DNA from: Terasakiella sp. SH-1
GTDB taxonomy: Bacteria > Pseudomonadota > Alphaproteobacteria > Rhodospirillales > Terasakiellaceae
Reading direction: 5' to 3'
Assembly: GCF_004564135.1 (NCBI RefSeq)
Contig: NZ_CP038255.1
Span: 2,529,501 to 2,593,500, forward strand
DNA: 64,000 nucleotides
Part shown: positions 1 through 64,000 of the stretch, piece by piece
How the letters are laid out: each line of letters begins with the position of its first letter
Position numbering within the stretch: position 1 is the stretch's first letter
Notes under the pieces: generated by a model
Databases searched by the model: none
What the model was told of the DNA's origin: nothing
What the model saw: the letters and a program-made list of their open reading frames with translations, nothing else
Translations under genes and position numbers: made by a program

Positions 1-2
1 AG

Positions 3-653
3 GCCGTCACTCCCGATATTTTGATGAAACAGGGGTTAAAAGGCAAATGGCTGGTGGAACTCAACAGTGAGAACTTGCCCAAAGTGCTGGTTGATAACTC
101 CTATTATGCCGAAGTGAACCAGCTGGGGCTGGATAAGGATTCCAAACATTATATCTCAGAATGTTTTCAAAATGCCAACTGGCTGGTCAAATCCCTTCAT
201 CAGCGCGCGACCACCATTTTAAAAGTCTCCACCGAAATTGTGCGCCAGCAGGATATGTTCTTTAAAAAGGGTGTGGAATACCTCAAACCTATTGTTCTGC
301 GTGATATTGCCGATGCGGTAGAAATGCATGAAAGTACGGTTTCACGCGTGACGTCCAATAAATATATCGCCACACCACGTGGGATTTTTGAGCTGAAATA
401 TTTCTTTACCTCCGCCATCAACAGTTCAGAAGGCGGTGACGCCCATTCTGCGGAATCGGTCAAATTCAAGATCAAGCGCCTGATTGATGAAGAAGATCCA
501 AAGAAAATCCTGTCAGATGACAAGCTGGTTCAGCTCTTAAAAAATGAAGGTATCGACATTGCACGTCGAACCGTGGCAAAATACCGTGAAGCCTTGGGGA
601 TTGCATCTTCTGTACAAAGGAGGCGGGAGAAAAAGGCTTTGTTAGGAAAGTAA
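3..653 (+). CDS. rpoN: RNA polymerase sigma-54 factor, 3' part
   Basis: The gene runs in from the left edge, so the 5' part (region I and most of the core-binding domain) is missing. The frame is open from base 3 and begins AVTPDI, matching the TPDI/V segment of the sigma-54 family. About 216 residues remain. They hold the end of the core-binding region, a helix-turn-helix around MHESTVSRVTSNKYI, and the C-terminal RpoN box ARRTVAKYREALGI, which contacts the -24 promoter element. It directs core RNA polymerase to nitrogen- and motility-type promoters that need an enhancer-binding ATPase. hpf and ptsN follow on the same strand, the usual rpoN cluster of proteobacteria. Confidence 0.95.
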   Translation, partial: AVTPDILMKQGLKGKWLVELNSENLPKVLVDNSYYAEVNQLGLDKDSKHYISECFQNANWLVKSLHQRATTILKVSTEIVRQQDMFFKKGVEYLKPIVLRDIADAVEMHESTVSRVTSNKYIATPRGIFELKYFFTSAINSSEGGDAHSAESVKFKIKRLIDEEDPKKILSDDKLVQLLKNEGIDIARRTVAKYREALGIASSVQRRREKKALLGK

Positions 654-735
654 ATTGAAATCGCCAAACGCTTTTCCCACATATTCATGATGAACATCAA
701 ATTGGAGGGAAAGTGATTGGCATATATTAAGACTA

Positions 736-764
736 TTGACAGATAGGGACACTGCCACTAAGTT
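736..764 (+). promoter_or_regulatory. Candidate sigma70 promoter upstream of hpf
   Basis: TTGACA (736-741), a 17-nt spacer and TAAGTT (759-764) lie in the 227-base gap between rpoN and hpf, about 115 bases before the hpf start. The -35 is a consensus match and the -10 is weak. No other convincing element is visible in this gap. Confidence 0.4.
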
Positions 765-880
765 CCCGGCCTTCGCGTATGAAGTTAACGCTTCGTTAAG
801 AAAACGTATCACGTTTGAAAGATTGAGACGCTTGCAGGGCCGGATAGAAAATTGGCTATAATCAAGCAGGAACTTCTATT

Positions 881-1444
881 ATGAGAATTGCGGTACAAGG
901 AAAACAAATGGACGTTGGCGACAGCCTGCGTACCCATATCGAAGACACGCTGAAAACAAATACTGAAAAGTATTTTGATAAAGCCGTTGAAGGCACAGCG
1001 ACCGTTTCCAAGGACAAGCACCAATTTAAATCCGACATCACCGTCCATGTCGGCAAAGAAATTCGCGTTCAAGGCCGTGGTATGGCAACAGATGCCTATG
1101 CTGCTGTTGATGAAAGCATTGAACGTATCTCAAAACAATTGCGTCGCTATAAGCGTCGCCTGCGCGATCATCACCGCGAGCAAGACCGCGTCAGTGTCGA
1201 AGCCGTACCTTATACGGTCTTTGACGGCCATGAAGCCGAAATTGCGGAAGAAGCCGCAGGTCCAGCCATTGTGGCCGAAGTCGATAAGGAAATCCAGAAA
1301 CTGGCGGTATCAGATGCCGTTATGCGGATGGATTTGGCCGATTTGCCTGTTCTGGTCTTCAGAAATAGTGCAAATGGCAACGTAAATGTGGTATACCGTC
1401 GTGATGACGGCAATATCGGCTGGATTGATCCAACAGGCGCTTAA
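881..1444 (+). CDS. hpf: Long-form ribosome hibernation promoting factor
   Basis: Protein of 187 residues. The N-terminal ~100 residues form the S30AE/HPF fold (MRIAVQGKQMDVGDSLRTHIE, then a basic helix QLRRYKRRLRDHHRE). The C-terminal ~55 residues carry the dimerisation domain of long HPF (DLPVLVFRNSANGNVNVVYRR). Long HPF binds the small subunit in stationary phase and joins two 70S ribosomes into inactive 100S particles, protecting them. The start has an AGGAA ribosome binding site. It lies between rpoN and ptsN, the standard position of this gene. Confidence 0.95.
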   Translation: MRIAVQGKQMDVGDSLRTHIEDTLKTNTEKYFDKAVEGTATVSKDKHQFKSDITVHVGKEIRVQGRGMATDAYAAVDESIERISKQLRRYKRRLRDHHREQDRVSVEAVPYTVFDGHEAEIAEEAAGPAIVAEVDKEIQKLAVSDAVMRMDLADLPVLVFRNSANGNVNVVYRRDDGNIGWIDPTGA

Positions 1445-1491
1445 TGTTACGCGGCCATCGTTTTTAGAAACCGGAAAATATTATTAGACCA

Positions 1492-1959
1492 ATGGAAATC
1501 TCAGATATTCTAACACCGGAACGTGTTGTAGCAGGCTTGCGTGCGACCAGCAAAAAGCAGGCTTTGCAAGAATTGGCACGTCACGCAAGTGAAGTAACCG
1601 GCCTGAATGAACGTGCGATCTTCGACGTCTTGCTGGAGCGTGAGCGCCTCGGCACTACAGGTGTGGGCAGTGGCATTGCTATCCCACATGGCAAACTCAA
1701 TGAGCTGGATGGCCTTTATGGCTTGTTTGCCCGCATTGAAAAGCCCGTTGATTTTGATTCCATTGACGATGACCCGGTTGATCTGGTCTTCCTCTTGCTG
1801 GCACCTGAGGGGGCTGGTGCGGACCACCTAAAAGCTTTGGCCCGTGTTTCCCGCCTGTTGCGTGACGATAGTGTGTGTGAAAAACTTCGTGGTTCAGACA
1901 CCAACGAAGCGCTCTATTCCATCCTGACGGAACAAGGTGAAAACCATCAGGCTGCTTGA
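1492..1959 (+). CDS. ptsN: Nitrogen-regulatory PTS protein EIIA(Ntr)
   Basis: 155 residues, the full length of the family. It has the PTS EIIA type-2 fold with the phosphorylated histidine in GIAIPHGK (His66). EIIA(Ntr) takes phosphate from PtsP/NPr and does not import sugar; its phosphorylation state tunes nitrogen, potassium and stress regulators. It lies 48 bases after hpf and is probably cotranscribed with it. A strong terminator follows at 1985-2020. Confidence 0.95.
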   Translation: MEISDILTPERVVAGLRATSKKQALQELARHASEVTGLNERAIFDVLLERERLGTTGVGSGIAIPHGKLNELDGLYGLFARIEKPVDFDSIDDDPVDLVFLLLAPEGAGADHLKALARVSRLLRDDSVCEKLRGSDTNEALYSILTEQGENHQAA

Positions 1960-1984
1960 CGCCTAGTCAAAAGCGACTAAATAC

Positions 1985-2020
1985 AAAACCGTCCCAATCT
2001 TTTGGGGCGGTTTTTCGTTT
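1985..2020 (+). terminator. Rho-independent terminator after ptsN
   Basis: The stem AAACCGTCCCA / TTGGGGCGGTTT is followed by a T-rich run. It closes the rpoN-hpf-ptsN unit. Confidence 0.85.
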
Positions 2021-2038
2021 TGATAAGAAAGTAATCAT

Positions 2039-3199
2039 ATGGCTGATACAGTTGAGCTGGAAAAAGCTATAAAGCTCGTTGCACGCTATCAGAAACTCTA
2101 TTTCGATCAATTCAGCCTTGATCCTGCAAAATATGGTCGCCCTTCTTCTGAAGAGGTTGAGACCCCATTAGGCCATTTTTTCAAAGAGGTTCTCTATCCT
2201 CATTTTACAATTGAAGAGACGGTTGACCTTTACAAAGAAGCAATTGCAGATCATCAACACAGCCATATTGGTACACGCTACGACCCTCCCCTTTTATGTA
2301 ATATAATATCTCAATTGGTGGGCCAGTTAGAACAAGCAATTGCTCAATCCACGGCCTTACCCAAAACAAAACTCTTTTTTGCCACCCTGCCAACCGGGCA
2401 AATTCAGGGAAAGGTGATCCCCCCACAAGATAGTTCCTATCATTGTGTCATTTTAGAAACCGGCCTCTTTCGTTTTGCAGAAGGTATTTCCAAATTACTT
2501 CTCCTCTCTTTCCCTGAGGCAACAACAGAGAGTAATATTGGCTGCTTACATCTAGATGAGGCTTACGTCAGATCCCATATCCTCAAAAATGCCCAATTAT
2601 TATGCCCAAATTTTTCATCTTTCATCGGCACATATATTTCTGAGGGTATACCTCACTTTGGGACAGACCTCCCCCATCCGCCAACAGATTTATACCTCCC
2701 CCTGTTAACAAGTCTGGAGCTTTTTGTTCTTGCCCATGAATATGGACATACGATTGCTCCATCTCAGCCTTCTTCTTTAACGACTCAACAGAAGGCCGAA
2801 TTTAAACGACAGGAAGAATTTGATGCCGATATAATTGGGTTAGACCTCACAATGCACGCGCTAAACAATGGATCATATGACCCTGTTTTTGCGCTTGCTG
2901 GTGCTGAACTCTTTTTTGTGCTGGATGATTTCATCAAAGAGGCTAAACACATCATAAAACATGGAAGCGAACGCCCACAAAGCGGCGGAAGCACCCACCC
3001 CCTTTCCTCAGAACGCCGGGAAGCCTTACGCACCCATCTCAGTACATCTCTTTCGTCAACAGAATATCACAGGATCGAGCAGACCAGCACGAACCTTGTA
3101 AAGGCCCTGAATATCTATTGGGAAATCAACAAAGGTTTCTTTTTTGAAATGCATCACCAAGGTATCGAAATCTACAAACCATGGGACCCAGATGCTTAA
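2039..3199 (+). CDS. Putative zinc metallopeptidase-like protein (HExxH)
   Basis: 386 residues, no signal peptide or membrane segment, so presumably cytoplasmic. The family is not recognised as a whole. Residues 231-240 read LAHEYGHTIA, an HExxH zinc motif (His233, Glu234, His237), followed 22 residues later by EEFDADIIGL. An E-x-x-x-D arrangement after HExxH is how gluzincin (M48/M1-like) peptidases supply the third ligand. A THPLSSERR segment near residue 320 also recalls M48 enzymes. The first 200 residues show no motif I know. The gene stands alone after the ptsN terminator. Peptidase activity is inferred from the motif only. Confidence 0.6.
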   Translation: MADTVELEKAIKLVARYQKLYFDQFSLDPAKYGRPSSEEVETPLGHFFKEVLYPHFTIEETVDLYKEAIADHQHSHIGTRYDPPLLCNIISQLVGQLEQAIAQSTALPKTKLFFATLPTGQIQGKVIPPQDSSYHCVILETGLFRFAEGISKLLLLSFPEATTESNIGCLHLDEAYVRSHILKNAQLLCPNFSSFIGTYISEGIPHFGTDLPHPPTDLYLPLLTSLELFVLAHEYGHTIAPSQPSSLTTQQKAEFKRQEEFDADIIGLDLTMHALNNGSYDPVFALAGAELFFVLDDFIKEAKHIIKHGSERPQSGGSTHPLSSERREALRTHLSTSLSSTEYHRIEQTSTNLVKALNIYWEINKGFFFEMHHQGIEIYKPWDPDA

Positions 3200-3203
3200 A
3201 GCA

Positions 3204-3231
3204 TTGACGCCCTTTACCTTCCGGCTATATC
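3204..3231 (+). promoter_or_regulatory. Candidate sigma70 promoter for bolA-rarD
   Basis: TTGACG (3204-3209), a 16-nt spacer and TATATC (3226-3231) lie 40 bases before the bolA start. A clear AGGAG ribosome binding site follows. Confidence 0.45.
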
Positions 3232-3270
3232 CTAGAACAGAAGCAATAAATAAAAACAGGAGAGACCACC

Positions 3271-3504
3271 ATGGCTATGGAAGCACACGAAATCGAAAGC
3301 ATGATCCGTGAGGCCCTGCCAGATGCAGAAATCCGGATTGAAGACCTGCGTGGTGACGGTGATCATTATGCCGCTTATGTGATCTCCCCCTCCTTTGAAG
3401 GAAAAAGTCGGGTTCAACAACACCAAATGATCTATGCAGCCCTTCAAGGAAAGATGGGTGGCGACCTGCATGCTCTGGCCCTGCAAACCAGCACGCCGGA
3501 ATAA
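3271..3504 (+). CDS. BolA-family protein
   Basis: 77 residues, the typical length of small BolA proteins (IbaG/BolA2-like). MIREALPDAEIRIEDLRGDGDHYAAYVISPSFEGKSRVQQHQMIYAAL covers the whole class-II KH-like fold; the conserved segment SRVQQHQMIYAAL contains the invariant histidine that ligates the [2Fe-2S] cluster shared with a CGFS glutaredoxin. A CGFS glutaredoxin gene (4477-4812) lies one gene downstream, which supports a joint role in iron-sulfur handling. RBS AGGAG. rarD begins on the base after the stop. Confidence 0.92.
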   Translation: MAMEAHEIESMIREALPDAEIRIEDLRGDGDHYAAYVISPSFEGKSRVQQHQMIYAALQGKMGGDLHALALQTSTPE

Positions 3505-4416
3505 GTGAGTATTCCCCCCGCACACAACAGCCTGCTTTTACCGGTCAGCAGTGCAATTGCAGCCTATATTATGTGGGGGGCCTTCGGTCTTTATTTTAAA
3601 GCTCTTGATCAGGTTTCCGCTCTGGAAATCCTGTGCCACCGGATTGTCTGGTCCGTTTTCTTTCTGGCCCTGATCATGACCTTCACGAAACGTTGGTCGC
3701 CCACCTTTACGATCCTGCGTGATATCAAAACAGTCTCCCTTTATGCGCTGAGTGCCTTGTTGATCTCCATAAACTGGGGTGTTTATATTTTTGCTGTGAT
3801 CTCAGGTCAGGCTCTGGAAGGCAGCATGGGTTATTTCATGATGCCTTTGGTTGCTGTTGCCCTAGGTGCTGTATTTTTCGCAGAACGTTTCTCCCGCATG
3901 CAAGCCCTTGCCATTGGACTGGCGGCTTGTGGGGTTCTCTATCAAATCATCGGATATGGCCAATTCCCGTGGATTGCCCTGACCTTGGCCCTGTCCTTTG
4001 GCTTTTACGGCATGTTGCGAAAAAAGGCCCCGGCAGATGCCATCGTCAGCCTGTTCATTGAAACCCTGCTGATTGCCCCAATCGCCCTTGCCTATCTCAG
4101 CTATCAGGCACAATTGGGTCAGGTCAGCTTCCTGAATGCCTCCATAGAAGTTCAAGCTTTAATGATGCTGGCTGGTCCCATTACAGCCATCCCCCTGATC
4201 TTGTTTGCCTTTGGTGCCCGACAATTGCGCTATTCAACGGTTGGGCTGTTGCAATATATTAATCCGACCTGCCAGTTTCTGCTTGCGGTCTTTATTTTTA
4301 TGGAACCTTTCAGCACACATAATCTGATTACCTTTGGTTTTATTTGGTCTGGACTCATCCTATATAGCGCGGGAACAATCCGACAATCACGACGCCAAAA
4401 AGCTGCGCTATCTTGA
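3505..4416 (+). CDS. rarD: RarD-type EamA transporter
   Basis: 303 residues with about ten hydrophobic helices in two EamA halves. The N-terminus (AAYIMWGAFGLYFKALDQVSALEILCHRIVWS) is the RarD signature. The substrate is unknown; homologs are annotated as chloramphenicol-sensitive proteins. It starts with GTG directly after the bolA stop, so its translation probably depends on bolA. It separates bolA from its likely partner grxD, and the grxD -35 overlaps its stop codon. Confidence 0.88.
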   Translation: MSIPPAHNSLLLPVSSAIAAYIMWGAFGLYFKALDQVSALEILCHRIVWSVFFLALIMTFTKRWSPTFTILRDIKTVSLYALSALLISINWGVYIFAVISGQALEGSMGYFMMPLVAVALGAVFFAERFSRMQALAIGLAACGVLYQIIGYGQFPWIALTLALSFGFYGMLRKKAPADAIVSLFIETLLIAPIALAYLSYQAQLGQVSFLNASIEVQALMMLAGPITAIPLILFAFGARQLRYSTVGLLQYINPTCQFLLAVFIFMEPFSTHNLITFGFIWSGLILYSAGTIRQSRRQKAALS

Positions 4417-4441
4417 CAAAAGCCCTAAATCCCGCCATATC
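4413..4441 (+). promoter_or_regulatory. Candidate promoter for grxD
   Basis: Consensus TTGACA (4413-4418) overlaps the rarD stop. A 17-nt spacer and CATATC (4436-4441) follow, 36 bases before the grxD start. Confidence 0.45.
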
Positions 4442-4476
4442 CGTATGCAGACATATTTGAGAAGGATTCTAAAGTC

Positions 4477-4812
4477 ATGAGTGACAACCCGGTTTTTGAA
4501 CGTATCGAACAAGACATCGCTGATAATTCTGTCCTGCTGTATATGAAAGGCTCACCGATGTTTCCACAATGCGGTTTCTCCGCCGCTGTTGTGCAAGTCC
4601 TGACGCATATCGGTGTAAAGTTCAAAGGTGTTGATGTTCTGACTGATCCGGAAATCCGCGAAGGAATCAAACAATTCTCAAACTGGCCTACAATCCCACA
4701 ACTTTATGTCAAAGGCGAATTTGTTGGTGGCTGTGATATCGTGCGCGAAATGTTCGATAACGGCGAACTGGCCCAGCTTCTGAAAGACAAGGGTATTGAG
4801 ACTGCTGCTTAA
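4477..4812 (+). CDS. grxD: Monothiol glutaredoxin, CGFS type
   Basis: 111 residues, a single thioredoxin-fold domain. The active site is [10 protein letters not shown] with Cys32 and no second cysteine, defining the CGFS class. WPTIPQLY and GGCDIV are the glutathione-binding segments. These proteins bind a [2Fe-2S] cluster with glutathione and pass it to apo-proteins, often as a complex with BolA; a BolA gene lies 1 kb upstream. RBS AAGGA. A hairpin terminator follows. Confidence 0.95.
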
Positions 4813-4837
4813 ACGGCTCTGCCTTATCCTGTTTGTA

Positions 4838-4867
4838 AAAGCCTCCTGATTTTAGGGGGCTTTTTTC
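4838..4867. terminator. Terminator between convergent grxD and HD-GYP genes
   Basis: AAGCCTCCT pairs with AGGGGGCTT, followed by TTTTTT on the plus strand. The downstream edge touches the stop codon of the convergent gene at 4866. Confidence 0.75.
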
Positions 4868-6125
4868 ATTCGCCTTCCCGAATGGCGATTGTATAAAGCT
4901 CATCCTTATTGGCCGTGATGAACTTGTAAAGATCAGGGTCCAGCTCCCCCGCAGCAATCATTTTATCCATAATGGCCAAGACCTCATCCACTTTTAAACG
5001 ATCACGATAAGGGCGTTTCTGACACAGGGCCTGAAAAATATCTGCGAGGGCCAAAATGCGTGTCGGCATGTCGATCCGCTCCCCTGACCAACCATAAGGA
5101 TAGCCTGACCCATTCAATTTTTCATGATGTTCAGACGCCCATTTACCAATCGGTGTATTGGGGAAAATCGCATTTAAAACACGCTTGCTATCCATTGGGT
5201 GTCGCCGCATTTGAGCCAGCTCATATTGAGAAAGCCCAGCTGGCTTTTCCAGAATTTCATCGGGGGTACGCAATTTACCAACATCGTGTAACAATCCCGC
5301 GACCCGCAATGTGCGGCGCTCTTTTTCACCAAAACCGACAAACCCTGAAATCACATAGGCCAAATCCGCAACCCGTAAACTGTGATAATGGGTAAAAGGG
5401 CTTTTGGCATCGACAATCTGGGAAATTAATTCCCCAAGGGACTCGATTTCATCAAAGCGCAGACTGATCCGATGATCGCTGAATGAAAGTGTTTCAAAAA
5501 TTGCCTCATCAAGAAACTCATCCTGTAGTTCCAACCAGAAGCTATCTTTCTGAACCGCTTCACAGGCTGCATTGAACAAGGTTTCGCTAAATAATGTCCC
5601 AACAAATGGTTTCAATTGGGCCAAAATATCATCGCGATTTAACAGGGCTTCATAATGCGGGTTATTCAACAGGAAAATACTATAAGCCACATCCAGACGA
5701 TCAGCCAGAAAGACCAGATTGGCATGTTCCCTGACCCGATTATCCAAATCGTGAGGTAATTCTGACCAGCGGGTATGATGATAGCGAACGGCTTGTCCAT
5801 AAGCAGCAAAAGGAGGGAAACTGTTTAAGAAAAACTCACCACGTACACAGTGGTCTTCCGCCCCATCCCATTCCATCTCATCAACCAGCTTTTGATGAAG
5901 GGCTGTTGAAGACACCCCACAATCATGCAACATCCCGGCTAATAAAATGAAATGACGACGATCTCTGTCCCAGCCAAGACAGTGGGCAATACGGTGGCAA
6001 ATCAACCCAACACGGCGCCCATGACTGTGGTCATCAATCCCAACGTAATCCAGCGCCTTGGTCACTGTATGCGCCGCACGTCCCAAATCTATATCAAACC
6101 CGTTGAATTCTTTTAGATTTACCAT
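4866..6125 (-). CDS. Tandem HD / HD-GYP phosphohydrolase, putative c-di-GMP phosphodiesterase
   Basis: 419 residues. The N-terminal half carries an HD-like segment (LLAGMLHDCGVSS, about residues 61-73). The C-terminal half is a HD-GYP domain: HDVGKL (His280-Asp281), RRHP, SEHHEKLNGSGYP (about 331-342) and ALADIFQALCQKRPYR. HD-GYP enzymes hydrolyse cyclic di-GMP with a bi- or trinuclear metal site. The usual DG before GYP is NGS here. There is no receiver domain or membrane segment, so the input is unclear; the N-terminal HD may be regulatory. It is monocistronic and convergent with grxD. Confidence 0.85.
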   Translation of the reverse strand: MVNLKEFNGFDIDLGRAAHTVTKALDYVGIDDHSHGRRVGLICHRIAHCLGWDRDRRHFILLAGMLHDCGVSSTALHQKLVDEMEWDGAEDHCVRGEFFLNSFPPFAAYGQAVRYHHTRWSELPHDLDNRVREHANLVFLADRLDVAYSIFLLNNPHYEALLNRDDILAQLKPFVGTLFSETLFNAACEAVQKDSFWLELQDEFLDEAIFETLSFSDHRISLRFDEIESLGELISQIVDAKSPFTHYHSLRVADLAYVISGFVGFGEKERRTLRVAGLLHDVGKLRTPDEILEKPAGLSQYELAQMRRHPMDSKRVLNAIFPNTPIGKWASEHHEKLNGSGYPYGWSGERIDMPTRILALADIFQALCQKRPYRDRLKVDEVLAIMDKMIAAGELDPDLYKFITANKDELYTIAIREGE

Positions 6126-6245
6126 CTTATAGTTTTTCTAATTTCACCTATCCCTGATTGAATATAGACAAAAAAGAACAAAAAGACTTAAACTTTTTTC
6201 GAATTTTACAGAGTTTTTCATGTATTTGAGAAACACGACATATAA

Positions 6246-6277
6246 AAAAACGCCCAGTCCAAGGACTGAGCGTTTTT
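6246..6277 (-). terminator. Leftward rho-independent terminator
   Basis: On the minus strand AAAACGCTCAGTCC pairs with GGACTGGGCGTTTT (one G-T pair), followed by seven T. It may be the original rpsD terminator, displaced by the insertion suggested by the duplicated rpsD end next to it. Confidence 0.75.
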
Positions 6278-6299
6278 CGTTTGGTTTCGTCTCGTAAAA

Positions 6300-6313
6300 A
6301 TTAACGAGAGTAA
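6300..6313. repeat. 14-bp duplicate of the rpsD 3' end
   Basis: ATTAACGAGAGTAA is identical to 7072-7085, which is the stop codon and last codons of rpsD. The two copies are direct repeats 772 bases apart. Confidence 0.6.
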
Positions 6314-6474
6314 AATCCACACAACAAACAGCACGCTGTAACTACGTTTCTTTCAAGCTACCCAGCCAAACGTGTCTAACTATTGTTCGTCATCATCCAA
6401 GCTTTATAAACACTAAAACTACATTTCCTGTAATTTTACTATCAGCTGTTGCTGGCTACTGTGAAGACACAGTT

Positions 6475-6506
6475 AAAACGACAGTTTTGTATTAGTGTCG
6501 TTTTTA
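6475..6506 (-). terminator. Weak hairpin downstream of the 6518-6940 gene
   Basis: The arms AAAACGACA and TGTCGTTTT face each other across a 12-nt loop, just after the stop of the leftward gene. There is only a short T-run on the minus strand. Confidence 0.4.
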
Positions 6507-6517
6507 CATCCATTACT

Positions 6518-6940
6518 TTATTGTTTGGCTTGGCAGCCTTCCAACCACTCAATCGCCTCTTGTTCATCTCCAACAACATTAAATATCACGTTGGAGTTTT
6601 TCGTCATTGATTTAATACTTTCAGCTAAGCCCATAAGCTCTGCATCCTTACCAACAATGATAGCATTGTTGTACTGAACATTGCCAGTTTCCACACTATC
6701 AACTAATGCGGCAAATTCAGTCCAGTCTATAGCAAGCAAACAAGCTCTGCCTGCGTCTCCCCAATCCGTAATAATATTACAAGTTTCACAATCTTTAATG
6801 TGGAGAGCAGAAACAACAGATTTTACGACCTCTTCAAAACTAATCTCGCCTGTATATTTTTCATAAAAGCATGAAACTCCATTTTGCAGAATTTTTTCCT
6901 CAATACAAATGCCCACTACAAACCAGCTCCCGCCTAGCAC
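6518..6940 (-). CDS. Hypothetical protein, SpoIIAA/STAS-like
   Basis: 140 residues at most. The pattern FYEKYTGEISFEEVVKSV...TDWGDA...AIDWTEFAALVDS ... EQEAIEWLEG resembles small single-domain SpoIIAA-like (STAS/CRAL-TRIO) proteins of Alphaproteobacteria, which end in a similar EAxxWL motif; this is a pattern judgement. The start is uncertain: the only long option is GTG at 6940 with no visible ribosome binding site, so the gene may have lost its original start. It is AT-rich and lies between the two copies of the rpsD 3' end, which suggests a small acquired segment. Confidence 0.5.
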   Translation of the reverse strand: MLGGSWFVVGICIEEKILQNGVSCFYEKYTGEISFEEVVKSVVSALHIKDCETCNIITDWGDAGRACLLAIDWTEFAALVDSVETGNVQYNNAIIVGKDAELMGLAESIKSMTKNSNVIFNVVGDEQEAIEWLEGCQAKQ

Positions 6941-6985
6941 TCTATAAATTCAACTTATCGTACAAATAATATGCCCAAATTAAAA

Positions 6986-7026
6986 TACAAAAAAGCTGCT
7001 GCACAATAAAGTGCAACAGCCTTTTG
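6986..7026 (-). terminator. Terminator downstream of rpsD
   Basis: On the minus strand AAGGCTGTTGCAC pairs with GTGCAGCAGCTTT, followed by a T-run. It is 47 bases after the rpsD stop. Confidence 0.8.
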
Positions 7027-7071
7027 TATTCTGTGCAACTCCCTGCATAACGCTGGGAATTGATACTGAAT

Positions 7072-7085
7072 ATTAACGAGAGTAA
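7072..7085. repeat. rpsD 3' end, second copy at 6300-6313
   Basis: ATTAACGAGAGTAA covers the stop and the last codons (YSR) of rpsD. Duplication of a conserved gene's 3' end is the usual mark left by integrases that recombine into gene ends. Confidence 0.55.
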
Positions 7086-7687
7086 TATTCGATAACCAGG
7101 TTCGGTTCCATTTGAACCGGGTATGGCACGTCTTCCAGCTTCGGTACGCGGATGAACTTGCCAACCATTTTCTTGTGATCAACTTCGACATATTCCGGCA
7201 CATCGCGCTCACCAGAGGCGATCGCTTCCAGAACCATCGGAATTTCGCGAGATTTCGCGATAACTTCAACTGTGTCGCCTTCTTTAACCAAGTAAGAAGA
7301 AATTGTTACTTTCTTACCGTTAACCAGAACGTGACCGTGGCTTACGAACTGGCGTGCAGCAAACATAGTTGGTACGAATTTCATGCGGTAAACAACAGCA
7401 TCAAGGCGTGTTTCCAGAATACCGATCAGGTTTTCGCCTGTATCACCAACGCGACGAACAGCTTCTTTGTAATAACGACGGAACTGTTTCTCAGAGATGT
7501 TCGCATAGTAGCCTTTCAGCTTCTGCTTACCCATGAGCTGCAGACCGAAGTCAGACACTTTACGGCGACGCTGGCCGTGCTGACCTGGACGGGAATCGCG
7601 GCGGTTGATCGGAGATTTTGCGCGGCCCCACAGGTTTACACCGAGGCGACGGTCAATTTTATATTTAGCGGCAATACGCTTAGACAT
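7073..7687 (-). CDS. rpsD: 30S ribosomal protein S4
   Basis: 204 residues, full length. It starts [21 protein letters not shown] and contains the S4 RNA-binding domain ([34 protein letters not shown], about 94-127). S4 is a primary binder of 16S rRNA that nucleates 30S body assembly; in many bacteria it also represses its own translation. It stands alone here, away from the alpha operon, as in most Alphaproteobacteria. Confidence 0.98.
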
Positions 7688-7776
7688 AGGTTAAATCCTT
7701 CTTTTATAACCATTTTTCTTGTCCCGGTAGGCCGCAAGCGGCGTGATTAAAATAATCAACGTTCCCGGAAATTGAT

Positions 7777-7807
7777 AAGGCGCGAAATATATAGATTTCC
7801 GCGCCTT
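7777..7807 (-). terminator. Hairpin between the 7828-8376 gene and rpsD
   Basis: AAGGCGCGGAAA and TTTCGCGCCTT pair on the minus strand. The T-run is poor, so it may be an inefficient terminator for the upstream phage-like gene. Confidence 0.4.
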
Positions 7808-7827
7808 TGTCAAAGGGATTCTAGTAC

Positions 7828-8376
7828 CTAAAACATTCCCCCAATCAACGTACCCAATTGCCGCCCTTCATTGGAATATGTTTCTTTTGTCTTGGTCGTT
7901 CCGCCCTCTTCATCTCCTCCATCTGTTGAGGGGGGCTTTTTATCCAGATAACTTCCAGCAATAGAGCCGACAGCCGCCCCGGCTTGCTTCATAAAAGCTC
8001 GTTTTCGTTGGTCTGATTCTTTTAACAAATCTGTATGTAAAGAAGAAATCGTTTGATTAATGTTTTCCTGCGCATCTGAATATTGCTGGTGTGTTTTTTC
8101 AGCCTCATCTGTGCGCAACCCTTGAATAATCGCACCTGCAGAACCATCCGCAGCAGAAAAACCCGAAGCCCCCATTCTGGCTCTTTTCTTTGCCACCGCC
8201 TTTTTCAGCTGGTCTTTTCTTTCTTTTTCAGCACGTTCATAGGCTTCCCATTGCTCTTTAGCCTGCTGATCAGCGGCCTGTTGAGCAGCCCTTTGTTGAG
8301 CTTGTTGCTGTTTGCGTGCTGCCATCATTGACTGGGCCATAGTGGCAACAGTCATAAAAATAGTAAACGGATCCAT
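7828..8376 (-). CDS. Orphan phage virion-like protein (internal core protein type)
   Basis: 182 residues. The short N-terminal hydrophobic stretch MDPFTIFMTVATMAQSMMAA is followed by a long Gln/Ala-rich coiled coil (about 20-65) and RARMGASGFSAADGSAGAIIQGL, a pattern I associate with small internal virion proteins of podoviruses (T7 gp14-like). This is pattern similarity, not a demonstrated homology. No other phage gene is near, yet the main cluster 7 kb to the right lacks internal virion genes. Like several genes there, it has a hairpin plus T-run (8390-8416) directly before its GGAGG ribosome binding site. A relocated cluster gene is a reasonable reading. Confidence 0.5.
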   Translation of the reverse strand: MDPFTIFMTVATMAQSMMAARKQQQAQQRAAQQAADQQAKEQWEAYERAEKERKDQLKKAVAKKRARMGASGFSAADGSAGAIIQGLRTDEAEKTHQQYSDAQENINQTISSLHTDLLKESDQRKRAFMKQAGAAVGSIAGSYLDKKPPSTDGGDEEGGTTKTKETYSNEGRQLGTLIGGMF

Positions 8377-8389
8377 TTACACCTCCATG

Positions 8390-8416
8390 AAAAAAGCCCC
8401 TACAAGATGAGGGGGC
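8390..8416 (-). terminator. Hairpin with U-run directly upstream of the orphan virion-like gene
   Basis: On the minus strand GCCCCC, a ten-base loop and GGGGC are followed by TTTTTT, then by the GGAGG of the gene starting at 8376. The same arrangement recurs before four cluster genes. Confidence 0.7.
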
Positions 8417-8552
8417 AAATAAACGAAAAGCATATACATTTAGATATACTCAAAACTACTAATTGCCAGAAACGACCTAAACGGCTATCATCTGGTACTA
8501 CCACTATAAGAAAGAGAAATTACGTCTCCATAAAGTTATGGGGAGAAACGCC

Positions 8553-9347
8553 ATGTACATTGTGGCAACCGTCAAACAATCTGGCGCAACATCTTTTGAG
8601 GGGTTTTGGGACAAGCAGCAGGCTTCGGCCTTCTGGTCCGAAATATGCACACGCGATAGCGCTAAGACATCTTTAGACCCGATTAAAGAGTTACACCTTT
8701 ATACATCTGATGCAGGCTCCCTTGAGGGCGGGATCAAACTGGCACGACGCGGAGAGCTGGAAACAATCAAACAGCTTAAGCTTGATGCGATTCTCCCCTT
8801 AAAGGATGTGGTCATGTTAAGTGGCAAGGGGCGTGTCGATCAAAATACGATCAGGCAAGCCGATCAAAACCTGCATGCACAATCTGATGATTTTCTGACA
8901 ATCTGCACAGAACGTTTACAGGAACTGGCCCGATATCTGGAAAATTTCACGCAAAAGGGCATTCAATCTGATGATGAATTAGCCGCCTTTAAAGATCTGA
9001 TTTACGATATCAGAGTCATGGGAGGTAGTTTCAACTACCCTCTCCTTTCTGTAATTGGGGAACATTGCGAGAAATACCTTCTCAAGAAAGAAAAAAAGGG
9101 TCCATTAAGACCACAGGATTTCAAAACGCTGACGGCGTATTTCTCCGCCCTGACATTCATCGCAGATGAAAAAGTCCAGGGTCCGGGTGGAAACCTGGGC
9201 AAGCAAGTTGTCTCACGCCTGACAGATGTCATACAGAAGCGAACCGGCAGATTTGTTCCCCCGGCACAAAAAGAAAAAACCACCAAAGAAGCAGGTGTCA
9301 TTTCACAGGAAGCCCTGAACAGCCTGCTGAACAAGACAACACATTAA
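8553..9347 (+). CDS. Degenerate Hpt-like protein lacking the phospho-histidine
   Basis: 264 residues. The start at 8553 (MYIVATVKQ) was chosen because GGGGAG lies just before it; an ATG 15 bases earlier would put that site inside the gene. Residues 110-230 form a helical bundle containing IYDIRVMGGSFNYPLLSVIGEHCEKYL. It aligns with the active segment of histidine phosphotransfer domains (consensus HDLKGxGGTFGYPLL), but the histidine is Tyr151 and the following lysine is Val155 or absent. Residues 1-100 are of unknown type. The next gene, 63 bases on, is an equally degenerate receiver, so the two may form a phosphorylation-independent pair. Confidence 0.6.
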   Translation: MYIVATVKQSGATSFEGFWDKQQASAFWSEICTRDSAKTSLDPIKELHLYTSDAGSLEGGIKLARRGELETIKQLKLDAILPLKDVVMLSGKGRVDQNTIRQADQNLHAQSDDFLTICTERLQELARYLENFTQKGIQSDDELAAFKDLIYDIRVMGGSFNYPLLSVIGEHCEKYLLKKEKKGPLRPQDFKTLTAYFSALTFIADEKVQGPGGNLGKQVVSRLTDVIQKRTGRFVPPAQKEKTTKEAGVISQEALNSLLNKTTH

Positions 9348-9410
9348 TGAACGGCACCATAAGCCACTAGAACACACTATTGATTTGGATTTTTGGGAAG
9401 GAGAGTTCAA

Positions 9411-9923
9411 ATGCCTACACTTCACAGTTTCGGCCTGCAGAACCTATCTGTTTTAGTCGTTGAACGGGACCGCTTTGCTGCGAACTTGATACAAACAATT
9501 TTACATACCTTCGGCATCACCAAGCTCCATTTTGCATTCCACAGCGATGAGGTTCTGGAGTTTTTAAGTTTACAACAACCCAACCTGATCATCACAGAAT
9601 ATAAGCTCAAAGGCTGTGACACCATTGATATGGTCCGGCAAATCCGTAGCGCTTCTTTCGAACCTTACCAGCATGCCAATATTCTGATGATTACAGGCAT
9701 TGCTGACCTGCAAACCGTCAAAGAAGCCCGAGATGCGGGGATCACCGAATTTCTGGCAAAACCTGTAACTGGATATAATTTATATAACCGCATTTGTTCC
9801 ATGATTGCCCATCCCCGTCCCTTTACCGACTGTCCTGTCTTTAAAGGGCCAGAGCGAAGACGGCGCAAACAAACAATGTTTCCTGACCGCAGGTCCCACG
9901 ATGAACTTGAGATCAGGATGTAG
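9411..9923 (+). CDS. Pseudo-receiver domain protein (Asp to Glu)
   Basis: 170 residues. ATG 9411 follows AAGGAG; a TTG 18 bases earlier is unlikely. The first ~125 residues are CheY-like (SVLVVERDRFAANLIQTIL, acidic pocket Glu18/Asp20; FLAKPVT with the conserved Lys117). The phospho-acceptor position reads IITEYKLKG: Glu63 stands where Asp is expected. Glutamate there often mimics the phosphorylated state. The tail carries two arginine-rich patches (GPERRRRKQ and PDRRS), common in alphaproteobacterial receiver proteins of this type. It probably forms an operon with the Hpt-like gene upstream. Confidence 0.7.
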   Translation: MPTLHSFGLQNLSVLVVERDRFAANLIQTILHTFGITKLHFAFHSDEVLEFLSLQQPNLIITEYKLKGCDTIDMVRQIRSASFEPYQHANILMITGIADLQTVKEARDAGITEFLAKPVTGYNLYNRICSMIAHPRPFTDCPVFKGPERRRRKQTMFPDRRSHDELEIRM

Positions 9924-9930
9924 ACACAGA

Positions 9931-10494
9931 TTACTCTTCCAGCTCGCTATCCCAATAAAGGAAATCGCGCCAACTCTCATGAAGATGGTTTGGCGGGAAA
10001 AAGCGGCCTCGTTCCTGTAACTCAAAATTATTGGGGCGATAAGGTGGTGTTAGAAGCTGCATTCTCGCCTGCCTGACACTCATATGCCCCTTATGGGTAT
10101 TACAGGGCCTGCACGCCGTTACAATATTTTCCCAATTCGTGCGCCCTCCTCTGCATTTGGGGATAACATGATCAAAGGTCAGATCATGGGCGGGCAATTC
10201 AATACCACAATATTGACAAGCAAACATATCGCGCAAGAACACATTAAATCTTGTGAATGCAACCCGTGGCGCAGGCTTGGCATATTGTTTCAGCGCAATG
10301 ACACTGGGCAAACGGATTGTATGAGAGGGGGAATGCACACAGGTCTCATATTCCGAGACGACATTGACACGCTCAATAAACACATTGCGAATGGCTTCTT
10401 GCCAAGACCAGAGCGAAAGGGGGAGGTAGCTTAATGGACGATAGTCAGCATTAAGGACCAGTGCAGGAAAATGGGCCAGTGCAACATGCATCAT
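9931..10494 (-). CDS. HNH endonuclease family protein
   Basis: 187 residues. The HNH domain with a structural zinc site is clear: CQYCG (Cys93/Cys96), FDHVIPKCRGG (Asp108-His109), N120/N123 and CRPCN (Cys128/Cys131). The N-terminus (ALVLNADYRPLSYLPLSLWSWQEAI) is typical of a stand-alone HNH family widely conserved in Alphaproteobacteria. Members are usually single-copy chromosomal genes of unknown role, not restriction enzymes. Start supported by AGGAGG 7 bases upstream. It converges with the pseudo-receiver gene. Confidence 0.85.
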   Translation of the reverse strand: MMHVALAHFPALVLNADYRPLSYLPLSLWSWQEAIRNVFIERVNVVSEYETCVHSPSHTIRLPSVIALKQYAKPAPRVAFTRFNVFLRDMFACQYCGIELPAHDLTFDHVIPKCRGGRTNWENIVTACRPCNTHKGHMSVRQARMQLLTPPYRPNNFELQERGRFFPPNHLHESWRDFLYWDSELEE

Positions 10495-10575
10495 GTCACA
10501 ACCTCCTTATCTCTTTAGAATAACACTAACAAAGCGCTATGACAAAGAAGTTACATCTGTGATACATATTGAGAC

Positions 10576-11400
10576 ATGCACAAACACGTTACCAGATTTG
10601 CCCCCAGCCCAACCGGGTATCTCCATCTCGGCCATGCCTATAGTGCGTTGTTCTGCGCTGAAAAAGGGGATCGTTTTTTGCTGCGGATTGAAGACATTGA
10701 TCAAGGGCGATGCCGCCCCGAATATATCGCAGCCATTTACGAAGACTTGGCCTGGCTGGGCCTGAACTGGGACATTCCTGTACGCTGCCAATCCCAACAT
10801 ATGGACGAGTATGCCAAAGCCCTTCATCAGCTTGCTGAAATGGGTTTACTCTATCCCTGTTTTTGCACCCGCAAGGACATTCAAGCCGAGATCGAACGAG
10901 CAGGTCATGCCCCCCACGGACCAGATGGTATTCTTTATCCCGGTACCTGTCGTACCCTCTCGCGTGCTCAGCAAGAGGATTTAAAAGCCTCTGGAAAAAG
11001 CTTTGCCCTGCGCCTTGATATGACCAAAGCCATAAAAATGGCAGGCCCACTGAGCTGGCTGGATCATGACAAAGGCATGCAAAAAGCCACCCCGGAAATA
11101 TTTGGTGATGTGGTTCTTGCCCGTAAAGACACCCCCACCAGCTACCACCTGTCTGTCACCCTGGATGATAACTTACAAGGCATCACGCTGGTCACACGCG
11201 GTGAAGACCTGTTTCACGCCAGCCATATCCACCGCCTGCTCCAAGCCTTATTGGAGCTGGACGTGCCTGAATACCACCATCATGGATTGCTGGTAGGCGA
11301 AGATGGCAAACGTTTTGCCAAACGTGACAAATCTTTGACAATCCGTTCTTTGCGGGAAAAAGGTCTCAGCGTTGACGAACTTCTCAACCGCCTCAAATAA
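10576..11400 (+). CDS. gluQ: Glutamyl-Q tRNA(Asp) synthetase
   Basis: 274 residues. A truncated glutamyl-tRNA synthetase catalytic domain with RFAPSPTGYLHLGHA (HIGH motif) near the N-terminus and KRFAKRDKS (KMSKS-like) near residue 245, lacking the anticodon-binding domain. GluQ-RS attaches glutamate to queuosine at position 34 of tRNA(Asp). The Cys/His segment YPCFCTRKDI is the zinc region of the family. It is divergent from the HNH gene. Confidence 0.92.
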   Translation: MHKHVTRFAPSPTGYLHLGHAYSALFCAEKGDRFLLRIEDIDQGRCRPEYIAAIYEDLAWLGLNWDIPVRCQSQHMDEYAKALHQLAEMGLLYPCFCTRKDIQAEIERAGHAPHGPDGILYPGTCRTLSRAQQEDLKASGKSFALRLDMTKAIKMAGPLSWLDHDKGMQKATPEIFGDVVLARKDTPTSYHLSVTLDDNLQGITLVTRGEDLFHASHIHRLLQALLELDVPEYHHHGLLVGEDGKRFAKRDKSLTIRSLREKGLSVDELLNRLK

Positions 11401-11423
11401 AAAGCCCCAAACCATTTCATAGG

Positions 11424-11453
11424 TTTTCATAACATCGTTATGAAAAGGCTTTT
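11424..11453 (+). promoter_or_regulatory. Hairpin overlapping the ribosome binding site of the lipoprotein gene
   Basis: TTTTCATAAC and GTTATGAAAA form a perfect 10-bp stem with a 3-nt loop. GGCTTTT follows, then the ATG at 11454. The likely Shine-Dalgarno AAAAGG sits in the 3' arm. It could terminate gluQ transcripts or mask the start. Confidence 0.45.
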
Positions 11454-12518
11454 ATGATGAAGTACAGACTGATTTTACCTGTCCTCGCCCTGATGGCACT
11501 TGGGGCTTGCCAAACGACCAAAGAGGCAAATTATGGAGAACTCGAACAACTATTTCGTTCCTTATCTGCCAAACAAATTACTGCGGAAAAAATTTCGGCT
11601 ATTTTGAAAGACCATATCACAGGCACAGATATCAAGGACTATGAAGTACTTAGTACTCTTCATGATTTCTATGATCGTCAGGACGAACAGAAAATAGCCT
11701 TTCGCTATTCTCTACAAATGGCCATACATACTCATGGCAATTTTCGCGACCAACTTACTCTCGCCTGTCGATATTGGACAGGAAAAGGCATCAACACTGA
11801 TGCTGAACAATCATTGATCTGGTTCACAAAAGCGGCACGCAACGGCAGTCTTGAAGCACGTTTGTTCCTGTCATCTCATTATAAAAACCACCAAGCCTTT
11901 CCAGAACTCGGCCCTTATTGGGAAACACGCGCCTATGCTTTGGCCCAAAAAAAACTTTCTAGAGAACAACCGACGGCTCAGAACGTTGAAGGCTATATCG
12001 CTGACAGTTTGAAATATAACGCTTGCCCAGCTATCGCAGACCCGCTCAGAGAGCACTATCAACAACTGGCAATCAAAAGTGCCCCACAAACAGCGGAAAA
12101 CCTTTTTAATATCTACGAAACAAAACTCAAAAATAAAGAAGCCAAAACAGCCGACATGCTCGACTTACTATTGGAAGCTGCTAAGCAAGGGCATCTAAAA
12201 GCTCATATTAGGCTGGCAACCTTTTATGAAGATGAAAAAAATTCAGCCTATTCCAAACAGGAGGCAATTAAATGGTACCTCAAAGCTGCTCGCCTCAATC
12301 CCGGTCGTTTTTATCAAGGCCATTATTTGGCAGAGCACCTATGGAAGCTGGGAAAAAGATCAGATGCCGCTTTCTGGTATATGCTTAAAGCTGATGGTTA
12401 TCGTGGAGAAAAACGCGAACAACGTGCCCTGCATTACATCAACCAACTCACCCCGGATGAACATCGTGACTATATGTTGATGTATGAAAACTGGGCCTAT
12501 AACGGCAAACTGCCCTAA
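11454..12518 (+). CDS. Sel1-repeat-type lipoprotein
   Basis: 354 residues. The signal peptide ends in LMALGAC-Q, a lipobox, so the mature protein should be lipid-anchored at Cys19 or nearby. The rest is helical-repeat sequence with Sel1-like units: YWTGKGINTDAEQSLIWFTKAARNGSLEARLFLSSHY and later LLLEAAKQGHLKAHIRLATFYED...AIKWYLKAARLNP. Sel1 proteins usually act as scaffolds for protein contacts. It is related in type, but not closely, to the lipoprotein array at 27.8-32.9 kb inside the phage-like cluster. Role unknown. Confidence 0.8.
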   Translation: MMKYRLILPVLALMALGACQTTKEANYGELEQLFRSLSAKQITAEKISAILKDHITGTDIKDYEVLSTLHDFYDRQDEQKIAFRYSLQMAIHTHGNFRDQLTLACRYWTGKGINTDAEQSLIWFTKAARNGSLEARLFLSSHYKNHQAFPELGPYWETRAYALAQKKLSREQPTAQNVEGYIADSLKYNACPAIADPLREHYQQLAIKSAPQTAENLFNIYETKLKNKEAKTADMLDLLLEAAKQGHLKAHIRLATFYEDEKNSAYSKQEAIKWYLKAARLNPGRFYQGHYLAEHLWKLGKRSDAAFWYMLKADGYRGEKREQRALHYINQLTPDEHRDYMLMYENWAYNGKLP

Positions 12519-13018
12519 CGCAAACCTTCCAGTTTCATCGCCCTGATAACGTCGCAGTGATCATACTGCGACGTTTTGTTTTTATAAGCCATCCAGTAGC
12601 GGTGTGGATCGCCGGGGATCCCCTCCTTATTTCGCATCAGTTTGAAATAATGGAAATGCACTTTCTTCTGACCAAAGGGGATCAGAGCACGAACCAGCTC
12701 AACCCTTCCTTCTTTTTGTAACAGAAAATAATCCTGCACCGTACATTCTGCCCTCTCTGAGGAATACATCATATCACGATGTATTTTCTTTTCAGGTGAA
12801 AGATAGGTAATGGTATTGGATACACCGTTTTCCTCACCGATAAACAAATACCCCTTATAGCCATGCGCATTAAAATTCTCACGCCAGGTTTTAATCACCT
12901 GTTCAGCAATACCATCCCCATCAAGATCAAGAGCATTCACCCCATATTCCAGCTCAATGATCTCAGCTTTTAACGGCGAGACCCAAAAAAGAAAAAAGAA
13001 AATGCTCATCCACTTCAT
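12515..13018 (-). CDS. Exported protein with CarG-like domain
   Basis: 167 residues. A short signal peptide (MKWMSIFFFLFWVSPLKA) points to export. The mature part has LDLDGDGIAEQVIKTWRENFNAHGYKGYLFIGEE, resembling the CarG domain of carbapenem self-resistance proteins, which also has a DGDG element followed by ENFNAH. Whether it relates to antibiotics here is unknown; the domain occurs in many bacteria without carbapenem genes. Its start overlaps the stop of the Nudix gene by four bases, so the two are translationally coupled. Confidence 0.6.
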   Translation of the reverse strand: MKWMSIFFFLFWVSPLKAEIIELEYGVNALDLDGDGIAEQVIKTWRENFNAHGYKGYLFIGEENGVSNTITYLSPEKKIHRDMMYSSERAECTVQDYFLLQKEGRVELVRALIPFGQKKVHFHYFKLMRNKEGIPGDPHRYWMAYKNKTSQYDHCDVIRAMKLEGLR

Positions 13019-13854
13019 TGACGCAAGCCCCTGACCAATGCCTCATAATCCGCGCAGTCATCCGGCATAATCACCCCATGGCGGAGAAGGAAATCAATCA
13101 CCACCAAATTGCAATTAAACTTAAACTCAAAGCTGGTACGTACAATCTCAGCGACCTCTTCGACAGACATGAGGCTAAAGCTTTCAACCTCCCCGTCGGT
13201 ATTTTCAGGTATAAAATCTGCAGGGACTTCAAGGTCATAACAAAACATTACATCCGGCTTAATCCCGCCATCCGTTTCCATCATATAGCTGATCATACCC
13301 ACCGACTGGGTAGTGCGCGCCAATTGTTCGGGCACATTGGCTTCTTCCCCACATTCCTTGATAATATTATCCATCAGGCTCAGCCCGGCTGGTTGTCCAC
13401 CAGCCACCATATTGTCCAGCATCCCCGGACAAATGGCACGATCGAATGCCCGTTTGGCAATCCACATATAAAACCCGTCAGGGCGGCGAACATACCCATT
13501 AATATGCACCCCAAAGGCCCGTATCCCAAAAAACGCGGTGGCGGCGCGTTCCATCAAAAATAACGGCTTTTCAGCAAAAGAGGCTTTCACTTCATAAGGT
13601 TCGTCACGCCAGTTCTCCAATACGCCCTGATCACGCAAAGCAGTTGTGACCTGCGCCATCGCCGCTGTCAGGTCCTGACAAGGACGGATGGAAACTGATT
13701 GCCCGGTAATTTCCAATAGCTTTTCAAAACCCGTTAGAAGCGACAGTTTGTCTTGACGCACCCAGCCAATTTGCTGCCCATTTGGTGCATAAAAAGGCAC
13801 AAACCTCGTAAGATCGTGATTGTTACAGGCATGAATATGATCTATGAAGCCCAT
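13015..13854 (-). CDS. DUF4743-type Nudix hydrolase
   Basis: 279 residues from ATG 13854, preceded by AGAGG; the longer frame to 13896 overlaps the divergent gene's start. The N-terminal ~120 residues match the DUF4743 region of Tnr3-like Nudix enzymes, and the C-terminal half is a Nudix domain. The Nudix box reads GGQPAGLSLMDNIIKECGEEANV: the catalytic EExG part is present (GEEA), while the first box glutamate is replaced, as is common in this subgroup. Relatives act on thiamine-diphosphate-like or nucleotide pyrophosphates. The substrate here is not known. Confidence 0.8.
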   Translation of the reverse strand: MGFIDHIHACNNHDLTRFVPFYAPNGQQIGWVRQDKLSLLTGFEKLLEITGQSVSIRPCQDLTAAMAQVTTALRDQGVLENWRDEPYEVKASFAEKPLFLMERAATAFFGIRAFGVHINGYVRRPDGFYMWIAKRAFDRAICPGMLDNMVAGGQPAGLSLMDNIIKECGEEANVPEQLARTTQSVGMISYMMETDGGIKPDVMFCYDLEVPADFIPENTDGEVESFSLMSVEEVAEIVRTSFEFKFNCNLVVIDFLLRHGVIMPDDCADYEALVRGLRQ

Positions 13855-13894
13855 CAGGTGCCTCTCTCTTAAAACAAATAGCAAGACCGCTACC

Positions 13895-14761
13895 ATGCAA
13901 CAACGACCCGACCATATTCAAGGACTGATCTTTGCCACAGCTGGTGCTCTTGCCCTGACACCAGACGGTCTGTTGGTGCGTCTCGTCGGCACAGGTGACT
14001 GGACCATTGTTTTTTGGCGCGGCATTTTTATTGCCACGGGGTTAATTGCCTCCCAACTGGTCATGCATAAATCCAAAGCTTTATCTGAATTGCTGCCAAC
14101 ACATTGGAAAGCCTGGCTTGCAATCCTGTGTTCGGCCATTGGGACACTGACCTTTGTGCTGTCCATCACTCATACAACAGTTGCCAATACACTGGTGATC
14201 TTGAGCACCATGTCCCTTTTTGCAGCCTTGTTGAGCATGATCTTTTTAAAAGAACGCATTGCACTACGCACATGGGTTGCAATGGGCTGTGCCATTGTTG
14301 GGATTTTAATTGTCTTTATGGATGATCTGGATGGGACAGGTCTGGATGGCAAGCTTTTTGCCTTGGCCTGTGCCTTTGTCACAGCTGCAAATATGACCAT
14401 CATTCGCAGTGAAAAATCCATGAACGTCCCCACTATCTTTGCCTGGGGCGGCATGATGATCTGTATCCCGGCCCTTTATTTTGCCCCCAGCCTGATGATT
14501 GATACACAAGCGACCCTGACATTACTGACCATGGGTGGGCTTAATGCTTTGGCCTTTGTCCTGTTGGGTCTTGGGGCCAAACGTATTCCCTCCCCAGAAG
14601 TGAGCCTGTTGATGTTATTGGAAACCATCATTGGTCCCATCTGGGTTTGGCTTGCGCTGAATGAAGTCCCATCCATCAATGCCTTGTTTGGCGGTACCAT
14701 TGTTGTTGGCACACTTGCCCTGCATGCCCTTGCCAGCCTGAAAGCCAAGCGACAGTTATAA
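13895..14761 (+). CDS. EamA-family transporter
   Basis: 288 residues from ATG 13895 (MQQRPDHIQG); an upstream ATG at 13844 lies inside the divergent Nudix gene. Ten hydrophobic helices in two EamA repeats (about 12-130 and 145-285). Drug/metabolite exporter superfamily of the inner membrane; substrate unknown. It converges with gcrA, separated by a terminator. Confidence 0.85.
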   Translation: MQQRPDHIQGLIFATAGALALTPDGLLVRLVGTGDWTIVFWRGIFIATGLIASQLVMHKSKALSELLPTHWKAWLAILCSAIGTLTFVLSITHTTVANTLVILSTMSLFAALLSMIFLKERIALRTWVAMGCAIVGILIVFMDDLDGTGLDGKLFALACAFVTAANMTIIRSEKSMNVPTIFAWGGMMICIPALYFAPSLMIDTQATLTLLTMGGLNALAFVLLGLGAKRIPSPEVSLLMLLETIIGPIWVWLALNEVPSINALFGGTIVVGTLALHALASLKAKRQL

Positions 14762-14764
14762 AAA

Positions 14765-14798
14765 AAAAGCGTTTGGACATATCACTCAAACGCTTTCT
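14765..14798 (-). terminator. Terminator downstream of gcrA
   Basis: AAAGCGTTTG and CAAACGCTTT form a 10-bp stem. Eight T follow on the minus strand, so it mainly ends gcrA, but the position also serves the convergent EamA gene. Confidence 0.85.
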
Positions 14799-14820
14799 TC
14801 AACCTGTTCATTGCAAGAAA

Positions 14821-15210
14821 TCAGCCTTCAGCGGCTTTCTTTGCGCTTTTGTCTTCCTTCACATTGCGCACATAAGCCTGTTCACAATGGGGTTCACAAT
14901 AGGGTTTACCTTCCGTGGCCTTGCCCCCACAAAAGTGAAAGCCCGGTGTCCCCGGATCGCCAATCGGCCAGGCACACATGCCGGGACGCAGTTTATCCAG
15001 CGTGATGACTTCCGGCTCCGGTGCCTTCTTTTTCTTGGCAGGTTTGCGTTGGATTGGGGATTGGCGTTTTGGCAGGCCCAAACGGTGGACTTTACCGACC
15101 ACAGCATTTTTTGTGACATCCAAACGACGGCCAATTTCACTGGTTGCAATGCCTTCGTTCCACAGCTGTGTCAAAATCTCAATACGTTCCGGCGTCCAAT
15201 CTACACTCAT
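14821..15210 (-). CDS. gcrA: GcrA cell-cycle regulator
   Basis: 129 residues. It starts MSVDWTPERIEILTQLWNEGIATSEIGRRL, the conserved GcrA helix-turn-helix, followed by VTKNAVVGKVHRLGLPKR, a basic linker and the cysteine-containing C-terminal segment (PGMCAWPIGDPGTPGFHFCGG). GcrA binds sigma70 RNA polymerase at promoters with methylated GANTC sites and drives cell-cycle genes in Alphaproteobacteria. It is the last host gene before the phage-like cluster. Confidence 0.95.
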   Translation of the reverse strand: MSVDWTPERIEILTQLWNEGIATSEIGRRLDVTKNAVVGKVHRLGLPKRQSPIQRKPAKKKKAPEPEVITLDKLRPGMCAWPIGDPGTPGFHFCGGKATEGKPYCEPHCEQAYVRNVKEDKSAKKAAEG

Positions 15211-15394
15211 AACCCATCCTTATGAATTAACGTTCTCGCGCATAAGCTCCCACTATAACGAAGCAGCGCCCCACGTGCATTGTCTTTCTTTAAAAAGTTG
15301 GCGCACATTACAGAAAGTGCCCCCTTGAAGCAACATGGAAAAGAAACTTTTTGCTCACGGGGAAGGCAGGATTCCACCTTCCCCAACGCATTCT

Positions 15395-15835
15395 TCAAGG
15401 AATATCCTTGTAAAACACATGGTTGCCAACTTCTGCACAAGGGACTTGCTGACGTGCCCAGGCCGGCAACAACCCTTTGCGATGATAATGGGTTGCCCCG
15501 TTCGTTGGGTCTTTAATCCCCCCATAAAGGGCACGATGAGCCACCCTCAAGCAGGAAGCAAACACCTTATTGCCTTTATCAATCAACAGAATTTTCTCCC
15601 GGTCGGGATCATTGGGGTTCCAGCAGGAAAACTGCCAGGGGCGCAAGCATACATTTTCCACATCACCTCCCCACCAGTAACTGCCCTTTTGCAGGGCCTT
15701 TTCCACCCGGTTGATAATGACACAGGCAACAGCTTCAAGACCACGGACCTTTTCCCGGCGGGCCTCCCCATAAAGCGTGCGGGCCATTGTATCCACGGCT
15801 TCTTCCGGTTGTTGTGAATAACGACAATTAGACAT
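15395..15835 (-). CDS. SleB-type cell wall hydrolase, putative endolysin
   Basis: 146 residues from ATG 15835, supported by GGAGG 8 bases upstream; a longer frame to 15862 has no such site. The Hydrolase_2 (SleB) fold is recognised from DTMARTLYGEARREKVRGLEAVACVIINRV with the catalytic glutamate in GEAR, and NGATHYH near the C-terminus. No signal peptide, so release would need a holin or other lesion. It is the last gene of the cluster and overlaps the membrane coiled-coil gene by eight bases, a typical lysis pairing. Confidence 0.85.
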   Translation of the reverse strand: MSNCRYSQQPEEAVDTMARTLYGEARREKVRGLEAVACVIINRVEKALQKGSYWWGGDVENVCLRPWQFSCWNPNDPDREKILLIDKGNKVFASCLRVAHRALYGGIKDPTNGATHYHRKGLLPAWARQQVPCAEVGNHVFYKDIP

Positions 15836-16136
15836 CTGTTTTCCTCCTTCCGGTTTGATCAAGCTTGTTTTCTATCCGCACAAGGTGCCCCGTCAGGCGG
15901 CGCTCCACATCTTTCATGTAGGAAATGGATGCATAATTTTTTGCGACCTCCAATTTGTAAGCCGACAAGTTTTCACGTGTATTTGCAAAAGAGGCATCCA
16001 TATTCTCACGCAGGTCTGAAATATCATCTTCAAAATCATGCCGATTTTTCCAGATCATCCAGAACAGCCCTGCCAGGGCCGGTAGTTCAAAGGCTGAGAT
16101 CCACCAGATCAGGTCAATACTCCAGCTCGTTTTCAT
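15828..16136 (-). CDS. Small membrane coiled-coil protein, lysis-module position
   Basis: 102 residues. One hydrophobic helix (LIWWISAFELPALAGLFWMIW, about 8-29) is followed by a charged coiled coil to the C-terminus. No family recognised. One membrane helix beside an endolysin gene fits a holin, an i-spanin-like protein or a DUF2730-like membrane protein; the sequence does not decide between them. A hairpin terminator lies immediately before its ribosome binding site (TGGAGAAAAC). Confidence 0.6.
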   Translation of the reverse strand: MKTSWSIDLIWWISAFELPALAGLFWMIWKNRHDFEDDISDLRENMDASFANTRENLSAYKLEVAKNYASISYMKDVERRLTGHLVRIENKLDQTGRRKTDV

Positions 16137-16149
16137 TTGTTTTCTCCAT

Positions 16150-16181
16150 AAAAAAACGCCTCTGCCAAAAGCAGAAGCGTT
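16150..16181 (-). terminator. Hairpin with U-run directly before the lysis genes
   Basis: AACGCTTCTGC and GCAGAGGCGTT pair on the minus strand, followed by TTTTT and then the RBS of the gene at 16136. Transcription from the terminase side must pass it to express the lysis genes. Confidence 0.8.
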
Positions 16182-16218
16182 AGTGTTTTCTTTTTAGGGT
16201 CAGGACCTATTTATCTAT

Positions 16219-16521
16219 TTAAGCACCTTGGTCGTTATCCCCAATTCCCTTGATACTTTCCCAGGCTTCACCTGCCGAAACCACACAGGCAACACCTGTC
16301 GGGCGTGTGACTAAAATGGTCCATGTTCCATTGTTAGAGGCAAAAATCTCAACGACACCGCCGTTCCCCGCCAATCCCATTGAAACGGGAACTTCGTGAT
16401 ATCGTTTTTTCAATGTATCAATTATGTCCACACGCTCGCCACACAGGTTTTGTGCCGCTACAGGAAAGGCGAAGGACATCACACAAGCCAGTGTCAAAAG
16501 ACTGCTCAACATGCGTTTCAT
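16219..16521 (-). CDS. Small secreted protein of unknown function
   Basis: 100 residues from ATG 16521, which has GGAGG six bases upstream. A signal peptide (MKRMLSSLLTLACVMSFAFPVAAQ) is followed by LKKRYHEVPVSMGLAGNGGVVEIFASNNGTWTILVTRPTGVACVV, a pattern found in small periplasmic proteins of Alphaproteobacteria of unknown role. Two or three cysteines may form disulfides. It sits between terminase and lysis genes but has its own promoter-like region with a dyad operator, so it may be a separately controlled passenger gene. Confidence 0.65.
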   Translation of the reverse strand: MKRMLSSLLTLACVMSFAFPVAAQNLCGERVDIIDTLKKRYHEVPVSMGLAGNGGVVEIFASNNGTWTILVTRPTGVACVVSAGEAWESIKGIGDNDQGA

Positions 16522-16566
16522 GACATCCTCCTTTTTCAATACTTAAATCTTATATAGGATATAGGA

Positions 16567-16581
16567 ATTGGTCTGACCAAT
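16567..16581 (-). promoter_or_regulatory. Perfect dyad ATTGGTCTGACCAAT, GntR/PdhR-type operator
   Basis: A 15-bp perfect inverted repeat lies 45 bases before the secreted-protein start. It matches the TTGGT-N3-ACCAA form bound by FadR-subfamily GntR regulators such as PdhR. On the minus strand it lies within a possible promoter spacer (TTGAGA, 17 nt, TATATC). Confidence 0.5.
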
Positions 16582-16595
16582 CTCAAGTTTTGATT

Positions 16596-18095
16596 TTAAA
16601 CATCAAAATCACTTTGTGCCGTGATAGCGCCACTGCCCCCACCCCAGTTTGTCATTTTTTTTCCATCTAATTCATGCACAGGAGTGCGAGGTAAACGCAC
16701 AGGTTCTGACAATAAGCACCCCGCCACAGCATCCAGCGCATCGTCCTTGGCCGAAAGGGTCGGTACCCATTCCCTCATTTCTGTAGGAAACGATGTTTTC
16801 CAAACATTGCGATGAACATTTAAGGCACGTGAGGCCAAAACCACATCAAAGGCTGATAAAATTCGTTCTGCCTTATTGGTGCGTGAATGTTTCTCAATAA
16901 CAGCACAGGAAATTCCTTCACGTTCCAGCTCCCGTCGCAGCAAGCCGGGAAGGAATTTCCCGACCCCATTGGTTTCCAAACACACCGAAGGTAAATAAAA
17001 TTCTTTGACAAAGTTTACGACCTGACGACACATCTGGGTCGCTTCATCCGCCTCTTTCAACAAGTGGGGATCATGGGTCATATAGCGCAACGCATGCAAC
17101 CAGTATTGCCCCTGTTCATCCGTAAACAGGGCGGCAATCACACTGGCATCCCCCTTATGAGGAGACCCAAAGGACGGGTCCCACCAACAGCTGCTAGACA
17201 CCAGCTTTTGCCCATCCAAAGACAGGGAAGCCATCTGATTATGTTCGTTATAATCGAGATCCGCCTCGTAAAGCTGCATCATATCAGGGTCAAGGCGGCT
17301 TTCCGAAATATTGACCGGACGCAACATCATCTGACTTTCAAATTTATTTTTTCCTGTGCGTCGACGAATTGCTTCAATATTTTGATCGGGAAACCTCTCA
17401 GGCCACTGGCTCTGCCCATTTTCATTTAACAACGGCAGCATAAAACGATCAAACCCCAGAAGGAACGGTTCTTCCTCTTCCCCTTCATGGCGTTTGTCTT
17501 CTGCATAAATGGTGTAATAGGTATGAGGTGTGCCGACATAAAGCTGCAAGCCACCGGGAACCAACACATAATCAATTTCCTGAAGGCGGGCACGCAAATC
17601 CAAACGTTTTGGGGCACTGTCACAGGTATTGGGCACTTCCACATCATCACAGATCACGACATCAGCCCGTGAGCCTGTAATATTTGCCCCAATCCCCTTC
17701 GCCAACATAGACGGGTCACGCAATTCAGACGGACGATTGACCGTAAACTGATCTGAGGCCCACTGTTCTTTACGCTTGGGTTTTAATCGTTTGGTTAGGG
17801 GATGACGTTCGATAATGCGCTTCACATTGCGCACCATTTTTTTTGCCAGCGCAAAATCAGCCGCCATCACCATGATGCGACGGTCCGCATCCAGATATAA
17901 AAGCCACGCGCAATAAAGTCCCACCAATGTACTTTTCCCACTATTTCGAAAAGCCATCAGCAATAATTCACGCTGCCCAGCAGACCACGATTGGTCCAGC
18001 CAACGACAGATTTTAAGATGATGTTGCGGCATGGTCAGTCCCTGAAGCTGGTCCCATAACATGACAAACTCCGGAAAGGCCACGCGATTTTTCAT
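16596..18095 (-). CDS. Phage terminase large subunit
   Basis: 499 residues. ATPase part: AFRNSGKST (Walker A, about 48-56) and VVICDDVEV (Walker B, about 146-153), with a GTPH motif later. The C-terminal nuclease part contains WWDPSFGS, CLETNGVG and AKDDALDA, the acidic clusters of the RNase H-like fold. It packages DNA into proheads at the portal. An intact catalytic set argues that packaging ability has been kept. RBS AGGAGG. It follows the small-terminase-position gene after a 78-base gap with a GC-rich stem. Confidence 0.93.
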   Translation of the reverse strand: MKNRVAFPEFVMLWDQLQGLTMPQHHLKICRWLDQSWSAGQRELLLMAFRNSGKSTLVGLYCAWLLYLDADRRIMVMAADFALAKKMVRNVKRIIERHPLTKRLKPKRKEQWASDQFTVNRPSELRDPSMLAKGIGANITGSRADVVICDDVEVPNTCDSAPKRLDLRARLQEIDYVLVPGGLQLYVGTPHTYYTIYAEDKRHEGEEEEPFLLGFDRFMLPLLNENGQSQWPERFPDQNIEAIRRRTGKNKFESQMMLRPVNISESRLDPDMMQLYEADLDYNEHNQMASLSLDGQKLVSSSCWWDPSFGSPHKGDASVIAALFTDEQGQYWLHALRYMTHDPHLLKEADEATQMCRQVVNFVKEFYLPSVCLETNGVGKFLPGLLRRELEREGISCAVIEKHSRTNKAERILSAFDVVLASRALNVHRNVWKTSFPTEMREWVPTLSAKDDALDAVAGCLLSEPVRLPRTPVHELDGKKMTNWGGGSGAITAQSDFDV

Positions 18096-18173
18096 GGTTC
18101 TTTTCCTCCTTTTTTAATCATCCCCCTTAGCCATCACTCTGACGAATAACAGCCAAGGGGGCAGTTAACAAAA

Positions 18174-18521
18174 TCAGCTTTCCAGTTCCTGCAAGGCCGC
18201 ACGGGCACCTGCCAGTAAACCGGCAATTTCTTCATCTTCTGATAAAACGGGGGCCGCTTCTTCTTCGGTTTTTTCGGCCCAACGTGCCAGTTTGGTCAAT
18301 AATTCCATATGAGACAACGCAGACTTGCACGCCGCATGATGGGCTGCAAAACCTTTGGCATCTTCGGGAACATCGGCATTGCTGAACGCTTCATAGCTGA
18401 TGGTGGCGCTTTGGATCAGACTGGGCAGAAGATCAGCCAGAAGAACCCTGACTTCTTCAATCGAGCCTGCTTTTTTACGCCGCCTGCGCCGGGGCGACCT
18501 TGTTTTTGTTGGTTCACTCAC
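18174..18521 (-). CDS. Small phage protein at the small-terminase position
   Basis: 115 residues. The start was set at GTG 18521 because GGAGAGAAGAGG lies directly before it; the ATG at 18539 touches the terminator T-run and has no RBS. It has an Arg/Lys-rich N-terminus (RSPRRRRRKK) and a helical middle (AAHHAACKSALSHMELLTKLARWAE), a pattern seen in phage proteins next to the large terminase. Small-terminase function is an inference from position, size and basic N-terminus. Confidence 0.55.
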   Translation of the reverse strand: MSEPTKTRSPRRRRRKKAGSIEEVRVLLADLLPSLIQSATISYEAFSNADVPEDAKGFAAHHAACKSALSHMELLTKLARWAEKTEEEAAPVLSEDEEIAGLLAGARAALQELES

Positions 18522-18539
18522 CCTCTTCTCTCCGAACAT

Positions 18540-18568
18540 AAAAAAAGCCGTTTCCTTTATAGAAACGA
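18540..18568 (-). terminator. Hairpin with U-run before the small-terminase-position gene
   Basis: CGTTTC and GAAACG pair across a 7-nt loop on the minus strand, then GC and seven T, then the GGAGAGAAGAGG of the gene that starts at 18521. Confidence 0.7.
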
Positions 18569-18596
18569 CGACATTAACGCTCCAAGATCAGAGTCT

Positions 18597-18956
18597 TTAG
18601 GAAACCTCAAGTCCCGCAGGCTGCACGGCCTCCAGCTCTTCCGGTGTTTGGGCCGTATCAATCGCCGGATCAGACGGAGCATCACGTAGCGCCTGTTTTT
18701 GGGCGGCGATTGATTGCTGTAACTCTGTATCGCCCGCTTCCAACGCCTTCATGTAATCAGCATCCAGTTTCCCCAGAACCTCAGAGCGGGCATCGCGAAT
18801 TTTTTCACGCCAAATCTTGCGGGCACCTTCCATATCCACGTCAATCACAGCCCCGTTAAGCTGCCATGCTTCGCGAAAGGTCCGATTGAAAGGTTTTGCC
18901 TGAAGTTGGTCGGCTTCGATCTGACCTGTCGGGGTGTTAATGTATGTCATTGTCAT
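18597..18956 (-). CDS. Phage tail-fibre assembly/chaperone-like protein
   Basis: 119 residues. FNRTFREAWQLNGAVIDVDMEGARKIWREKIRDARSEVLGKLDADYMKALEAGD followed by KQALRDAPSDPAI is the pattern of a short domain common in phage tail accessory proteins. ATG 18956 has AGGAG seven bases upstream and lies inside the end of the preceding gene (20-base overlap), so the two are coupled. Confidence 0.6.
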   Translation of the reverse strand: MTMTYINTPTGQIEADQLQAKPFNRTFREAWQLNGAVIDVDMEGARKIWREKIRDARSEVLGKLDADYMKALEAGDTELQQSIAAQKQALRDAPSDPAIDTAQTPEELEAVQPAGLEVS

Positions 18957-19389
18957 TTGTCATCTCCTGTTTAATTTTCCAGGCATTGCGCCACTGTCGC
19001 GTTGCCGGGAGTTGATCTTTGCGGCAGACCACCAACTTGATGGCATTGCCCTGTTTGCTTTTCCAGACATGCGAAGGCACATCTTTTTCGATTAAATATT
19101 CAATGGCCTGCTCTTGCGTCATAGGTCCAACTGGTGGTGTTTCATGAAGGATGTGACCATTGGTGATACGTCCCTGTTCATCTTCTTCCAGCTGGTGATA
19201 AACCTCTACAGGGGGTAAGATTCCGCCCTGTAAAGCCGCCGCCATCCAGTTTGGATCAGGCACCAAAACACTTGAAGGGCTGTCAATATCCGCATCAAAA
19301 ACAACACGATAATCGGACTGAACAGGCTCCAATTGGTCTTTCGCCAGTTCAATACGTTTCCATAAGGGAAGATCAGCTAGGGTCCTCAT
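18937..19389 (-). CDS. Phage tail accessory protein, hypothetical
   Basis: 150 residues. It contains VFDADIDSPSSVLVPDPNWMAAALQGGILPPVEVYHQ, a segment reminiscent of small proteins next to podovirus tail fibres; no function is known to me. It overlaps the preceding fibre-tip gene by four bases and the following gene by twenty, so all six genes from the tail fibre leftwards to 18597 are translationally coupled. Confidence 0.5.
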   Translation of the reverse strand: MRTLADLPLWKRIELAKDQLEPVQSDYRVVFDADIDSPSSVLVPDPNWMAAALQGGILPPVEVYHQLEEDEQGRITNGHILHETPPVGPMTQEQAIEYLIEKDVPSHVWKSKQGNAIKLVVCRKDQLPATRQWRNAWKIKQEMTNDNDIH

Positions 19390-19763
19390 GCCAAATCCCC
19401 AAACACGGTCACTTGAGCCGTTTGTGCCGCCGTATCTGAAAAGTTGTTTTGATGAGTTTCTGCCGACGTGTAGCGCACTTTATTGGTCGTATATGGAAAC
19501 GCACGCGCCCAAGTGACGTTATTGTCATGATTTGCAGAAGTATTCGTATTACAGGCACAAGTCGCGACATACCCGCTATCAACAAAGGGAGAAGCAACGG
19601 ACACATAATAGCGTCCCGTTCCCTCATCAGTCATGGAAGACACGCTAAAGGATTGGCGGATCGTATTCGTTGTTGAAGTAAAATTGCAGAAAGCTCTAGA
19701 GCGACCAACAGCACGGTCCGCATCCGCTTCACCATTGATATTTGTTACAATAAGGTTGCTCAT
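19386..19763 (-). CDS. Short tail-fibre tip protein, paralog 3
   Basis: 125 residues from ATG 19763 (GGGAG seven bases upstream). It has the fibre-tip pattern seen in podovirus receptor-binding proteins: SRAFCNFTSTTNTIRQSFSVSSMTDEGTGRYYVSVASPF, and ends VTVFGDLA. It is clearly paralogous to the two genes before it. Aromatic and polar residues vary most between the motifs, consistent with a binding surface. ATGA overlap with paralog 2. Confidence 0.7.
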   Translation of the reverse strand: MSNLIVTNINGEADADRAVGRSRAFCNFTSTTNTIRQSFSVSSMTDEGTGRYYVSVASPFVDSGYVATCACNTNTSANHDNNVTWARAFPYTTNKVRYTSAETHQNNFSDTAAQTAQVTVFGDLA

Positions 19764-20131
19764 GCCAAATCTCCCTGTATATGAATACACAAACGCCCAC
19801 TATCATAGCGGCCACCATTCCCGGCCGTGATCGTATAAAACCGCTCACTGGTGGTTGTTGCCCCAACGCCTTGCAACAATCGGTTATATGACCCCGTGGA
19901 ATTGAAATCCGCCATGCCAACTGTTGAATGATTTACGGTTGTAAAAGCATTCGTAAAATTAAATGTGTAATCCCCCGTCCCGTTATCCACGATACTTGAG
20001 CAATTTAAACTTTCATCAATGCCAACATGGAAAGCCCTAACCCAAAAACGGGCTGCACCACCAATCACATAATCCGTATCAATACCGGATAATCCATCTA
20101 CCTTTTCAATTCGATCTACTTTCAAGGTCAT
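19760..20131 (-). CDS. Short tail-fibre tip protein, paralog 2
   Basis: 123 residues. The core ARFWVRAFHVGIDESLNCSSIVDNGTGDYTFNFTNAF and the ending IHIQGDLA match the other two paralogs in position and spacing. The N-terminal MTLKVDRIEKVDGLSGIDTDYV looks like a phage trimerisation or shaft segment. Coupled by ATGA overlaps to both neighbours. Confidence 0.7.
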   Translation of the reverse strand: MTLKVDRIEKVDGLSGIDTDYVIGGAARFWVRAFHVGIDESLNCSSIVDNGTGDYTFNFTNAFTTVNHSTVGMADFNSTGSYNRLLQGVGATTTSERFYTITAGNGGRYDSGRLCIHIQGDLA

Positions 20132-20538
20132 GCTAACTCTCCAATAATATGTGCGGATACATGCTCATAATCACCTGTATTTCCATTTGAATAGTTCGTC
20201 GTTACACGCACCATGTTTGTTAGCGGATCATATCCTTCGCGTACACCTTGGGCCGCTAATGTATTGTAGAAACTACCTCCCCCATATCCGCAACCAAAGG
20301 CAAACGAATAGTCTGCGTTAGCGAACGGTGTCGCATAAGTGTACTGATAGTCACCAGTTCCATGCTCTGTAATAGAAGAAATATTCAGGCTTGATTTGAT
20401 CGCTACACCTCCTCTCCCCTGAAAACGACACCATGTGTTAATTGCATTCTGGCCTGTCAAGTCAACAGGACCACCTATATCTGTTTCAATCGTTGCGGTT
20501 TGAACCTTGTCATTCACACCATCAAATTTCAAAACCAT
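20128..20538 (-). CDS. Short tail-fibre tip protein, paralog 1
   Basis: 136 residues from ATG 20538 (GGAGG eight bases upstream; the TTG before it is not needed). Core NAINTWCRFQGRGGVAIKSSLNISSITEHGTGDYQYTYATPF, ending AHIIGELA. It starts on the last base of the tail-fibre stop codon, so it is coupled to the main fibre gene. Together with paralogs 2 and 3 it may give alternative or hetero-oligomeric fibre tips. Confidence 0.7.
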   Translation of the reverse strand: MVLKFDGVNDKVQTATIETDIGGPVDLTGQNAINTWCRFQGRGGVAIKSSLNISSITEHGTGDYQYTYATPFANADYSFAFGCGYGGGSFYNTLAAQGVREGYDPLTNMVRVTTNYSNGNTGDYEHVSAHIIGELA

Positions 20539-21386
20539 CAAACAATCCTCCAGTTACCATTCACAGTTACCGTACCGCCTGCAATCGTAATCGGTCCTGC
20601 TGTCATGCCATTTGTCCCCGCAGGGATCGTGATGTCTTCGGCAATCGTATCGGCATTGGTTCGAATGATTGAGTTTGTGCCAAGGGACGGGCCGCCAAGC
20701 TGGACAGTGGGGTCAATTTTTGCCTGTGTCACCGACCCGTCAGATAAATCCCCCGTCACAATCGGATCAACAACAGCACGATAATCCGCTGGATTAAAGG
20801 TCTGGGCATTATCACGTGCGGCCTCCGCAGCCACTTGTGCAGCAAGCGCATCAGTCGCAGCCTGTGTTGCCGTGGCTGCATTAGCTTGGGCACTGACAAT
20901 ATCACTGGCTTGTGGCCCAACAATCGGGGCACCGTTGCTATCAAAAGCCAGTGTGCGTTCAGCACGCGCCGTTTTGGATGGTAGAACCAGACTACTGTCC
21001 CCATCTGTCGGGTTCAATATGACGCTACGTTCTAGGTCATCCGCATTCTGTTGGGCAACAGCGACCAGATAATCCAGTTCCTGATTAATCACGGAGGCAT
21101 GAAAGGCCCCGCCTTCGGCAAAGTCACTGGTTCGTTCAATCACCAAATAACGCCGCAAAGTCACCACAACATTATTGGCAGGCGGTGTATCAAAAGTCAC
21201 ACTCCCACCATTGGATTGCCCTGCCCCGGTTACTGTAAAGCCGGTATTTTGCAAGGTCTCATCCAGATACACTTCCAAATCACTATTCTGGAAAATAGGA
21301 AATGGATAGATAAATTCCAATTGGACACCGTCACCCACCGCCTGAATGCGGGGGCGCACGTCACCAATCACGATGTTCTCACTCAT
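20538..21386 (-). CDS. Podovirus tail fibre protein, N-terminal adaptor type
   Basis: 282 residues. The N-terminal ~130 residues match the T7-like tail-fibre adaptor that attaches to the tail tube: VQLEFIYPFPIFQNSDLEVYLD, VVVTLRRYLVIERTSDFAEGG, INQELDYLVAVAQQNADDLERSVIL. An Ala-rich coiled coil (about 160-200) follows, then a shaft. No receptor-binding head is visible, which fits the separate short fibre-tip genes that follow. RBS AAGGAG. Confidence 0.82.
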   Translation of the reverse strand: MSENIVIGDVRPRIQAVGDGVQLEFIYPFPIFQNSDLEVYLDETLQNTGFTVTGAGQSNGGSVTFDTPPANNVVVTLRRYLVIERTSDFAEGGAFHASVINQELDYLVAVAQQNADDLERSVILNPTDGDSSLVLPSKTARAERTLAFDSNGAPIVGPQASDIVSAQANAATATQAATDALAAQVAAEAARDNAQTFNPADYRAVVDPIVTGDLSDGSVTQAKIDPTVQLGGPSLGTNSIIRTNADTIAEDITIPAGTNGMTAGPITIAGGTVTVNGNWRIV

Positions 21387-21418
21387 CGCGTTTCTCCTTA
21401 AAAGTCATTGATTAAAAA

Positions 21419-23335
21419 TCAGGCGTTGGCTGTGAGTTCTTCGATCACAGACATGACACTAAAGGGAAGCGGCGTATCCTGTTCGATACGCCAAAGGCTT
21501 TCCGTTCCATTCTTGCGCCACCCTAACGCCCGCACTGTCAAATCCCCGGTAAATTTTTGCGGGGCACTATCCAACACACCAGCTGGACCAAAACGTTTGA
21601 AGGGGACATCTTTGGCCCCGCGTCCCACATCCAGTTTAAATGCCTGCGTGTCTTTTAGACGAAAAGTCAACGATACCAGCCGTACCCTGCCCCCTTGTGC
21701 TGCATGCCCTGTGGCCTGAGGAGAAGGGGGCAACGGCTCCAGAACGTGAGTATAAGATAGTCCCGCTTCCAGGCTATTGACCTCACGTTTCAAAAGAATT
21801 TGCCCCCCGGAAATATTCTGGTCTGAAACCACGGCACCATCGGCAACGATTTTCACGCTCAATCCTTCTAAATGATCTAAGCCGGACCAGACCAAACTGC
21901 CGTCACTATCTTCACCATACAGGCCGCCATCGGTTGAAAGGCGATCATCAAAGATTTCAATGAAGGTTTGTCCGTTTCGTTCAACCAGCACGTAGGCATC
22001 CTGCCCAACCACACAGATATTTTTAAACGCCCCTTGAGTTTCCAATAAAGACCAGGCCGAAATCTTTTCCGCCCGATAAACACTCAAGGCCCCCATCGTG
22101 CCATCACCCATGACCATATAAAATAAGCGGCGATAGCTATCATAATCCTGATCAAGTGGCTCATTCATCAAATGCTTACACAACATGGCCAAATCATTGG
22201 ATTGATAAGCCTGTTCCACATCGGCAAACATAAATTCACGAAGGTCTTGACCATCGCGACTGACAAACAAGGTGGCCCCATCCACATTGCGCGGTGGAAT
22301 ATAACGATCAACCGGGGCCCCCACACGGGTCTGGCGTTTTAACTGGATGGTTTCCGGCGTTAACGGGTCCCCAGACACCATCCATTCTGCCCCGGAAGTA
22401 AAGATTTGCAGATGACGCGAAGAAAAAAGCGAGCGAATGGCATTCACCTGATCAGACAAAATGGCAAATTCGATCGACTCATCATCCAGCCCCTCCCCCA
22501 GATCAAAGTTAAACAGGTCTGATGATTTGGACATCCACAACCGATTGGGTAAATCACGCGTCCCGCCAATGACCAGACGGTCTTGATGAAAGACCACCGA
22601 AACGGGCCAGCCATGCACCGCAGAAAAGGTTTGCTCTTCCCAGTCCTTTGTGGCTTTTGTATCGACCAGACCATCTTTTTCTTTGACCTCTGCCGTTGCC
22701 TGTGTTGGTGAGGTGATGGCCGTAACTTCCACCTCTTTTTTCGCCAGCCGCATCCGGGTTCCGACATGATCGTTAACAAAAACATCCGCACTGGCTGTCA
22801 ATGTCACTGTGCCGGTTAATGCACTGGCTTGAAGAGTGACTTCATCTTCGGAAAACTTGTAATAAGGCTGATAGCGCCTTCCGGTTTCATCATCCTCAAA
22901 GAAGCTCCATTCTGAAATAGACCAATCGGTATGAGAGGTCCGTGTAATTTTTCGCGGGGACACATCGGGGTGGACGACCAACAAGGTGTCCGCACTTTGC
23001 GTCCAGATCAAAAGGGGAAGCTGTGCCTCGCTCCAAGGTGTGTCAATCTCCACATCCATCACCCCGTTACGATAGACCCGCATCTTTAAATCACTGAACA
23101 CCAGCAAATAAACCTGTTCAATGTTAAATTCAAAAGCCACCAGACGTGAAGGCCCCAAAGCCGTATCAATATGGCGAAGCCCCGCACGACGGCGTAAACC
23201 ACCTGTAGGATAAATGATCAGGTTACGCATCACCCCCATGCCATTTTCATAAGCCTTTAAATCACCCCGCCCCACCAGATAGGGAGAAATCTCCCCGCCG
23301 GAGAAGCTGTTTTTTGCAATACGTGTGCGTGCCAT
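21419..23335 (-). CDS. Tail tubular protein B (T7 gp12-like)
   Basis: 638 residues. It starts MARTRIAKNSFSGGEISPYLVGRGDLKAYENGMGVMRNLIIYPTGGLRRRAGLR, the recognisable N-terminus of podovirus nozzle proteins, and includes FHQDRLVIGGTRDLPNRLWMSKSSDLFNFDLG, a conserved segment of the beta-propeller. It forms the tail nozzle under the gatekeeper ring. It overlaps the tail tubular A stop by one base (TGATG). Full length for the family. Confidence 0.88.
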   Translation of the reverse strand: MARTRIAKNSFSGGEISPYLVGRGDLKAYENGMGVMRNLIIYPTGGLRRRAGLRHIDTALGPSRLVAFEFNIEQVYLLVFSDLKMRVYRNGVMDVEIDTPWSEAQLPLLIWTQSADTLLVVHPDVSPRKITRTSHTDWSISEWSFFEDDETGRRYQPYYKFSEDEVTLQASALTGTVTLTASADVFVNDHVGTRMRLAKKEVEVTAITSPTQATAEVKEKDGLVDTKATKDWEEQTFSAVHGWPVSVVFHQDRLVIGGTRDLPNRLWMSKSSDLFNFDLGEGLDDESIEFAILSDQVNAIRSLFSSRHLQIFTSGAEWMVSGDPLTPETIQLKRQTRVGAPVDRYIPPRNVDGATLFVSRDGQDLREFMFADVEQAYQSNDLAMLCKHLMNEPLDQDYDSYRRLFYMVMGDGTMGALSVYRAEKISAWSLLETQGAFKNICVVGQDAYVLVERNGQTFIEIFDDRLSTDGGLYGEDSDGSLVWSGLDHLEGLSVKIVADGAVVSDQNISGGQILLKREVNSLEAGLSYTHVLEPLPPSPQATGHAAQGGRVRLVSLTFRLKDTQAFKLDVGRGAKDVPFKRFGPAGVLDSAPQKFTGDLTVRALGWRKNGTESLWRIEQDTPLPFSVMSVIEELTANA

Positions 23336-23904
23336 CAGTGTCGTACTCCCACCAAACCATCCAAGGCAATTGTTTGCGGTGTTTGTTGTTGCGCATCAAT
23401 ATTGCGAGCCTTTTGCAGTTCTTTTTCACCAATACGCATGAAAGCTTCCCCTCGTGAGGCACTTTCTGTTAAAGGCAAGCAAAACTCCCCCGCCAGATGC
23501 GTAATCAATGTTTGCGTAAAATAAGGGGGAAATTCTGTGGGTTCCGGCCGAAAAATATAGGTGAGCACCACATCTTCCATGTCGGTATGCAGACGTCTTT
23601 CCTGAATACGATACGTCACCCCCCGCCCCCGATCTCCTGAACCAACAGACAGGGCTCGCAAGAAATCAGCAGGTAACTGATAGGCATAAGCAAAATCTGC
23701 AATCGGAGAAGAAGACAAACGCGCCAGACGTTTCTGTGCTGTTGCAAAACTCCAGGGGTATGAAGACAACAAGCTATCGCGCATGCCCGGATACAGGTTA
23801 TGGGCAACCTCTGCTTCCACAGACCCATCTTCAAACGAAGAAATGGTATTAGCCCCTATTTTCAACAGGGCGCGTGAACATAATCCTATTTTTGTCAAGG
23901 ACAT
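23335..23904 (-). CDS. Tail tubular protein A (T7 gp11-like gatekeeper)
   Basis: 189 residues, the usual size. LTKIGLCSRALLKIGANTISSFEDGSVEAEVAHNLYPGMRDSLLSSYPWSFATAQKRLARL is the family signature. It forms the 12-fold adaptor between portal and nozzle. Its start lies at the edge of a 239-base gap shared with a divergent plus-strand gene, so its transcription from the capsid side would have to pass that gene antisense. Confidence 0.88.
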   Translation of the reverse strand: MSLTKIGLCSRALLKIGANTISSFEDGSVEAEVAHNLYPGMRDSLLSSYPWSFATAQKRLARLSSSPIADFAYAYQLPADFLRALSVGSGDRGRGVTYRIQERRLHTDMEDVVLTYIFRPEPTEFPPYFTQTLITHLAGEFCLPLTESASRGEAFMRIGEKELQKARNIDAQQQTPQTIALDGLVGVRH

Positions 23905-23926
23905 TGACTATCTCCCTAATATAAGT

Positions 23927-24011
23927 AAAAATACGTATTTTTAACAACTACTATGTGTCTTATAATAAGGCTAATCGGCGCTCTAATAATGCTCGCAAAG
24001 CGACACATAGT
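23927..24011. promoter_or_regulatory. Palindrome and inverted repeat in the divergent gap
   Basis: AAAAATACGTATTTTT (23927-23942) is a perfect 16-bp palindrome. ACTATGTGTC (23950-23959) and GACACATAGT (24002-24011) are a 10-bp inverted pair. Both lie between tail tubular A (leftward) and the gene at 24144 (rightward) and could be operator sites. Confidence 0.4.
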
Positions 24012-24143
24012 TTATTGTATTTGAAAGAGTTTTCTTTTTTTGAGAAAAGCTGCTTGCCCAGATAGGCAAGTTATGATTCTCTAGTGTTTCACAAATGGTT
24101 CGTTACATTTTGATGACGCATTCATTTGCCTGATGGAGCCCCA

Positions 24144-24707
24144 ATGTTGGTCGAAAGCAACCAAAGTAAAAACCTGAAACAGCGTGAACAAATCACGCAG
24201 TTCATTGGCAGCTTGAAAGAAAAGACACAAGAGCTGGACAATTGGGCCAAACATGCCGAAGCCTCCCTGACGGGTGAAGGCTTTGGAACCTATCTTGAAT
24301 TTCGCGACCTTGTCATTGAATGTGAAAGTTTCAACGAAGTTATTCAACGCCGCCTTGCCACCGCTGAAAGAGAAGGCGACAACCCTGATCTGCAAGATCA
24401 ACTGGACGAACTCAGCGTCCGTCAACTGACCCTTGCCATCCATGCTTCTTTGAAATTTCTGCGCTATATTGCAGAAAAAAACCTGCCAATTGGTTCGCGT
24501 GATGTATTCATTCGTGAATTGCAAGACTTGCATCGCATGAAACAAACACTTGAAAATGAACGCTTGCAGGAAAAAGTGGATCAGGCCGCACTCGATGACC
24601 AGCAGAAAGTGGAAGAAATTCTGAACGTCGTCATTGAAAAAGCCCCACAGCTTTTTAATTTCGACGAAGACAATGACGAAGAAGAAGACCTCGAGTTTCG
24701 AGTGTAA
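24144..24707 (+). CDS. Coiled-coil protein of unknown function, inserted against the cluster
   Basis: 187 residues from ATG 24144, which has GGAG five bases upstream. Almost entirely helical with coiled-coil stretches (about 15-60 and 135-175) and an acidic tail (FDEDNDEEEDLEF). No family recognised. It is the only plus-strand gene inside the tail/capsid part of the cluster, with its own upstream region and a terminator after it. This is the layout of a moron gene expressed independently of virion genes. Confidence 0.6.
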   Translation: MLVESNQSKNLKQREQITQFIGSLKEKTQELDNWAKHAEASLTGEGFGTYLEFRDLVIECESFNEVIQRRLATAEREGDNPDLQDQLDELSVRQLTLAIHASLKFLRYIAEKNLPIGSRDVFIRELQDLHRMKQTLENERLQEKVDQAALDDQQKVEEILNVVIEKAPQLFNFDEDNDEEEDLEFRV

Positions 24708-24743
24708 AAGGGGCCAAAACCCTTGGCCTCAGCCCCCTTTTAG
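24705..24743. terminator. Terminator between the moron-like gene and the decoration gene
   Basis: AAAAGGGG and CCCCCTTTT enclose an inner GGCC/GGCC pair, giving a hairpin usable from both sides between two convergent stops. Confidence 0.6.
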
Positions 24744-24746
24744 AAC

Positions 24747-25016
24747 CTAGTCGGTATTCGTACCGCCCACAGCCGTGATATCCGCCAGGTCTACATTTGA
24801 GCCTGTGCTGGAAGAAACGAGGAAAATCCCCGCTGCAGGTGTGCCGTCCGTATCAACGTTCGCCATCACCATATCACCTGTGCGCAACATATCAGCCGCC
24901 TCGTTAAAATAACCGTTCGTATCCACAACTGCAGCCGTATCAACCGTGGCATAATGCCATAGGGTAAAGCCGTTGGAATATGCCAGAACACTCAAGTTTT
25001 TTGTTTCAAAAGCCAT
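24747..25016 (-). CDS. Head decoration-like phage protein
   Basis: 89 residues from ATG 25016 (MAFETKNLSVLAYSNGFTLWHYATVD); AAGGAA lies nine bases upstream, and the ATG at 25031 is inside the terminator tail. This family is regularly found next to the capsid gene in T7-like prophages of Alphaproteobacteria. The small all-beta pattern with AAGIFLVSS suggests a capsid cement protein. The function is inferred from position and size. Confidence 0.6.
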   Translation of the reverse strand: MAFETKNLSVLAYSNGFTLWHYATVDTAAVVDTNGYFNEAADMLRTGDMVMANVDTDGTPAAGIFLVSSSTGSNVDLADITAVGGTNTD

Positions 25017-25031
25017 GTTAATTTCCTTCAT

Positions 25032-25062
25032 AAAAAAAGGCCCCGATACAATACCGGGGCCA
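25032..25062 (-). terminator. Hairpin with U-run between capsid and decoration genes
   Basis: GGCCCCG and CGGGGCC form a 7-bp GC stem, followed by seven T on the minus strand and then the AAGGAA of the decoration gene. Confidence 0.85.
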
Positions 25063-25088
25063 AAGTCTGGGGAGTTTCAAATCTGAGC

Positions 25089-25907
25089 TTACGCTTCAAG
25101 GCAGCGCAAAGAGACCACACCTGATGGATCAATCAGGGAAGAGCCCTGGCTCATCATGTTATTGACGAAATGGGCCGCACGATCCCCGTGCCAGGATACA
25201 TCGGACTTGATATCATGGCCGATGGCATGACCGATGGCTGTTTTATGATACCAATAGCAGTAGCGCACATCGCCGGTTTTGGTCAGGCTGGAATGGGGCA
25301 TCCACAGCGTCCCCAACCATTTTTTGGCCTGAGTACCTTTCCAGGGCAGGTCTTCTTCACCGACATAATCAGCCTTGGTAAACTCATCAATTTGCAGCAA
25401 GTCAGACCATTGCTTCCAACCGACAATCGCATAGCGCTCGCCATCGTCAGGCACATCTGATTCACCCATCATTTCAAAAGCTTCCAGCACCTTTGCCTTG
25501 GTCAGACCATCGGTGCCATCACCGGCAAAATTGGTGGATTTATCCAGCTCGTTAATCACCAACTCGTCCGTTTTACGACCCAGCGCATAAGCCCCGGCCT
25601 TGGAGACCACCTGCATTTCGTTGATGTTGGTTTTGATTTCATCCAGCTTATCAATCCAATCGCCTGCGTAGTAATCATAGAGCTTACATTCCACCGGCTC
25701 GTGATCAATATTCATGATCGGCACTTTACCATGACGCCCCTTGGTTGAGGCTGTCCCTTTACCAATTTTCTGGAAGGTGGTTGTTGCCCCTTCCACATTA
25801 TCTTTGGTACGTACCGTATTGCGCAGTTTTGAGCCCATTTGCTGATACTGCAGGTGTACTTCGGCCACATAATGGCCAATAAACGACTGTTCGATTGATG
25901 TAGACAT
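25089..25907 (-). CDS. Major capsid protein
   Basis: 272 residues. MSTSIEQSFIGHYVAEVHLQYQQMGSKLRNTVRTKDNVEGATTTFQKIGKGTA is the N-terminus of the T7-like capsid family of Alphaproteobacteria; the ending VNNMMSQGSSLIDPSGVVSLRCLEA is typical. It forms the icosahedral shell with an HK97-type fold. It is separated from its natural neighbour, the scaffold gene, by 8.6 kb of other genes, but has its own LexA-box promoter at 26145-26173. Confidence 0.85.
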   Translation of the reverse strand: MSTSIEQSFIGHYVAEVHLQYQQMGSKLRNTVRTKDNVEGATTTFQKIGKGTASTKGRHGKVPIMNIDHEPVECKLYDYYAGDWIDKLDEIKTNINEMQVVSKAGAYALGRKTDELVINELDKSTNFAGDGTDGLTKAKVLEAFEMMGESDVPDDGERYAIVGWKQWSDLLQIDEFTKADYVGEEDLPWKGTQAKKWLGTLWMPHSSLTKTGDVRYCYWYHKTAIGHAIGHDIKSDVSWHGDRAAHFVNNMMSQGSSLIDPSGVVSLRCLEA

Positions 25908-26101
25908 TACATCACTCCTGTTATTTCAAATTGTAAGGAAAGGGGCCTGTCTTGAAAACGCGGTTATGGACAATGTCCGCCGCATCCAGACAAGCAAGGC
26001 ATTTTCGGGCCGAACAACAATGAGAAATCTACAGTGCAGCGTAGATCAGTCCGGTTATCCGAAAAGCAAAATCTGTAAGAAGAGTCTCAGCATAAAGGGG
26101 A

Positions 26102-26200
26102 GGAAAGATCACTCCGGTCACACTTCTGCTGTTGACTGAGACTGAATATAGAACATAACGCGAACATGCGCAAGCCCTAAATTCATTTTTTTCAAAAAAA
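26102..26200 (-). repeat. Promoter repeat copy A
   Basis: About 97 bases, ~90% identical to 32877-32973, in the same orientation. It contains a complete leftward promoter, a LexA box in the spacer and about 40 bases of initially transcribed sequence. The latter also occurs at 37391-37420. Confidence 0.9.
26145..26173 (-). promoter_or_regulatory. LexA-box promoter for the capsid operon
   Basis: Minus strand: TTGCGC (26173-26168), a 17-nt spacer, TATATT (26150-26145). The spacer contains GTTCGCGTTATGTTC (26165-26151), an exact GTTC-N7-GTTC match, so LexA would sit between -35 and -10. Confidence 0.75.
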
Positions 26201-26243
26201 GTTGCGTTATTCTTTAATCTGCAAAAATAACGAGGAAAAAGGC

Positions 26244-27710
26244 TTAAAATCCAAAGCCTAGATTATGGGCAAATTGGTTGACGATCTCGTCTTCATCCTT
26301 GGCTTTGACCACCTGCATAAAGGCATCGGTCGTTTTCGGCCCGACAATTCCATCATCTTTCAAATTTGCCCCCAAGTCATTAAGCGTATCTTGCAAGGCC
26401 AAACCTTCGGGTTGGAAACCCGGCTTGGGTGATTTCTTTTGCGGCAAAAGTGGCTCAAAAGTCACACCCAACTCACCAGCAAGGTTGTGCATACCGCCTT
26501 TTTTCGCCTTTTTCACCGTTTCTTTAAACTGCCCCAATGCCAGCGCTTCTGAGACTTTGCCCGTCCCTTTGTCGACCAGAGCCTTTTTCAGCCCCAACGA
26601 AGTCTTTGGCCCTAAAACCCCATCTTCTTTCAGTTTGGGCTGTTTCAGAGCTTTGGGCAGCGGCGATTGGTTGTCTTTATTGGATAGGAAGTTCAAACCG
26701 CTTTGGATGCCTTTGACAATTTCATCCTCCCCTTTGACTGGCATAATTCCAATCAAATCATTACCCGGCCCCGGCAGGGGCAAGGTGGGCGGCGCGTCTT
26801 TTCCCGGTGCAGGAACAGGAACCGGCTGAATCCCCGGCTGACCGTCTTGTGGTGGTTTTTGAGGAAAGGATAGCCCCCCCTCCCCTTTGACCGGCATAAT
26901 TCCAATCAAATCATTATCCGGCCCCGGCAGAGGCAAGCGAGGCGGCGCGCCTTTTCCCGGTGCAGGGACAGGGACCGGATGAATCCCCGGCTGACCATCT
27001 TGCGGTGGTTTTTGAGGAAAGGGCAACACCACACCACCTTCAATCGGGCTGATGCGCACTTCATCACCAGTTTCCGGCAAACGGCCCAACACATCTTCAA
27101 TCGCCTCTTCCAACGGTTGACCATCCACCGTGCGCACAGGAAGCGGGCTCTCCGGTGCCCGACGAACCGGGCTGGGCTGAACCATCTTGCCCGTTTCATC
27201 AAAACGTATCGGCTCATTGCCATAATAATGCTCAAACCATTCACGTTCACGCAGCATCATATCCTGCCTCTCCTGAACCGGTGCCTTCTCCCGCGCCTTC
27301 ATCGCATCTTTAAGCTCCGCTTCGGTCCAGTCTTTTGGGGGTTTGAGGGAGAGGTCAGCTTGACTATTGCTTAACACTTCACGAGATAATTCAGAATAGT
27401 GTTTACTTTCTTCCAGACTGGCAACACCACTCTCATTACCCTGTTGTTTCTTTCCATATCCCTGACTCCGACACGCCTGTAATTCCCAAACCCACTCGCT
27501 AATCTTAGGCTCGCCAACAACCACAATTCTCCGCCCTTTATCAAATTTATCTAAAGCATCTTGATACTTAGGTATTTGTATCTCGACCCTCTTTAATTCA
27601 CTTCTCCAAGTGCCTTTTCGCTTCTTTTCTAAAGCTTGATCAAGACGACATTTTGCATTTTTTAAATCTGCTAAATACCCTTCAACATCACTTCTCGTTA
27701 CGCCTGACAT
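26244..27710 (-). CDS. Proline-rich repeat protein with two peptidoglycan-binding-like motifs
   Basis: 488 residues, no signal peptide. Residues 1-165 are charged and helical. Residues 231-332 hold a 51-residue unit in tandem (FPQKPPQDGQPGI ... PGPDNDLIGIMPVKGE), rich in Pro and Gly. The C-terminal part has two segments with DGVLGPKT (363-370) and DGIVGPKT (453-460), the core motif of PG_binding_1 domains. The layout suggests a virion-carried or cargo protein that meets the cell wall. No enzymatic domain is seen and no family is recognised. RBS AAGGAGAG. It is transcribed leftwards toward repeat A. Confidence 0.6.
   Translation of the reverse strand: MSGVTRSDVEGYLADLKNAKCRLDQALEKKRKGTWRSELKRVEIQIPKYQDALDKFDKGRRIVVVGEPKISEWVWELQACRSQGYGKKQQGNESGVASLEESKHYSELSREVLSNSQADLSLKPPKDWTEAELKDAMKAREKAPVQERQDMMLREREWFEHYYGNEPIRFDETGKMVQPSPVRRAPESPLPVRTVDGQPLEEAIEDVLGRLPETGDEVRISPIEGGVVLPFPQKPPQDGQPGIHPVPVPAPGKGAPPRLPLPGPDNDLIGIMPVKGEGGLSFPQKPPQDGQPGIQPVPVPAPGKDAPPTLPLPGPGNDLIGIMPVKGEDEIVKGIQSGLNFLSNKDNQSPLPKALKQPKLKEDGVLGPKTSLGLKKALVDKGTGKVSEALALGQFKETVKKAKKGGMHNLAGELGVTFEPLLPQKKSPKPGFQPEGLALQDTLNDLGANLKDDGIVGPKTTDAFMQVVKAKDEDEIVNQFAHNLGFGF
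26715..27020 (-). repeat. Tandem 153-bp coding repeat
   Basis: Two in-frame units of 153 bases (27020-26868 and 26867-26715) encode the 51-residue proline-rich repeats. A partial degenerate unit precedes them. Confidence 0.85.
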
Positions 27711-27770
27711 TTATCTCTCCTTAAAAGTTGCCAAAACCATCCATATTGCATTTAAATACATGCGTTAAAA

Positions 27771-28547
27771 ATGGACAAAAAAATGAAATATTTATATTTT
27801 TTAATATCATATGCCCTTATTGCCTCGCTAAACGCCGCACATGCCTGTCCGGATGAAGACAATACCGCAACCCCTTTGGTCTATGGAATTCATCTCCCTA
27901 CAGCGAACTATGAAAATGGCATAAACAGGGCAGAAACCTTTTTTCAGAAAAGTGTTGCTCTTAACGAACCTTATGGCGAACAGGTCTATAACCTTTTCAA
28001 AACATATAAAGACGAGCACGGGAACGAAGCATGGTCCCGAGACACGAAATTAAAGTTCCTGAAAGAAGCATCTCACCTAGGTGTCGGCTATGCCAGTTTT
28101 GCCTATGCCTCTAAAATCTGGCGAGAGAACCAAACTCAAAGTGCCCGTTATATCAAAAAGGCCGTAGAGCAGAATTATCTCCCGGCTTTTGAAGTCTATG
28201 CAGATTACCTGAGTGACCTGGAATACGAAGATATATCATCTTTAAACTACCCCCAAAACCGGTGGGTTATATACGACAGCTACAAGGTTTCAATAAGCCA
28301 CGGCTGTGCCTTACCCAAATACATGCTTGCCCAATACATCTATCATTTCATCCCTGAAAAAGAGCATGAAGTCATTCCACTGCTTCTTGATTATATTGAT
28401 GACAAAGACGCTCTCCCCTCACACCGTGAAGACGCAATCATTGACCTCTGCGTTCTTGGTGTAGGCAAAGCCAATGCCCTGCCGATTGAAGAACGTTGGT
28501 GTAGCAAATCCTTTACTTTGTTCAGGAAAAACATCCATGAGGATTAA
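27771..28547 (+). CDS. Secreted helical-repeat protein, type 1 copy 1
   Basis: 258 residues (254 if ATG 27783 is used; neither start has a strong RBS). A signal peptide ends at NAAHA, followed by CPDEDN. The rest is helical with a TPR/Sel1-like periodicity (HLGVGYASFAYASKIWRENQTQSARYIKKAVEQNYLPAFEVYADYL). The C-terminus has DLCVLGVGKA and a final RWC, conserved in the other type 1 genes at 30920 and, in its N-terminal part, at 32266. The cysteines suggest disulfides and a periplasmic location. Function unknown. First gene of the array. Confidence 0.7.
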   Translation: MDKKMKYLYFLISYALIASLNAAHACPDEDNTATPLVYGIHLPTANYENGINRAETFFQKSVALNEPYGEQVYNLFKTYKDEHGNEAWSRDTKLKFLKEASHLGVGYASFAYASKIWRENQTQSARYIKKAVEQNYLPAFEVYADYLSDLEYEDISSLNYPQNRWVIYDSYKVSISHGCALPKYMLAQYIYHFIPEKEHEVIPLLLDYIDDKDALPSHREDAIIDLCVLGVGKANALPIEERWCSKSFTLFRKNIHED

Positions 28548-29301
28548 ACATCTATTATGTATCATCCTGTTGGCGGGGTGTTCTCTTCACAGCCAACAAC
28601 CTGTGCCTTACCAAGGCATACCGGAAACATATTGGTCCGACTTTGCCGATAAATCGCGCATTCAAGCTGCTTTGGAACAGCAAACTTCCGAAGAGACCCA
28701 TGTTCTGCTGGCCCGCATATATTTAAAAGACAACTATGACAATCGGGCAAAAATACTGCCGCTCATCACGCCTTACGTCACCCACAATGCCGATGCCGCC
28801 ATGATGTATGGTCTGGTCTATTATTCCAATAATGATGAAGAGGCTTTTTACGGTTTTCTTCACGCCGCACGACAGGGGCATCCCACAGGAATGCTTTATC
28901 TGGCATCACATTATCATCATATTCTCAACAGAAATAGAACCGCTGTTTATTGGGCCTTTAAAGCCGTTGAAAAAGGCTGTGGGATTGCACGCAACTATCA
29001 TTGGATTTTAGATATGGAATCTGAAGACAAACAGGAGCTTAACGACACGCTTTATCCATACATGGCGGAGTTCGATAATATGTTCTCTCAGATTGTGATG
29101 ATGGGTAAAGCCAACTCAACCCAACAACCTCATGAACATGCCTATTGGAAACGACGCATCCAAGTCAGTCAGGAAAAGGAAAGACAGGCCGCATCAGGAT
29201 ATTTTTACGATCTACATAAAGAGTGCCGCGAGCGTTTTTCCCAAGACTTATACGATAGATTTTCTTCTTATGGTCAAAATGATCTGAGAGTAAAACGATG
29301 A
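28537..29301 (+). CDS. Sel1-like lipoprotein, type 2 copy 1
   Basis: 254 residues from ATG 28537 (AGGAAAA upstream); the frame opens 63 bases earlier inside the preceding gene. MRIKHLLCIILLAGCS is a lipoprotein signal with the lipidated Cys at position 15. Sel1-like units follow (EEAFYGFLHAARQGHPTGMLYLASHYHHI ... AVYWAFKAVEKGCGIARNYHW). It overlaps the previous gene by 11 bases and the next by 4. An almost identical copy lies at 30090. Confidence 0.8.
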   Translation: MRIKHLLCIILLAGCSLHSQQPVPYQGIPETYWSDFADKSRIQAALEQQTSEETHVLLARIYLKDNYDNRAKILPLITPYVTHNADAAMMYGLVYYSNNDEEAFYGFLHAARQGHPTGMLYLASHYHHILNRNRTAVYWAFKAVEKGCGIARNYHWILDMESEDKQELNDTLYPYMAEFDNMFSQIVMMGKANSTQQPHEHAYWKRRIQVSQEKERQAASGYFYDLHKECRERFSQDLYDRFSSYGQNDLRVKR

Positions 29302-30035
29302 AAAAACTCTCTTTCATTGTTCTAGTTTTCATATCTGCTTGCACCTCTGAACCTGAAACAAATCTACTCAGTGAAAGCGCATACCTTCAATCAGCTGAAC
29401 GGCATATATATGAAATTAGAAATATTCCTCATGCGACAACCCAATTACACAAGGCATTAAGCATCCATAACTCTGCCGATGCAGCAGCCTTATTAGCACA
29501 GCTTAAAATTGCACAGACCCAACTTACAGACAGGGACGAATCATGGAGGGAAGAAGTCACCACTCTTGTATCCCCCTTCAAAAAAACAAATGCACAGGCT
29601 GCTTATCTTTATGCGCTAGTCCAGCAAAAACAACCAAACCAAACCCAAGTCTTAAACAATTTTCTAAACGCTGCTGCCTTAAAAAGTGCTGCTGCAATGC
29701 TCTATGTCGGCAGTATTTATCATCATGATTTTGATGACCCAAAAACAGCGTATGACTTTACGCTGAGAGCACTGAAACACGGCTGCCCCGCAGCCTTGGG
29801 TTTTCTCAAGGCTTATCAAAACCGCTTTATTTCAAAAGAAGAACTTATAGAGCTAACCTTATTTGCCGCTATAGAAGGCAGTGTTAGTGCACGATGGGAC
29901 ATGTCTCTATATCTTGATGCCATCAATCCCGTCGAAGCTTTATATTGGGAAAGACAAGCCGATAAAGCCCACAAAGAGAGAATAAGACGCAGTAAGCTTC
30001 CCCTATATGATTTAAATGCCGTCTGCATGAATTAA
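29298..30035 (+). CDS. Lipoprotein, type 3
   Basis: 245 residues. MKKLSFIVLVFISAC-T is a lipoprotein signal (Cys15). Helical repeats related to type 2 (FLNAAALKSAAAMLYVGSIYHHDFDDPKTAYDFTLRALKHGCPAALGFL). The ending YDLNAVC resembles the YDLHKEC region of type 2, so types 2 and 3 share an origin. ATGA overlap with the type 2 gene. A 12-codon remnant of a second copy lies at 30851. Confidence 0.75.
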   Translation: MKKLSFIVLVFISACTSEPETNLLSESAYLQSAERHIYEIRNIPHATTQLHKALSIHNSADAAALLAQLKIAQTQLTDRDESWREEVTTLVSPFKKTNAQAAYLYALVQQKQPNQTQVLNNFLNAAALKSAAAMLYVGSIYHHDFDDPKTAYDFTLRALKHGCPAALGFLKAYQNRFISKEELIELTLFAAIEGSVSARWDMSLYLDAINPVEALYWERQADKAHKERIRRSKLPLYDLNAVCMN

Positions 30036-30089
30036 TCCCCCTCCCCCATCCATAAGAGAGAGAGCATTAGCTTCTAAGGAAAAATATCC

Positions 30090-30854
30090 ATGAGGATTAA
30101 ACATCTATTATGTGTCATCCTGCTGGCGGGGTGTTCTGTTCACAGCCCACAACCTGTGCCTTACCAAGGCATACCTGAAACATATTGGTCCGACTTTGCC
30201 GATAAGTCGCGCATTCAAGCTGCTTTGGAACAGCAAACTTCCGAAGAGGCCCATGTTCTGCTGGCCCGTATGTATCTAAAAGACGACTATGACAATCGGG
30301 CAAAAATACTGCCGCTTATCACGCCTTACGTCACCCACAATGCCGATGCCGCCATGATGTATGGTTTGGTCTATTATTCCAATAATGACGAAGAGGCTTT
30401 TTACGGTTTTCTTCACGCCGCACGCCAGGGACATCCCACAGGAATGCTTTATCTGGCATCCCTCTATCATCATATTCTCAACACAAATCAAACCGCTGTT
30501 TATTGGGCCTTTAAAGCCGTTGAAAAAGGCTGTGGACAGGCGCGAGAGTATCATTGGTTTTTGGATATGGAATCTGCAGACAAACAGGGGGTTAACGACA
30601 CGCTTTATCCATATCTGGCAGAGTTCGATAATATGTTCTCTCAAATTGTGATGATGGGTGAAGCCAACTCGACCCAACAAGCTCATGAACATGCCTATTG
30701 GAAACGGCGCATCCAAGTCAGTCAGGAAAAGGAAAGACAGGCCGCATCAGGATATTTTTACGATCTACATAAAGAGTGCCGCGAGCGTTTTTCCCAAGAC
30801 TTATACGATAGATATTCCTCTTATGGTCAAAATGACCTGAGAGTAGAGCAATGA
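30090..30854 (+). CDS. Sel1-like lipoprotein, type 2 copy 2
   Basis: 254 residues, exactly the length of copy 1, with about 20 amino-acid differences spread over the gene and near-identical DNA including the bases before the ATG. Lipobox LLAGCS. RBS AAGGAAAA. It must derive from a recent tandem duplication. Changes such as Thr to Ala, His to Leu and Arg-Asn to Gln-Ala around residue 150 leave the Sel1 motifs intact. Confidence 0.8.
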   Translation: MRIKHLLCVILLAGCSVHSPQPVPYQGIPETYWSDFADKSRIQAALEQQTSEEAHVLLARMYLKDDYDNRAKILPLITPYVTHNADAAMMYGLVYYSNNDEEAFYGFLHAARQGHPTGMLYLASLYHHILNTNQTAVYWAFKAVEKGCGQAREYHWFLDMESADKQGVNDTLYPYLAEFDNMFSQIVMMGEANSTQQAHEHAYWKRRIQVSQEKERQAASGYFYDLHKECRERFSQDLYDRYSSYGQNDLRVEQ

Positions 30855-30889
30855 AAAAATTCTCTTTCCTCCTTCAATGCCATTCCTGA
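30851..30889 (+). pseudogene. Remnant of a second type 3 lipoprotein gene
   Basis: ATGAAAAAATTCTCTTTC overlaps the stop of type 2 copy 2 by four bases, exactly as the type 3 gene does after copy 1. The frame ends after 12 codons (MKKFSFLLQCHS). The rest of the duplicated gene has been deleted. Confidence 0.6.
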
Positions 30890-30919
30890 AAATAATTTTG
30901 AATTAGTGCATATCTCATA

Positions 30920-31666
30920 ATGCGATACATACCCTTCATCACCCTGTTGTTTATAAACATGTCAGTATCAGCTTGCCCTGAACCTGATGTTACTTCCCCT
31001 CTAATCCAGGCTATCGAAAGGGCTGGAAGTGGACATGTTCATGGCTCATTAGACAAAGCCCGTGTACAGATTAACAAGGCGCTTAAAGCTAAAGAAAAAT
31101 ATGCAAACATTGTTGCACAAACTCTCCAGAGTTTTGAAAAAACATATGGAGAAACACTATGGCCATCAAAAGCCAGTACAGCTTTCTTAATACAACTTTC
31201 AGATTCAGGGGTTGGCTTTGCCTCTTATACCTTAACCTCACGTTTCAGCAGCACGAAAGAAGGCAATAAAATTCTTCATTATTTAGGTAAAGCAGCTGAG
31301 CAAAACTATCCCCCGGCCTTTTTCGACTATGCATCCGCACGATTTGCAACAACACTCTTCGACACTTCCCCTCTCCAGTTCCATGCCCCCAAACATAAAT
31401 GGCTGATTTATAATTATTTCCAAAAAGCAATCGCATTGAATTGCACGGAAGCCAAATATGAACTCGCGCACTACATCCACCTCTACCTTCCTGAAAAGAA
31501 ACACCAAATCCCGAACCTTCTCCTCGGTTTTATATCCGCACCCGATACTGCCCCTTCCCATAGAGAACAAGCGATTCGCGATCTTTGCGTTTTAGGCATA
31601 GGAAAAGCCTATCAATCCCCCTTACCACACCGATGGTGTCATAGCGCCATACCATTTGGATTTTAG
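30920..31666 (+). CDS. Secreted helical-repeat protein, type 1 copy 2
   Basis: 248 residues. Signal peptide MRYIPFITLLFINMSVSA followed by CPEPDV. The order of elements is as in copy 1: DSGVGFASYTLTSRFSST, LGKAAEQNYPPAFFDYASARF, HLYLPEKKHQIPNLLLGFI, SHREQAIRDLCVLGIGKA and RWC. Sequence identity to copy 1 is moderate, so this pair diverged earlier than the type 2 pair. No strong RBS is visible before the ATG. Confidence 0.7.
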   Translation: MRYIPFITLLFINMSVSACPEPDVTSPLIQAIERAGSGHVHGSLDKARVQINKALKAKEKYANIVAQTLQSFEKTYGETLWPSKASTAFLIQLSDSGVGFASYTLTSRFSSTKEGNKILHYLGKAAEQNYPPAFFDYASARFATTLFDTSPLQFHAPKHKWLIYNYFQKAIALNCTEAKYELAHYIHLYLPEKKHQIPNLLLGFISAPDTAPSHREQAIRDLCVLGIGKAYQSPLPHRWCHSAIPFGF

Positions 31667-31739
31667 AGTTTCCTTTTCTCACAAAAACATCCCACCCCCA
31701 TCCATAAGGGAGATAACATCTGATCAAAGGAAAATGGCT

Positions 31740-32216
31740 ATGGGGATAAAACATCTATTATGTATCATCCTGCTGACGGGTTGTTCTGTTCACAGTCAAC
31801 AAACACCTGAAAAGACTTGGTATAAAATTGCTCTGGAACTCCATTGCAGCCAACCTCCCTGCGATCTACAAAAAATCAGAAAATGATATGGAAAAAGTGT
31901 GACGCGACAAAATGATGCCATGTCTCAATTTAAATATGCTGTTATCCTTCAACATACCACCTCTTCACCAGAGGCAAGAAAAGCCGCTGAGCAACTGGAA
32001 AAAACAGCTCTCTATGAGATTTTATTCCGCTGTGGAGGAGATTACCGCCTTCAAGCCCTCAGAGCTCAAAGAATTGCAGTTACCTATAGCTCCAACCTTT
32101 TCTTTCCAAGAGATATGAAGAAAGCCGCACACTGGCGTGGAGTTGCACAATCTTTTGAAGAAAGATTTTTATACAGATGCCCTGCCCCTACCTTAAGAAA
32201 ATGCTGGCGACCTTAA
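31740..32216 (+). pseudogene. Type 2 lipoprotein copy 3, interrupted by an in-frame TGA
   Basis: The start MGIKHLLCIILLTGCSVHSQQ is the type 2 signal peptide and lipobox. The frame stops at TGA 31884-31886 after 48 codons and continues open in the same frame from 31887 to 32216 (YGKSVTRQNDAMSQFKYAVIL...). One base change (for example TGG to TGA) explains this. The downstream part is Sel1-like (DMKKAAHWRGVAQSFEE) but unlike copies 1 and 2 in detail and shorter. Probably non-functional, or a 48-residue lipopeptide is made. Confidence 0.65.
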
Positions 32217-32265
32217 TCAAGAAAAACTCCAAACATTGCAACAACCAACAATTACAAAAAACAGA

Positions 32266-32913
32266 ATGAGAATTGTCTTTTTATTCATAATTTTCTTTGC
32301 TTCTCCAGCTCTATCTTGTCCTAAACCTGGCGGAGATCAGAAAACTTTCAACCTGACACACGCAATCAATAACCTTGCTTTTGCACATATAGAAAATGGT
32401 ATTCAAGATATCGGAACTTATCTCAACAAAGCCGATAAATTAGATGAACCCGGTGCAAAACACGCATCAGGCTTATTTAAAAACTACACATGGAAGTATG
32501 GCTCTCAAAAATGGCCTCAAACTGTTGCCCTGCGTTTCTTAATTGAGCTTTCTATAAAAGGAAGTGGCTACGCTAGCTATAGATTAGCCAACCTTTTCGG
32601 CGGGTTAAAAGATACGACAACCCAAAGATACTTTCTAGAACGTGCTGTCGCACAGCAATACCCCCCAGCCTACCTTGAGTTCGCTCTATTTTTGTCCAAC
32701 CCTGAAAATAATAATTGGGGGACAGACAGGTTCTTAAACGACATTCCTATGATCAAAAAATACTTTCGTAAGGCTATCAACCTTAAATGCCGTTATGCCC
32801 AAAAAGCTCTCACTCGTTTCCAAAAAGACCTCCAAGATAAAGAACTTTTTTCAGCGTATACTGGACGCAGAGAGAGGGAAAACCACTCTGGTCACACTTC
32901 TCCTGTTGACTGA
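32266..32913 (+). CDS. Secreted helical-repeat protein, type 1 copy 3, C-terminally truncated
   Basis: 215 residues from ATG 32266. Signal peptide MRIVFLFIIFFASPALS followed by CPKPGG. The type 1 pattern is present up to INLKCRYAQKALTRFQKDL, but the conserved SHREQAI...DLCVLGIGKA...RWC ending is missing. The last residues (ENHSGHTSPVD) and the stop codon come from repeat copy B. The gene was therefore cut at the repeat boundary. Probably a broken or altered product. Confidence 0.65.
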   Translation: MRIVFLFIIFFASPALSCPKPGGDQKTFNLTHAINNLAFAHIENGIQDIGTYLNKADKLDEPGAKHASGLFKNYTWKYGSQKWPQTVALRFLIELSIKGSGYASYRLANLFGGLKDTTTQRYFLERAVAQQYPPAYLEFALFLSNPENNNWGTDRFLNDIPMIKKYFRKAINLKCRYAQKALTRFQKDLQDKELFSAYTGRRERENHSGHTSPVD

Positions 32914-32973
32914 GACTGAATATAGAACATAACACGAACACATGCAAGCCCTAAATTCATTTTTTTCAAAAAA
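32877..32973 (-). repeat. Promoter repeat copy B
   Basis: A ~90% match to 26102-26200 in direct orientation. It forms the 3' end of the truncated type 1 gene and contains a leftward promoter that faces into the antisense strand of the lipoprotein array. Confidence 0.9.
32919..32947 (-). promoter_or_regulatory. LexA-box promoter, orphan copy
   Basis: Minus strand: TTGCAT (32947-32942), a 17-nt spacer, TATATT (32924-32919). The spacer contains GTTCGTGTTATGTTC (32939-32925), an exact GTTC-N7-GTTC. The first gene in its direction is 26244-27710, 5 kb away. Confidence 0.7.
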
Positions 32974-33200
32974 TATCACACCCCTGTAGGAACAAAGGAC
33001 AAGGAGAAGCTCCCTCCTAAATTCAGTTTTCCAGAACAGCACAACCTGTGAAAAGCTATCGCCCCCTGAAAAACTTCTACATATGTCGAAACTCCGTAAA
33101 AAAACGTATAAATTCAAGCATCTTCTCTTGTGAAACGTGATAAGAGCGTGCAAAGTAGTGTATCTCTTTATCTGAAAAAAAGCCCCTGTAGGAATTGAAA

Positions 33201-33557
33201 ATGAAAAACATCTTTGTAATCGACGATGACGAAATCATTCGCGATATCCTGCAACTTGGGCTGCAAAAAGCGGGTTACAACGTCGTCACGGCTGAAAATG
33301 GAATTAATTCAGCGGAGAAATGTAAAACCCATGAAATTGATCTGGTGATCAGTGATATTTTGATGGAAGACAAAGATGGGCTTGGCACTTTGATTGAACT
33401 ACGAGATCAATTGCCCACTATTCCGGTTCTGATCATGTCTTCCAGCACTGAATTTCTTGAAATTGCCAATCAGATTGGTGCCCGCGCCGTTTTGGAAAAG
33501 CCTATTATTATCCACAAGCTGGTCGATCTGATTGACGATATTTTATCTGATGACTAA
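33201..33557 (+). CDS. CheY-like single-domain response regulator
   Basis: 118 residues from ATG 33201 (AGGA upstream; the TTG at 33195 is unlikely). Complete receiver: acidic pocket Asp8/Asp9 (FVIDDDE), phospho-acceptor Asp52 (LVISDILMED), a Ser in IMSSSTE and the conserved Lys in LEKPI. No output domain. No kinase is nearby. It lies in the non-virion segment between scaffold and repeat B, so it is probably a passenger gene. Confidence 0.88.
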   Translation: MKNIFVIDDDEIIRDILQLGLQKAGYNVVTAENGINSAEKCKTHEIDLVISDILMEDKDGLGTLIELRDQLPTIPVLIMSSSTEFLEIANQIGARAVLEKPIIIHKLVDLIDDILSDD

Positions 33558-33578
33558 AGCCTTTATGAGTTAACGCTC

Positions 33579-34220
33579 TCATCCCTCTTTCAGGAAAACA
33601 GGCGTATCTCCTTCTTGCCATTGCCTGTGTTTTTTCATCACTTGCTTGAAGGTTTCATTTTCGAGAAACTGTTCAAACCAGGCAACGAGCGCAGAATAAG
33701 GGCTCTGTCTGAACCAGTGGATATCGACAAAGGCAAACTGACGGATAAAGGGAAAAATTCCGTAATCCGCCATATTTACCTGTTGTCCACCCAAAAAAGG
33801 CGCAGCCTCCAAACGGCTATTCAAATCCGCTAAAATAACTTCTGCTTTTGCTCGCTGTTCAAGGGGATCGACATCCTCATAACGGGCATAATATTTATAG
33901 CCGTCCAGATAATCCTTAAACACCCCATCGTTGCGATCAAGCAGATTGTCCACCACGATTTGATCGCCTTGCAACCAGCCTTCGGGGTCATGTTGCCCCA
34001 AAGCCCAGCGCATAATATCACGACTTTCATCAATCACACGGCCATCAGCTAATTGCAACACAGGCACAGTGCCCTTTGGGGAGATATCCAGCATGGCTTT
34101 GGGCTTCTCCCGCAAGACCACTTCGCGCAATTCAATGGACAGGCCACTGGCATATAAGGCCATACGTGCACGCATGGCATAAGGGCAACGGCGAAAACTA
34201 TATAAAATTGGATCAGTCAT
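33579..34220 (-). CDS. Glutathione S-transferase-like protein
   Basis: 213 residues from ATG 34220, chosen because GAGG lies just before it (the longer frame starts at 34235). N-terminal thioredoxin-like domain: ILYSFRRCPYAMRARMALYASG with a single cysteine, SPKGTVPVLQL and DESRDIMRWAL, then an all-helical C-terminal domain. The CPYAMR start resembles GSTs with a cysteine active site. It follows a 59-residue gene by 19 bases and converges with the receiver gene. Confidence 0.85.
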   Translation of the reverse strand: MTDPILYSFRRCPYAMRARMALYASGLSIELREVVLREKPKAMLDISPKGTVPVLQLADGRVIDESRDIMRWALGQHDPEGWLQGDQIVVDNLLDRNDGVFKDYLDGYKYYARYEDVDPLEQRAKAEVILADLNSRLEAAPFLGGQQVNMADYGIFPFIRQFAFVDIHWFRQSPYSALVAWFEQFLENETFKQVMKKHRQWQEGDTPVFLKEG

Positions 34221-34239
34221 ATCCTCACTATACACAGGC

Positions 34240-34419
34240 TCAAGCCATGCCGTCAGCTTCTCTTTCCTCTAAATCCACCAGCCCTTCCAGATTGATTGAC
34301 AGTCCATTGAGCAAATAACAGAGAGCTTCCCAGGATAAAGCCTGAGACAAGGCACTGCGATAGCCTTCTGGCAGAGTATGTACACCGCTAAAGACCACTT
34401 CCAATTCACGTCCGTTCAT
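34240..34419 (-). CDS. Small protein of 59 residues upstream of the GST gene
   Basis: It runs from ATG 34419, preceded by GGAGG, to a TGA at 34240. The translation starts MNGRELEVVFSG, continues LPEGYRSALSQALSWEALCY and ends EEREADGMA. It is acidic and helical. No family recognised. The strong ribosome binding site and tight spacing to the GST gene support it as real. Confidence 0.6.
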   Translation of the reverse strand: MNGRELEVVFSGVHTLPEGYRSALSQALSWEALCYLLNGLSINLEGLVDLEEREADGMA

Positions 34420-34447
34420 TGTTCTTCCTCCTTCTTATAATAAAGTG

Positions 34448-34500
34448 TGTCACCCCCGCACAAAAGGCGGGGGGCCCGACAACGGGCTTTCCATATCAAC
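34448..34500 (-). terminator. GC-rich hairpins after the scaffold gene
   Basis: Two stems on the minus strand, GCCCG/CGGGC and CCCCGC/GCGGGG, lie between the scaffold stop and the 59-residue gene. The T-run is poor, so a termination role is uncertain. Confidence 0.35.
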
Positions 34501-34517
34501 AGAAATGACACCTCAAA

Positions 34518-35192
34518 TTAATCGGGATACAAACGGCGAAAACCGTTACGTACCTGTTCGACAATCATCGGATCACGATCACGCCAATAGCGGGGATCAC
34601 GCATCAATTTACGTACGTCATCTTCACTACGTAGACCATGAGCATCGTGAACACGGGCCATGGATGGCTCCCCTTCTCCTTTATTCATCATGTCATACAA
34701 GGTCATCACCCCGTCATAAGAACAGCCCATGGCCTCCAACGCATCAGGGCCGAATTTTTGTGCGCCCCAGGTGCGCAACTGACGTGCGGTTTCCAGCCAG
34801 CGCTCTTCCCCACCAAATTTTTCGCAAAGGCGGTCAACCTGTTGCTGAGCATGGAGTTCTGCCATGATTTCTACCACAAGGGGTTCCAACGCCTCATGGG
34901 CCAGATCATAAACCAGCTGCACCTGTTCATTACTGAATCCCGCACGATGCAACCGTTCATTCACCATTGCATCATTTTGAAACAGGTCACTCTTACATTC
35001 GACGCAATATTGTGAATGATGTTCGGGGACCTGACGATGCAAACCTGCCCCGACTTTACGTTCCATATCACGATAAGAGCGCGACATCGCTTCCAGACGG
35101 GCCTGCCCTTTTTGCTCATCCCAAAATTTCTTTGGCAGGTAAGACGGGCAATTACAATCCGCCCCATTTTTGTCTTCAATTACACTTGTCAT
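34518..35192 (-). CDS. Capsid assembly (scaffold-type) protein
   Basis: 224 residues. LEAMSRSYRDMERKVG near the N-terminus and the ending RDPRYWRDRDPMIVEQVRNGFRRLYPD are typical of capsid assembly proteins between portal and capsid genes in T7-like prophages. It is helical and charged. A Cys-rich N-terminus (CNCPSYLPKKFW, CVECK) is an unusual addition. Its capsid partner gene is displaced by the cassette. Confidence 0.75.
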   Translation of the reverse strand: MTSVIEDKNGADCNCPSYLPKKFWDEQKGQARLEAMSRSYRDMERKVGAGLHRQVPEHHSQYCVECKSDLFQNDAMVNERLHRAGFSNEQVQLVYDLAHEALEPLVVEIMAELHAQQQVDRLCEKFGGEERWLETARQLRTWGAQKFGPDALEAMGCSYDGVMTLYDMMNKGEGEPSMARVHDAHGLRSEDDVRKLMRDPRYWRDRDPMIVEQVRNGFRRLYPD

Positions 35193-35219
35193 ATTTATTC
35201 ACCTTTTGTTCCTATTTTA

Positions 35220-35489
35220 TTACCCTTCACGGCCCTGTCGGACCAACCCCATCATGTAAGACACCAAATAACGCTGGCCTTCCAGATGACGTAAAATCCC
35301 GTTATGGGCATTGGCCCCCAAGGGACGTGCTAAAGTCATTTCCGCCAAATGGGACAAAACCGCCTCCCCTTCAGGGCCGGAAAAACACCGGGCAAACTGT
35401 GCGGGTAAATCTTCGGGGACTTCATTACTGCCCCCTTCATTCAGCGCCTTATCAAACCAGGCCCATCCGAGATCACTGAGTTTGGGCAT
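35220..35489 (-). CDS. Bbp19-like phage protein
   Basis: 89 residues. FARCFSGPEGEAVLSHLAEMTLARPL followed by EGQRYLVSYMMGLVRQG matches the small Bbp19-like domain found next to podovirus portal genes. Function unknown. It overlaps the portal gene end by 17 bases and precedes the scaffold gene, the standard order. Confidence 0.65.
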   Translation of the reverse strand: MPKLSDLGWAWFDKALNEGGSNEVPEDLPAQFARCFSGPEGEAVLSHLAEMTLARPLGANAHNGILRHLEGQRYLVSYMMGLVRQGREG

Positions 35490-37071
35490 TAGACATCTCC
35501 TTCATCATTTCTTGTAACTGTTCAGGGTTTTGCATCATTTCCTGCGCCATCTCCCCAATCTGTCCCATATCCATTCCCCCAGCAGCCCCCATGGCCGGGT
35601 CTTGCTGCATCTCTTCCTCTGATTTAAGGATTTCACCAGGAACGCCATAGGCTTTGGCCAGAAAACGCGCTGTTTTGATCGGGTCAATCAGCCCCATAGC
35701 CTGTGGTCCGATACTGCCAAGAGATTGCATCCAGGCCAGAATATCTTGGGCCTCTTTGCGGGTCTGCTGACGCGCCAGCGGGGATTTATATTGTAAGTCA
35801 ATATGACGCCCATCAATGCGCAATCCATTGACCTCACCACGACGATTAAGGATTGAGAGTGCCCGCACCACAAGAGGTGTCAGAAGTTCCGCCTGCAAAC
35901 GGCCATAGGTCGCCCCTAAAATTCGTGCCATTTCAGCAGAACGTTCCAACACTTCGGTGGCCGTCATCTGCTTGCCATCGGTTGCCCCAAGCTTATCAGC
36001 CAACAAGGCATGACGGATGCGCTTGCGCAATTCTTCCAACACGACCTGTGACAAGTCAAAACTGCCCGGACTTTGCAGCGGTGTCAGCCCTGCTGAGCCG
36101 ACTGCTTTAGGAATGATGGTACCGGGGACCAGTTTGATGGTCGCCGGGTTAAGCACCCCATCATCATCGGCCTGCCAAATCCCGGTAACAGCAATGGAAG
36201 CATTTTTCAAGGCCAGTTCCACAACCTTATTAGCCGTTTTAATATCGGGCAGCGCCTTCATCACCGGAGAGCGGCCATAGCTTTCCCCCGGTGCCTTAAG
36301 CCAGCGAAAGCTGATGAAAGGGGATTGGTTAAACATTCCCCGTCGCAAGACAACAGGTTCCCCCAAGCGGGCATACCCATGTTCCAGCACAGCGATATAA
36401 TCAAAACGCGGACCATTTTCGACCACAGCTTCAACGACACTATATTTATCGTCCTTGTTTTTTTCTGCCCGTGCAATCAAATCAGCAGGCAGCTGACTTT
36501 CTGCAAAACGGGTTCGCAAATGGTCAAAGGTCATTTCGCTGCGCCTGAACGTATCTGTCAGCATGCCGCCTAAACCTTCTTCCAGCATCACTTGTGATAA
36601 GGGAACCGCACAGAAGCGGAAGGCCGATGCCTCCCCGGCAGGGGCTTCTTCAAACATCAAACAGGCACTGCCTACCGTAACCAGATCAAGAAAGCACTGG
36701 TGCATTTCAATTGAAAAATTCGAACGCTCAAAATGGGTCTGTAGCACCTGAGATGCTTTGTCCAGCTCCTGATTAAGCTGTTGCAATTGCTCATCAGGAA
36801 CTTCCGGCCCAGCCGTTAAGCCAAACCATCTTGCCCACGGCGGGGTCAGGTGGGCCAGCATACTGGCGGCCAATTGGTCCACAGCATCAGGGGCGGTTCC
36901 GTCAAACAACTTGTCGGCCCGTTTTTCCCCTGGTGTGCCCCCACTGAAAAAACCGCTGCGATGAGGCAAGGCATAATCATAGCATTCCTGCCAGTGCCCT
37001 TCCCAAATGCCACGTTTTTCCTTGGCCTTTTGAAAGCGTTCCAGCACCTCTTTCGGTGTGAGTTCGCTCAT
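35473..37071 (-). CDS. Head-tail connector (portal) protein
   Basis: 532 residues, the usual length for T7-like portals. Early motifs: RADKLFDGTAPDAVDQLAASMLAHLTPPWARWFGL; later KQMTATEVLERSAEMARILGATYGRLQAELLTPLV, a family signature. It forms the dodecameric ring through which DNA enters the head. A Met/Gln-rich tail (MGQIGEMAQEMMQNPEQLQEMM) is present. Nothing in the reading frame is broken. Confidence 0.92.
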   Translation of the reverse strand: MSELTPKEVLERFQKAKEKRGIWEGHWQECYDYALPHRSGFFSGGTPGEKRADKLFDGTAPDAVDQLAASMLAHLTPPWARWFGLTAGPEVPDEQLQQLNQELDKASQVLQTHFERSNFSIEMHQCFLDLVTVGSACLMFEEAPAGEASAFRFCAVPLSQVMLEEGLGGMLTDTFRRSEMTFDHLRTRFAESQLPADLIARAEKNKDDKYSVVEAVVENGPRFDYIAVLEHGYARLGEPVVLRRGMFNQSPFISFRWLKAPGESYGRSPVMKALPDIKTANKVVELALKNASIAVTGIWQADDDGVLNPATIKLVPGTIIPKAVGSAGLTPLQSPGSFDLSQVVLEELRKRIRHALLADKLGATDGKQMTATEVLERSAEMARILGATYGRLQAELLTPLVVRALSILNRRGEVNGLRIDGRHIDLQYKSPLARQQTRKEAQDILAWMQSLGSIGPQAMGLIDPIKTARFLAKAYGVPGEILKSEEEMQQDPAMGAAGGMDMGQIGEMAQEMMQNPEQLQEMMKEMSNAQTQ

Positions 37072-37072
37072 A

Positions 37073-37282
37073 TCAATCTCCTAATAACTGTTTGCCTGTC
37101 TGTTGACTGCCTTCGTTTTTCTCCAAGCCTCGCCAAGAGGTTTGAATCGTACCTTGGCGACCACGGCGACGGCGTTCCATATTTTTCAGGCGCTCTTCAC
37201 GTTCAGCTTCTGCCGGATCTGGCGGAGCTGGCGGCTCTGGTGGTGGTGCAGGCGGTTCCGGGCTGGAAAACATTCCTCCCAT
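37073..37282 (-). CDS. Small proline-rich phage protein upstream of the portal gene
   Basis: 69 residues. A proline-rich N-terminus (SPEPPAPPPEPPAPPDP), an Arg-rich helix, then RRRRGRQGTIQTSWRGL...LLGD. The GRxGTIxTSxxGL...LLG ending recurs in short proteins directly before podovirus portal genes. It ends one base before the portal start. Role unknown. Confidence 0.65.
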   Translation of the reverse strand: MGGMFSSPEPPAPPPEPPAPPDPAEAEREERLKNMERRRRGRQGTIQTSWRGLEKNEGSQQTGKQLLGD

Positions 37283-37322
37283 AAGACTTCTCCTTATTAA
37301 ATTGTTGAAATATTGCGGGACT

Positions 37323-37347
37323 ATAAAAAGGCAGCTTCAAGCTGCTT
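37323..37347 (-). terminator. Second hairpin before the portal operon
   Basis: GCAGC/GCTGC with a 5-nt loop and a following T-run on the minus strand, placed just after the stronger terminator at 37361. Confidence 0.5.
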
Positions 37348-37360
37348 CCAATTGCCCAAT

Positions 37361-37391
37361 AAAAAAGCCCTTCGGGGGTTCCCGAAAGGCT
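37361..37391 (-). terminator. Terminator inside the leader of the portal operon
   Basis: On the minus strand AGCCTTTCGGG pairs with CCCGAAGGGCT, followed by six T. It lies immediately after the conserved leader sequence (37391-37420), so a transcript from promoter C meets it within about 60 bases. Confidence 0.85.
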
Positions 37392-37428
37392 CCAGTCACA
37401 CTTCTCCTGTTGACTGAGCCTAGATTTA
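37391..37428 (-). repeat. Leader repeat copy C (partial)
   Basis: It shares about 28 bases of transcribed leader with copies A and B (minus strand CTCAGTCAACAGGAGAAG, then TGTGAC), at the same distance from a different -10 element. The LexA box and the upstream half are absent. Confidence 0.8.
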
Positions 37429-37451
37429 GCAGCTACTCACACAAAAGTCAA
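37423..37451 (-). promoter_or_regulatory. Promoter C for the portal operon
   Basis: Minus strand: TTGACT (37451-37446), a 17-nt spacer, TAAATC (37428-37423). There is no GTTC-N7-GTTC here, unlike promoters A and B. The conserved leader starts right after the -10. Confidence 0.6.
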
Positions 37452-37835
37452 TACTTTATTTCCTATATTTTCACTTTTTGTTCTTTTTATATATTGATAC
37501 AACTGCCAAGGTGTCTGAACAAAGCAATCACGGATACCCAACAAACGCTTCACCACTTCCACACAGCTCATGGGTGCCCATGGAAAAGCTTGCGCCCGTT
37601 CCTGAGCGATCTCAACAGATTGAACCCGCATTCCCATTTCGTGATACCATGAGATCAAACCGGTCAACTCATAGCCTTCCAGAACTTTGATCGTCAAATG
37701 ATGGCTCATCGGATCAACCCAAACATGCCCCCGGTCTGTTTCCAGAATAATAAAACAATGGCGAAAGCCAGGACGCAAAAACCTTAACCACCATAATCCG
37801 CTATTGTCGCTATAAACCACTAACGCTTTTGACAT
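37437..37835 (-). CDS. Putative permuted NlpC/P60-like protein
   Basis: 132 residues from ATG 37835, which has GAAAGGGA upstream; the frame opens earlier inside the neighbouring gene. MSKALVVYSDNSGLWWLRFLRPGFRHCFIILE carries a histidine in a hydrophobic strand; PMSCVEVVKRLLGI later carries a cysteine at a helix start. His before Cys in this spacing recalls the circularly permuted NlpC/P60 (YiiX/LRAT-like) fold. If correct, it could be a peptidase or amidase. It overlaps the gene upstream by 16 bases and precedes promoter C. Confidence 0.5.
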   Translation of the reverse strand: MSKALVVYSDNSGLWWLRFLRPGFRHCFIILETDRGHVWVDPMSHHLTIKVLEGYELTGLISWYHEMGMRVQSVEIAQERAQAFPWAPMSCVEVVKRLLGIRDCFVQTPWQLYQYIKRTKSENIGNKVLTFV

Positions 37836-38200
37836 TGTACAATCCCTTTCTTTTGTAGCGCATCGCCCAAACGTTCCAACGCCTCTTTCCATAACGGCAC
37901 ATCACGCTGTTCTTCACGGGCATATTCATCTGGCGGCGTTAATTTCTCCCCATAGGCCCCCAAAACCTGAAGATGGGGGTTTTCAATCAGGCGCTGACGA
38001 TAAATATCCATGACAGCGCGATAGACATCATCTGGGTCACACGGGCGTGGTGTTTCCACCATTCCGGCAATGAAGCGTGCCCCATCCATCCGCATAAGCT
38101 GACAGCGCGAAAACCAAAACCAGGCTTCTTCCCCATCCGCAAAAGGGACTGTTTCCACATCATGGGTGGGGGGCAAAACAATTCTTCTCGTCGTTGACAT
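37820..38200 (-). CDS. Conserved protein, first gene of the leftward cluster
   Basis: 126 residues from ATG 38200 (AGAGGG upstream). EEAWFWFSRCQLMRMDGARFIAGMVETPRPCDPDDVYRAVMDIYRQ is a pattern I associate with a conserved alphaproteobacterial family of unknown function, found near phage-type genes. Helical, no signal. It is the first gene behind the LexA-box promoter at 38232, so it should be the first SOS-induced product; a regulatory or early role is possible but unproven. Confidence 0.55.
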   Translation of the reverse strand: MSTTRRIVLPPTHDVETVPFADGEEAWFWFSRCQLMRMDGARFIAGMVETPRPCDPDDVYRAVMDIYRQRLIENPHLQVLGAYGEKLTPPDEYAREEQRDVPLWKEALERLGDALQKKGIVQCQKR

Positions 38201-38231
38201 ATACAAAACCCTCTGGTGCATTAATTAATCA

Positions 38232-38246
38232 GAACACAACAAGAAC
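38232..38246 (-). promoter_or_regulatory. LexA box at the head of the leftward cluster
   Basis: GTTCTTGTTGTGTTC on the minus strand is an exact GTTC-N7-GTTC. It lies just downstream of the -10 of the candidate promoter at 38250-38277 and 32 bases before the first start codon. Confidence 0.75.
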
Positions 38247-38249
38247 ATT

Positions 38250-38277
38250 TAAATACAGCAAAAGATTCCCAAGTCAA
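38250..38277 (-). promoter_or_regulatory. Candidate leftward promoter of the cluster
   Basis: Minus strand: TTGACT (38277-38272), a 16-nt spacer, TATTTA (38255-38250). The LexA box starts four bases downstream of the -10. Confidence 0.5.
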
Positions 38278-38336
38278 CTCAAAGTTTTGAAAAAATTCCT
38301 ATAGCATTATTTTCCTCCATCTATGATAATGCGCCT

Positions 38337-38969
38337 ATGTTAAAACATGCAGACATATGGCGCGCCGTTGACAGGCTGGCACAAGAATATGGTTTATCGG
38401 CTTCCGGCCTTGCCAAAAAAGCGGGTTTGGACCCCACCACATTTAACAAAAGCAAACGCCTGACACGGGAAGGAAAAGCCCGCTGGCCGAGCACAGAAAG
38501 TATTGCCAAGATTTTAGAGGCAACAAATTCCAGCCTGACAGAATTCATGGGCTATATTCACGGAGAAACAGGGCGTGGTGTGATTCGCAATGTGCCCCTG
38601 ATTGGCCTGGCCCAAGCAGGGTCTCAAGGTTTTTTCGATGATGCGGGCTATCCCACAGGCGGTAGCTGGGATGAAATTCCCTTCCCCGATGTTCCCGACT
38701 CCAATGCCTATGCCCTGGAAATTACAGGGGCCAGTATGGAACCGGTTTATCGCGATGGCGACCTTGTGCTTGTCTCCCCCAGCGCCAGTATTCGCCGGGG
38801 GGATCGGGTCATTGTCAAGACTCACGAAGGCGAAGTTATGGCCAAACAGCTACGCCGACGTTCTGCACGTAAAATTGAACTGCAATCCCTGAACCCCGAT
38901 TACGAAGATCGTACTTTTGCCATGGAAGAGATTGTCTGGATTCACCGAATTATCTGGGCCTCCCAATAA
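38337..38969 (+). CDS. Xre-type HTH / S24 peptidase regulator (LexA/CI-like)
   Basis: 210 residues. The N-terminal HTH (LSASGLAKKAGLDPTTFNKSKRLT, about 20-43) is followed by a S24 self-cleavage domain: cleavage pair Ala94-Gly95 (LAQAGSQG), nucleophile Ser133 (GASMEP) and Lys170 (VMAKQL), with the 37-residue Ser-Lys spacing of LexA. Similar regulators are conserved on alphaproteobacterial chromosomes and need not be phage-borne. It is divergent from the cluster across a 136-base gap that also holds a LexA box, so it may control the cluster in response to RecA filaments. Confidence 0.85.
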   Translation: MLKHADIWRAVDRLAQEYGLSASGLAKKAGLDPTTFNKSKRLTREGKARWPSTESIAKILEATNSSLTEFMGYIHGETGRGVIRNVPLIGLAQAGSQGFFDDAGYPTGGSWDEIPFPDVPDSNAYALEITGASMEPVYRDGDLVLVSPSASIRRGDRVIVKTHEGEVMAKQLRRRSARKIELQSLNPDYEDRTFAMEEIVWIHRIIWASQ

Positions 38970-39037
38970 TTCGCCCTTCCCCTTTACTTTTTAGGCGACT
39001 CTAACTAGGTCTATTTTCCTAACAAAAGGAAAATGCC

Positions 39038-39277
39038 ATGACCTGTCTTGAAAACCGTTTTAACGGACCCATCCCAAAACATTTACATCCCGCCTCTTTT
39101 TCACCAAGTCGTGAACGAGAACTTATTGGGAAACTTTTACAGAGTCGCTTACAACGCCGCTGCGAAGTCAAAAAAAACTTCAAATCCCCACACTCTCCCC
39201 CAACATATATAAAAGACATACGACAGGGAGAGAAGAATGGGAAATATTGGCAGCGGACTGACCTGGACATACTGTGA
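39038..39277 (+). CDS. Possible small protein of 79 residues
   Basis: It begins ATG 39038 after AAAGGAAA and reads MTCLENRFNGPIPKHLHPASF, then a basic helical stretch. It overlaps the aminotransferase start by 41 bases in another frame. The good ribosome binding site argues for it; the lack of any recognisable family and the long overlap argue against. Confidence 0.3.
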   Translation: MTCLENRFNGPIPKHLHPASFSPSRERELIGKLLQSRLQRRCEVKKNFKSPHSPPTYIKDIRQGEKNGKYWQRTDLDIL

Positions 39278-40088
39278 TGGAAAATGGACACAGGACAACC
39301 CCAAAATCATGGGGCCACGTACCCATGGCGTTTGGCTGTCCTCAACCGTCTTTGATGGTGCCCGTGCTTTTGATGGGGTGATCCCCGACCTTGAGCTTCA
39401 CTGCCAACGCGCCATTCATTCCGCACGCATTCTCGGCATGGCTCCCATATTGAGTGCGCAGGAAATTGTTGAACTTTCCTGGGAGGGCGTTGCCAAATTC
39501 CCCAAGGGGACAGAACTTTATGTTTGCCCCATGTTTTATGGCGAAACAGGCTTTCTTACTCCTGATCCAAACAGCACCCGCTTTGTTCTCACTATCTTTG
39601 AAGCCCCCTTGCCCCAACCCACAGGGTTCAGTGCCTGCAAATCCAGTTTTAGGCGCCCTGCACGCGATATGGCACCCACAGATGCCAAAGCCTCCTGTCT
39701 CTACCCTAACGTGGGACGTTGCGTCGCAGAAGCCAATGAAAAGGGGTTTGATACAGCCGTTGTTCTGGACCCGAGTGGCAATGTGGCGGAATTTGCCTAT
39801 ACCAATCTTTTTTATGTTAAAGACGGGGAACTTTTCACCCCCCAAGCCAACGGTACTTTTCTCAACGGAATTACCCGCCAACGCGTCATTAAACTTGCAC
39901 AGGCAGACGGCCTAAGCGTTCATGAAACAGCGATTTCCTTTGAGGAACTCTTCACAGCCGATGAAATCTTCGGCACCGGCAATTATTTTAAGGTCGGCCC
40001 CCTGACCCAGCTGGAAGATCAACCCTTTCCGATTGGTGAATTGACCATGCATTTGCGCCGTCTCTATTTCGACTGGGCAAAAAAATAG
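39237..40088 (+). CDS. Class IV aminotransferase, branched-chain type
   Basis: 283 residues. PLP-dependent fold type IV: the lysine for the Schiff base lies in TDAKASCLYPNVGR, followed by ANEKGFDTAVVLDPSGNVAEFAYTNLFYV and GTFLNGITRQRVIKLA (phosphate-binding). Most similar in pattern to IlvE-like branched-chain aminotransferases; D-amino-acid transaminase or aminodeoxychorismate lyase activity cannot be excluded. RBS GGGAGAG. The terminator of a minus-strand small RNA overlaps its stop. Confidence 0.85.
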   Translation: MGNIGSGLTWTYCDGKWTQDNPKIMGPRTHGVWLSSTVFDGARAFDGVIPDLELHCQRAIHSARILGMAPILSAQEIVELSWEGVAKFPKGTELYVCPMFYGETGFLTPDPNSTRFVLTIFEAPLPQPTGFSACKSSFRRPARDMAPTDAKASCLYPNVGRCVAEANEKGFDTAVVLDPSGNVAEFAYTNLFYVKDGELFTPQANGTFLNGITRQRVIKLAQADGLSVHETAISFEELFTADEIFGTGNYFKVGPLTQLEDQPFPIGELTMHLRRLYFDWAKK

Positions 40089-40200
40089 CCGGGCCCTATG
40101 GGGAAAGCCCGGCAAGTCTATAACAGGGAGGCTTCACGTCTGGGAGACGTAGGACCCTGAATATCAAGGCCCTGGTTCGGGGCTTCCCCCGAAAAACTCC
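40079..40200 (-). ncRNA. Small RNA 1 with C-rich loops (tandem pair)
   Basis: On the minus strand the hairpin ACGTCTCCCAGACGT (6-bp stem, CCC loop) is followed by single-stranded GAAGCCTCCCTGTT and a terminator GCCGGGC/GGCCCGGC plus TATTTTTTT. A ~45-base block including the hairpin and CCTCCC is shared with RNA 2. CCTCC is complementary to Shine-Dalgarno sequences. The 5' end is not determined; about 120 nt are indicated. No reading frame is evident. Confidence 0.6.
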
Positions 40201-40637
40201 GCAAATACTGCGTCGCAACATTTGCTGAGAATTTATTTAGACTTTTTAAGTAAATTTCACCAGAACTTTTTCCTCAACCCACATATGCACATTACGCATA
40301 GCAAACGCACAACATATTGAAATAAAAGAAACTTATACTTTTGAATTAGGGGGAAATATCTAAAAAAAAACCGGATCCAAAAGGATCCGGCAAGTTTTAA
40401 CAGGGAGGCTTCACGTCTGGGAGACGTAGGGTCGACCCGAGGAGGGGACCCTCACACTCAGGAAAATCCTGAGGGGAAGAAACTTTGCTGCGATGCAACA
40501 AAGTTGATAAAGCATTTGTATATATTCCCAACATCTAGGACCACTATTAATTACTCAATCCTGATATGCATTTTTTGCATACCATTGAATATTCATGGGT
40601 TTTCTGCGGGTTTTGACCATTCAGTCAATTTTTAAGG
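40089..40637. other. Gene-free stretch holding two small RNA genes
   Basis: 549 bases between the aminotransferase and the LysR gene. It contains the two tandem minus-strand small RNAs (40079-40200 and 40362-40500). No protein gene is seen. The AT-rich parts at 40205-40360 and 40500-40630 presumably carry the promoters, which I could not place with confidence. Confidence 0.6.
40362..40500 (-). ncRNA. Small RNA 2 with C-rich loops (tandem pair)
   Basis: The same core as RNA 1 (ACGTCTCCCAGACGT hairpin, GAAGCCTCCCTGTT), preceded by a CTCAGGA/TCCTGAG hairpin and several C-runs (TTCCCC, GTCCCCTCCTC). It ends in a perfect terminator: CCGGATCC, TTTT, GGATCCGG and nine T (40390-40362). About 140 nt; 5' end estimated. 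Confidence 0.65.
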
Positions 40638-41525
40638 TCAGACTGCCTGACCCATTTTTCGAACAATAAAGTCCCTAAAAAGCGTAATTCGCTTAGAGTT
40701 TCTCATCTCTTCCGGGTATACAAAATAAGTATCAATCACCGGACCACGCAATTCGGGGAGAATCTCAACCAGGTTTCCGACTTCACGGCTCATATATTCT
40801 GGCAAGGCTCCCAAACCGATTCCACTTTGCACCGCACGATAAATTCCATAAACGTTATTTACGCGCAATGCCGCTGTACGCTTGGTCCCATCACTGCGCC
40901 CAGCAGACAACAGCCAGTTCAACCCTTGAACGGGTTGCTTCACATCATCGCCATAGACAATAATACGGTGATTATCCAAATCCTGTGCGTTTGTCGGCAT
41001 CCCATGTTTTTTAAGATATTCCGGTGCGCCGTAAATATGATAAGGCATGCTCCAGAGATGACGCTGAATCAAGTCTGGCTGTTTAGGCGGGCTCATCCGG
41101 ATCGCCACATCAGCCTCACGCATGGCAAGGTCCAGCTCGCTATCAGTTAGCACCACACTGACTTCAATTTCGGGATAAAGCTCCAGAAATTCCCGCAATT
41201 TCGGCGTTAACCACGTCGACCCAAAAGCCACTGTGGTCGTGATCTTCAAGGTTCCTTCTGGTTTTTCCTTACTTTCGCTGAGCTGGCTTTCCACCATTGC
41301 CAGCTTGGCAAAGACATCATGGGCGGTTTTATATAACATCTCACCTTGTTCGGTGAGAATCAGCCCCCGTGCATGACGGTGAAACAGAATCACCTGTAGG
41401 CTTTCTTCCAATGCACTGATTTGGCGGCTGACCGCCGATTGGCTCAAATTCAGATTTTCACCTGCATGTGTAAAGCTGCCCGCTTCGGCCACAGCATGAA
41501 ACACACGTAATTTATCCCAGTGCAT
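40638..41525 (-). CDS. LysR-family transcriptional regulator
   Basis: 295 residues from ATG 41525, preceded by GGAAG; ATG 41540 has no site. N-terminal winged HTH (LRVFHAVAEAGSFTHAGENLNLSQSAVSRQISALEESL), then the LysR substrate domain starting GTLKITTTVAFG. The PYHIYGAPEYLKKHG segment is typical of LysR co-inducer domains. No divergent partner gene is present; upstream lies the trxB terminator. Target genes and ligand unknown. Confidence 0.9.
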   Translation of the reverse strand: MHWDKLRVFHAVAEAGSFTHAGENLNLSQSAVSRQISALEESLQVILFHRHARGLILTEQGEMLYKTAHDVFAKLAMVESQLSESKEKPEGTLKITTTVAFGSTWLTPKLREFLELYPEIEVSVVLTDSELDLAMREADVAIRMSPPKQPDLIQRHLWSMPYHIYGAPEYLKKHGMPTNAQDLDNHRIIVYGDDVKQPVQGLNWLLSAGRSDGTKRTAALRVNNVYGIYRAVQSGIGLGALPEYMSREVGNLVEILPELRGPVIDTYFVYPEEMRNSKRITLFRDFIVRKMGQAV

Positions 41526-41541
41526 TCGACTTCCATTCACT

Positions 41542-41574
41542 TAGCGCATAGATGCCATGCGTATAGCGCATAGA
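41542..41574 (-). promoter_or_regulatory. Direct repeat TAGCGCATAGA before the LysR gene
   Basis: TAGCGCATAGA occurs at 41542 and 41564, 22 bases apart, with a third partial GCGTATAG between. Two half-sites two helical turns apart upstream of a LysR gene suggest an autoregulatory site. Confidence 0.35.
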
Positions 41575-41575
41575 C

Positions 41576-41609
41576 AAAAAAGGCGAAAGGGAAAAATGCC
41601 CTTTCGCCT
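41576..41609 (-). terminator. Terminator downstream of trxB
   Basis: GGCGAAAGGG and CCCTTTCGCC form a 10-bp stem with a 7-nt loop, then six T on the minus strand. Confidence 0.85.
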
Positions 41610-41640
41610 AAATTGTTTTGAAAGCTTTACCCATGCCATC

Positions 41641-41695
41641 TCGTCATCCTCGCGAATGAGGGGATCATAAAGATCCTCGACCAAGCCGGGAATGA
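41641..41695. repeat. Extragenic palindrome family, copy 1
   Basis: GTCATCCTCGCGAATGAGG, then GGATC, AGATCCTCG and CCAAGCCGGGAATGAC. It aligns with the reverse complement of copy 2 over about 55 bases. Located between trxB and its terminator. Confidence 0.65.
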
Positions 41696-41725
41696 CCACG
41701 GGGATAAGCCAGCTTCCCTTAGTTT

Positions 41726-42673
41726 TTAGTCTTCATGTTCGCCAAGGAAACGTTCCGCTTCCAAAGCGGCCATACAGCCTGTTCCAGCCGCTGTTACCGC
41801 CTGCTGATAGGTTTTATCCTGCACATCACCAGCCGCATAGACACCTTCAATGCTGGTCTGCGTACTGTCGGCCACAGTGTTGATATAGTTCTCATCATCC
41901 ATATCCAGCTGGCCTTTAAACAAGCCTGTGTTCGGATCATGACCAATCGCAATGAACGTGCCATGAACCGGGATGGTTTTCACTTCATCCGTTTTCACAT
42001 TCTTGACACGCACGCCTGTCACGCCAAACGGGTCATCATCACCGACGATTTCATCAACGACGCTATCCCAAACCATTTCCACTTTTTCATGCTTGAGAAT
42101 ACGATCTTGCAAAATCTTTTCTGAACGCAACTCATCACGGCGGTGGATGAGATAGACCTTTGATGCGAAGTTCGTCAGATAGAGCGCTTCTTCCACAGCC
42201 GTGTTACCGCCACCAACAACAGCGACTTCTTTATCACGATAGAAGAAACCGTCACATGTAGCACAGGCAGATACGCCAAAGCCCTGGAATTTCTGTTCAG
42301 ACTCAAGGCCCAACCAACGCGCTGATGCCCCTGTACAAATAATCAAGGTATCACCGGAATAAACCGTGCCGGAATCCCCTGTCAGCTTGAACGGGCGAGA
42401 GGATAGATCCGCTTCAATAATCGTATCATCAAACATGGTTGTCCCGACATTTTCAGCCTGAGCATGGAACTGATCCATCAACCACGGGCCTTGCACGGGA
42501 TCGGCAAAACCGGGGTAGTTTTCAACATCCGTTGTAATCGTCAGCTGACCACCCGGTTGCAGACCTTTCACCAGAATCGGTTTCAGGTTGGCACGTGCCG
42601 CATAGATTGCCGCCGTATAGCCTGCCGGGCCAGAGCCAAGAATGAGAACTTTGGAGTGATGCTGTTCGGACAT
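41726..42673 (-). CDS. trxB: Thioredoxin reductase
   Basis: 315 residues. FAD-binding GSGPAGYTAAIYAARANL near the N-terminus, redox-active CATC (Cys137-Cys140) in SACATCDGFFYRDKEVAVVGGGNTAVEEALYL, the NADPH motif GGGNTA and the C-terminal FAD motif GVYAAGDVQD. It reduces thioredoxin with NADPH. It lies downstream of a 2-Cys peroxiredoxin gene on the same strand, so both act in thiol redox defence. Confidence 0.97.
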   Translation of the reverse strand: MSEQHHSKVLILGSGPAGYTAAIYAARANLKPILVKGLQPGGQLTITTDVENYPGFADPVQGPWLMDQFHAQAENVGTTMFDDTIIEADLSSRPFKLTGDSGTVYSGDTLIICTGASARWLGLESEQKFQGFGVSACATCDGFFYRDKEVAVVGGGNTAVEEALYLTNFASKVYLIHRRDELRSEKILQDRILKHEKVEMVWDSVVDEIVGDDDPFGVTGVRVKNVKTDEVKTIPVHGTFIAIGHDPNTGLFKGQLDMDDENYINTVADSTQTSIEGVYAAGDVQDKTYQQAVTAAGTGCMAALEAERFLGEHED

Positions 42674-42767
42674 TAAAATCTATCCTTAATTATCTATATT
42701 CAACTTTTTGCTGGCGAGTAATCTAGGCAGCAGATCACGTTTACGCAAGCGATTAAGAATCAGAATG

Positions 42768-42794
42768 AAAAAAGGGAGACCAAAAGCCTCCCTT
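42768..42794 (-). terminator. Terminator downstream of the peroxiredoxin gene
   Basis: AAGGGAG and CTCCCTT pair on the minus strand, followed by TTTT. It separates the peroxiredoxin and trxB transcripts. Confidence 0.8.
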
Positions 42795-42823
42795 CTCTCG
42801 AATTTCTATAGACTTATAAAGCC

Positions 42824-43429
42824 TTAGAGGTTGTCTGCATTTTCAGACAGATATGCAGCAACGCCGTCCGGTGTTGCCGTCATGCCAGAATCACCTTTGT
42901 TCCAGCCAGCCGGGCAAACTTCGCCATGCTCTTCATGGAACTGCAGCGCATCCAGTGTACGGATTGTTTCATCAACGTTACGGCCCAACGGCAGATCGTT
43001 CACCAGCTGGTGACGAACAACGCCGTTTTTGTCGATGATGAATGTGCCACGGAACGCAATGCCCGGACCAGTTACAACGCCGTAGTTGTTGATGATTTCT
43101 TTCGTGATGTCAGCAACCATCGGGAACTGAACTTGACCCAGACCACCTTCGTTGACCGGAGTATTTTTCCACGCCAGGTGTGTGAAGTGCGAATCGATGG
43201 AAACAGCAATAACTTTTGCGCCACGCTCTTCAAATGCTTTTACGCGGTGATCAAAAGCAAGGATTTCAGAAGGACAAACGAATGTGAAGTCCAGCGGATA
43301 GAAGAACAGAACGCCGTAATCGCCATTCAAATATTCTTTCAGGTTGAAAGAATCATTAATAGAGTTGTCACCCATGACTGCCGGTGCTGTAAAGTCAGGT
43401 GCTTCTTGGCCCACAAGAACTTGAGACAT
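42824..43429 (-). CDS. Typical 2-Cys peroxiredoxin (AhpC/Prx1 type)
   Basis: 201 residues. Peroxidatic Cys52 in FYPLDFTFVCPSE, resolving Cys172 in HGEVCPAGW, and a conserved Arg in GIAFRGTFIID. It reduces hydrogen and organic peroxides. No AhpF gene is adjacent; the nearby trxB suggests thioredoxin as the electron donor. RBS AAGGAAG. Divergent from an Lrp-type regulator. Confidence 0.95.
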   Translation of the reverse strand: MSQVLVGQEAPDFTAPAVMGDNSINDSFNLKEYLNGDYGVLFFYPLDFTFVCPSEILAFDHRVKAFEERGAKVIAVSIDSHFTHLAWKNTPVNEGGLGQVQFPMVADITKEIINNYGVVTGPGIAFRGTFIIDKNGVVRHQLVNDLPLGRNVDETIRTLDALQFHEEHGEVCPAGWNKGDSGMTATPDGVAAYLSENADNL

Positions 43430-43798
43430 CAGTATCTTCCTTATTAGATTAGATAATTCAAAACTAGGTTACAGCCCTATCCCCCTCCCCATATTCAATA
43501 GGTAAGGACATAAGTTGCTGTATGTAGGTGAACTGTAACGCCTTTTATTTTTCAATGCCATAGCTTCTTTCATTAAAATGACTCAAAACAACAGAATAAA
43601 GAATTAACAAAGCGGAACGAATTTTCTAAACAACGTTCTAACTGTTCAAAATTTCATCATTTTTTATTTCTATCTCTTCGGATAATTCCCTCAAAAAAGG
43701 AAATTTTATTTCATAATTTATCAAGCTTCTCTTGGCATCAAACGCACAACATTGTAATATCATTGCGTCAAACGCGGTATTTTTGGAGTAGAATTATT
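43430..43798. other. Divergent gap between peroxiredoxin and Lrp-type genes
   Basis: 369 bases, AT-rich, with no credible gene. It must hold the promoters of both genes. I see no convincing OxyR- or Lrp-type site by eye. Confidence 0.5.
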
Positions 43799-44296
43799 AT
43801 GCAGAAGGTCAAACTTGACCGAATCGACCGCCGCATTCTTGCTGACCTGCAAGAAGACGGTCGCATGACGAATGTGGAACTGGCTCGACGTGCAGGTATT
43901 TCAGCTCCCCCATGTTTACGCCGCGTACGCGCCCTGGAAGAAGCGGGTTTTGTGAAAGGGTATCATGCTGACCTTGACCCGGCCGCTCTTGGCTTTAACG
44001 TCACGGTTTTTGCCCATGTGGGGCTCAACAGTCAGGCAGAGGCTGACCTCAATGCCTTTGAAGAACTGGTCAAATCCTGGCCCGAAGTACGTGAATGTCA
44101 CATGCTGGCCGGTGAAACGGACTTCTTGCTGAAGATCGTTGAAAAAGACTGGGATTCTTATCAACAGTTCCTCACCAAAAACCTGACCGCTGCCCCAAAT
44201 GTCGCCCATGTCAAATCATCCATGACGATTCGCAGTGCCAAAACCACACCCGGCGTTCCGATCAAGGTTGACCTCCCCGACGACGATGCAGAATAA
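43799..44296 (+). CDS. Lrp/AsnC-family regulator
   Basis: 165 residues from ATG 43799 (GGAG ten bases upstream); the longer frame to 43763 adds residues foreign to the family. N-terminal HTH: LDRIDRRILADLQEDGRMTNVELARRAGISAPPCLRRVRALEEAGFVKGY. The C-terminal RAM domain (VRECHMLAGETDFLLKIV) binds amino acids and forms the octamer. Similar genes next to trxB/Prx occur in Alphaproteobacteria. Target unknown. Confidence 0.92.
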   Translation: MQKVKLDRIDRRILADLQEDGRMTNVELARRAGISAPPCLRRVRALEEAGFVKGYHADLDPAALGFNVTVFAHVGLNSQAEADLNAFEELVKSWPEVRECHMLAGETDFLLKIVEKDWDSYQQFLTKNLTAAPNVAHVKSSMTIRSAKTTPGVPIKVDLPDDDAE

Positions 44297-44300
44297 ACAC

Positions 44301-44337
44301 AAAAAAGCCGCCCTTCACTGAGGCGGCTTTTTTTATG
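44301..44337 (+). terminator. Terminator after the Lrp-type gene
   Basis: AAAGCCGCC and GGCGGCTTT form a 9-bp stem followed by TTTTT. Confidence 0.9.
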
Positions 44338-44340
44338 GGA

Positions 44341-44405
44341 ACGTCATTCCCGGCTTGATCGGGAAACTTCGTCATCCAAAAGATCCCCGCATGCGCGAGG
44401 ATAAC
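44341..44405. repeat. Extragenic palindrome family, copy 2
   Basis: GTCATTCCCGGCTTGATCGG, then GATCCCCGCATGCGCGAGGAT: the inverse orientation of copy 1. It lies between convergent Lrp-type and greA genes. Confidence 0.65.
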
Positions 44406-44420
44406 CTCTTTAAAAAGAGG

Positions 44421-44894
44421 TCACTTATATTCGACTTCCACAATCTCGTAAGATTTGGAACCACCCGGTGTGCGCACTTCGACGCTATCACCAAGGGATT
44501 TTCCAATTAGACCCCGTGCTAGTGGAGAGCTGATGGAAATTTTACCACCCTCAAGATTGGCTTCATGCTGGCCTACAATCTGATATGTGGTTTCTTCATC
44601 CGTGTCTTCATCTGCAACCAAGACAGTCGCGCCAAAACGAACCACATCACCGGACAAGGTTGTCGGGTCAATGACTTCTGCGACACTGATCACGGCTTCC
44701 AGCTCTTTAATGCGACCTTCAATGAACCCCTGCTTTTCACGGGCTGCATGATATTCCGCATTTTCTGACAGGTCGCCATGTTCACGAGCCTCTGCAATTG
44801 CCGCAATCACATTTGGGCGTTCCACAGATTTCAGGTTCTTCAATTCTTCTTCCAGCTGGGCACAACCCGCAGCCGTCATGGGGATACGATCCAT
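44421..44894 (-). CDS. greA: Transcription elongation factor GreA
   Basis: 157 residues. The N-terminal coiled coil carries the acidic tip ([19 protein letters not shown]) that reaches into the polymerase secondary channel. The C-terminal FKBP-like domain has [20 protein letters not shown]. GreA restarts backtracked RNA polymerase by stimulating transcript cleavage. It follows carB after a strong terminator, a common alphaproteobacterial order. Confidence 0.97.
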
Positions 44895-44919
44895 AACTTC
44901 TTCCCATTATCGAACAATA

Positions 44920-44960
44920 AAAAACACATCACGCCCCCGCATACATCGGGGGCGTGATGC
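44920..44960 (-). terminator. Terminator between carB and greA
   Basis: CATCACGCCCCCG and CGGGGGCGTGATG make a 13-bp stem followed by TGTTTTTT on the minus strand. Confidence 0.92.
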
Positions 44961-44981
44961 CTAATCCAATTCCTTCATAAA

Positions 44982-47900
44982 TTAGAAGGATGCATCAAAA
45001 TACGACTGAAGCGATCCGACTTCAAGTGTTTCTGCACGAAGCGCTGCAATTGCATCCACTGCAGCACGTGCACCAGCCATTGTCGTATAGTATGGCACAC
45101 CTTGTGTCAGGGTCTCACGACGGATGGAATAGCTGTCCTGAATGGCTTGCTGACCTTCCGTTGTATTGATCACCAGCTGAACTTCATTGTTCAAGATGGA
45201 GTCCACACAATGGGGGCGACCTTCAATCACTTTATTGACCGTCTTGGCAGAAACGCCTTTTTCTTCCAGATACTTAGCTGTCCCTGATGTGGCCAAAACA
45301 GTGAAGCCCATATCAACCAGCTTCTTCGCCAGACCTGCCATTTGTTCCTTGTCGCGCTCTTTAACCGAGATAAAGGCACAACCTTCTGTCGGCAGATGAG
45401 AGCCAGCCCCCATTTGCGCTTTCAAGAAGGCGGTCGGGAAATCTTTATCCAGACCCATGACTTCGCCTGTGGACTTCATTTCCGGGCCGAGCAGAATATC
45501 AACACCTGGGAATCGGGAGAATGGGAAGACGGCTTCTTTCACCGCAACATGGTCCAGTTTCGGCAATTCATCCTTGATGCCGAAGTCAGCCAGTTTTTCA
45601 CCAGCCATGACACGGGCACCAATTTTCGCCACCGGAATACCTGTTGCTTTTGCCACAAACGGAACGGTACGCGACGCACGCGGGTTCACTTCGATGATAT
45701 AGATCACATCGTCTTTCACCGCGAACTGTACGTTCATCAGACCGACAACTTTCAAGGCTTTTGCCAAGGCAATTGCCTGATTTTTCAGGTCTTCAATGAC
45801 AGACTCTTTCAAAGAGTACGGCGGCAGGGAACAAGCAGAGTCACCAGAGTGAATGCCCGCTTCCTCAATATGCTGCATGATGCCTGCGATATAGACATTA
45901 CCGTCCACATCACCAACGGCGTCCACATCTACCTCAACCGCATCTTGCAAGAAGCTGTCGAGCAGAACCGGGCTGTCACCAGAAACCTGAACGGCTTCTT
46001 TCATGTAACGTTTCAAACGATCCATGGAGTGTACGATTTCCATGGCACGACCACCCAGAACGTAAGACGGACGGATCACCAGCGGGAAGCCGATGCTTTC
46101 AGCCACAGCAAAGGCTTCTTCTTCTGTGCGCGCCAGACCGTTTGACGGTTGTTTCAGGCCCAGCTCAGCCAGAAGCTGCTGGAAACGCTCGCGATCTTCG
46201 GCCAAATCAATGGCATCCACAGATGTACCGAGGATCGGAATACCCGCTTTTTCCAGCGCATGGGCCAGTTTCAACGGTGTTTGACCACCATATTGAACGA
46301 TCACCCCTTTAAACTTGCCGTTGCTTTGTTCAACGCGGATCAGTTCGATCACGTCTTCTTCTGTCAGCGGCTCAAAATACAGGCGATCAGAGGTATCATA
46401 GTCTGTGGAAACCGTTTCCGGGTTACAGTTGACCATGATGGTTTCATAACCGACTTCTTTTAGCGCGTAAGAGGCATGGACACAACAATAGTCAAATTCG
46501 ATGCCCTGACCAATACGGTTCGGGCCACCACCAAGAATGACAACTTTTTCACGATCAGACGGGTCAGATTCACATTCCGGAACCGTGATGCCGTCGCCTT
46601 CATAAGCGGAATACATGTAAGATGTCTTGGACGGGAATTCAGCCGCACAAGTATCTACACGCTTAAATGTCGGGTGGATGTTCAGCACGTGACGGCGATA
46701 AGCCACCACTTCAAGGTCTTTACCTGTCAGTTCAGAAATACGTTTGTCTGAGAAACCCATTTTCTTATAGCGTTGCAGGTCATCAGCTTCGCCCGGCAGA
46801 CCATTGGCGATCAGTTCTTTTTCCGCATCAATAATGCCTTCGATCTGGCGCAGCATCCATGGCTCGTACTTACAAGCAGAATGGATTTCTTCCAGTGTCA
46901 AACCATGACGGAAGGCTTGTGCGATGACCAGCAAACGATCAGAGCGCGGCTTGCCCAGCTCGCCAATAATCGCCATTTTGCCATCCGGGCCATCTGCGCC
47001 TTCGATTTCCACTTCATTCAGGCCAGTCAGACCTGTTTCCATGGAACGTAAGCCCTTTTGCAGGGATTCCTGGAAGGAACGACCGATAGCCATGGCCTCA
47101 CCTACAGACTTCATGGCTGTAGACAGGCTGTCATCTGTGCCCGGGAATTTTTCAAAAGTGAAACGCGGGATTTTTGTAACCACATAGTCGATGCTTGGTT
47201 CAAACGAAGCTGGTGTACAGCCTGTGATATCGTTATCCAGCTCATCCAATGTAAAGCCAACAGCCAGTTTCGCTGCGATTTTCGCAATCGGGAAACCTGT
47301 TGCCTTGGAGGCCAGCGCAGAAGAACGTGATACACGCGGGTTCATCTCAATCACGATGATACGGCCATCCGCCGGGTTTACCGTAAACTGTACGTTTGAC
47401 CCACCAGTTTCCACACCGATTTCACGCAGGACCGCCAAAGAGGCATTACGCATGAGCTGATATTCTTTATCCGTCAGCGTCATGGCAGGGGCAACAGTGA
47501 TGGAGTCCCCAGTGTGAACACCCATCGGGTCCACGTTTTCGATGGAACAGATGATGATGGCGTTATCGGCCTTATCACGCACCACTTCCATCTCATATTC
47601 TTTCCAGCCCAGAAGAGATTCTTCAACAAGAACTTCTGAGGTCGGGGACGCCGCCAGACCAGAAGCAACGATCTGATCAAACTCGTCTTTGTTATAGGCA
47701 ACACCGCCGCCTGTACCCCCCAGTGTGAAAGACGGGCGAATGATAACCGGGAAGCCGATATCTTCAAGGGCAACATTTGCTTCTGCACGGGTGTGACAGA
47801 CATGAGACTTGGCGTTTTCCAGACCGATCTTGGTCATAGCCTCGCGGAAGCGTTCGCGGTTTTCCGCCTTATCAATGGCATCTGCTGTCGCGCCGATCAT

Positions 47901-48242
47901 CTCGATCCCAAGGCGTTCCAGCGTGCCGTTTTCATACAGGGCCAAGGCCGTGTTCAAGGCTGTCTGCCCCCCCATTGTTGGCAGTAGTGCATCAGGCTTT
48001 TCTTTTTCCAAAATCTTGGCAACCACATCCGGTGTGATCGGTTCAATGTAGGTCGCGTCCGCCATGGACGGATCCGTCATGATTGTTGCCGGGTTGGAGT
48101 TCACCAGAATGACACGGTAGCCTTCCTCACGCAGTGCCTTACATGCTTGTGCGCCTGAATAATCGAACTCACAAGCCTGACCGATTACAATCGGACCTGC
48201 ACCAATAATCATAATTGATTTGATATCTGTACGTTTTGGCAT
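44982..48242 (-). CDS. carB: Carbamoyl-phosphate synthase large subunit
   Basis: 1086 residues from ATG 48242 ([34 protein letters not shown] upstream); the frame extends 16 codons further but the family starts here. Two ATP-grasp halves (about 1-550 and 550-935) and a C-terminal MGS-like allosteric domain. It makes carbamoyl phosphate for arginine and pyrimidines with ammonia delivered by CarA. It is separated from carA by a small gene and a palindromic repeat. Confidence 0.97.
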
Positions 48243-48290
48243 GACTAACCTTATCGTCCTTCGTTTATGGGGAGTTCCCCAGTTCCACAT

Positions 48291-48390
48291 CCGTCACCCC
48301 GCACGTGTTGCGGGGTTACCTTCTGATCTCATGCGGGTTTTCACCCGTATCTTCTTTCCACGCTTATCCCGTAACAAGTACGGGATGACG
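48291..48390. repeat. Extragenic palindrome family, divergent copy 3
   Basis: Two GC palindromes (CCCCGCACGTGTTGCGGGG and TCCCGTAACAAGTACGGGA) lie inside GTCAC...GATGACG ends. Similar in plan to copies 1, 2 and 4 but weakly alignable. Located between the 90-residue gene and carB within the car operon. Confidence 0.5.
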
Positions 48391-48405
48391 CGCAGTGATA
48401 AATCA

Positions 48406-48678
48406 TTATCTGCTCAAATACCCTGCCATATCCAAACCATGCAGCGTAATGGAGGCCAGAAACGGCGGTGTCGGGGACACATGCAGTTCATGATCTTCCA
48501 AAATCACAGCACCGGCTTCACAGAGTTCTTCGAGCCAGTCAGCAAGCTGTGACTGATTGTCATAGCTCACCATGAATTCTTCACAAATCCCTTCCACATC
48601 ACGAAACGCCCCGCCTGGCAGTTGATCATCTTCTGCCATGGCGTTGAGGAGTTTGCTTGCGTTTTGTGAAAGGGTCAT
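48406..48678 (-). CDS. Hypothetical protein between carA and carB
   Basis: 90 residues. Acidic, helical, MTLSQNASKLLNAMAEDDQLPGGAFRDVEGICEEFMVSYDNQSQLADWLEELCEAGAV; the shape suggests a winged-helix-like small domain, but no family is recognised. It starts four bases after the carA stop with no SD of its own, so it is translated by coupling to carA. A role tied to carbamoyl phosphate synthesis is possible from position only. Confidence 0.6.
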   Translation of the reverse strand: MTLSQNASKLLNAMAEDDQLPGGAFRDVEGICEEFMVSYDNQSQLADWLEELCEAGAVILEDHELHVSPTPPFLASITLHGLDMAGYLSR

Positions 48679-48682
48679 AATC

Positions 48683-49873
48683 TTATTTCGCTTTCGCCAT
48701 CAGTTCGACAAAGCGATCAAATAGATAGTGACTGTCCTGCGGACCCGGTGATGCTTCCGGGTGATGCTGAACAGAGAAGATCGGCTTATCTTCCAGCGCA
48801 ATCCCTTCTACTGTTTTATCAAACAGGGAACGGTGCGTGACTTTTGCATTCGCAGGCAAGGTTTCTTCATCCACCACAAAACCGTGATTCTGAGATGTGA
48901 TTTCCACCTTGTTTGTTTCCAGATCTTTCACTGGGTGGTTACCGCCACGGTGACCAAGGTGCATTTTGAATGTTTTTGCCCCCAGTGCCAGACATGTCAT
49001 CTGATGGCCCAAGCAAATCCCGAACATGGGCTTGCCGCTTTCCATAACCTTCTGGATCATCGGTACCGCATATTCACCTGTGGCAGCCGGGTCACCCGGA
49101 CCGTTGGACAGGAACACCCCGTCGGGGTTGTGCGCCAGAATATCTTCAGCAGATGTTTTGCCCGGTACAACAGTTACACGACAACCAGCAGCCGCCAAGC
49201 AGCGCAGGATGTTACGCTTTGCACCAAAATCAACGGCAACCACATGGTATTTCGGGTCGTCCTGTTTGGCGTAACCTTCACCCATGGTCCAATCGGCTTC
49301 GTCCCATTCATAAGGAGCGTCGCACATCACATCCTTGGCCAAATCCATTCCTTCCAAACCGGGGAAAGAATTTGCCATGGTGTTGAGCGCATCCAGATCA
49401 ATCTCTTGACCAGCAGGTAAGTGAATGATGGTCCCGCCCGGTGCGCCATTATCACGAATGTGGCGGGTCAGCTTACGGGTATCCACACCGGAAATCCCCA
49501 CCAGATTGGAGGCTTTCATCCAGCTATCGAAATGTTCAACCGCACGCCAGTTGGCAGGCTCTGTAATATCAGCAGCCAAAATACAGCCGCGCGCTGCCGG
49601 TTTTGCTGTTTCAATATCTTCGGCGTTGGTGCCGACGTTACCAATATGTGGGAAGGTAAAAGTAATGATCTGGCCCGCATAAGACGGATCAGTCATAATT
49701 TCCTGATAGCCTGTCAGCGACGTGTTGAAACAAACTTCGCCAATCGCGACGCCTTCAAGGCCGACTCCTTTTCCCCAAAAAACGGTTCCATCCGTCAATA
49801 CCAGTGCGGCGTTGGCGTTTTTGGGACGGGCCTTGGGCGGCATTGGAGCAACCGGCGCTTGCGTCTGCGACAT
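48683..49873 (-). CDS. carA: Carbamoyl-phosphate synthase small subunit
   Basis: 396 residues from ATG 49873; an in-frame ATG six bases earlier is equally possible (AAAGGA just upstream). The N-terminal CPSase domain begins NAALVLTDGTVFWGKGVG. The C-terminal class I glutaminase has the nucleophile Cys in MFGICLGHQM and the His/Glu pair in SVQHHPEASPG. It supplies ammonia from glutamine to CarB. Confidence 0.97.
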   Translation of the reverse strand: MSQTQAPVAPMPPKARPKNANAALVLTDGTVFWGKGVGLEGVAIGEVCFNTSLTGYQEIMTDPSYAGQIITFTFPHIGNVGTNAEDIETAKPAARGCILAADITEPANWRAVEHFDSWMKASNLVGISGVDTRKLTRHIRDNGAPGGTIIHLPAGQEIDLDALNTMANSFPGLEGMDLAKDVMCDAPYEWDEADWTMGEGYAKQDDPKYHVVAVDFGAKRNILRCLAAAGCRVTVVPGKTSAEDILAHNPDGVFLSNGPGDPAATGEYAVPMIQKVMESGKPMFGICLGHQMTCLALGAKTFKMHLGHRGGNHPVKDLETNKVEITSQNHGFVVDEETLPANAKVTHRSLFDKTVEGIALEDKPIFSVQHHPEASPGPQDSHYLFDRFVELMAKAK

Positions 49874-50087
49874 GAGCATGTGTCCTTTATAAAAGAGCTG
49901 TCTATATTCATCATTGCCCTGAGGCAAATTGGCGCGTTGATAAAGAAATCTTAACCCTTCGTCAAGAGGGAGTCTAAAATAAAATTTAGCCTTTAGAATC
50001 AACACCTTACAAAACCGTATTTTATTGCTTTTTGTTGCGATTTAGTATAAGTTTCTTGCTTTCCTTTAAACAACTTATGTCGAGATT

Positions 50088-50543
50088 ATGCTTCGCGAGC
50101 AGATTAAAGCCGCCTTGAAAGAGGCGATGGTAGCTAAGGATACCCACAAAGTATCTACCCTTCGTTTGATTATGGCCGCCCTGAAAGACCGTGATATTGC
50201 GGCACGTACACAGGACAAACCCGATGGCATCGGTGAAGACGAGATTCTCTCCCTCCTTCAGTCCATGGTTAAACAGCGCCGCGACAGCATCACCATGTAT
50301 GAAAATGGTGGCCGACTGGAACTGGCGGAACAAGAAGCCAGCGAAATTAAAATCATCGAAGAATTCCTGCCCAAGCAGATGAGTGAAGATGAAATTAAAG
50401 ACGTGGTTGATGCCTTGATTACAGAACTGGGGGCATCCGGCCTGAAAGATATGGGGCCAACCATGAAAGCATTGCGCGACCGTTATGCCGGACAGATGGA
50501 TTTCGGTAAAGCCAGTGCCATTATTAAAGAACGTCTGGCTTAA
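50088..50543 (+). CDS. yqeY: GatB/YqeY-domain protein
   Basis: 151 residues, one YqeY domain: MLREQIKAALKEAMVAKDTHKVSTLRLIMAALKDRDI and FLPKQMSEDEIKDVV...GLKDMGPTMKALRDRYAGQMDFGKASAIIKERL. The domain is the tRNA-binding tail of GatB as a free protein; its role is unclear. It usually precedes dnaG in Alphaproteobacteria, as here. It is divergent from carA. Confidence 0.93.
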   Translation: MLREQIKAALKEAMVAKDTHKVSTLRLIMAALKDRDIAARTQDKPDGIGEDEILSLLQSMVKQRRDSITMYENGGRLELAEQEASEIKIIEEFLPKQMSEDEIKDVVDALITELGASGLKDMGPTMKALRDRYAGQMDFGKASAIIKERLA

Positions 50544-50553
50544 ATAAAAATTT

Positions 50554-50625
50554 ATGTCGCCCTCGCGAATGCGGGGGCCTCTTTCCCCGGTGAAAAAGAT
50601 CCTCGCATCTGCGAGGATGACGAGA
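50554..50625. repeat. Extragenic palindrome family, copy 4
   Basis: GTCGCCCTCGCGAATGCGGGGG, then GATCCTCGCATCTGCGAGGATGACGAG. It ends eight bases before the dnaG start, and its GAGGATGACGAG end could act as the dnaG ribosome binding site. Confidence 0.65.
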
Positions 50626-50632
50626 TTAACAC

Positions 50633-52531
50633 ATGGCAATACCTCCCGGATTTGTTGACGAACTTAGAAACCGTGTCTCTGTCTCAGATATTGTCGGCAA
50701 GCGGGTCAAACTGATTAAAAAGGGCAAAGAACATTCCGGTCTTTGCCCCTTCCATAGTGAAAAAAGCCCCTCTTTCACCGTTAATGACGACAAAGGATTC
50801 TATCACTGCTTTGGCTGTGGTGCCCATGGCAGTGCGCTGGATTTCGTGATGAACACCGAGGGACTCAACTTCCCCGAAGCTGTTGAACGTTTGGCTGTTC
50901 AAGCAGGCATGGAAGTCCCCCAAGACACACCAGAACAGCGTGAACGCACGGAACGACGCAACACTCTTTATGATGTGATGGAAGCAGCCTGTGCTTATTA
51001 TGAGCGTATGTTGCGCATGCCCGAAGGCCGTGCGGGTTTATCTTACTTGCGTGATCGCGGTCTTTCAGAAGACACCATTAGACGATTTCGTCTTGGCTAT
51101 GCCCCTAACATTCAAGGGGGGCTGAAAGCAGCCCTGAAACGCGAGGGGATCGAAGAAGGCTTGATGATTGAAGCTGGTCTTCTCATTCGCCCGGATGACC
51201 CAAAGCGCAAACCTTACGAACGCTTTCGTGAACGGGTCATGTTCCCCATTACAGATCGGCGCGGCAAGGTCATTGCCTTTGGCGGGCGGATTCTCGGGGA
51301 TGGCAAACCGAAATATCTTAACTCCCCGGACACACCCCTTTTTCATAAAGGCACCGTGCTTTACGGCCTCGCCCAAGCCCGTGAAGAAGCCTATAAACGC
51401 GACCAGATCATCGTCACCGAAGGCTATATGGATGTGATTGCGCTGGCCCAAGGTGGTTTCCCCAATGCAGTCGCCCCCCTTGGCACGGCCTTGACCGAAG
51501 AACAAATCCAGCTTTTGTGGAAAATGTGCAAAACACCGCTGCTTTGCTTTGATGGGGATGCGGCAGGACAACGCGCAGCAGCACGCGGGGCTGAACGTGC
51601 CCTGCCCCATCTTAAGCCCGGTTATTCCCTGCATTTTGTCCATCTCCCCCCTGGTGAAGACCCAGACAGCCTCATTCAAGCAGAAGGCCGTGCAGCCATG
51701 CAGACCGTGCTGGATGAAGCCATTCCCTTATCAGAATTGCTATGGCGCATGGAAAGTGAAGGGAAAAATTTTGACACAGCAGAAGACCGTGCCCTGCTCG
51801 ACGACTGCTTGAAAAAACATGCCTTTCAGATTGAAGACGAATCGGTAAAAAAACATTTCCTTTCCGCCTTAACCGCCCGTATGTGGAAGGAAATTAAAGC
51901 AAAAAAAGAAAAAAAACCTTTTTCCCCAAATAAAAACTGGCGAGATGAGAAAAAAAATCATCATACCCATTTAGAAGCAAAAAGCAGCCTGAACACCAAA
52001 GTGAATGCCCAAAACTGGCGCGAAGCCTTGCTTATCACCGCTGTTATCTTGCACCCGGACATTATGGATGAGGTCGGCGAACGACTTGGCTTGATGATTT
52101 TCGCTTCCGAGTCGCTTGACAAACTTCGTCAGGAAGTTTTAAAGACCGTCGATGGGGATTTGGGCCTTGACTCGTGCACGCTTCAAAGTCACCTCAACGA
52201 AAATGGGTTTTCAGGCCCGCTAAAATCTCTGCTGGATAGATTCCATGCCAAAACGGGTGGTGTCTTTATTGGGCATGAAGCATTTCTGCATCCTGATCGC
52301 CCCATTGAAGATGTGCTTCGCGGCTGGGAAGATGCGTACAGGCTTTATATGCAAGAACGTGACTTGGCAGCGGAGTTTAAAGAATTGCAACAGCGTCTTG
52401 GGGAAGAGATGAACCCGCAGATTTGGAGCCAAATGCAAGCGCTTCAAAAATTGATGGGCAAAATCGACACCGACGAAGAAGAGGCTGGTGGATATTCTTT
52501 TAAGACAAATGAAGAAGATTTGTTGGATTAA
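50633..52531 (+). CDS. dnaG: DNA primase
   Basis: 632 residues. CHC2-type zinc finger (Cys38, His41, Cys59, Cys62 in LCPFH...YHCFGCG), Toprim catalytic core (VTEGYMDVIALAQ, CFDGDAAGQRAA) and a C-terminal helicase-binding region. It makes RNA primers for replication. The yqeY-dnaG-rpoD order is the alphaproteobacterial macromolecular-synthesis arrangement. Confidence 0.97.
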   Translation: MAIPPGFVDELRNRVSVSDIVGKRVKLIKKGKEHSGLCPFHSEKSPSFTVNDDKGFYHCFGCGAHGSALDFVMNTEGLNFPEAVERLAVQAGMEVPQDTPEQRERTERRNTLYDVMEAACAYYERMLRMPEGRAGLSYLRDRGLSEDTIRRFRLGYAPNIQGGLKAALKREGIEEGLMIEAGLLIRPDDPKRKPYERFRERVMFPITDRRGKVIAFGGRILGDGKPKYLNSPDTPLFHKGTVLYGLAQAREEAYKRDQIIVTEGYMDVIALAQGGFPNAVAPLGTALTEEQIQLLWKMCKTPLLCFDGDAAGQRAAARGAERALPHLKPGYSLHFVHLPPGEDPDSLIQAEGRAAMQTVLDEAIPLSELLWRMESEGKNFDTAEDRALLDDCLKKHAFQIEDESVKKHFLSALTARMWKEIKAKKEKKPFSPNKNWRDEKKNHHTHLEAKSSLNTKVNAQNWREALLITAVILHPDIMDEVGERLGLMIFASESLDKLRQEVLKTVDGDLGLDSCTLQSHLNENGFSGPLKSLLDRFHAKTGGVFIGHEAFLHPDRPIEDVLRGWEDAYRLYMQERDLAAEFKELQQRLGEEMNPQIWSQMQALQKLMGKIDTDEEEAGGYSFKTNEEDLLD

Positions 52532-52636
52532 CACTCTTTACATATTTGTCAGGCATCTTAACTAATGGAGTCTACTCTTCTATGCATGGAAGAATAGAAC
52601 CCGGCAAAAGATTTTTGAGTTTCATTGGGGAATCGC

Positions 52637-54697
52637 ATGTCTGCGAAAGCTGCAAACACAACAGAAGCAAAAACCAAACAAGAAGAAGGCGGTGACGGCC
52701 CACTTCTTGATTCCCTTGGCGCTGCCGTCAAAAAAATGCTCGCCAAAGGCAAAGAGCGCGGCTTCATCACCTATGATGAATTGAACACAGCGCTGCCGCC
52801 AGACAAGATGTCTTCTGAACAGATCGAAGATACCATGTCGGCTCTGTCTGAAATGGGTATTAATGTTGTCGAAAACGAAGAAGCTGACGACGACAATGAA
52901 AATGCCGAATCTGACGACAAAGCAGCTGGCAATATTGACGAAAACGACACAGGGCGCACAGACGATCCGGTTCGTATGTATCTGCGCGAAATGGGCAGTG
53001 TTGAACTACTCTCTCGTGAAGGTGAAATTTCAATCGCCAAACGGATTGAGGCTGGCCGTGAAATGATGATCGGTGGCATCTGTGAAAGCCCGATCACCAT
53101 TCGCTCCATCGTTGAATGGCATGATGCGCTGATCAATGGCGATATCTTGCTGCGCGATATTATTGATCTGGAGACCACCTATGGCGGGGGACCCAATTCT
53201 GAAGAAGTGGCCATGGCCGCAGAAGAAGAAGCTGATGTCTCTGATACAGATAACTTAAGTGCTGATATTGATAATGCGCCTGAAACCGACGAAGACGCTG
53301 AAATAGAAGCCCCGGAAGGTGTTGATGCCGGTGGTGAAGAAGACGACGAAATGTCGAATTCTGAAAACCCGGAAGGTGAAAACCAGGAAGGCGAAGGCGC
53401 TGCTCAGGATGAAGGCGGTGACGAAAACAATGTCTCACTTGCTGCCATGGAAGAGCAACTTCTGCCGCAGGTGATTGAAACATTCGAAAAAATTGCCAAA
53501 ACCTATGACAAGATGCACAAGGCGCAGGAACAGCGTCTGGCAACACTGGGTAAAGGTGAAAAAGTTTCCGCGACAATTGAGCGTCGGATTGAAAAACTGC
53601 GCCATGAACTTGTCGTTTTGATGGAAGAAGTTCACCTGAATAATGGCCGTATTGAAGAGCTGATGGACCACCTTTATGGTCTGAACAAAGCTTTGATGAA
53701 CTGTGAAGGGAAATTGCTACGTCTGGCAACAGGCTGTCGCGTTTCACGTGCAGACTTCCTCAAACAACACTACGGGCATGAGCTTGACCCCAACTGGCTG
53801 GAACGGGTTTCTGAACTCCCGGCTAAGGGCTGGCAACGTTTTGCAGAACGCCATCATGACGAGATCGTCAAACTGCGCGCTCGCATCACCGAAGTGGCTG
53901 GTGAAGTTGGTCTTCCGATTGCTGAATATCGCCGTATCGTTTCCACCGTTCAAAAAGGGGAACGCGAAGCCAACCGGGCGAAAAAGGAAATGATTGAGGC
54001 CAACCTGCGCCTTGTAATTTCCATTGCGAAAAAATATACTAACCGTGGCCTGCAATTCCTGGATTTGATTCAGGAAGGGAACATTGGCCTGATGAAAGCG
54101 GTTGATAAGTTCGAATACCGTCGTGGCTATAAATTCTCAACATACGCCACATGGTGGATTCGCCAGGCAATCACACGCTCTATTGCCGATCAGGCCCGTA
54201 CAATCCGTATCCCGGTTCACATGATTGAAACCATCAACAAACTGGTGCGTACAAGCCGTCAGATGTTGCATGAAATTGGTCGGGAACCCACACCGGAAGA
54301 ACTGGCTGAAAAGCTGTCCATGCCGCAAGAAAAGGTCCGCAAGGTCCTGAAAATTGCGAAAGAACCGATTTCTCTTGAAACACCCATTGGCGATGAAGAA
54401 GACAGCCATCTCGGTGACTTCATCGAAGATAAAAATGCGGTTCAGCCTTTGGATGCCGCCATCCAGTCCAACCTGCGTAACACCACAACACGTGTGCTGT
54501 CATCGCTGACACCACGTGAAGAACGTGTCCTGCGTATGCGTTTTGGCATCGGCATGAATACAGATCACACGCTGGAAGAAGTCGGTCAGCAGTTCTCTGT
54601 AACACGTGAGCGTATTCGTCAGATTGAAGCCAAAGCCCTGCGTAAACTCAAACACCCGAGCCGTTCACGCAAGCTGCGCAGCTTCCTGGATTATTAA
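52637..54697 (+). CDS. rpoD: Primary sigma factor RpoD (sigma70)
   Basis: 686 residues from ATG 52637 (GGGGA six bases upstream). Region 1.1 at the N-terminus, [29 protein letters not shown] (1.2), a very acidic stretch in the non-conserved region (about 195-265), regions 2-3 ([56 protein letters not shown]) and region 4.2 ([20 protein letters not shown]). Housekeeping sigma; its -10/-35 specificity matches the promoters noted here. Confidence 0.98.
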
Positions 54698-54727
54698 TTC
54701 TCACATAGCCTGAAACAGATGCTTGAC

Positions 54728-54768
54728 GTGGCGTGAATTTACTTTAAATTCACGCCACTTCTTTTTTA
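54728..54768 (+). terminator. Terminator after rpoD
   Basis: GTGGCGTGAATTTA and TAAATTCACGCCAC form a perfect 14-bp stem with a 3-nt loop, followed by TTCTTTTTT. Confidence 0.95.
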
Positions 54769-54771
54769 TGT

Positions 54772-54848
54772 GGGCCTGTAGCTCAGTTGGTTAGAGCCGA
54801 CCGCTCATAACGGTCTGGTCCCAGGTTCGAGTCCTGGCGGGCCCACCA
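54772..54848 (+). tRNA. tRNA with CAU anticodon, probably tRNA-Ile2
   Basis: 77 nt including an encoded CCA. Acceptor GGGCCTG/CGGGCCC with one G-T pair, D-loop AGCTCAGTTGG, anticodon stem GACCG/CGGTC with loop CTCATAA and TPsiC GGTTCGAGTCC. A CAU anticodon can be Met or lysidine-modified Ile. The overall sequence, including GGGCCTGTAGCTCAG and ACCGCTCATAACGG, looks like alphaproteobacterial Ile2 (CAU), which is often found after rpoD. Initiator features are absent. Confidence 0.9.
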
Positions 54849-54875
54849 TTTCCATATAAAACAAACTCTAATTTC

Positions 54876-56561
54876 TTAGGCTAATTTAACATTAATCAAA
54901 AAGCCTTGAACAATTTCACGCAAAGAAAGTGACTGGCTGTTCAACATTGAAGAGGCACTAAGAACTTCTTGAGAAGCCTCCCCTGTATCATTTGCGGCAT
55001 GATTTACATCCAGAATATTTCTATTCACTTCTTTTGTCCCTTGGGCTGCTTCTTCAATATTTCGTGAAATTTCTGCTGTTGCCGCACTTTGTTCTTCCAC
55101 AGCCGCTGAAACAGAAGCTGCAATATTATTCATATCATCAATCACCTTGTTAATGTCGTTGATTGCCTCAACCGTATCATTGCTTACCATTTGAATAGCA
55201 GAAACTTGCGCATTAATTTCGTCTGTTGCACGTGCTGTTTGATTGGCTAAACTCTTCACCTCAGAAGCGACAACGGCAAAGCCCTTCCCTGCTTCCCCTG
55301 CACGTGCAGCTTCAATAGTCGCATTAAGGGCTAACATGTTGGTTTGTTCGGCAATATCCCCAATGAGAGCAGAGGCTGAACTGATCCGATTTGCTGTTTC
55401 TGACAGGCTGTTGACTGTAACTTGAGTTTTCTGCACCTTTTCTGCCGCATGTTGGGCAATATGTGTCGATGTCTGAACTTGTTGACCAACTTCACGAATA
55501 GAAGCCGTCAATTCTTCTGATGCAGCAGCAACAGTTTGCACATTATTAGACATTTCTTCAGAAGCCCCCGCGACAATCGTCGCCTGAGAACTGGTTTGAT
55601 GAGCTGTTGCCGACATGCCTTGGGCTGTACTATCCAGCTGATTCGCAGCTGAAGAAACAGACTCAAGCGCCTCATTAACCCCAACATCGAATTCTGAGGC
55701 CAATTCTTCAATCAGATTAGACCGCTTACGTTGAGCTTCTTCAATTTCTCGCTGTTGTTCAGTCATTCTTTCATTTTCAATCAACTGAGAGCGAAAATAT
55801 TCCACTTCATTTGCCATTACACCAATGGCATCTTTACGCGCTTGCATGGGAGTAGGGTCTGCCAGATTACCCTCAGACATTTTCTTCATTGTGGAAGCCA
55901 GCGTGCGAACACCTGAATTAATATCACGTGCAACCAAGTGCGCCGTCACAAAGATAATCAAAGAAAGCCCCAGAAACACCCAAAGCTTTTTAAAAGCAAT
56001 CCCCCAAAAAACATCATCAACATCATTAATGTAAAGCCCTGTACCAATGACCCACCCCCATGGCTCAAAGAGTTTCACATAAGCAAGTTTGGCAATGGGT
56101 TGTTCACTTCCCGGCTTTGGCCAGTGATAAGAAACAAATCCCATACCTTCTGTTTTGGCAACTTTGACAATTTCACCATATACACGTACCCCATATGGGT
56201 CTTCCAGACTTTCAAGGTTTTTTCCTATCAAAGAAGGCTTGATAGGATGTTCAATCACCGTATGGTTTAAGTCATTAATCCAAAAATAATCGCCATCACC
56301 ATATCGCATAGAATGAATGATTTCTTTTGCTTCTGCTTGTGCCTCTACAAGACTGAGATGACCATTTTTAACTTCATGATGTAAACTATCGAAAACACTG
56401 TGAAGGCTTTCCACCAGGTAACGGGTTTGAATCTCCCGATCCTCCAACAAAGCATCTTTCAATGTAACAAGACCCAATGTCGCGGTCGCAATTAATCCTA
56501 AAATAGATAAGAAAACCACGAGCCCTAATTTATGCCTAATTTTGATATTTCCGAGTAGCAT
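54876..56561 (-). CDS. Methyl-accepting chemotaxis protein with Cache domain
   Basis: 561 residues from ATG 56561; the ATG six bases earlier is too close to AGGA. TM1 (about 11-33), a periplasmic single Cache domain ([29 protein letters not shown]...[19 protein letters not shown]), TM2 (about 190-210), HAMP and a signalling coiled coil with the hairpin [32 protein letters not shown]. sCache domains of this type bind small organic acids; the ligand here is unknown. No CheB/CheR-binding pentapeptide at the C-terminus. Confidence 0.93.
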
Positions 56562-56789
56562 AGCCATATTCCTAATTCTTTACATAATACGGCTCTTATG
56601 ACCGCATATATGGTTACACGTATGAACTCTTAAAACCTTACGAACTTTTTAGGCTTTCCTCCTACATCCGCAGAAAATAAGGCATAAACCAAAGTTATAA
56701 AGCGCTGAAATACCCACTCGGTTGATTGTGCACTGCCCCTAAAACCCGCAACATTAGGCCATCGAAACGCACAACAGCGAAGGTCTGAC

Positions 56790-57902
56790 ATGAGCGCCCC
56801 TGAACATCAAACAGCAACACACACCAGCCTGATATGGGACCTGCCCCTGCGCCTGTTTCATTGGGCCATGGTGGCCTGTGTGCTGGTAGCTGCCATCAGT
56901 GGTTATTTCTTTGAAGAATGGTGGCTGGATTTACATGTTGTGGCCGGATATGGGCTGGCCTGCCTGCTCGTCTTTCGCCTGATCTGGGGACTGGTGGGCA
57001 GCACCTATAGTCGCTTTAGCCATTTCCCCCTGTCACGCGGCAAGCTTATTGAACATATCAAACAGCTCCTTACCTTTAAATCCCCCACATATGATGGTCA
57101 TAATCCTCTTGGGGCCTGGATGATTGTCCTGATGCTTGCCACCATGGTCTTTTTGGTTCTCTCCGGCTTTCTGGTTTGGGGGGGACAAGAAAATCATGGC
57201 CCACTGGCTTCTGTTATCAGCTATGAAATCGGGGACTGGGCGGAAGATTTCCATGAAGTCTTTGCCAATCTGTTAATGGTCTGTGTTGCTCTTCACCTGT
57301 GTGGGGTTGTCGGTGAAACCATCCTGTTTAAACACCCGCTGATCAAGGCCATGATTACAGGCAAAAAGCCTGCCCCCTCAGCCACCCCGAATGCCACCTA
57401 TTGGCACAGCATTTTCGGCCTACTTCTTTTAAGCATCATTATCGCAGCTTTCACTTATTGGGTGGACGAAACAGATGTGCGCGCCGAAGTCAGCCCACTG
57501 AACCAGACCTATCGTTCAGAATGTGGAGATTGCCACGCGATCTATCACCCCAGCCTGCGCAGTGCGGCCAACTGGCAGGTCATGCTGGATCAGCTTGAGG
57601 ATCATTATGGGGAAGATGCCAGCCTTGATGCCAAGACCCTGAAAAAAATCACTCAATATCTCAATGAACAAAATGCACATACCATTGAGACAGAAGCAGC
57701 CCATAAAATGGGACGCCACGATACACCAACGGCCCGAATAACAGACACGCCTTATTGGCAAAAAAAACATGCCCGCCTGAGCAAACATAGCTTCAAACAT
57801 CCAAAAGTCATGTTCAAATCCAACTGTACCGCCTGTCATACAGATGCGCGCAGTGGTCGATTTGATGATGTGAATATCAAACTTCCCAAAGGAATTTCCT
57901 GA
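56790..57902 (+). CDS. Cytochrome b561-type membrane protein fused to a diheme cytochrome c domain
   Basis: 370 residues. The first ~225 form a b561 domain with four or five membrane helices and heme-ligating histidines (LRLFHWAM, DLHVVAGYG, EDFHEVFANLL, CVALHLCGVV). The last ~140 are periplasmic and carry two CxxCH sites (ECGDCH and NCTACH) in a domain closely related to the separate DHC protein encoded two genes later. It should pass electrons from quinol to c-type hemes. RBS GAAGG. First gene of the b561-SHP-DHC operon. Confidence 0.88.
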   Translation: MSAPEHQTATHTSLIWDLPLRLFHWAMVACVLVAAISGYFFEEWWLDLHVVAGYGLACLLVFRLIWGLVGSTYSRFSHFPLSRGKLIEHIKQLLTFKSPTYDGHNPLGAWMIVLMLATMVFLVLSGFLVWGGQENHGPLASVISYEIGDWAEDFHEVFANLLMVCVALHLCGVVGETILFKHPLIKAMITGKKPAPSATPNATYWHSIFGLLLLSIIIAAFTYWVDETDVRAEVSPLNQTYRSECGDCHAIYHPSLRSAANWQVMLDQLEDHYGEDASLDAKTLKKITQYLNEQNAHTIETEAAHKMGRHDTPTARITDTPYWQKKHARLSKHSFKHPKVMFKSNCTACHTDARSGRFDDVNIKLPKGIS

Positions 57903-58309
57903 TGAAAAAAATTCTTTTCGCCAGCCTGATTGCCAGCAGCTTTTTCCTTGCCCCATCAAGCTGGGCCTCCCCCTTACTTGATGGATATGCGACACAAGCC
58001 AAACAGGAACAGGCTGATTTTTCCGGCTTTTCTGCTAAGCGTGGTCAACGCTTTTTCCAAGCCCGTCATGGTACAGGCAAAGCAGAAACACCGTCTTGTA
58101 CCTCATGTCATGGCAATGATGCGAAACAGAGCGGACAAACCCGTGCGGGCAAGGTCATTGCGCCTCTAGCCAGCAGCCTGTCACCAGAACGTTATACGGA
58201 CCCGCATAAGGTCGAAAAATGGTTTCGTCGCAATTGCAACAGCGTCTTGGGCCGTGCCTGCACTGCCCTTGAAAAAGGTGACTTCATCACATTCATGAAA
58301 ACTCAATAA
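57902..58309 (+). CDS. SHP-type monoheme cytochrome c (DUF1924)
   Basis: 135 residues. Signal peptide (MKKILFASLIASSFFLAPSSWA), one CTSCHGN heme site, and the ending KWFRRNCNSVLGRACTALEKGDF, the signature of DUF1924/SHP proteins. SHP (sphaeroides heme protein) is a high-spin cytochrome with an asparagine ligand that binds oxygen transiently; an Asn lies in RNCNS. The two other cysteines probably form a disulfide. It starts on the last base of the upstream stop. Confidence 0.88.
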   Translation: MKKILFASLIASSFFLAPSSWASPLLDGYATQAKQEQADFSGFSAKRGQRFFQARHGTGKAETPSCTSCHGNDAKQSGQTRAGKVIAPLASSLSPERYTDPHKVEKWFRRNCNSVLGRACTALEKGDFITFMKTQ

Positions 58310-58323
58310 AGGATTTCACTTCC

Positions 58324-58797
58324 ATGTTTGCCCGTAAAATCGCTCCCCTCACCCTTGGCCTCATGGCTCTCAGCAGCACAAACGTTTTTGCTGATGAACG
58401 CTTTGCCCCGATCAAAGATGAAACCGTCCGTCAGGAATGTGGCGACTGCCATATGGCCTTCCAACCCCAGTTCCTGCCCAAACGGTCCTGGAGGAAAATC
58501 ATGACCACACTGGATAACCACTTTGGTGAAGATGCCAGTCTGGATACAGAAACAGCCGAACGTATCACCCGTTATCTGGTCGAACATGCCGCCGATGCGG
58601 GCTGGTGGAACGGAAAATTCCTGCGCGGTGTCAAAGAAAATGACGTGCCACTGCGCATAAGTGAACTGCCTTACTGGGTGCGTGAACATAACGAAGAAGT
58701 TCCCGCCCGCGCCTGGTCTGCCCCCAAGGTGAAGAGCAAAGCCAACTGCAAAGCCTGCCACCCCAATGCCGATGCAGGTAATTATGATGACGATTGA
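58324..58797 (+). CDS. Diheme cytochrome c (DHC)
   Basis: 157 residues. Signal peptide ending NVFA, then two CxxCH sites (ECGDCH and NCKACH) separated by a helical region with FGEDASLDTETAERITRYL. It matches DHC, the electron donor of SHP in Rhodobacter. The paralogous domain fused to the b561 protein shares EDASLD and PYW motifs. RBS AAAGGA. Confidence 0.9.
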   Translation: MFARKIAPLTLGLMALSSTNVFADERFAPIKDETVRQECGDCHMAFQPQFLPKRSWRKIMTTLDNHFGEDASLDTETAERITRYLVEHAADAGWWNGKFLRGVKENDVPLRISELPYWVREHNEEVPARAWSAPKVKSKANCKACHPNADAGNYDDD

Positions 58798-58843
58798 AGA
58801 TTTTCATCGTATCTTGTCCAAAAGATACAAGTGAGGCAAATAG

Positions 58844-59380
58844 ATGCAAACAACAGAAAAAAACCGTTTTGAGGTCCAGTCTCTGGTCATCTCTTTTGTT
58901 ATCATTGCAATTTGTGAGGTCTTTTTTCTGGCGGATGTCATTGCCGATTTCTTTTCAATCGACATTGATACCACATGGTTTGATCACGATACCCTTGAAC
59001 GGTTTTCCGTCCTCGCCCTCAGTTGTGCGCTGATCGTCATCGGCAGGCAAGTTTATCGCCTGTTTAAGGAACACCAGCAGGCCACAGATACCGTCGATGT
59101 GGCCTCAGGTGAACTGCTGAATGTGATTGAACGCCATTTCACCCAATGGGGCCTGTCGCCATCTGAGCGCGAAGTTGCCCTTTTGTTGATCAAAGGGCTG
59201 TCTACGCAGGAAATTGCCGATTTACGAGAAACTAAAATCGGCACGGTCAAAAGCCAAACCAGCTCGATCTATCAAAAGGCCAGCCTTAAGGGCCGCAACG
59301 AGCTGGTGGCTTATTTTGTTGAAGATTTACTGGCTGGTGAATCCCTTACGGACACAAAACCTCAGCCAGAGAATTCCTAG
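58844..59380 (+). CDS. Membrane-bound LuxR-type HTH regulator
   Basis: 178 residues. Two N-terminal membrane helices (about 12-36 and 52-70), then a cytoplasmic LuxR HTH: LSPSEREVALLLIKGLSTQEIADLRETKIGTVKSQTSSIYQKASLKGRNELVAYF. No receiver or sensor domain. It follows the cytochrome operon by 46 bases and may control it. RBS GAGG. The last 35 bases overlap the convergent proV gene. Confidence 0.85.
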   Translation: MQTTEKNRFEVQSLVISFVIIAICEVFFLADVIADFFSIDIDTTWFDHDTLERFSVLALSCALIVIGRQVYRLFKEHQQATDTVDVASGELLNVIERHFTQWGLSPSEREVALLLIKGLSTQEIADLRETKIGTVKSQTSSIYQKASLKGRNELVAYFVEDLLAGESLTDTKPQPENS

Positions 59381-60524
59381 AAATCTGACCTTTCAGCCCG
59401 CCATTGGCATCCACAACGGGTAAGGGGAATTCATTACCCAAGGTCTCGGGAATGACTTCTTCCAAGATAGAGTCCGTTGAAACGGCTTCCACATCTTCGA
59501 GAATCTTATCACAGATTTTATCATCAGAATGATCCTTGGCCTGTTCTTCCAAAGTCTCCTGCAACAAAACCCCCTGAAAGCCATTATCATTGACATAATA
59601 GCCATAATCATTGGGCATCTTCTTCATCTGTGCCAAAGCTTCGCCAATGGTATCAGCGGTAATGCGCGACGAAGGTGGCTTCATCACGGTTTCCACCGTT
59701 AAAGCACGCGCACGGTTTACATCCTTAACAAAGGCTTCCACATAATCGGTGGCCGGATGGAGAAGAATTTCTTCCGGTGCGCCTTCCTGCACCAACTCAC
59801 CATCTTTCAAAATAGCGATACGATCACCCAGACGCAGGGCCTCATCCAGATCGTGCGTAATAAACACAATGGTCTTATGCAGCTTTTCCTGAAGCTCAAT
59901 CAACTGGTCCTGCATCTCGCTACGGATCAAGGGGTCAAGGGCGGAAAACGCCTCGTCCATCAACAGGATTTCCGCATCGGTACATAGGGCACGAGCGAGA
60001 CCAACACGTTGTTGCTGCCCACCGGAAAGTTGTGACGGATATTGTTTTTCATAGCCCTTCAACCCAACAGTTTCCAGCCATTCAGCCGCTTTGTCTTCGC
60101 GGGTCTTTTTATCAATCCCTTGAACACTGAGCCCATAGGCAACATTTTCGATCACCGTGCGGTGTGGCATCAGGCCAAAACGCTGAAACACCATAGACAT
60201 TTTATGGCGGCGGAAATCTTCCAGTTCTTTTTCAGAATATTCCATCACATCGGTGCCATTAACGACGATGCGCCCTTCTGTCGGGTCAATCAGGCGATTG
60301 AAGTGACGAATAAGCGTGGACTTGCCAGACCCAGACAATCCCATGATGACAAAAATCTGGCCTTTACGGATGGTCAGGTTGATGTCTTTCAAGCCCACCG
60401 TATGACCCGTTGCAGCGAGGATTTCATCCTTGCTTTTGCCATCGCTCACCATCGGCATGACCGAAGCCGGGTCCGAGCCAAACACTTTATAAAGGTTTTC
60501 AATATGGATAATCGGCTCAGACAT
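59346..60524 (-). CDS. proV: Betaine/proline-type ABC transporter ATPase
   Basis: 392 residues from ATG 60524 (GGAAGGG seven bases upstream). Walker A GLSGSGKST, signature LSGGQQQR, Walker B ILLMDEAFSALD, switch His in FITHD. The N-terminal ~45 residues (YKVFGSDPASVMPMVSDGKSKDEI) and the C-terminal CBS-type region (VETVMKPPSSRITADTIGEALAQMK) are specific for ProV/OpuAA. CBS domains sense ionic strength. It overlaps proW by eight bases. Confidence 0.92.
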   Translation of the reverse strand: MSEPIIHIENLYKVFGSDPASVMPMVSDGKSKDEILAATGHTVGLKDINLTIRKGQIFVIMGLSGSGKSTLIRHFNRLIDPTEGRIVVNGTDVMEYSEKELEDFRRHKMSMVFQRFGLMPHRTVIENVAYGLSVQGIDKKTREDKAAEWLETVGLKGYEKQYPSQLSGGQQQRVGLARALCTDAEILLMDEAFSALDPLIRSEMQDQLIELQEKLHKTIVFITHDLDEALRLGDRIAILKDGELVQEGAPEEILLHPATDYVEAFVKDVNRARALTVETVMKPPSSRITADTIGEALAQMKKMPNDYGYYVNDNGFQGVLLQETLEEQAKDHSDDKICDKILEDVEAVSTDSILEEVIPETLGNEFPLPVVDANGGLKGQISRNSLAEVLCP

Positions 60525-61416
60525 GATGAGACCCTTCCAGATGTTTTTGCGTGCGTTTGGCATAGGCTTGCGACACCCGGTCAAAGACAATGGCAAGGAC
60601 AACAATTGCCAAACCATTGAGCAACCCCATGGTGAAATACTGGTTGGTAATGGATTTCAATACAGGTTGGCCCAACCCCTTCACCCCAATCATGGAAGCA
60701 ATCACCACCATCGCCAGCGCCATCATAATGGTCTGATTAATCCCGGCCATAATGGTTGGCATCGCCAGTGGCAGTTGAACTTCCCACAAGCGTTGGCGCG
60801 CATTGGCCCCATAGGCCGTGGCGGCTTCCAGCACCTCTTTATCCACCAGACGAATACCCAAATTGGTTAAACGAATAACAGGCGGAATGGCATAGATCAC
60901 TACCGCAATCACCCCCGGCACCTTGCCAATTCCCAGCAACATGACCACAGGGATTAGATAAACAAAGGCGGGCATGGTCTGCATGATATCAAGGATTGGC
61001 GTCACAATGGCCTGCACCCGATCAGAGCGCGCCATTAAAATGCCTATTGGTATCCCCAAGGCAATGGAAACCAGCGTACAGACGGTAATAATGCTCATGG
61101 TCCGCATGGTATTATCCCACATACCGAAATAGCCGATCAGCAAGAAGGCCACCGTCACCCCACCTGTCAGCTTAAGAGAACGGGTTGCCCCGTAAACCAG
61201 CCCTAAAATCGCCAGCAACACAACCCACCAGGGTGAATTGAGCAACAGCTTTTCAAACCAGATCAAAAAATACAGCAAGGGATCAAACAGGCTTTCAATC
61301 ACATCCCCATAAGAACGTGAAAAGTCCCGATAAATACCGTCTAATGTTTTGCGAATAGCCACCAGATCGCTACGTTCCATCTGGGGGAATTCCATGAACG
61401 GGCTACGTTCTGCCAT
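60517..61416 (-). CDS. proW: Betaine/proline-type ABC transporter permease
   Basis: 299 residues from ATG 61416 (CGGAGC upstream). A hydrophilic N-terminus of ~50 residues, then six or seven membrane helices and the BPD_transp_1 coupling segment EAATAYGANARQRLWEVQLPLAMPTIMAGI. Inner membrane channel half of the ProVWX system. A terminator-like hairpin lies between it and proX. Confidence 0.93.
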   Translation of the reverse strand: MAERSPFMEFPQMERSDLVAIRKTLDGIYRDFSRSYGDVIESLFDPLLYFLIWFEKLLLNSPWWVVLLAILGLVYGATRSLKLTGGVTVAFLLIGYFGMWDNTMRTMSIITVCTLVSIALGIPIGILMARSDRVQAIVTPILDIMQTMPAFVYLIPVVMLLGIGKVPGVIAVVIYAIPPVIRLTNLGIRLVDKEVLEAATAYGANARQRLWEVQLPLAMPTIMAGINQTIMMALAMVVIASMIGVKGLGQPVLKSITNQYFTMGLLNGLAIVVLAIVFDRVSQAYAKRTQKHLEGSHHV

Positions 61417-61438
61417 AGCTATGCTCCGTCTATCATGA

Positions 61439-61473
61439 TGAAAAAAGCTCCCCAAAACTTGAGGAGCTTTCGT
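61439..61473 (-). terminator. Intra-operon hairpin between proX and proW
   Basis: AAAGCTCC and GGGGAGCTTT pair with a TTTT tail on the minus strand. Partial termination here would give more binding protein than permease. Confidence 0.75.
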
Positions 61474-61481
61474 GTTTTTAT

Positions 61482-62483
61482 TTAGAGATTAGACAGTGCT
61501 TTTTTGACTTTTGCCGCCACATCGGCTGGCACCCATGCCCCCCAAGTGGCTTCCTGTGTCTTAAGGAAATGTTCCATGGCGATTTCACCATCGGCTTGTT
61601 CCTCTTCCATCCAGGCCAGAAGTTCGTTCATATTTGCGTTTTTATAGCCACGCTTGGACAGATAAGCCGTCGCAGCCGGATTGTTCTTGGCAAACTCTTC
61701 TGTGGTCAGTGTTTTCACCGGGGACGGCGGATACATGGATGGTTTTGGGTCCGCACATTCGGCTTGGGTCAAACAGTTGGCAAAATGATCAGCATCCGTC
61801 ACACCGACATCAACCTTAACCATTTTATATTTCCCCAAAACTGCCGTCGGTGCCCAATAATAACCAAACCACGCCTCACCACGTTCATAAGCCTTGGCAA
61901 TAGAACCAGCCAGTGCCGCACCTGAACCTGGATCAACCAAATCAAAACCAGCATTTTCCATTTCCAAAGCACGATAGATATTGCCGTTTGTAACCTGACA
62001 GCCCCACCCTGCTGGGCAAGACATAAAGGCTGACTTATCAGGGTCTTCCGGGTGCTTAAACAGCTTTACATTTGCCATCACGCCCTGAATTGTTGCCAAG
62101 GAGGCGTCTTTTTTAACCATATAATCGGGAACCCAAAAACCTTCTTCGCCCCCATCAACCAAAGCATCGCCGACAACACGCAGGCGTTTTTCCTCAACAC
62201 CTTTGGCAAGAGCTGCCTTGAAGTTACTGGTCCAAAATTCCGGTGCCACGTCCGGTTCGCCTTTTTCGACCATGGATGTGCCTGTCGGCATGGTATCACC
62301 CGGCACCAGTTCAGCATCACAGCCATAGCCATGCTTCAGGATGAATTTGTCGATATGAGCAATGAGAGTTGCTGAATTCCAGTTCATATCAGCAATTGAA
62401 ACCTTGCCACACGCTGCAGCATTGGCATTTGCTGTTGTTAAAAGTCCAAAGGTACATACTGCACCATACAGCCATTTTTTCAT
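61482..62483 (-). CDS. proX: Betaine/proline-type ABC transporter substrate-binding protein
   Basis: 333 residues from ATG 62483 (GGAGAG upstream). Signal peptide MKKWLYGAVCTFGLLTTANANA, then an OpuAC-type domain: KVSIADMNWNSATLIAHIDKFILKHGYGCDAELVPGDTMPTGTSM and WFGYYWAPTAVLG, containing aromatic residues of the kind that cage quaternary ammonium groups. It should bind glycine betaine or a relative. Listed first in the operon, as is usual when the binding protein is needed in excess. Confidence 0.92.
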   Translation of the reverse strand: MKKWLYGAVCTFGLLTTANANAAACGKVSIADMNWNSATLIAHIDKFILKHGYGCDAELVPGDTMPTGTSMVEKGEPDVAPEFWTSNFKAALAKGVEEKRLRVVGDALVDGGEEGFWVPDYMVKKDASLATIQGVMANVKLFKHPEDPDKSAFMSCPAGWGCQVTNGNIYRALEMENAGFDLVDPGSGAALAGSIAKAYERGEAWFGYYWAPTAVLGKYKMVKVDVGVTDADHFANCLTQAECADPKPSMYPPSPVKTLTTEEFAKNNPAATAYLSKRGYKNANMNELLAWMEEEQADGEIAMEHFLKTQEATWGAWVPADVAAKVKKALSNL

Positions 62484-62540
62484 TTCACTCTCCACTTTAA
62501 TAAATCGACTTATCATCACGCATCAGATTGTTATAGGCAT

Positions 62541-62568
62541 AAAAAAAGGACTTCATATCGAAGTCCTT
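62541..62568 (-). terminator. Hairpin with U-run in the proX leader
   Basis: AAGGACTTC and GAAGTCCTT form a 9-bp stem followed by seven T on the minus strand. There is no gene upstream to terminate, so it may be an attenuator of proXWV. Confidence 0.65.
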
Positions 62569-62953
62569 GTGAGAAATAAAATTACATACGCCAGCGACAA
62601 ATGTCAATATAATTATCAAAAAAACAAAAACAAGTACTCATAGAGTAAAATACGAGTAAGAAAAAAATTCGATACATATACTTTTAATTTTGCTTATCTT
62701 TTACAGTTAAAGAATGGGATAAAAAATTTATATTTTAAAAATAGTACACTTTACTTATAGCACTACTACAATATACTTTCTTTTCTAGAATCATAACCTC
62801 TTTATTTATGAACACCGCTTTGTCAAAATAAATACCTGCATGTTTATAAATTAAACAGTTGCCTATATATGCTGCAACGCACAATACCTTACCTTTCCCT
62901 TGAGTTAAGCTTAAGCATTTCAATTCAAAGAGTATTTTAGAACCACTCAAAAA

Positions 62954-62969
62954 TGGCACACTTCTTGAT
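62954..62969 (+). promoter_or_regulatory. Candidate sigma54 promoter
   Basis: TGGCACACTTCTTGAT fits TGGCAC-N5-TTGC with one mismatch in the -12 element (GA for GC). It is 40 bases before the GGDEF gene start. No enhancer site was identified. Confidence 0.35.
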
Positions 62970-63009
62970 TGTTCCGTCTATAACGTAACCATCAACGAAG
63001 GAATGTGCG

Positions 63010-64000
63010 ATGACCAATCAAACAGCAAAATTCCTCAATAATGAGATCAATGCCCAAAATATTTTCTCATTGTCCAAATTCAAAAAGCTTAAACTGGCCT
63101 GTCTTCTTCAAAATGACTTGCATCAGCGTCTGGCTCCCCCCTTACAGCAACAAAAAAATTGTGTTTTATCTTATGCAACCTCGTCCACAGCGCTGGAAAA
63201 TATTATCGAGAAACAGGAAATTGATGCGATCATTATTGATGTGTCCTGCTGTGCAGGCTGTGGCTTTGCCTGCCTGAAACGCATTGCGAGATCAGCACAG
63301 GGAACACCCATTATTGCCATTGGTGATGATTTTGATCCCACTTACGTCCAACGCGTATTTGAAGCTGGCATAGAAGACTTAATCCCCCTGGATGAACTCA
63401 CACCCAAACATCTGCTGCGTGTTGTAAGCTATGCCGTCGTGCGTCGTTCCAATCTTGAAAAAGTCCATGCTTTTGAACGTCGCCATATTGGCATTGTCGA
63501 AAATGCGACAGAAGGTATTTTCCAAACCACACCTGAGGGACGCTATATTCTCGCCAACCCGGCATTAGCCAGGCTTTATGGCTATCCAACCCCGGAAACA
63601 TTAATCAAGGACCTGACCAATATTGAGACCCAGCTGTATATTGATCCACAGCGACGTCAAAAATTCACTCGCCTTTTAAAAGAAAATGACGAAGTGATTA
63701 ATTTTGAAAGTCAAATCCGACGCAAGGACAAATCCAGTATCTGGATTTCAGAAAATGCACGCGCCATTCGCGATGATAAAGGGCAACTCCTCTATTTTGA
63801 AGGCTTTGTGCGTGACATCACCACACGCAAGGAAAATGAACGTCAATTACGCTATCTTGCCCAACGTGACCCCTTGACTGGTCTGCCCAACCGCGCACTT
63901 TATCAAGATCGGTTGACCGATGCGATTACATCTTGCCAATCCCCAAAAGAAAAAGTCGCGGTTCTTTTCATTGATCTTGATAATTTCAAAAAAATCAATG
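63010..64000 (+). CDS. Receiver-like/PAS/GGDEF protein, cut by the window end
   Basis: The frame is open from ATG 63010 (AAGGA eight bases upstream) to the right edge, 330 codons so far. Residues 25-140 look like a receiver fold with Asp77 in IIIDVS, followed by an unusual cysteine cluster CCAGCGFAC (Cys80, 81, 84, 88). Residues 150-285 are a PAS domain with PAC (NATEGIFQTTPEGRYILANPALARLYGY ... FVRDITTRKENE). A GGDEF domain starts at RDPLTGLPNRALYQDRL; the active-site loop lies beyond the edge. Probable diguanylate cyclase, possibly with an EAL domain further on. Confidence 0.85.
   Translation, partial: MTNQTAKFLNNEINAQNIFSLSKFKKLKLACLLQNDLHQRLAPPLQQQKNCVLSYATSSTALENIIEKQEIDAIIIDVSCCAGCGFACLKRIARSAQGTPIIAIGDDFDPTYVQRVFEAGIEDLIPLDELTPKHLLRVVSYAVVRRSNLEKVHAFERRHIGIVENATEGIFQTTPEGRYILANPALARLYGYPTPETLIKDLTNIETQLYIDPQRRQKFTRLLKENDEVINFESQIRRKDKSSIWISENARAIRDDKGQLLYFEGFVRDITTRKENERQLRYLAQRDPLTGLPNRALYQDRLTDAITSCQSPKEKVAVLFIDLDNFKKIN

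Follow-up and report, generated by a model that had tools for sequence, protein, structure and literature searches.

LexA-type boxes, a divergent S24 repressor gene and leaders with terminator-like stems at a T7-like virion module of Rhodospirillales

The virion module and its distribution

The window, which is the whole 64,000-nucleotide stretch of Terasakiella sp. SH-1 DNA analysed here, contains a leftward cluster of phage-type genes with host-type genes on both flanks and a divergent repressor gene near its head. Counts of loci refer to a set of 80 related Rhodospirillales loci.

38337-38969, plus strand: XRE/S24 LexA-like repressor, divergent from the cluster (Ala94-Gly95, Ser133 and Lys170 kept)
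37820-38221, minus strand: first cluster gene, immediately behind the head box (133 aa; four helices predicted)
37437-37892, minus strand: second cluster gene, 151 aa (His45, Cys46, Cys110 and Glu112 invariant in 48 sequences)
35473-37071, minus strand: portal / head-tail connector (PF12236, 2.5e-135; phrog_332)
35220-35489, minus strand: small conserved cluster gene (74/80 loci; no PHROG match)
34518-35192, minus strand: T7-type capsid assembly (scaffold) protein (PF05396, 1.7e-19)
27771-32913, plus strand: array of related small genes between two capsid-promoter copies (no Pfam match)
26244-27710, minus strand: peptidoglycan-binding-domain protein, endolysin-like (PF09374, 7.2e-07; phrog_2649 endolysin, 2.6e-05, short stretch)
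25089-25907, minus strand: major capsid protein (PF19821, 1.2e-83; phrog_3437)
24747-25031, minus strand: conserved phage protein, function not assigned (phrog_18004)
23335-23904, minus strand: tail protein TTPA (phrog_394; weaker, phrog_9239 tail tubular protein)
21419-23335, minus strand: tail protein TTPB (phrog_376)
18937-21386, minus strand: tail and tail-fibre type ORFs (18937-19389 itself without a match)
16596-18095, minus strand: terminase large subunit, last recognised cluster gene (phrog_38, 8.7e-81)

Judged by these families, the cluster is a T7-like virion module. When 20 of its ORFs were compared with PHROGs, five had no match and four others matched only families of unknown function and carried no Pfam name, so that an unrecognised replication or integration gene is possible. 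An insertion separates the capsid and scaffold genes in the window. A near-complete T7-like virion set, and the existence of free podophages with portals of about 31-37% identity, would suit a temperate phage still able to excise, to replicate with host machinery and to infect; this we consider very improbable, since no integrase, polymerase, replication or integration family was recognised in the ORFs scanned, the flanks are of host type, the best 80 of 278 viral contigs are all at most 25.6 kb, and the first cluster gene has no match in the phage collection.

Among 212 good genomes of the order, 137 have a portal relative, as do 56 of 84 genera; manual sorting classed 120 matches as close and 26 as divergent or short, and a few copies are fragments or carry a stop. 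dN/dS is 0.011-0.027 for the capsid gene and 0.050-0.058 for the portal gene, with dS near saturation, and is also low for tail genes. As regards vertical maintenance over long times in host lineages, in the portal tree, where two MAGs bearing the titles Azospirillum and Magnetospirillum were given labels of their own and the short match of T. brassicae (locus L104) was left out, the 18 named Azospirillum are monophyletic, as are the four Terasakiella-type portals (counting the window and two MAGs titled Methylocystaceae), while 17 Magnetospirillum-group portals lie inside a clade of 25 and Terasakiella sp. PR1 falls with them. Portal and lexA distances correlate at r=0.88 for 13 genomes and at r=0.45 when two divergent genomes are added; the values are r=0.44 (P=0.11) with one genome per genus and r=0.40 (P=0.13) within the genus.

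It might also be argued that the module is a decaying prophage whose boxes are LexA sites, the control being a leftover and no particle being made. In T. brassicae only portal residues 184-529 match, with a longer gap before them, an insertion lies between capsid and scaffold in the window, some portal copies are fragmentary or interrupted, and a terminase was found in only 13/80 loci, though many loci end before its place. Set against this are the low capsid and portal dN/dS (subject to the near-saturated dS), the spread of portal relatives over two thirds of the genera, and a leader shared with dispersed sites (described below), and we regard decay as unlikely. Titles and abstract starts in the open-access literature, with most subscription papers outside that scope, gave no description of this cluster. 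Particles have been reported from Azospirillum (Boyer 2008, as cited in PMC3899980 and PMC3245306), and according to PMC3899980 mitomycin C caused no lysis of A. brasilense CBG497, a strain that may or may not carry the cluster.

LexA-type boxes at the head and capsid promoters

38232-38246, minus strand: LexA-type box GTTCTTGTTGTGTTC at the head promoter of the leftward cluster (exact match; also in related loci)
26151-26165, minus strand: LexA-type box GTTCGCGTTATGTTC, occupying the whole spacer between -35 and -10 in the major capsid promoter (TTGCGC 26168-26173, TATATT 26145-26150)
32925-32939, minus strand: repeated capsid promoter box, GTTCGTGTTATGTTC, within the second copy of a 100-nt repeat (copies 91% identical)

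The direct repeat GTTC-N7-GTTC, the form required of an alphaproteobacterial LexA operator, is present in the window. A sequence-only reading of this DNA had placed three exact copies at these positions, all of which are borne out on the minus strand; a fourth, absent from its list, lies at 41954-41968 (minus strand) inside an oxidoreductase ORF. Its description of the box as filling a promoter spacer is likewise accurate (TTGCGC-17-TATATT at 26145-26173 and TTGCAT-17-TATATT at the 32925 copy). The head box lies just downstream of TTGACT-16-TATTTA and would thus cover the likely transcription start of ORF 37820-38221, and the boxes, with hexamers judged by eye, are placed to block promoters. 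That this form is the LexA operator, as that reading had stated, agrees with its presence upstream of recA here and upstream of lexA in 28/30 relatives (the best 30 of 37 lexA genes above the cut-off, from 40 genomes); L153 has a one-mismatch box upstream of lexA, and the lexA locus of L169 is truncated, its start probably misplaced. The spacers of the phage-cluster boxes differ from those of the lexA boxes, so affinity may differ.

The window holds four copies as opposed to an expected 1.72 (sd 1.26), and 8/100 shuffles reach four; this is near chance, so counting proves nothing and the comparison carries the case. The whole genome has 83 copies, fewer than the 186 of a control pattern, and among the 79 that lie outside the window, 67 are within ORFs of at least 110 aa. 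The boxes rise above chance because their position is conserved in related loci; an origin by chance, possible from the window alone, fails against these comparative data. An S24 repressor gene is the neighbour in 71 of the 80 loci, and an exact box stands just upstream of it in 36/71, conserved across distant genera and, except in L108 and L110, where it is further away, at 77-96 nt from the start of S24 (34 loci). Nineteen other spacings tested upstream of S24 were found in at most two loci each, so that spacing 7 dominates, and direct repeats overlapping the box score 29 and 14, the next best repeat scoring 8. The exact head box is absent from the other 35 loci; in 18 of these a box with one mismatch lies 60-110 nt upstream (for 11 permuted half-sites the mean is 2.1 and the maximum 7), in ten of them exactly at the place used by other Azospirillum. 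Counted upstream of the 37820 homologue, boxes appear in 19/70 loci, which is below the S24-based count because the alignment-inferred start cut off nearby boxes.

At the capsid promoter, the exact box is found in 4/6 genomes of the genus (the window, G001, G002 (L045) and G005; not G003 or G004), and outside the genus such boxes are not above control: in the 80-locus set they precede 2 of 49 capsid genes (L045, L119), equal to the largest permuted control (2). Portal-upstream boxes occur in 5/80 loci, where permuted forms reach at most 1 but GC-rich repeats reach 23, and tail genes have no upstream boxes among the 80 loci. The sites at 26151 and 32925 are not independent, as both belong to one 100-nt repeat in two copies; no gene was recognised behind the 32925 box on its own strand, the rightward ORF 32236-32913 ending there, and this copy is a duplicated remnant. 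The proposal that three boxes control the structural cluster can therefore be retained for the head promoter and, in four of the six genomes, the capsid promoter, while the 32925 site controls nothing visible. Direct control of virion genes by host LexA, also proposed, is made plausible by the head box across distant genera and by the capsid box; it does not extend in this form to the portal promoter (37423-37451; by eye, TTGACT 37446-37451 and TAAATC 37423-37428), which lacks an exact box and has just a reversed copy with one mismatch.

A separate motif near S24 and leaders with terminator-like stems

38288-38299, read on the minus strand, no strand assigned: operator-like GGAA-N4-TTCA, 37 nt upstream of the S24 start
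37396-37415, minus strand: leader element AGTCAACAGGAGAAGTGTGA downstream of the portal promoter
37361-37392, minus strand: intrinsic-terminator-like stem and T-run (AGCCTTTCGGG...CCCGAAGGGCTTTTTT) between leader and portal operon
26118-26137, minus strand: leader element behind the capsid promoter
32892-32911, minus strand: leader element in the duplicated remnant

The S24 protein has 210 aa (PF00717, 7.2e-25; the HTH match, PF20432, is below the curated cut-off), and its cleavage residues are kept in 66-69 of 71 sequences. The published RogA operator has the form GGAA-N4-TTCC (PMC9632790). The motif upstream of S24 is present at its offset with at most one mismatch in 36/72 sequences and with at most two in 57/72 (means over offsets, 0.32 and 1.0), the exact published form being rare (2/72). 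As TAGGAA-N4-TTC, it keeps a fixed offset, is nearer to S24 than the GTTC box and distinct from it, and probably represents the S24 operator. S24 was also found in 25/225 genomes without any portal match, and so has some other role.

S24 repressors are a usual phage switch, and the GTTC-N7-GTTC boxes might accordingly be operators of the adjacent S24 protein, with host LexA taking no direct part. The S24 gene is indeed the usual neighbour, and nearly all exact head boxes keep their narrow distance from its start; the same box is found upstream of lexA and recA, however, and loci with a degenerate box, or with none found, still keep S24. The separate TAGGAA-N4-TTC motif in RogA operator form (PMC9632790) further weakens S24 as reader of the GTTC box and argues for LexA in that role, which makes the S24 alternative unlikely.

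In the Terasakiella-like genus, portal, capsid and dispersed promoters are marked by a leader motif that was identified independently of the box. An exact box lies in the upstream 110 nt at 16/27 leader sites and a one-mismatch box at seven more, where the chance per site is about 0.002 from this genome's box density, the sites not being independent because some are orthologues of each other. A strict scan (stem with at most one mismatch, plus T-run) placed a terminator-like stem at 10/27 sites, and single folds judged by eye at 26 sites (L145, a likely false leader site, was left out) gave such stems at 6/6 portal, 13/15 dispersed and 0/5 capsid-type sites. Scanning seven loci at E up to 1 gave no known RNA family for the leader, only rRNA and tRNA reaching gathering scores; aligning 11 leaders yielded no meaningful consensus fold (-0.68), so that the hairpins of the single folds are without covariation backing.

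At the portal promoter, the degenerate reversed box followed by leader and terminator suggests antitermination. The product of 37820-38221, which is matched in 70/80 loci, is a candidate regulator or antiterminator by position only. Its model (pLDDT 88.5) matched no PDB or viral fold at E 0.001, fold search showed no relation to known antiterminators, and nothing in the phage collection matched the protein at E 0.01; antiterminators already described are themselves unlike one another (PMC11150451), so that the product may still be one. The second cluster gene likewise had no fold match at E 0.001. The expectation that control would not lie only with a phage repressor fits the LexA-type boxes, and the predicted layout now also includes an S24 repressor, its probable own operator, and a leader with terminator.

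Proposed control and comparison with known systems

The most probable explanation, in our judgement, is a domesticated, gene transfer agent (GTA)-like T7-like virion module under host LexA and a cleavable RogA-like S24 repressor. In this system, kept in the chromosome of many Rhodospirillales, host LexA would most likely repress the head promoter (38232) and, in most genomes of the genus, also the capsid promoter (26151) and several dispersed promoters, blocking them from a position on the promoter hexamers or between these. The divergent S24 protein would most likely bind the separate operator (38288) in the same intergenic region, repressing its own gene and the head promoter, and active RecA would lead to its self-cleavage and loss. 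DNA damage would thus open the head promoter twice over, and the 37820-38221 product, or another factor, may then allow polymerase to pass the terminators behind the leaders of the portal and dispersed genes. From the predicted LexA-type sites, particles are probably made upon damage to the cell's DNA, and these may carry host DNA.

A bolder version, which we put forward tentatively and as somewhat short of an even chance, is that this is a separately domesticated podovirus-type GTA through much of Rhodospirillales. Two locks within a single 115-bp region, host LexA and the self-cleaving RogA-like repressor, would tie it directly to the SOS response; its late regulon would comprise virion genes and dispersed cell-wall genes that share a leader with terminators behind it, and an unrecognised antiterminator would turn this regulon on. 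Should this hold, DNA damage would lead cells across a large bacterial order to produce phage-like particles under the direct control of their own repair switch, and the proposed link between gene transfer and DNA repair could be tested in cultured species such as those of Magnetospirillum, Azospirillum and Terasakiella. GTAs would then have a T7-like origin among their sources, and a new system of control by leader and terminator would be open to dissection.

Pelagibacter podophages (e.g. EXVC031P, HTVC010P) share the portal family, at 31-37% portal identity, but are free phages, and the 37820 protein has no counterpart in the phage collection. A comparison in control is offered by the Caulobacter GTA, described as governed by the repressor RogA and the activator-antiterminator GafY/GafZ (PMC9632790, PMC11150451). 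By the published description, RogA shares the LexA-like HTH plus S24 layout (213 aa there, 210 aa here); the operator-like motif here resembles its GGAA-N4-TTCC site, mostly with one or two mismatches, and both systems have several promoters, including those of dispersed accessory genes, and terminators to be passed (predicted here). The particle genes here are T7-like (podoviral) as opposed to RcGTA type, the S24 protein keeps the key cleavage residues that RogA is reported to lack, and a LexA box stands at the head promoter. The AlpR-AlpA system of Pseudomonas aeruginosa, as described in PMC7969949, likewise combines a damage-linked repressor, a small antiterminator (a candidate here) and target promoters followed by intrinsic terminators, whereas the element here encodes virion genes, and its conserved leader lies downstream of the -10, as opposed to the AlpA element between -35 and -10. 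In Dinoroseobacter shibae, an in silico LexA site has similarly been reported at an alphaproteobacterial GTA cluster (PMC6473078); that report concerns an RcGTA-type cluster in one species, whereas here the cluster is podoviral and the site is conserved across genera.

Make-up of the cluster and its boxes

Leftward ORFs between 38221 and 16596 code for a portal, a T7-type scaffold, a major capsid protein, tail proteins and a terminase; the ORFs scanned contain no recognised integrase, polymerase or replication family (20 in the PHROGs scan, of which five had no match and four more matched only families of unknown function, without a Pfam name). The most likely reading, which comparative sequence evidence makes fairly probable, is a domesticated particle resembling a gene transfer agent (GTA) under SOS control. 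The features concerned are as follows.

Right flank: host genes (aminotransferase, LysR, greA, carAB, dnaG, rpoD)
38337-38969, plus strand: S24 gene, a divergent LexA-like repressor
38232-38246, minus strand: box (GTTC-N7-GTTC) at the head promoter
37820-38221, leftward: first gene of the cluster
37437-37892, leftward: cluster ORF
35220-35489, leftward: cluster ORF
32925-32939, minus strand: remnant box
26151-26165, minus strand: box at the capsid promoter
Left flank: host-type genes

The sequence-only reading had reported these three boxes, which were confirmed at their coordinates, and for the two of them that it placed in a 17-nt promoter spacer this was borne out. The remnant was over-counted as a separate box, since it and the copy at 26151 are parts of one 100-nt repeat and count once. 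With a fourth copy, within an oxidoreductase ORF, the window holds 4 boxes against 1.72 expected (at least 4 in 8 of 100 shuffles), which is not clearly an excess over chance. The whole genome holds 83 copies, as opposed to 186 of the reversed control pattern; 12 of the 79 beyond the window lie outside ORFs of at least 110 aa, those of lexA and recA among them.

Six related small genes form a rightward array (27771-32913) between the two capsid promoter copies, with two interleaved families and a 300-nt 95% repeat, and a tandem pair of 153-nt repeats (89%) lies within the peptidoglycan-binding gene at 26726-27031. The in-cluster gene 33579-34235, glutathione S-transferase-like by eye, is matched in only 3 of 80 related loci, each Terasakiella-type.

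Spread, descent and selection

A portal match was found in 146 of the 225 genomes of the order (137 of 212 good genomes; 56 of 84 genera), and 120 of the 146 were sorted by hand as the close type. Beyond the portal, the cluster was examined in 80 loci kept out of 498, many of which end at contig ends; those of the closest named relatives belong to Terasakiella (T. pusilla, L045; T. brassicae, L104), with Azospirillum, Magnetospirillum, Skermanella and Caenispirillum among the others. The T. brassicae portal gene appears broken, because its match begins only at residue 184 and is preceded by a longer gap. Portals of known phages are distant (best 31-37% identity among the matches listed), except for an unannotated 5-kb faecal record at 56% identity, and the closest 80 of 278 viral contigs are at most 25.6 kb long.

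Portal and lexA distances correlate across 13 genomes (r=0.88), falling to r=0.45 once two divergent genomes are added; with one genome per genus r=0.44 (P=0.11, n=8), and within the genus r=0.40 (P=0.13, n=6). In the portal tree the named Azospirillum are monophyletic (one MAG with Azospirillum in its title was given a separate label), as are the Terasakiella-type portals, while Terasakiella sp. PR1 falls with the Magnetospirillum set. Vertical descent is likely within genera.

In comparisons with up to four relatives, which give rough values throughout because dS is near saturation, the capsid gene had a dN/dS of 0.011-0.027, the portal gene 0.050-0.058 and the gene of a tail protein 0.043-0.063, similar to the flanking LysR (0.023-0.029) and aminotransferase (0.043-0.104) genes. 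Higher values were obtained for 37820 (0.075-0.130), 35220 (0.065-0.169) and 37437 (0.099-0.313). Among the 225 genomes, 109 have both S24 and a close portal, 11 the portal only, 39 S24 only and 66 neither; repressing the cluster is not the only role of S24, since 25 genomes have it without any portal match.

Probable LexA sites at the head and capsid promoters, and the S24 repressor

The S24 gene is divergent to the cluster in 71 of the 80 loci, and 36 of these 71 have an exact box in the 190 nt that precede its start, against at most two loci for each of 19 other spacings of the same half-site. Spacer letters vary between genera, so that the half-sites are retained while the remainder drifts. 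In 18 of the 35 loci without an exact head box, a one-mismatch box is present 60-110 nt upstream (11 permuted half-sites: mean 2.1, largest 7), 10 of the 18 being in Azospirillum at one identical position. On the far side of the S24 gene, 29-66 nt beyond it, 15 of 70 loci carry an additional exact box (permuted controls at most 1): L051, L055, L057-L060, L062, L064, L068-L070, L073, L074, L088 and L097. Ten of the 15 have Magnetospirillum or Paramagnetospirillum in their titles. In the two of these loci that were read, L055 and L062, the box is followed by a small protein that carries the ERRYDGPIPPADP motif.

At the capsid promoter, the exact box is found in four of the six genomes of the genus (G000, G001, G002, G005) and not in G003 or G004. 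Across related loci, capsid-gene boxes (2/49; L045, L119) were not above the largest permuted control, and this lack of an excess outside the genus slightly reduced our confidence in the LexA/SOS reading; boxes upstream of the portal were seen in 5 of 80. On comparative evidence, the proposal that DNA damage switches on the virion genes through LexA is the best reading for the head promoter and, in most of the genus, for the capsid promoter.

Of 30 genomes examined, 28 carry the box upstream of lexA; in Terasakiella sp. SH-1 it lies upstream of recA as well. Spacers of the lexA boxes read TA, then C/G/A, then TT, and those of the cluster boxes differ, so the two sets may not be bound with equal affinity.

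The S24 repressor, the rival candidate for reading the box, appears to have a site of its own, of the form GGAA-N4-TTCC. Among 72 sequences, the window being one of them, 36 match this form 37 nt upstream of the S24 start when one mismatch is allowed and 57 when two are, against means of 0.32 and 1.0 per position; a second peak stands at offset 1 (12/72 and 38/72). It is the fixed position that supports this motif, since exact copies are rare (2/72) and one-mismatch copies within the window show no excess (40 against 36.3 by chance). A TAGGAA half-site, resembling half of this operator, lies directly upstream of the -35 hexamer at ~37455-37465 and at portal and capsid promoters of the genus (L126, L130, L131, L140). 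The S24 proteins (n=71) retain the self-cleavage residues of the LexA/S24 family: Ala (69), Gly (67), Ser (66) and Lys (66).

Leader sites and comparison with known systems

The sequence-only reading missed the second motif (GGAA-N4-TTCC), the spread through the order, and the leaders, terminators and dispersed sites. The leader motif AGTCAACAGNAGAAGTGTGA has seven sites in the Terasakiella sp. SH-1 genome at up to two mismatches, and a shorter pattern occurs in 6/6 genomes of the genus and 0/15 others. Within 110 nt upstream of 27 leader sites, which are not independent because some are orthologous to one another, an exact box was found at 16, a one-mismatch box at seven (four of them reversed, at portal promoters) and none at four, one of which (L145) looks like a chance match. 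Six sites lie directly behind a 37437-type gene, ahead of the portal, and four others precede the capsid gene by ~200-270 nt. At capsid promoters the box starts 19-30 nt upstream of the leader motif, within or near the spacer. Among dispersed sites with an exact box, 11 of 12 have it starting 52-53 nt before the motif, abutting the -35 region.

By eye, one dispersed gene joins a peptidoglycan-binding-like N-terminus to an M23-like C-terminus; others include a shorter relative of this M23-like protein and three small membrane proteins. Dispersed promoters with the leader motif and an exact or one-mismatch box stand at G000:C1:813595, 1851601, 2082860 and 2924818 (L123, L009, L246, L247), and the products of the genes behind them look like small membrane proteins, phage-like proteins and proteins that bind the cell wall. 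Two of the dispersed leader loci have almost identical transposase-like genes nearby, at L123 4208-5359 and L247 9349-10499, which by eye resemble IS3.

A stem and T-run follow the leader, by eye, at 6/6 portal, 13/15 dispersed and 0/5 capsid-type sites (10/27 sites in a strict scan). The first gene, 37820-38221, is by position only a candidate antitermination factor, and its product had no match in the phage collection and no fold match.

GGAA-N4-TTCC is the reported operator form of RogA, the Caulobacter GTA repressor (PMC9632790), which is described as being without self-cleavage residues; the S24 protein here differs in having kept them. The layout of leader and terminator resembles that of promoters under antiterminators such as Q and AlpA (PMC7969949) and GafZ (PMC11150451).
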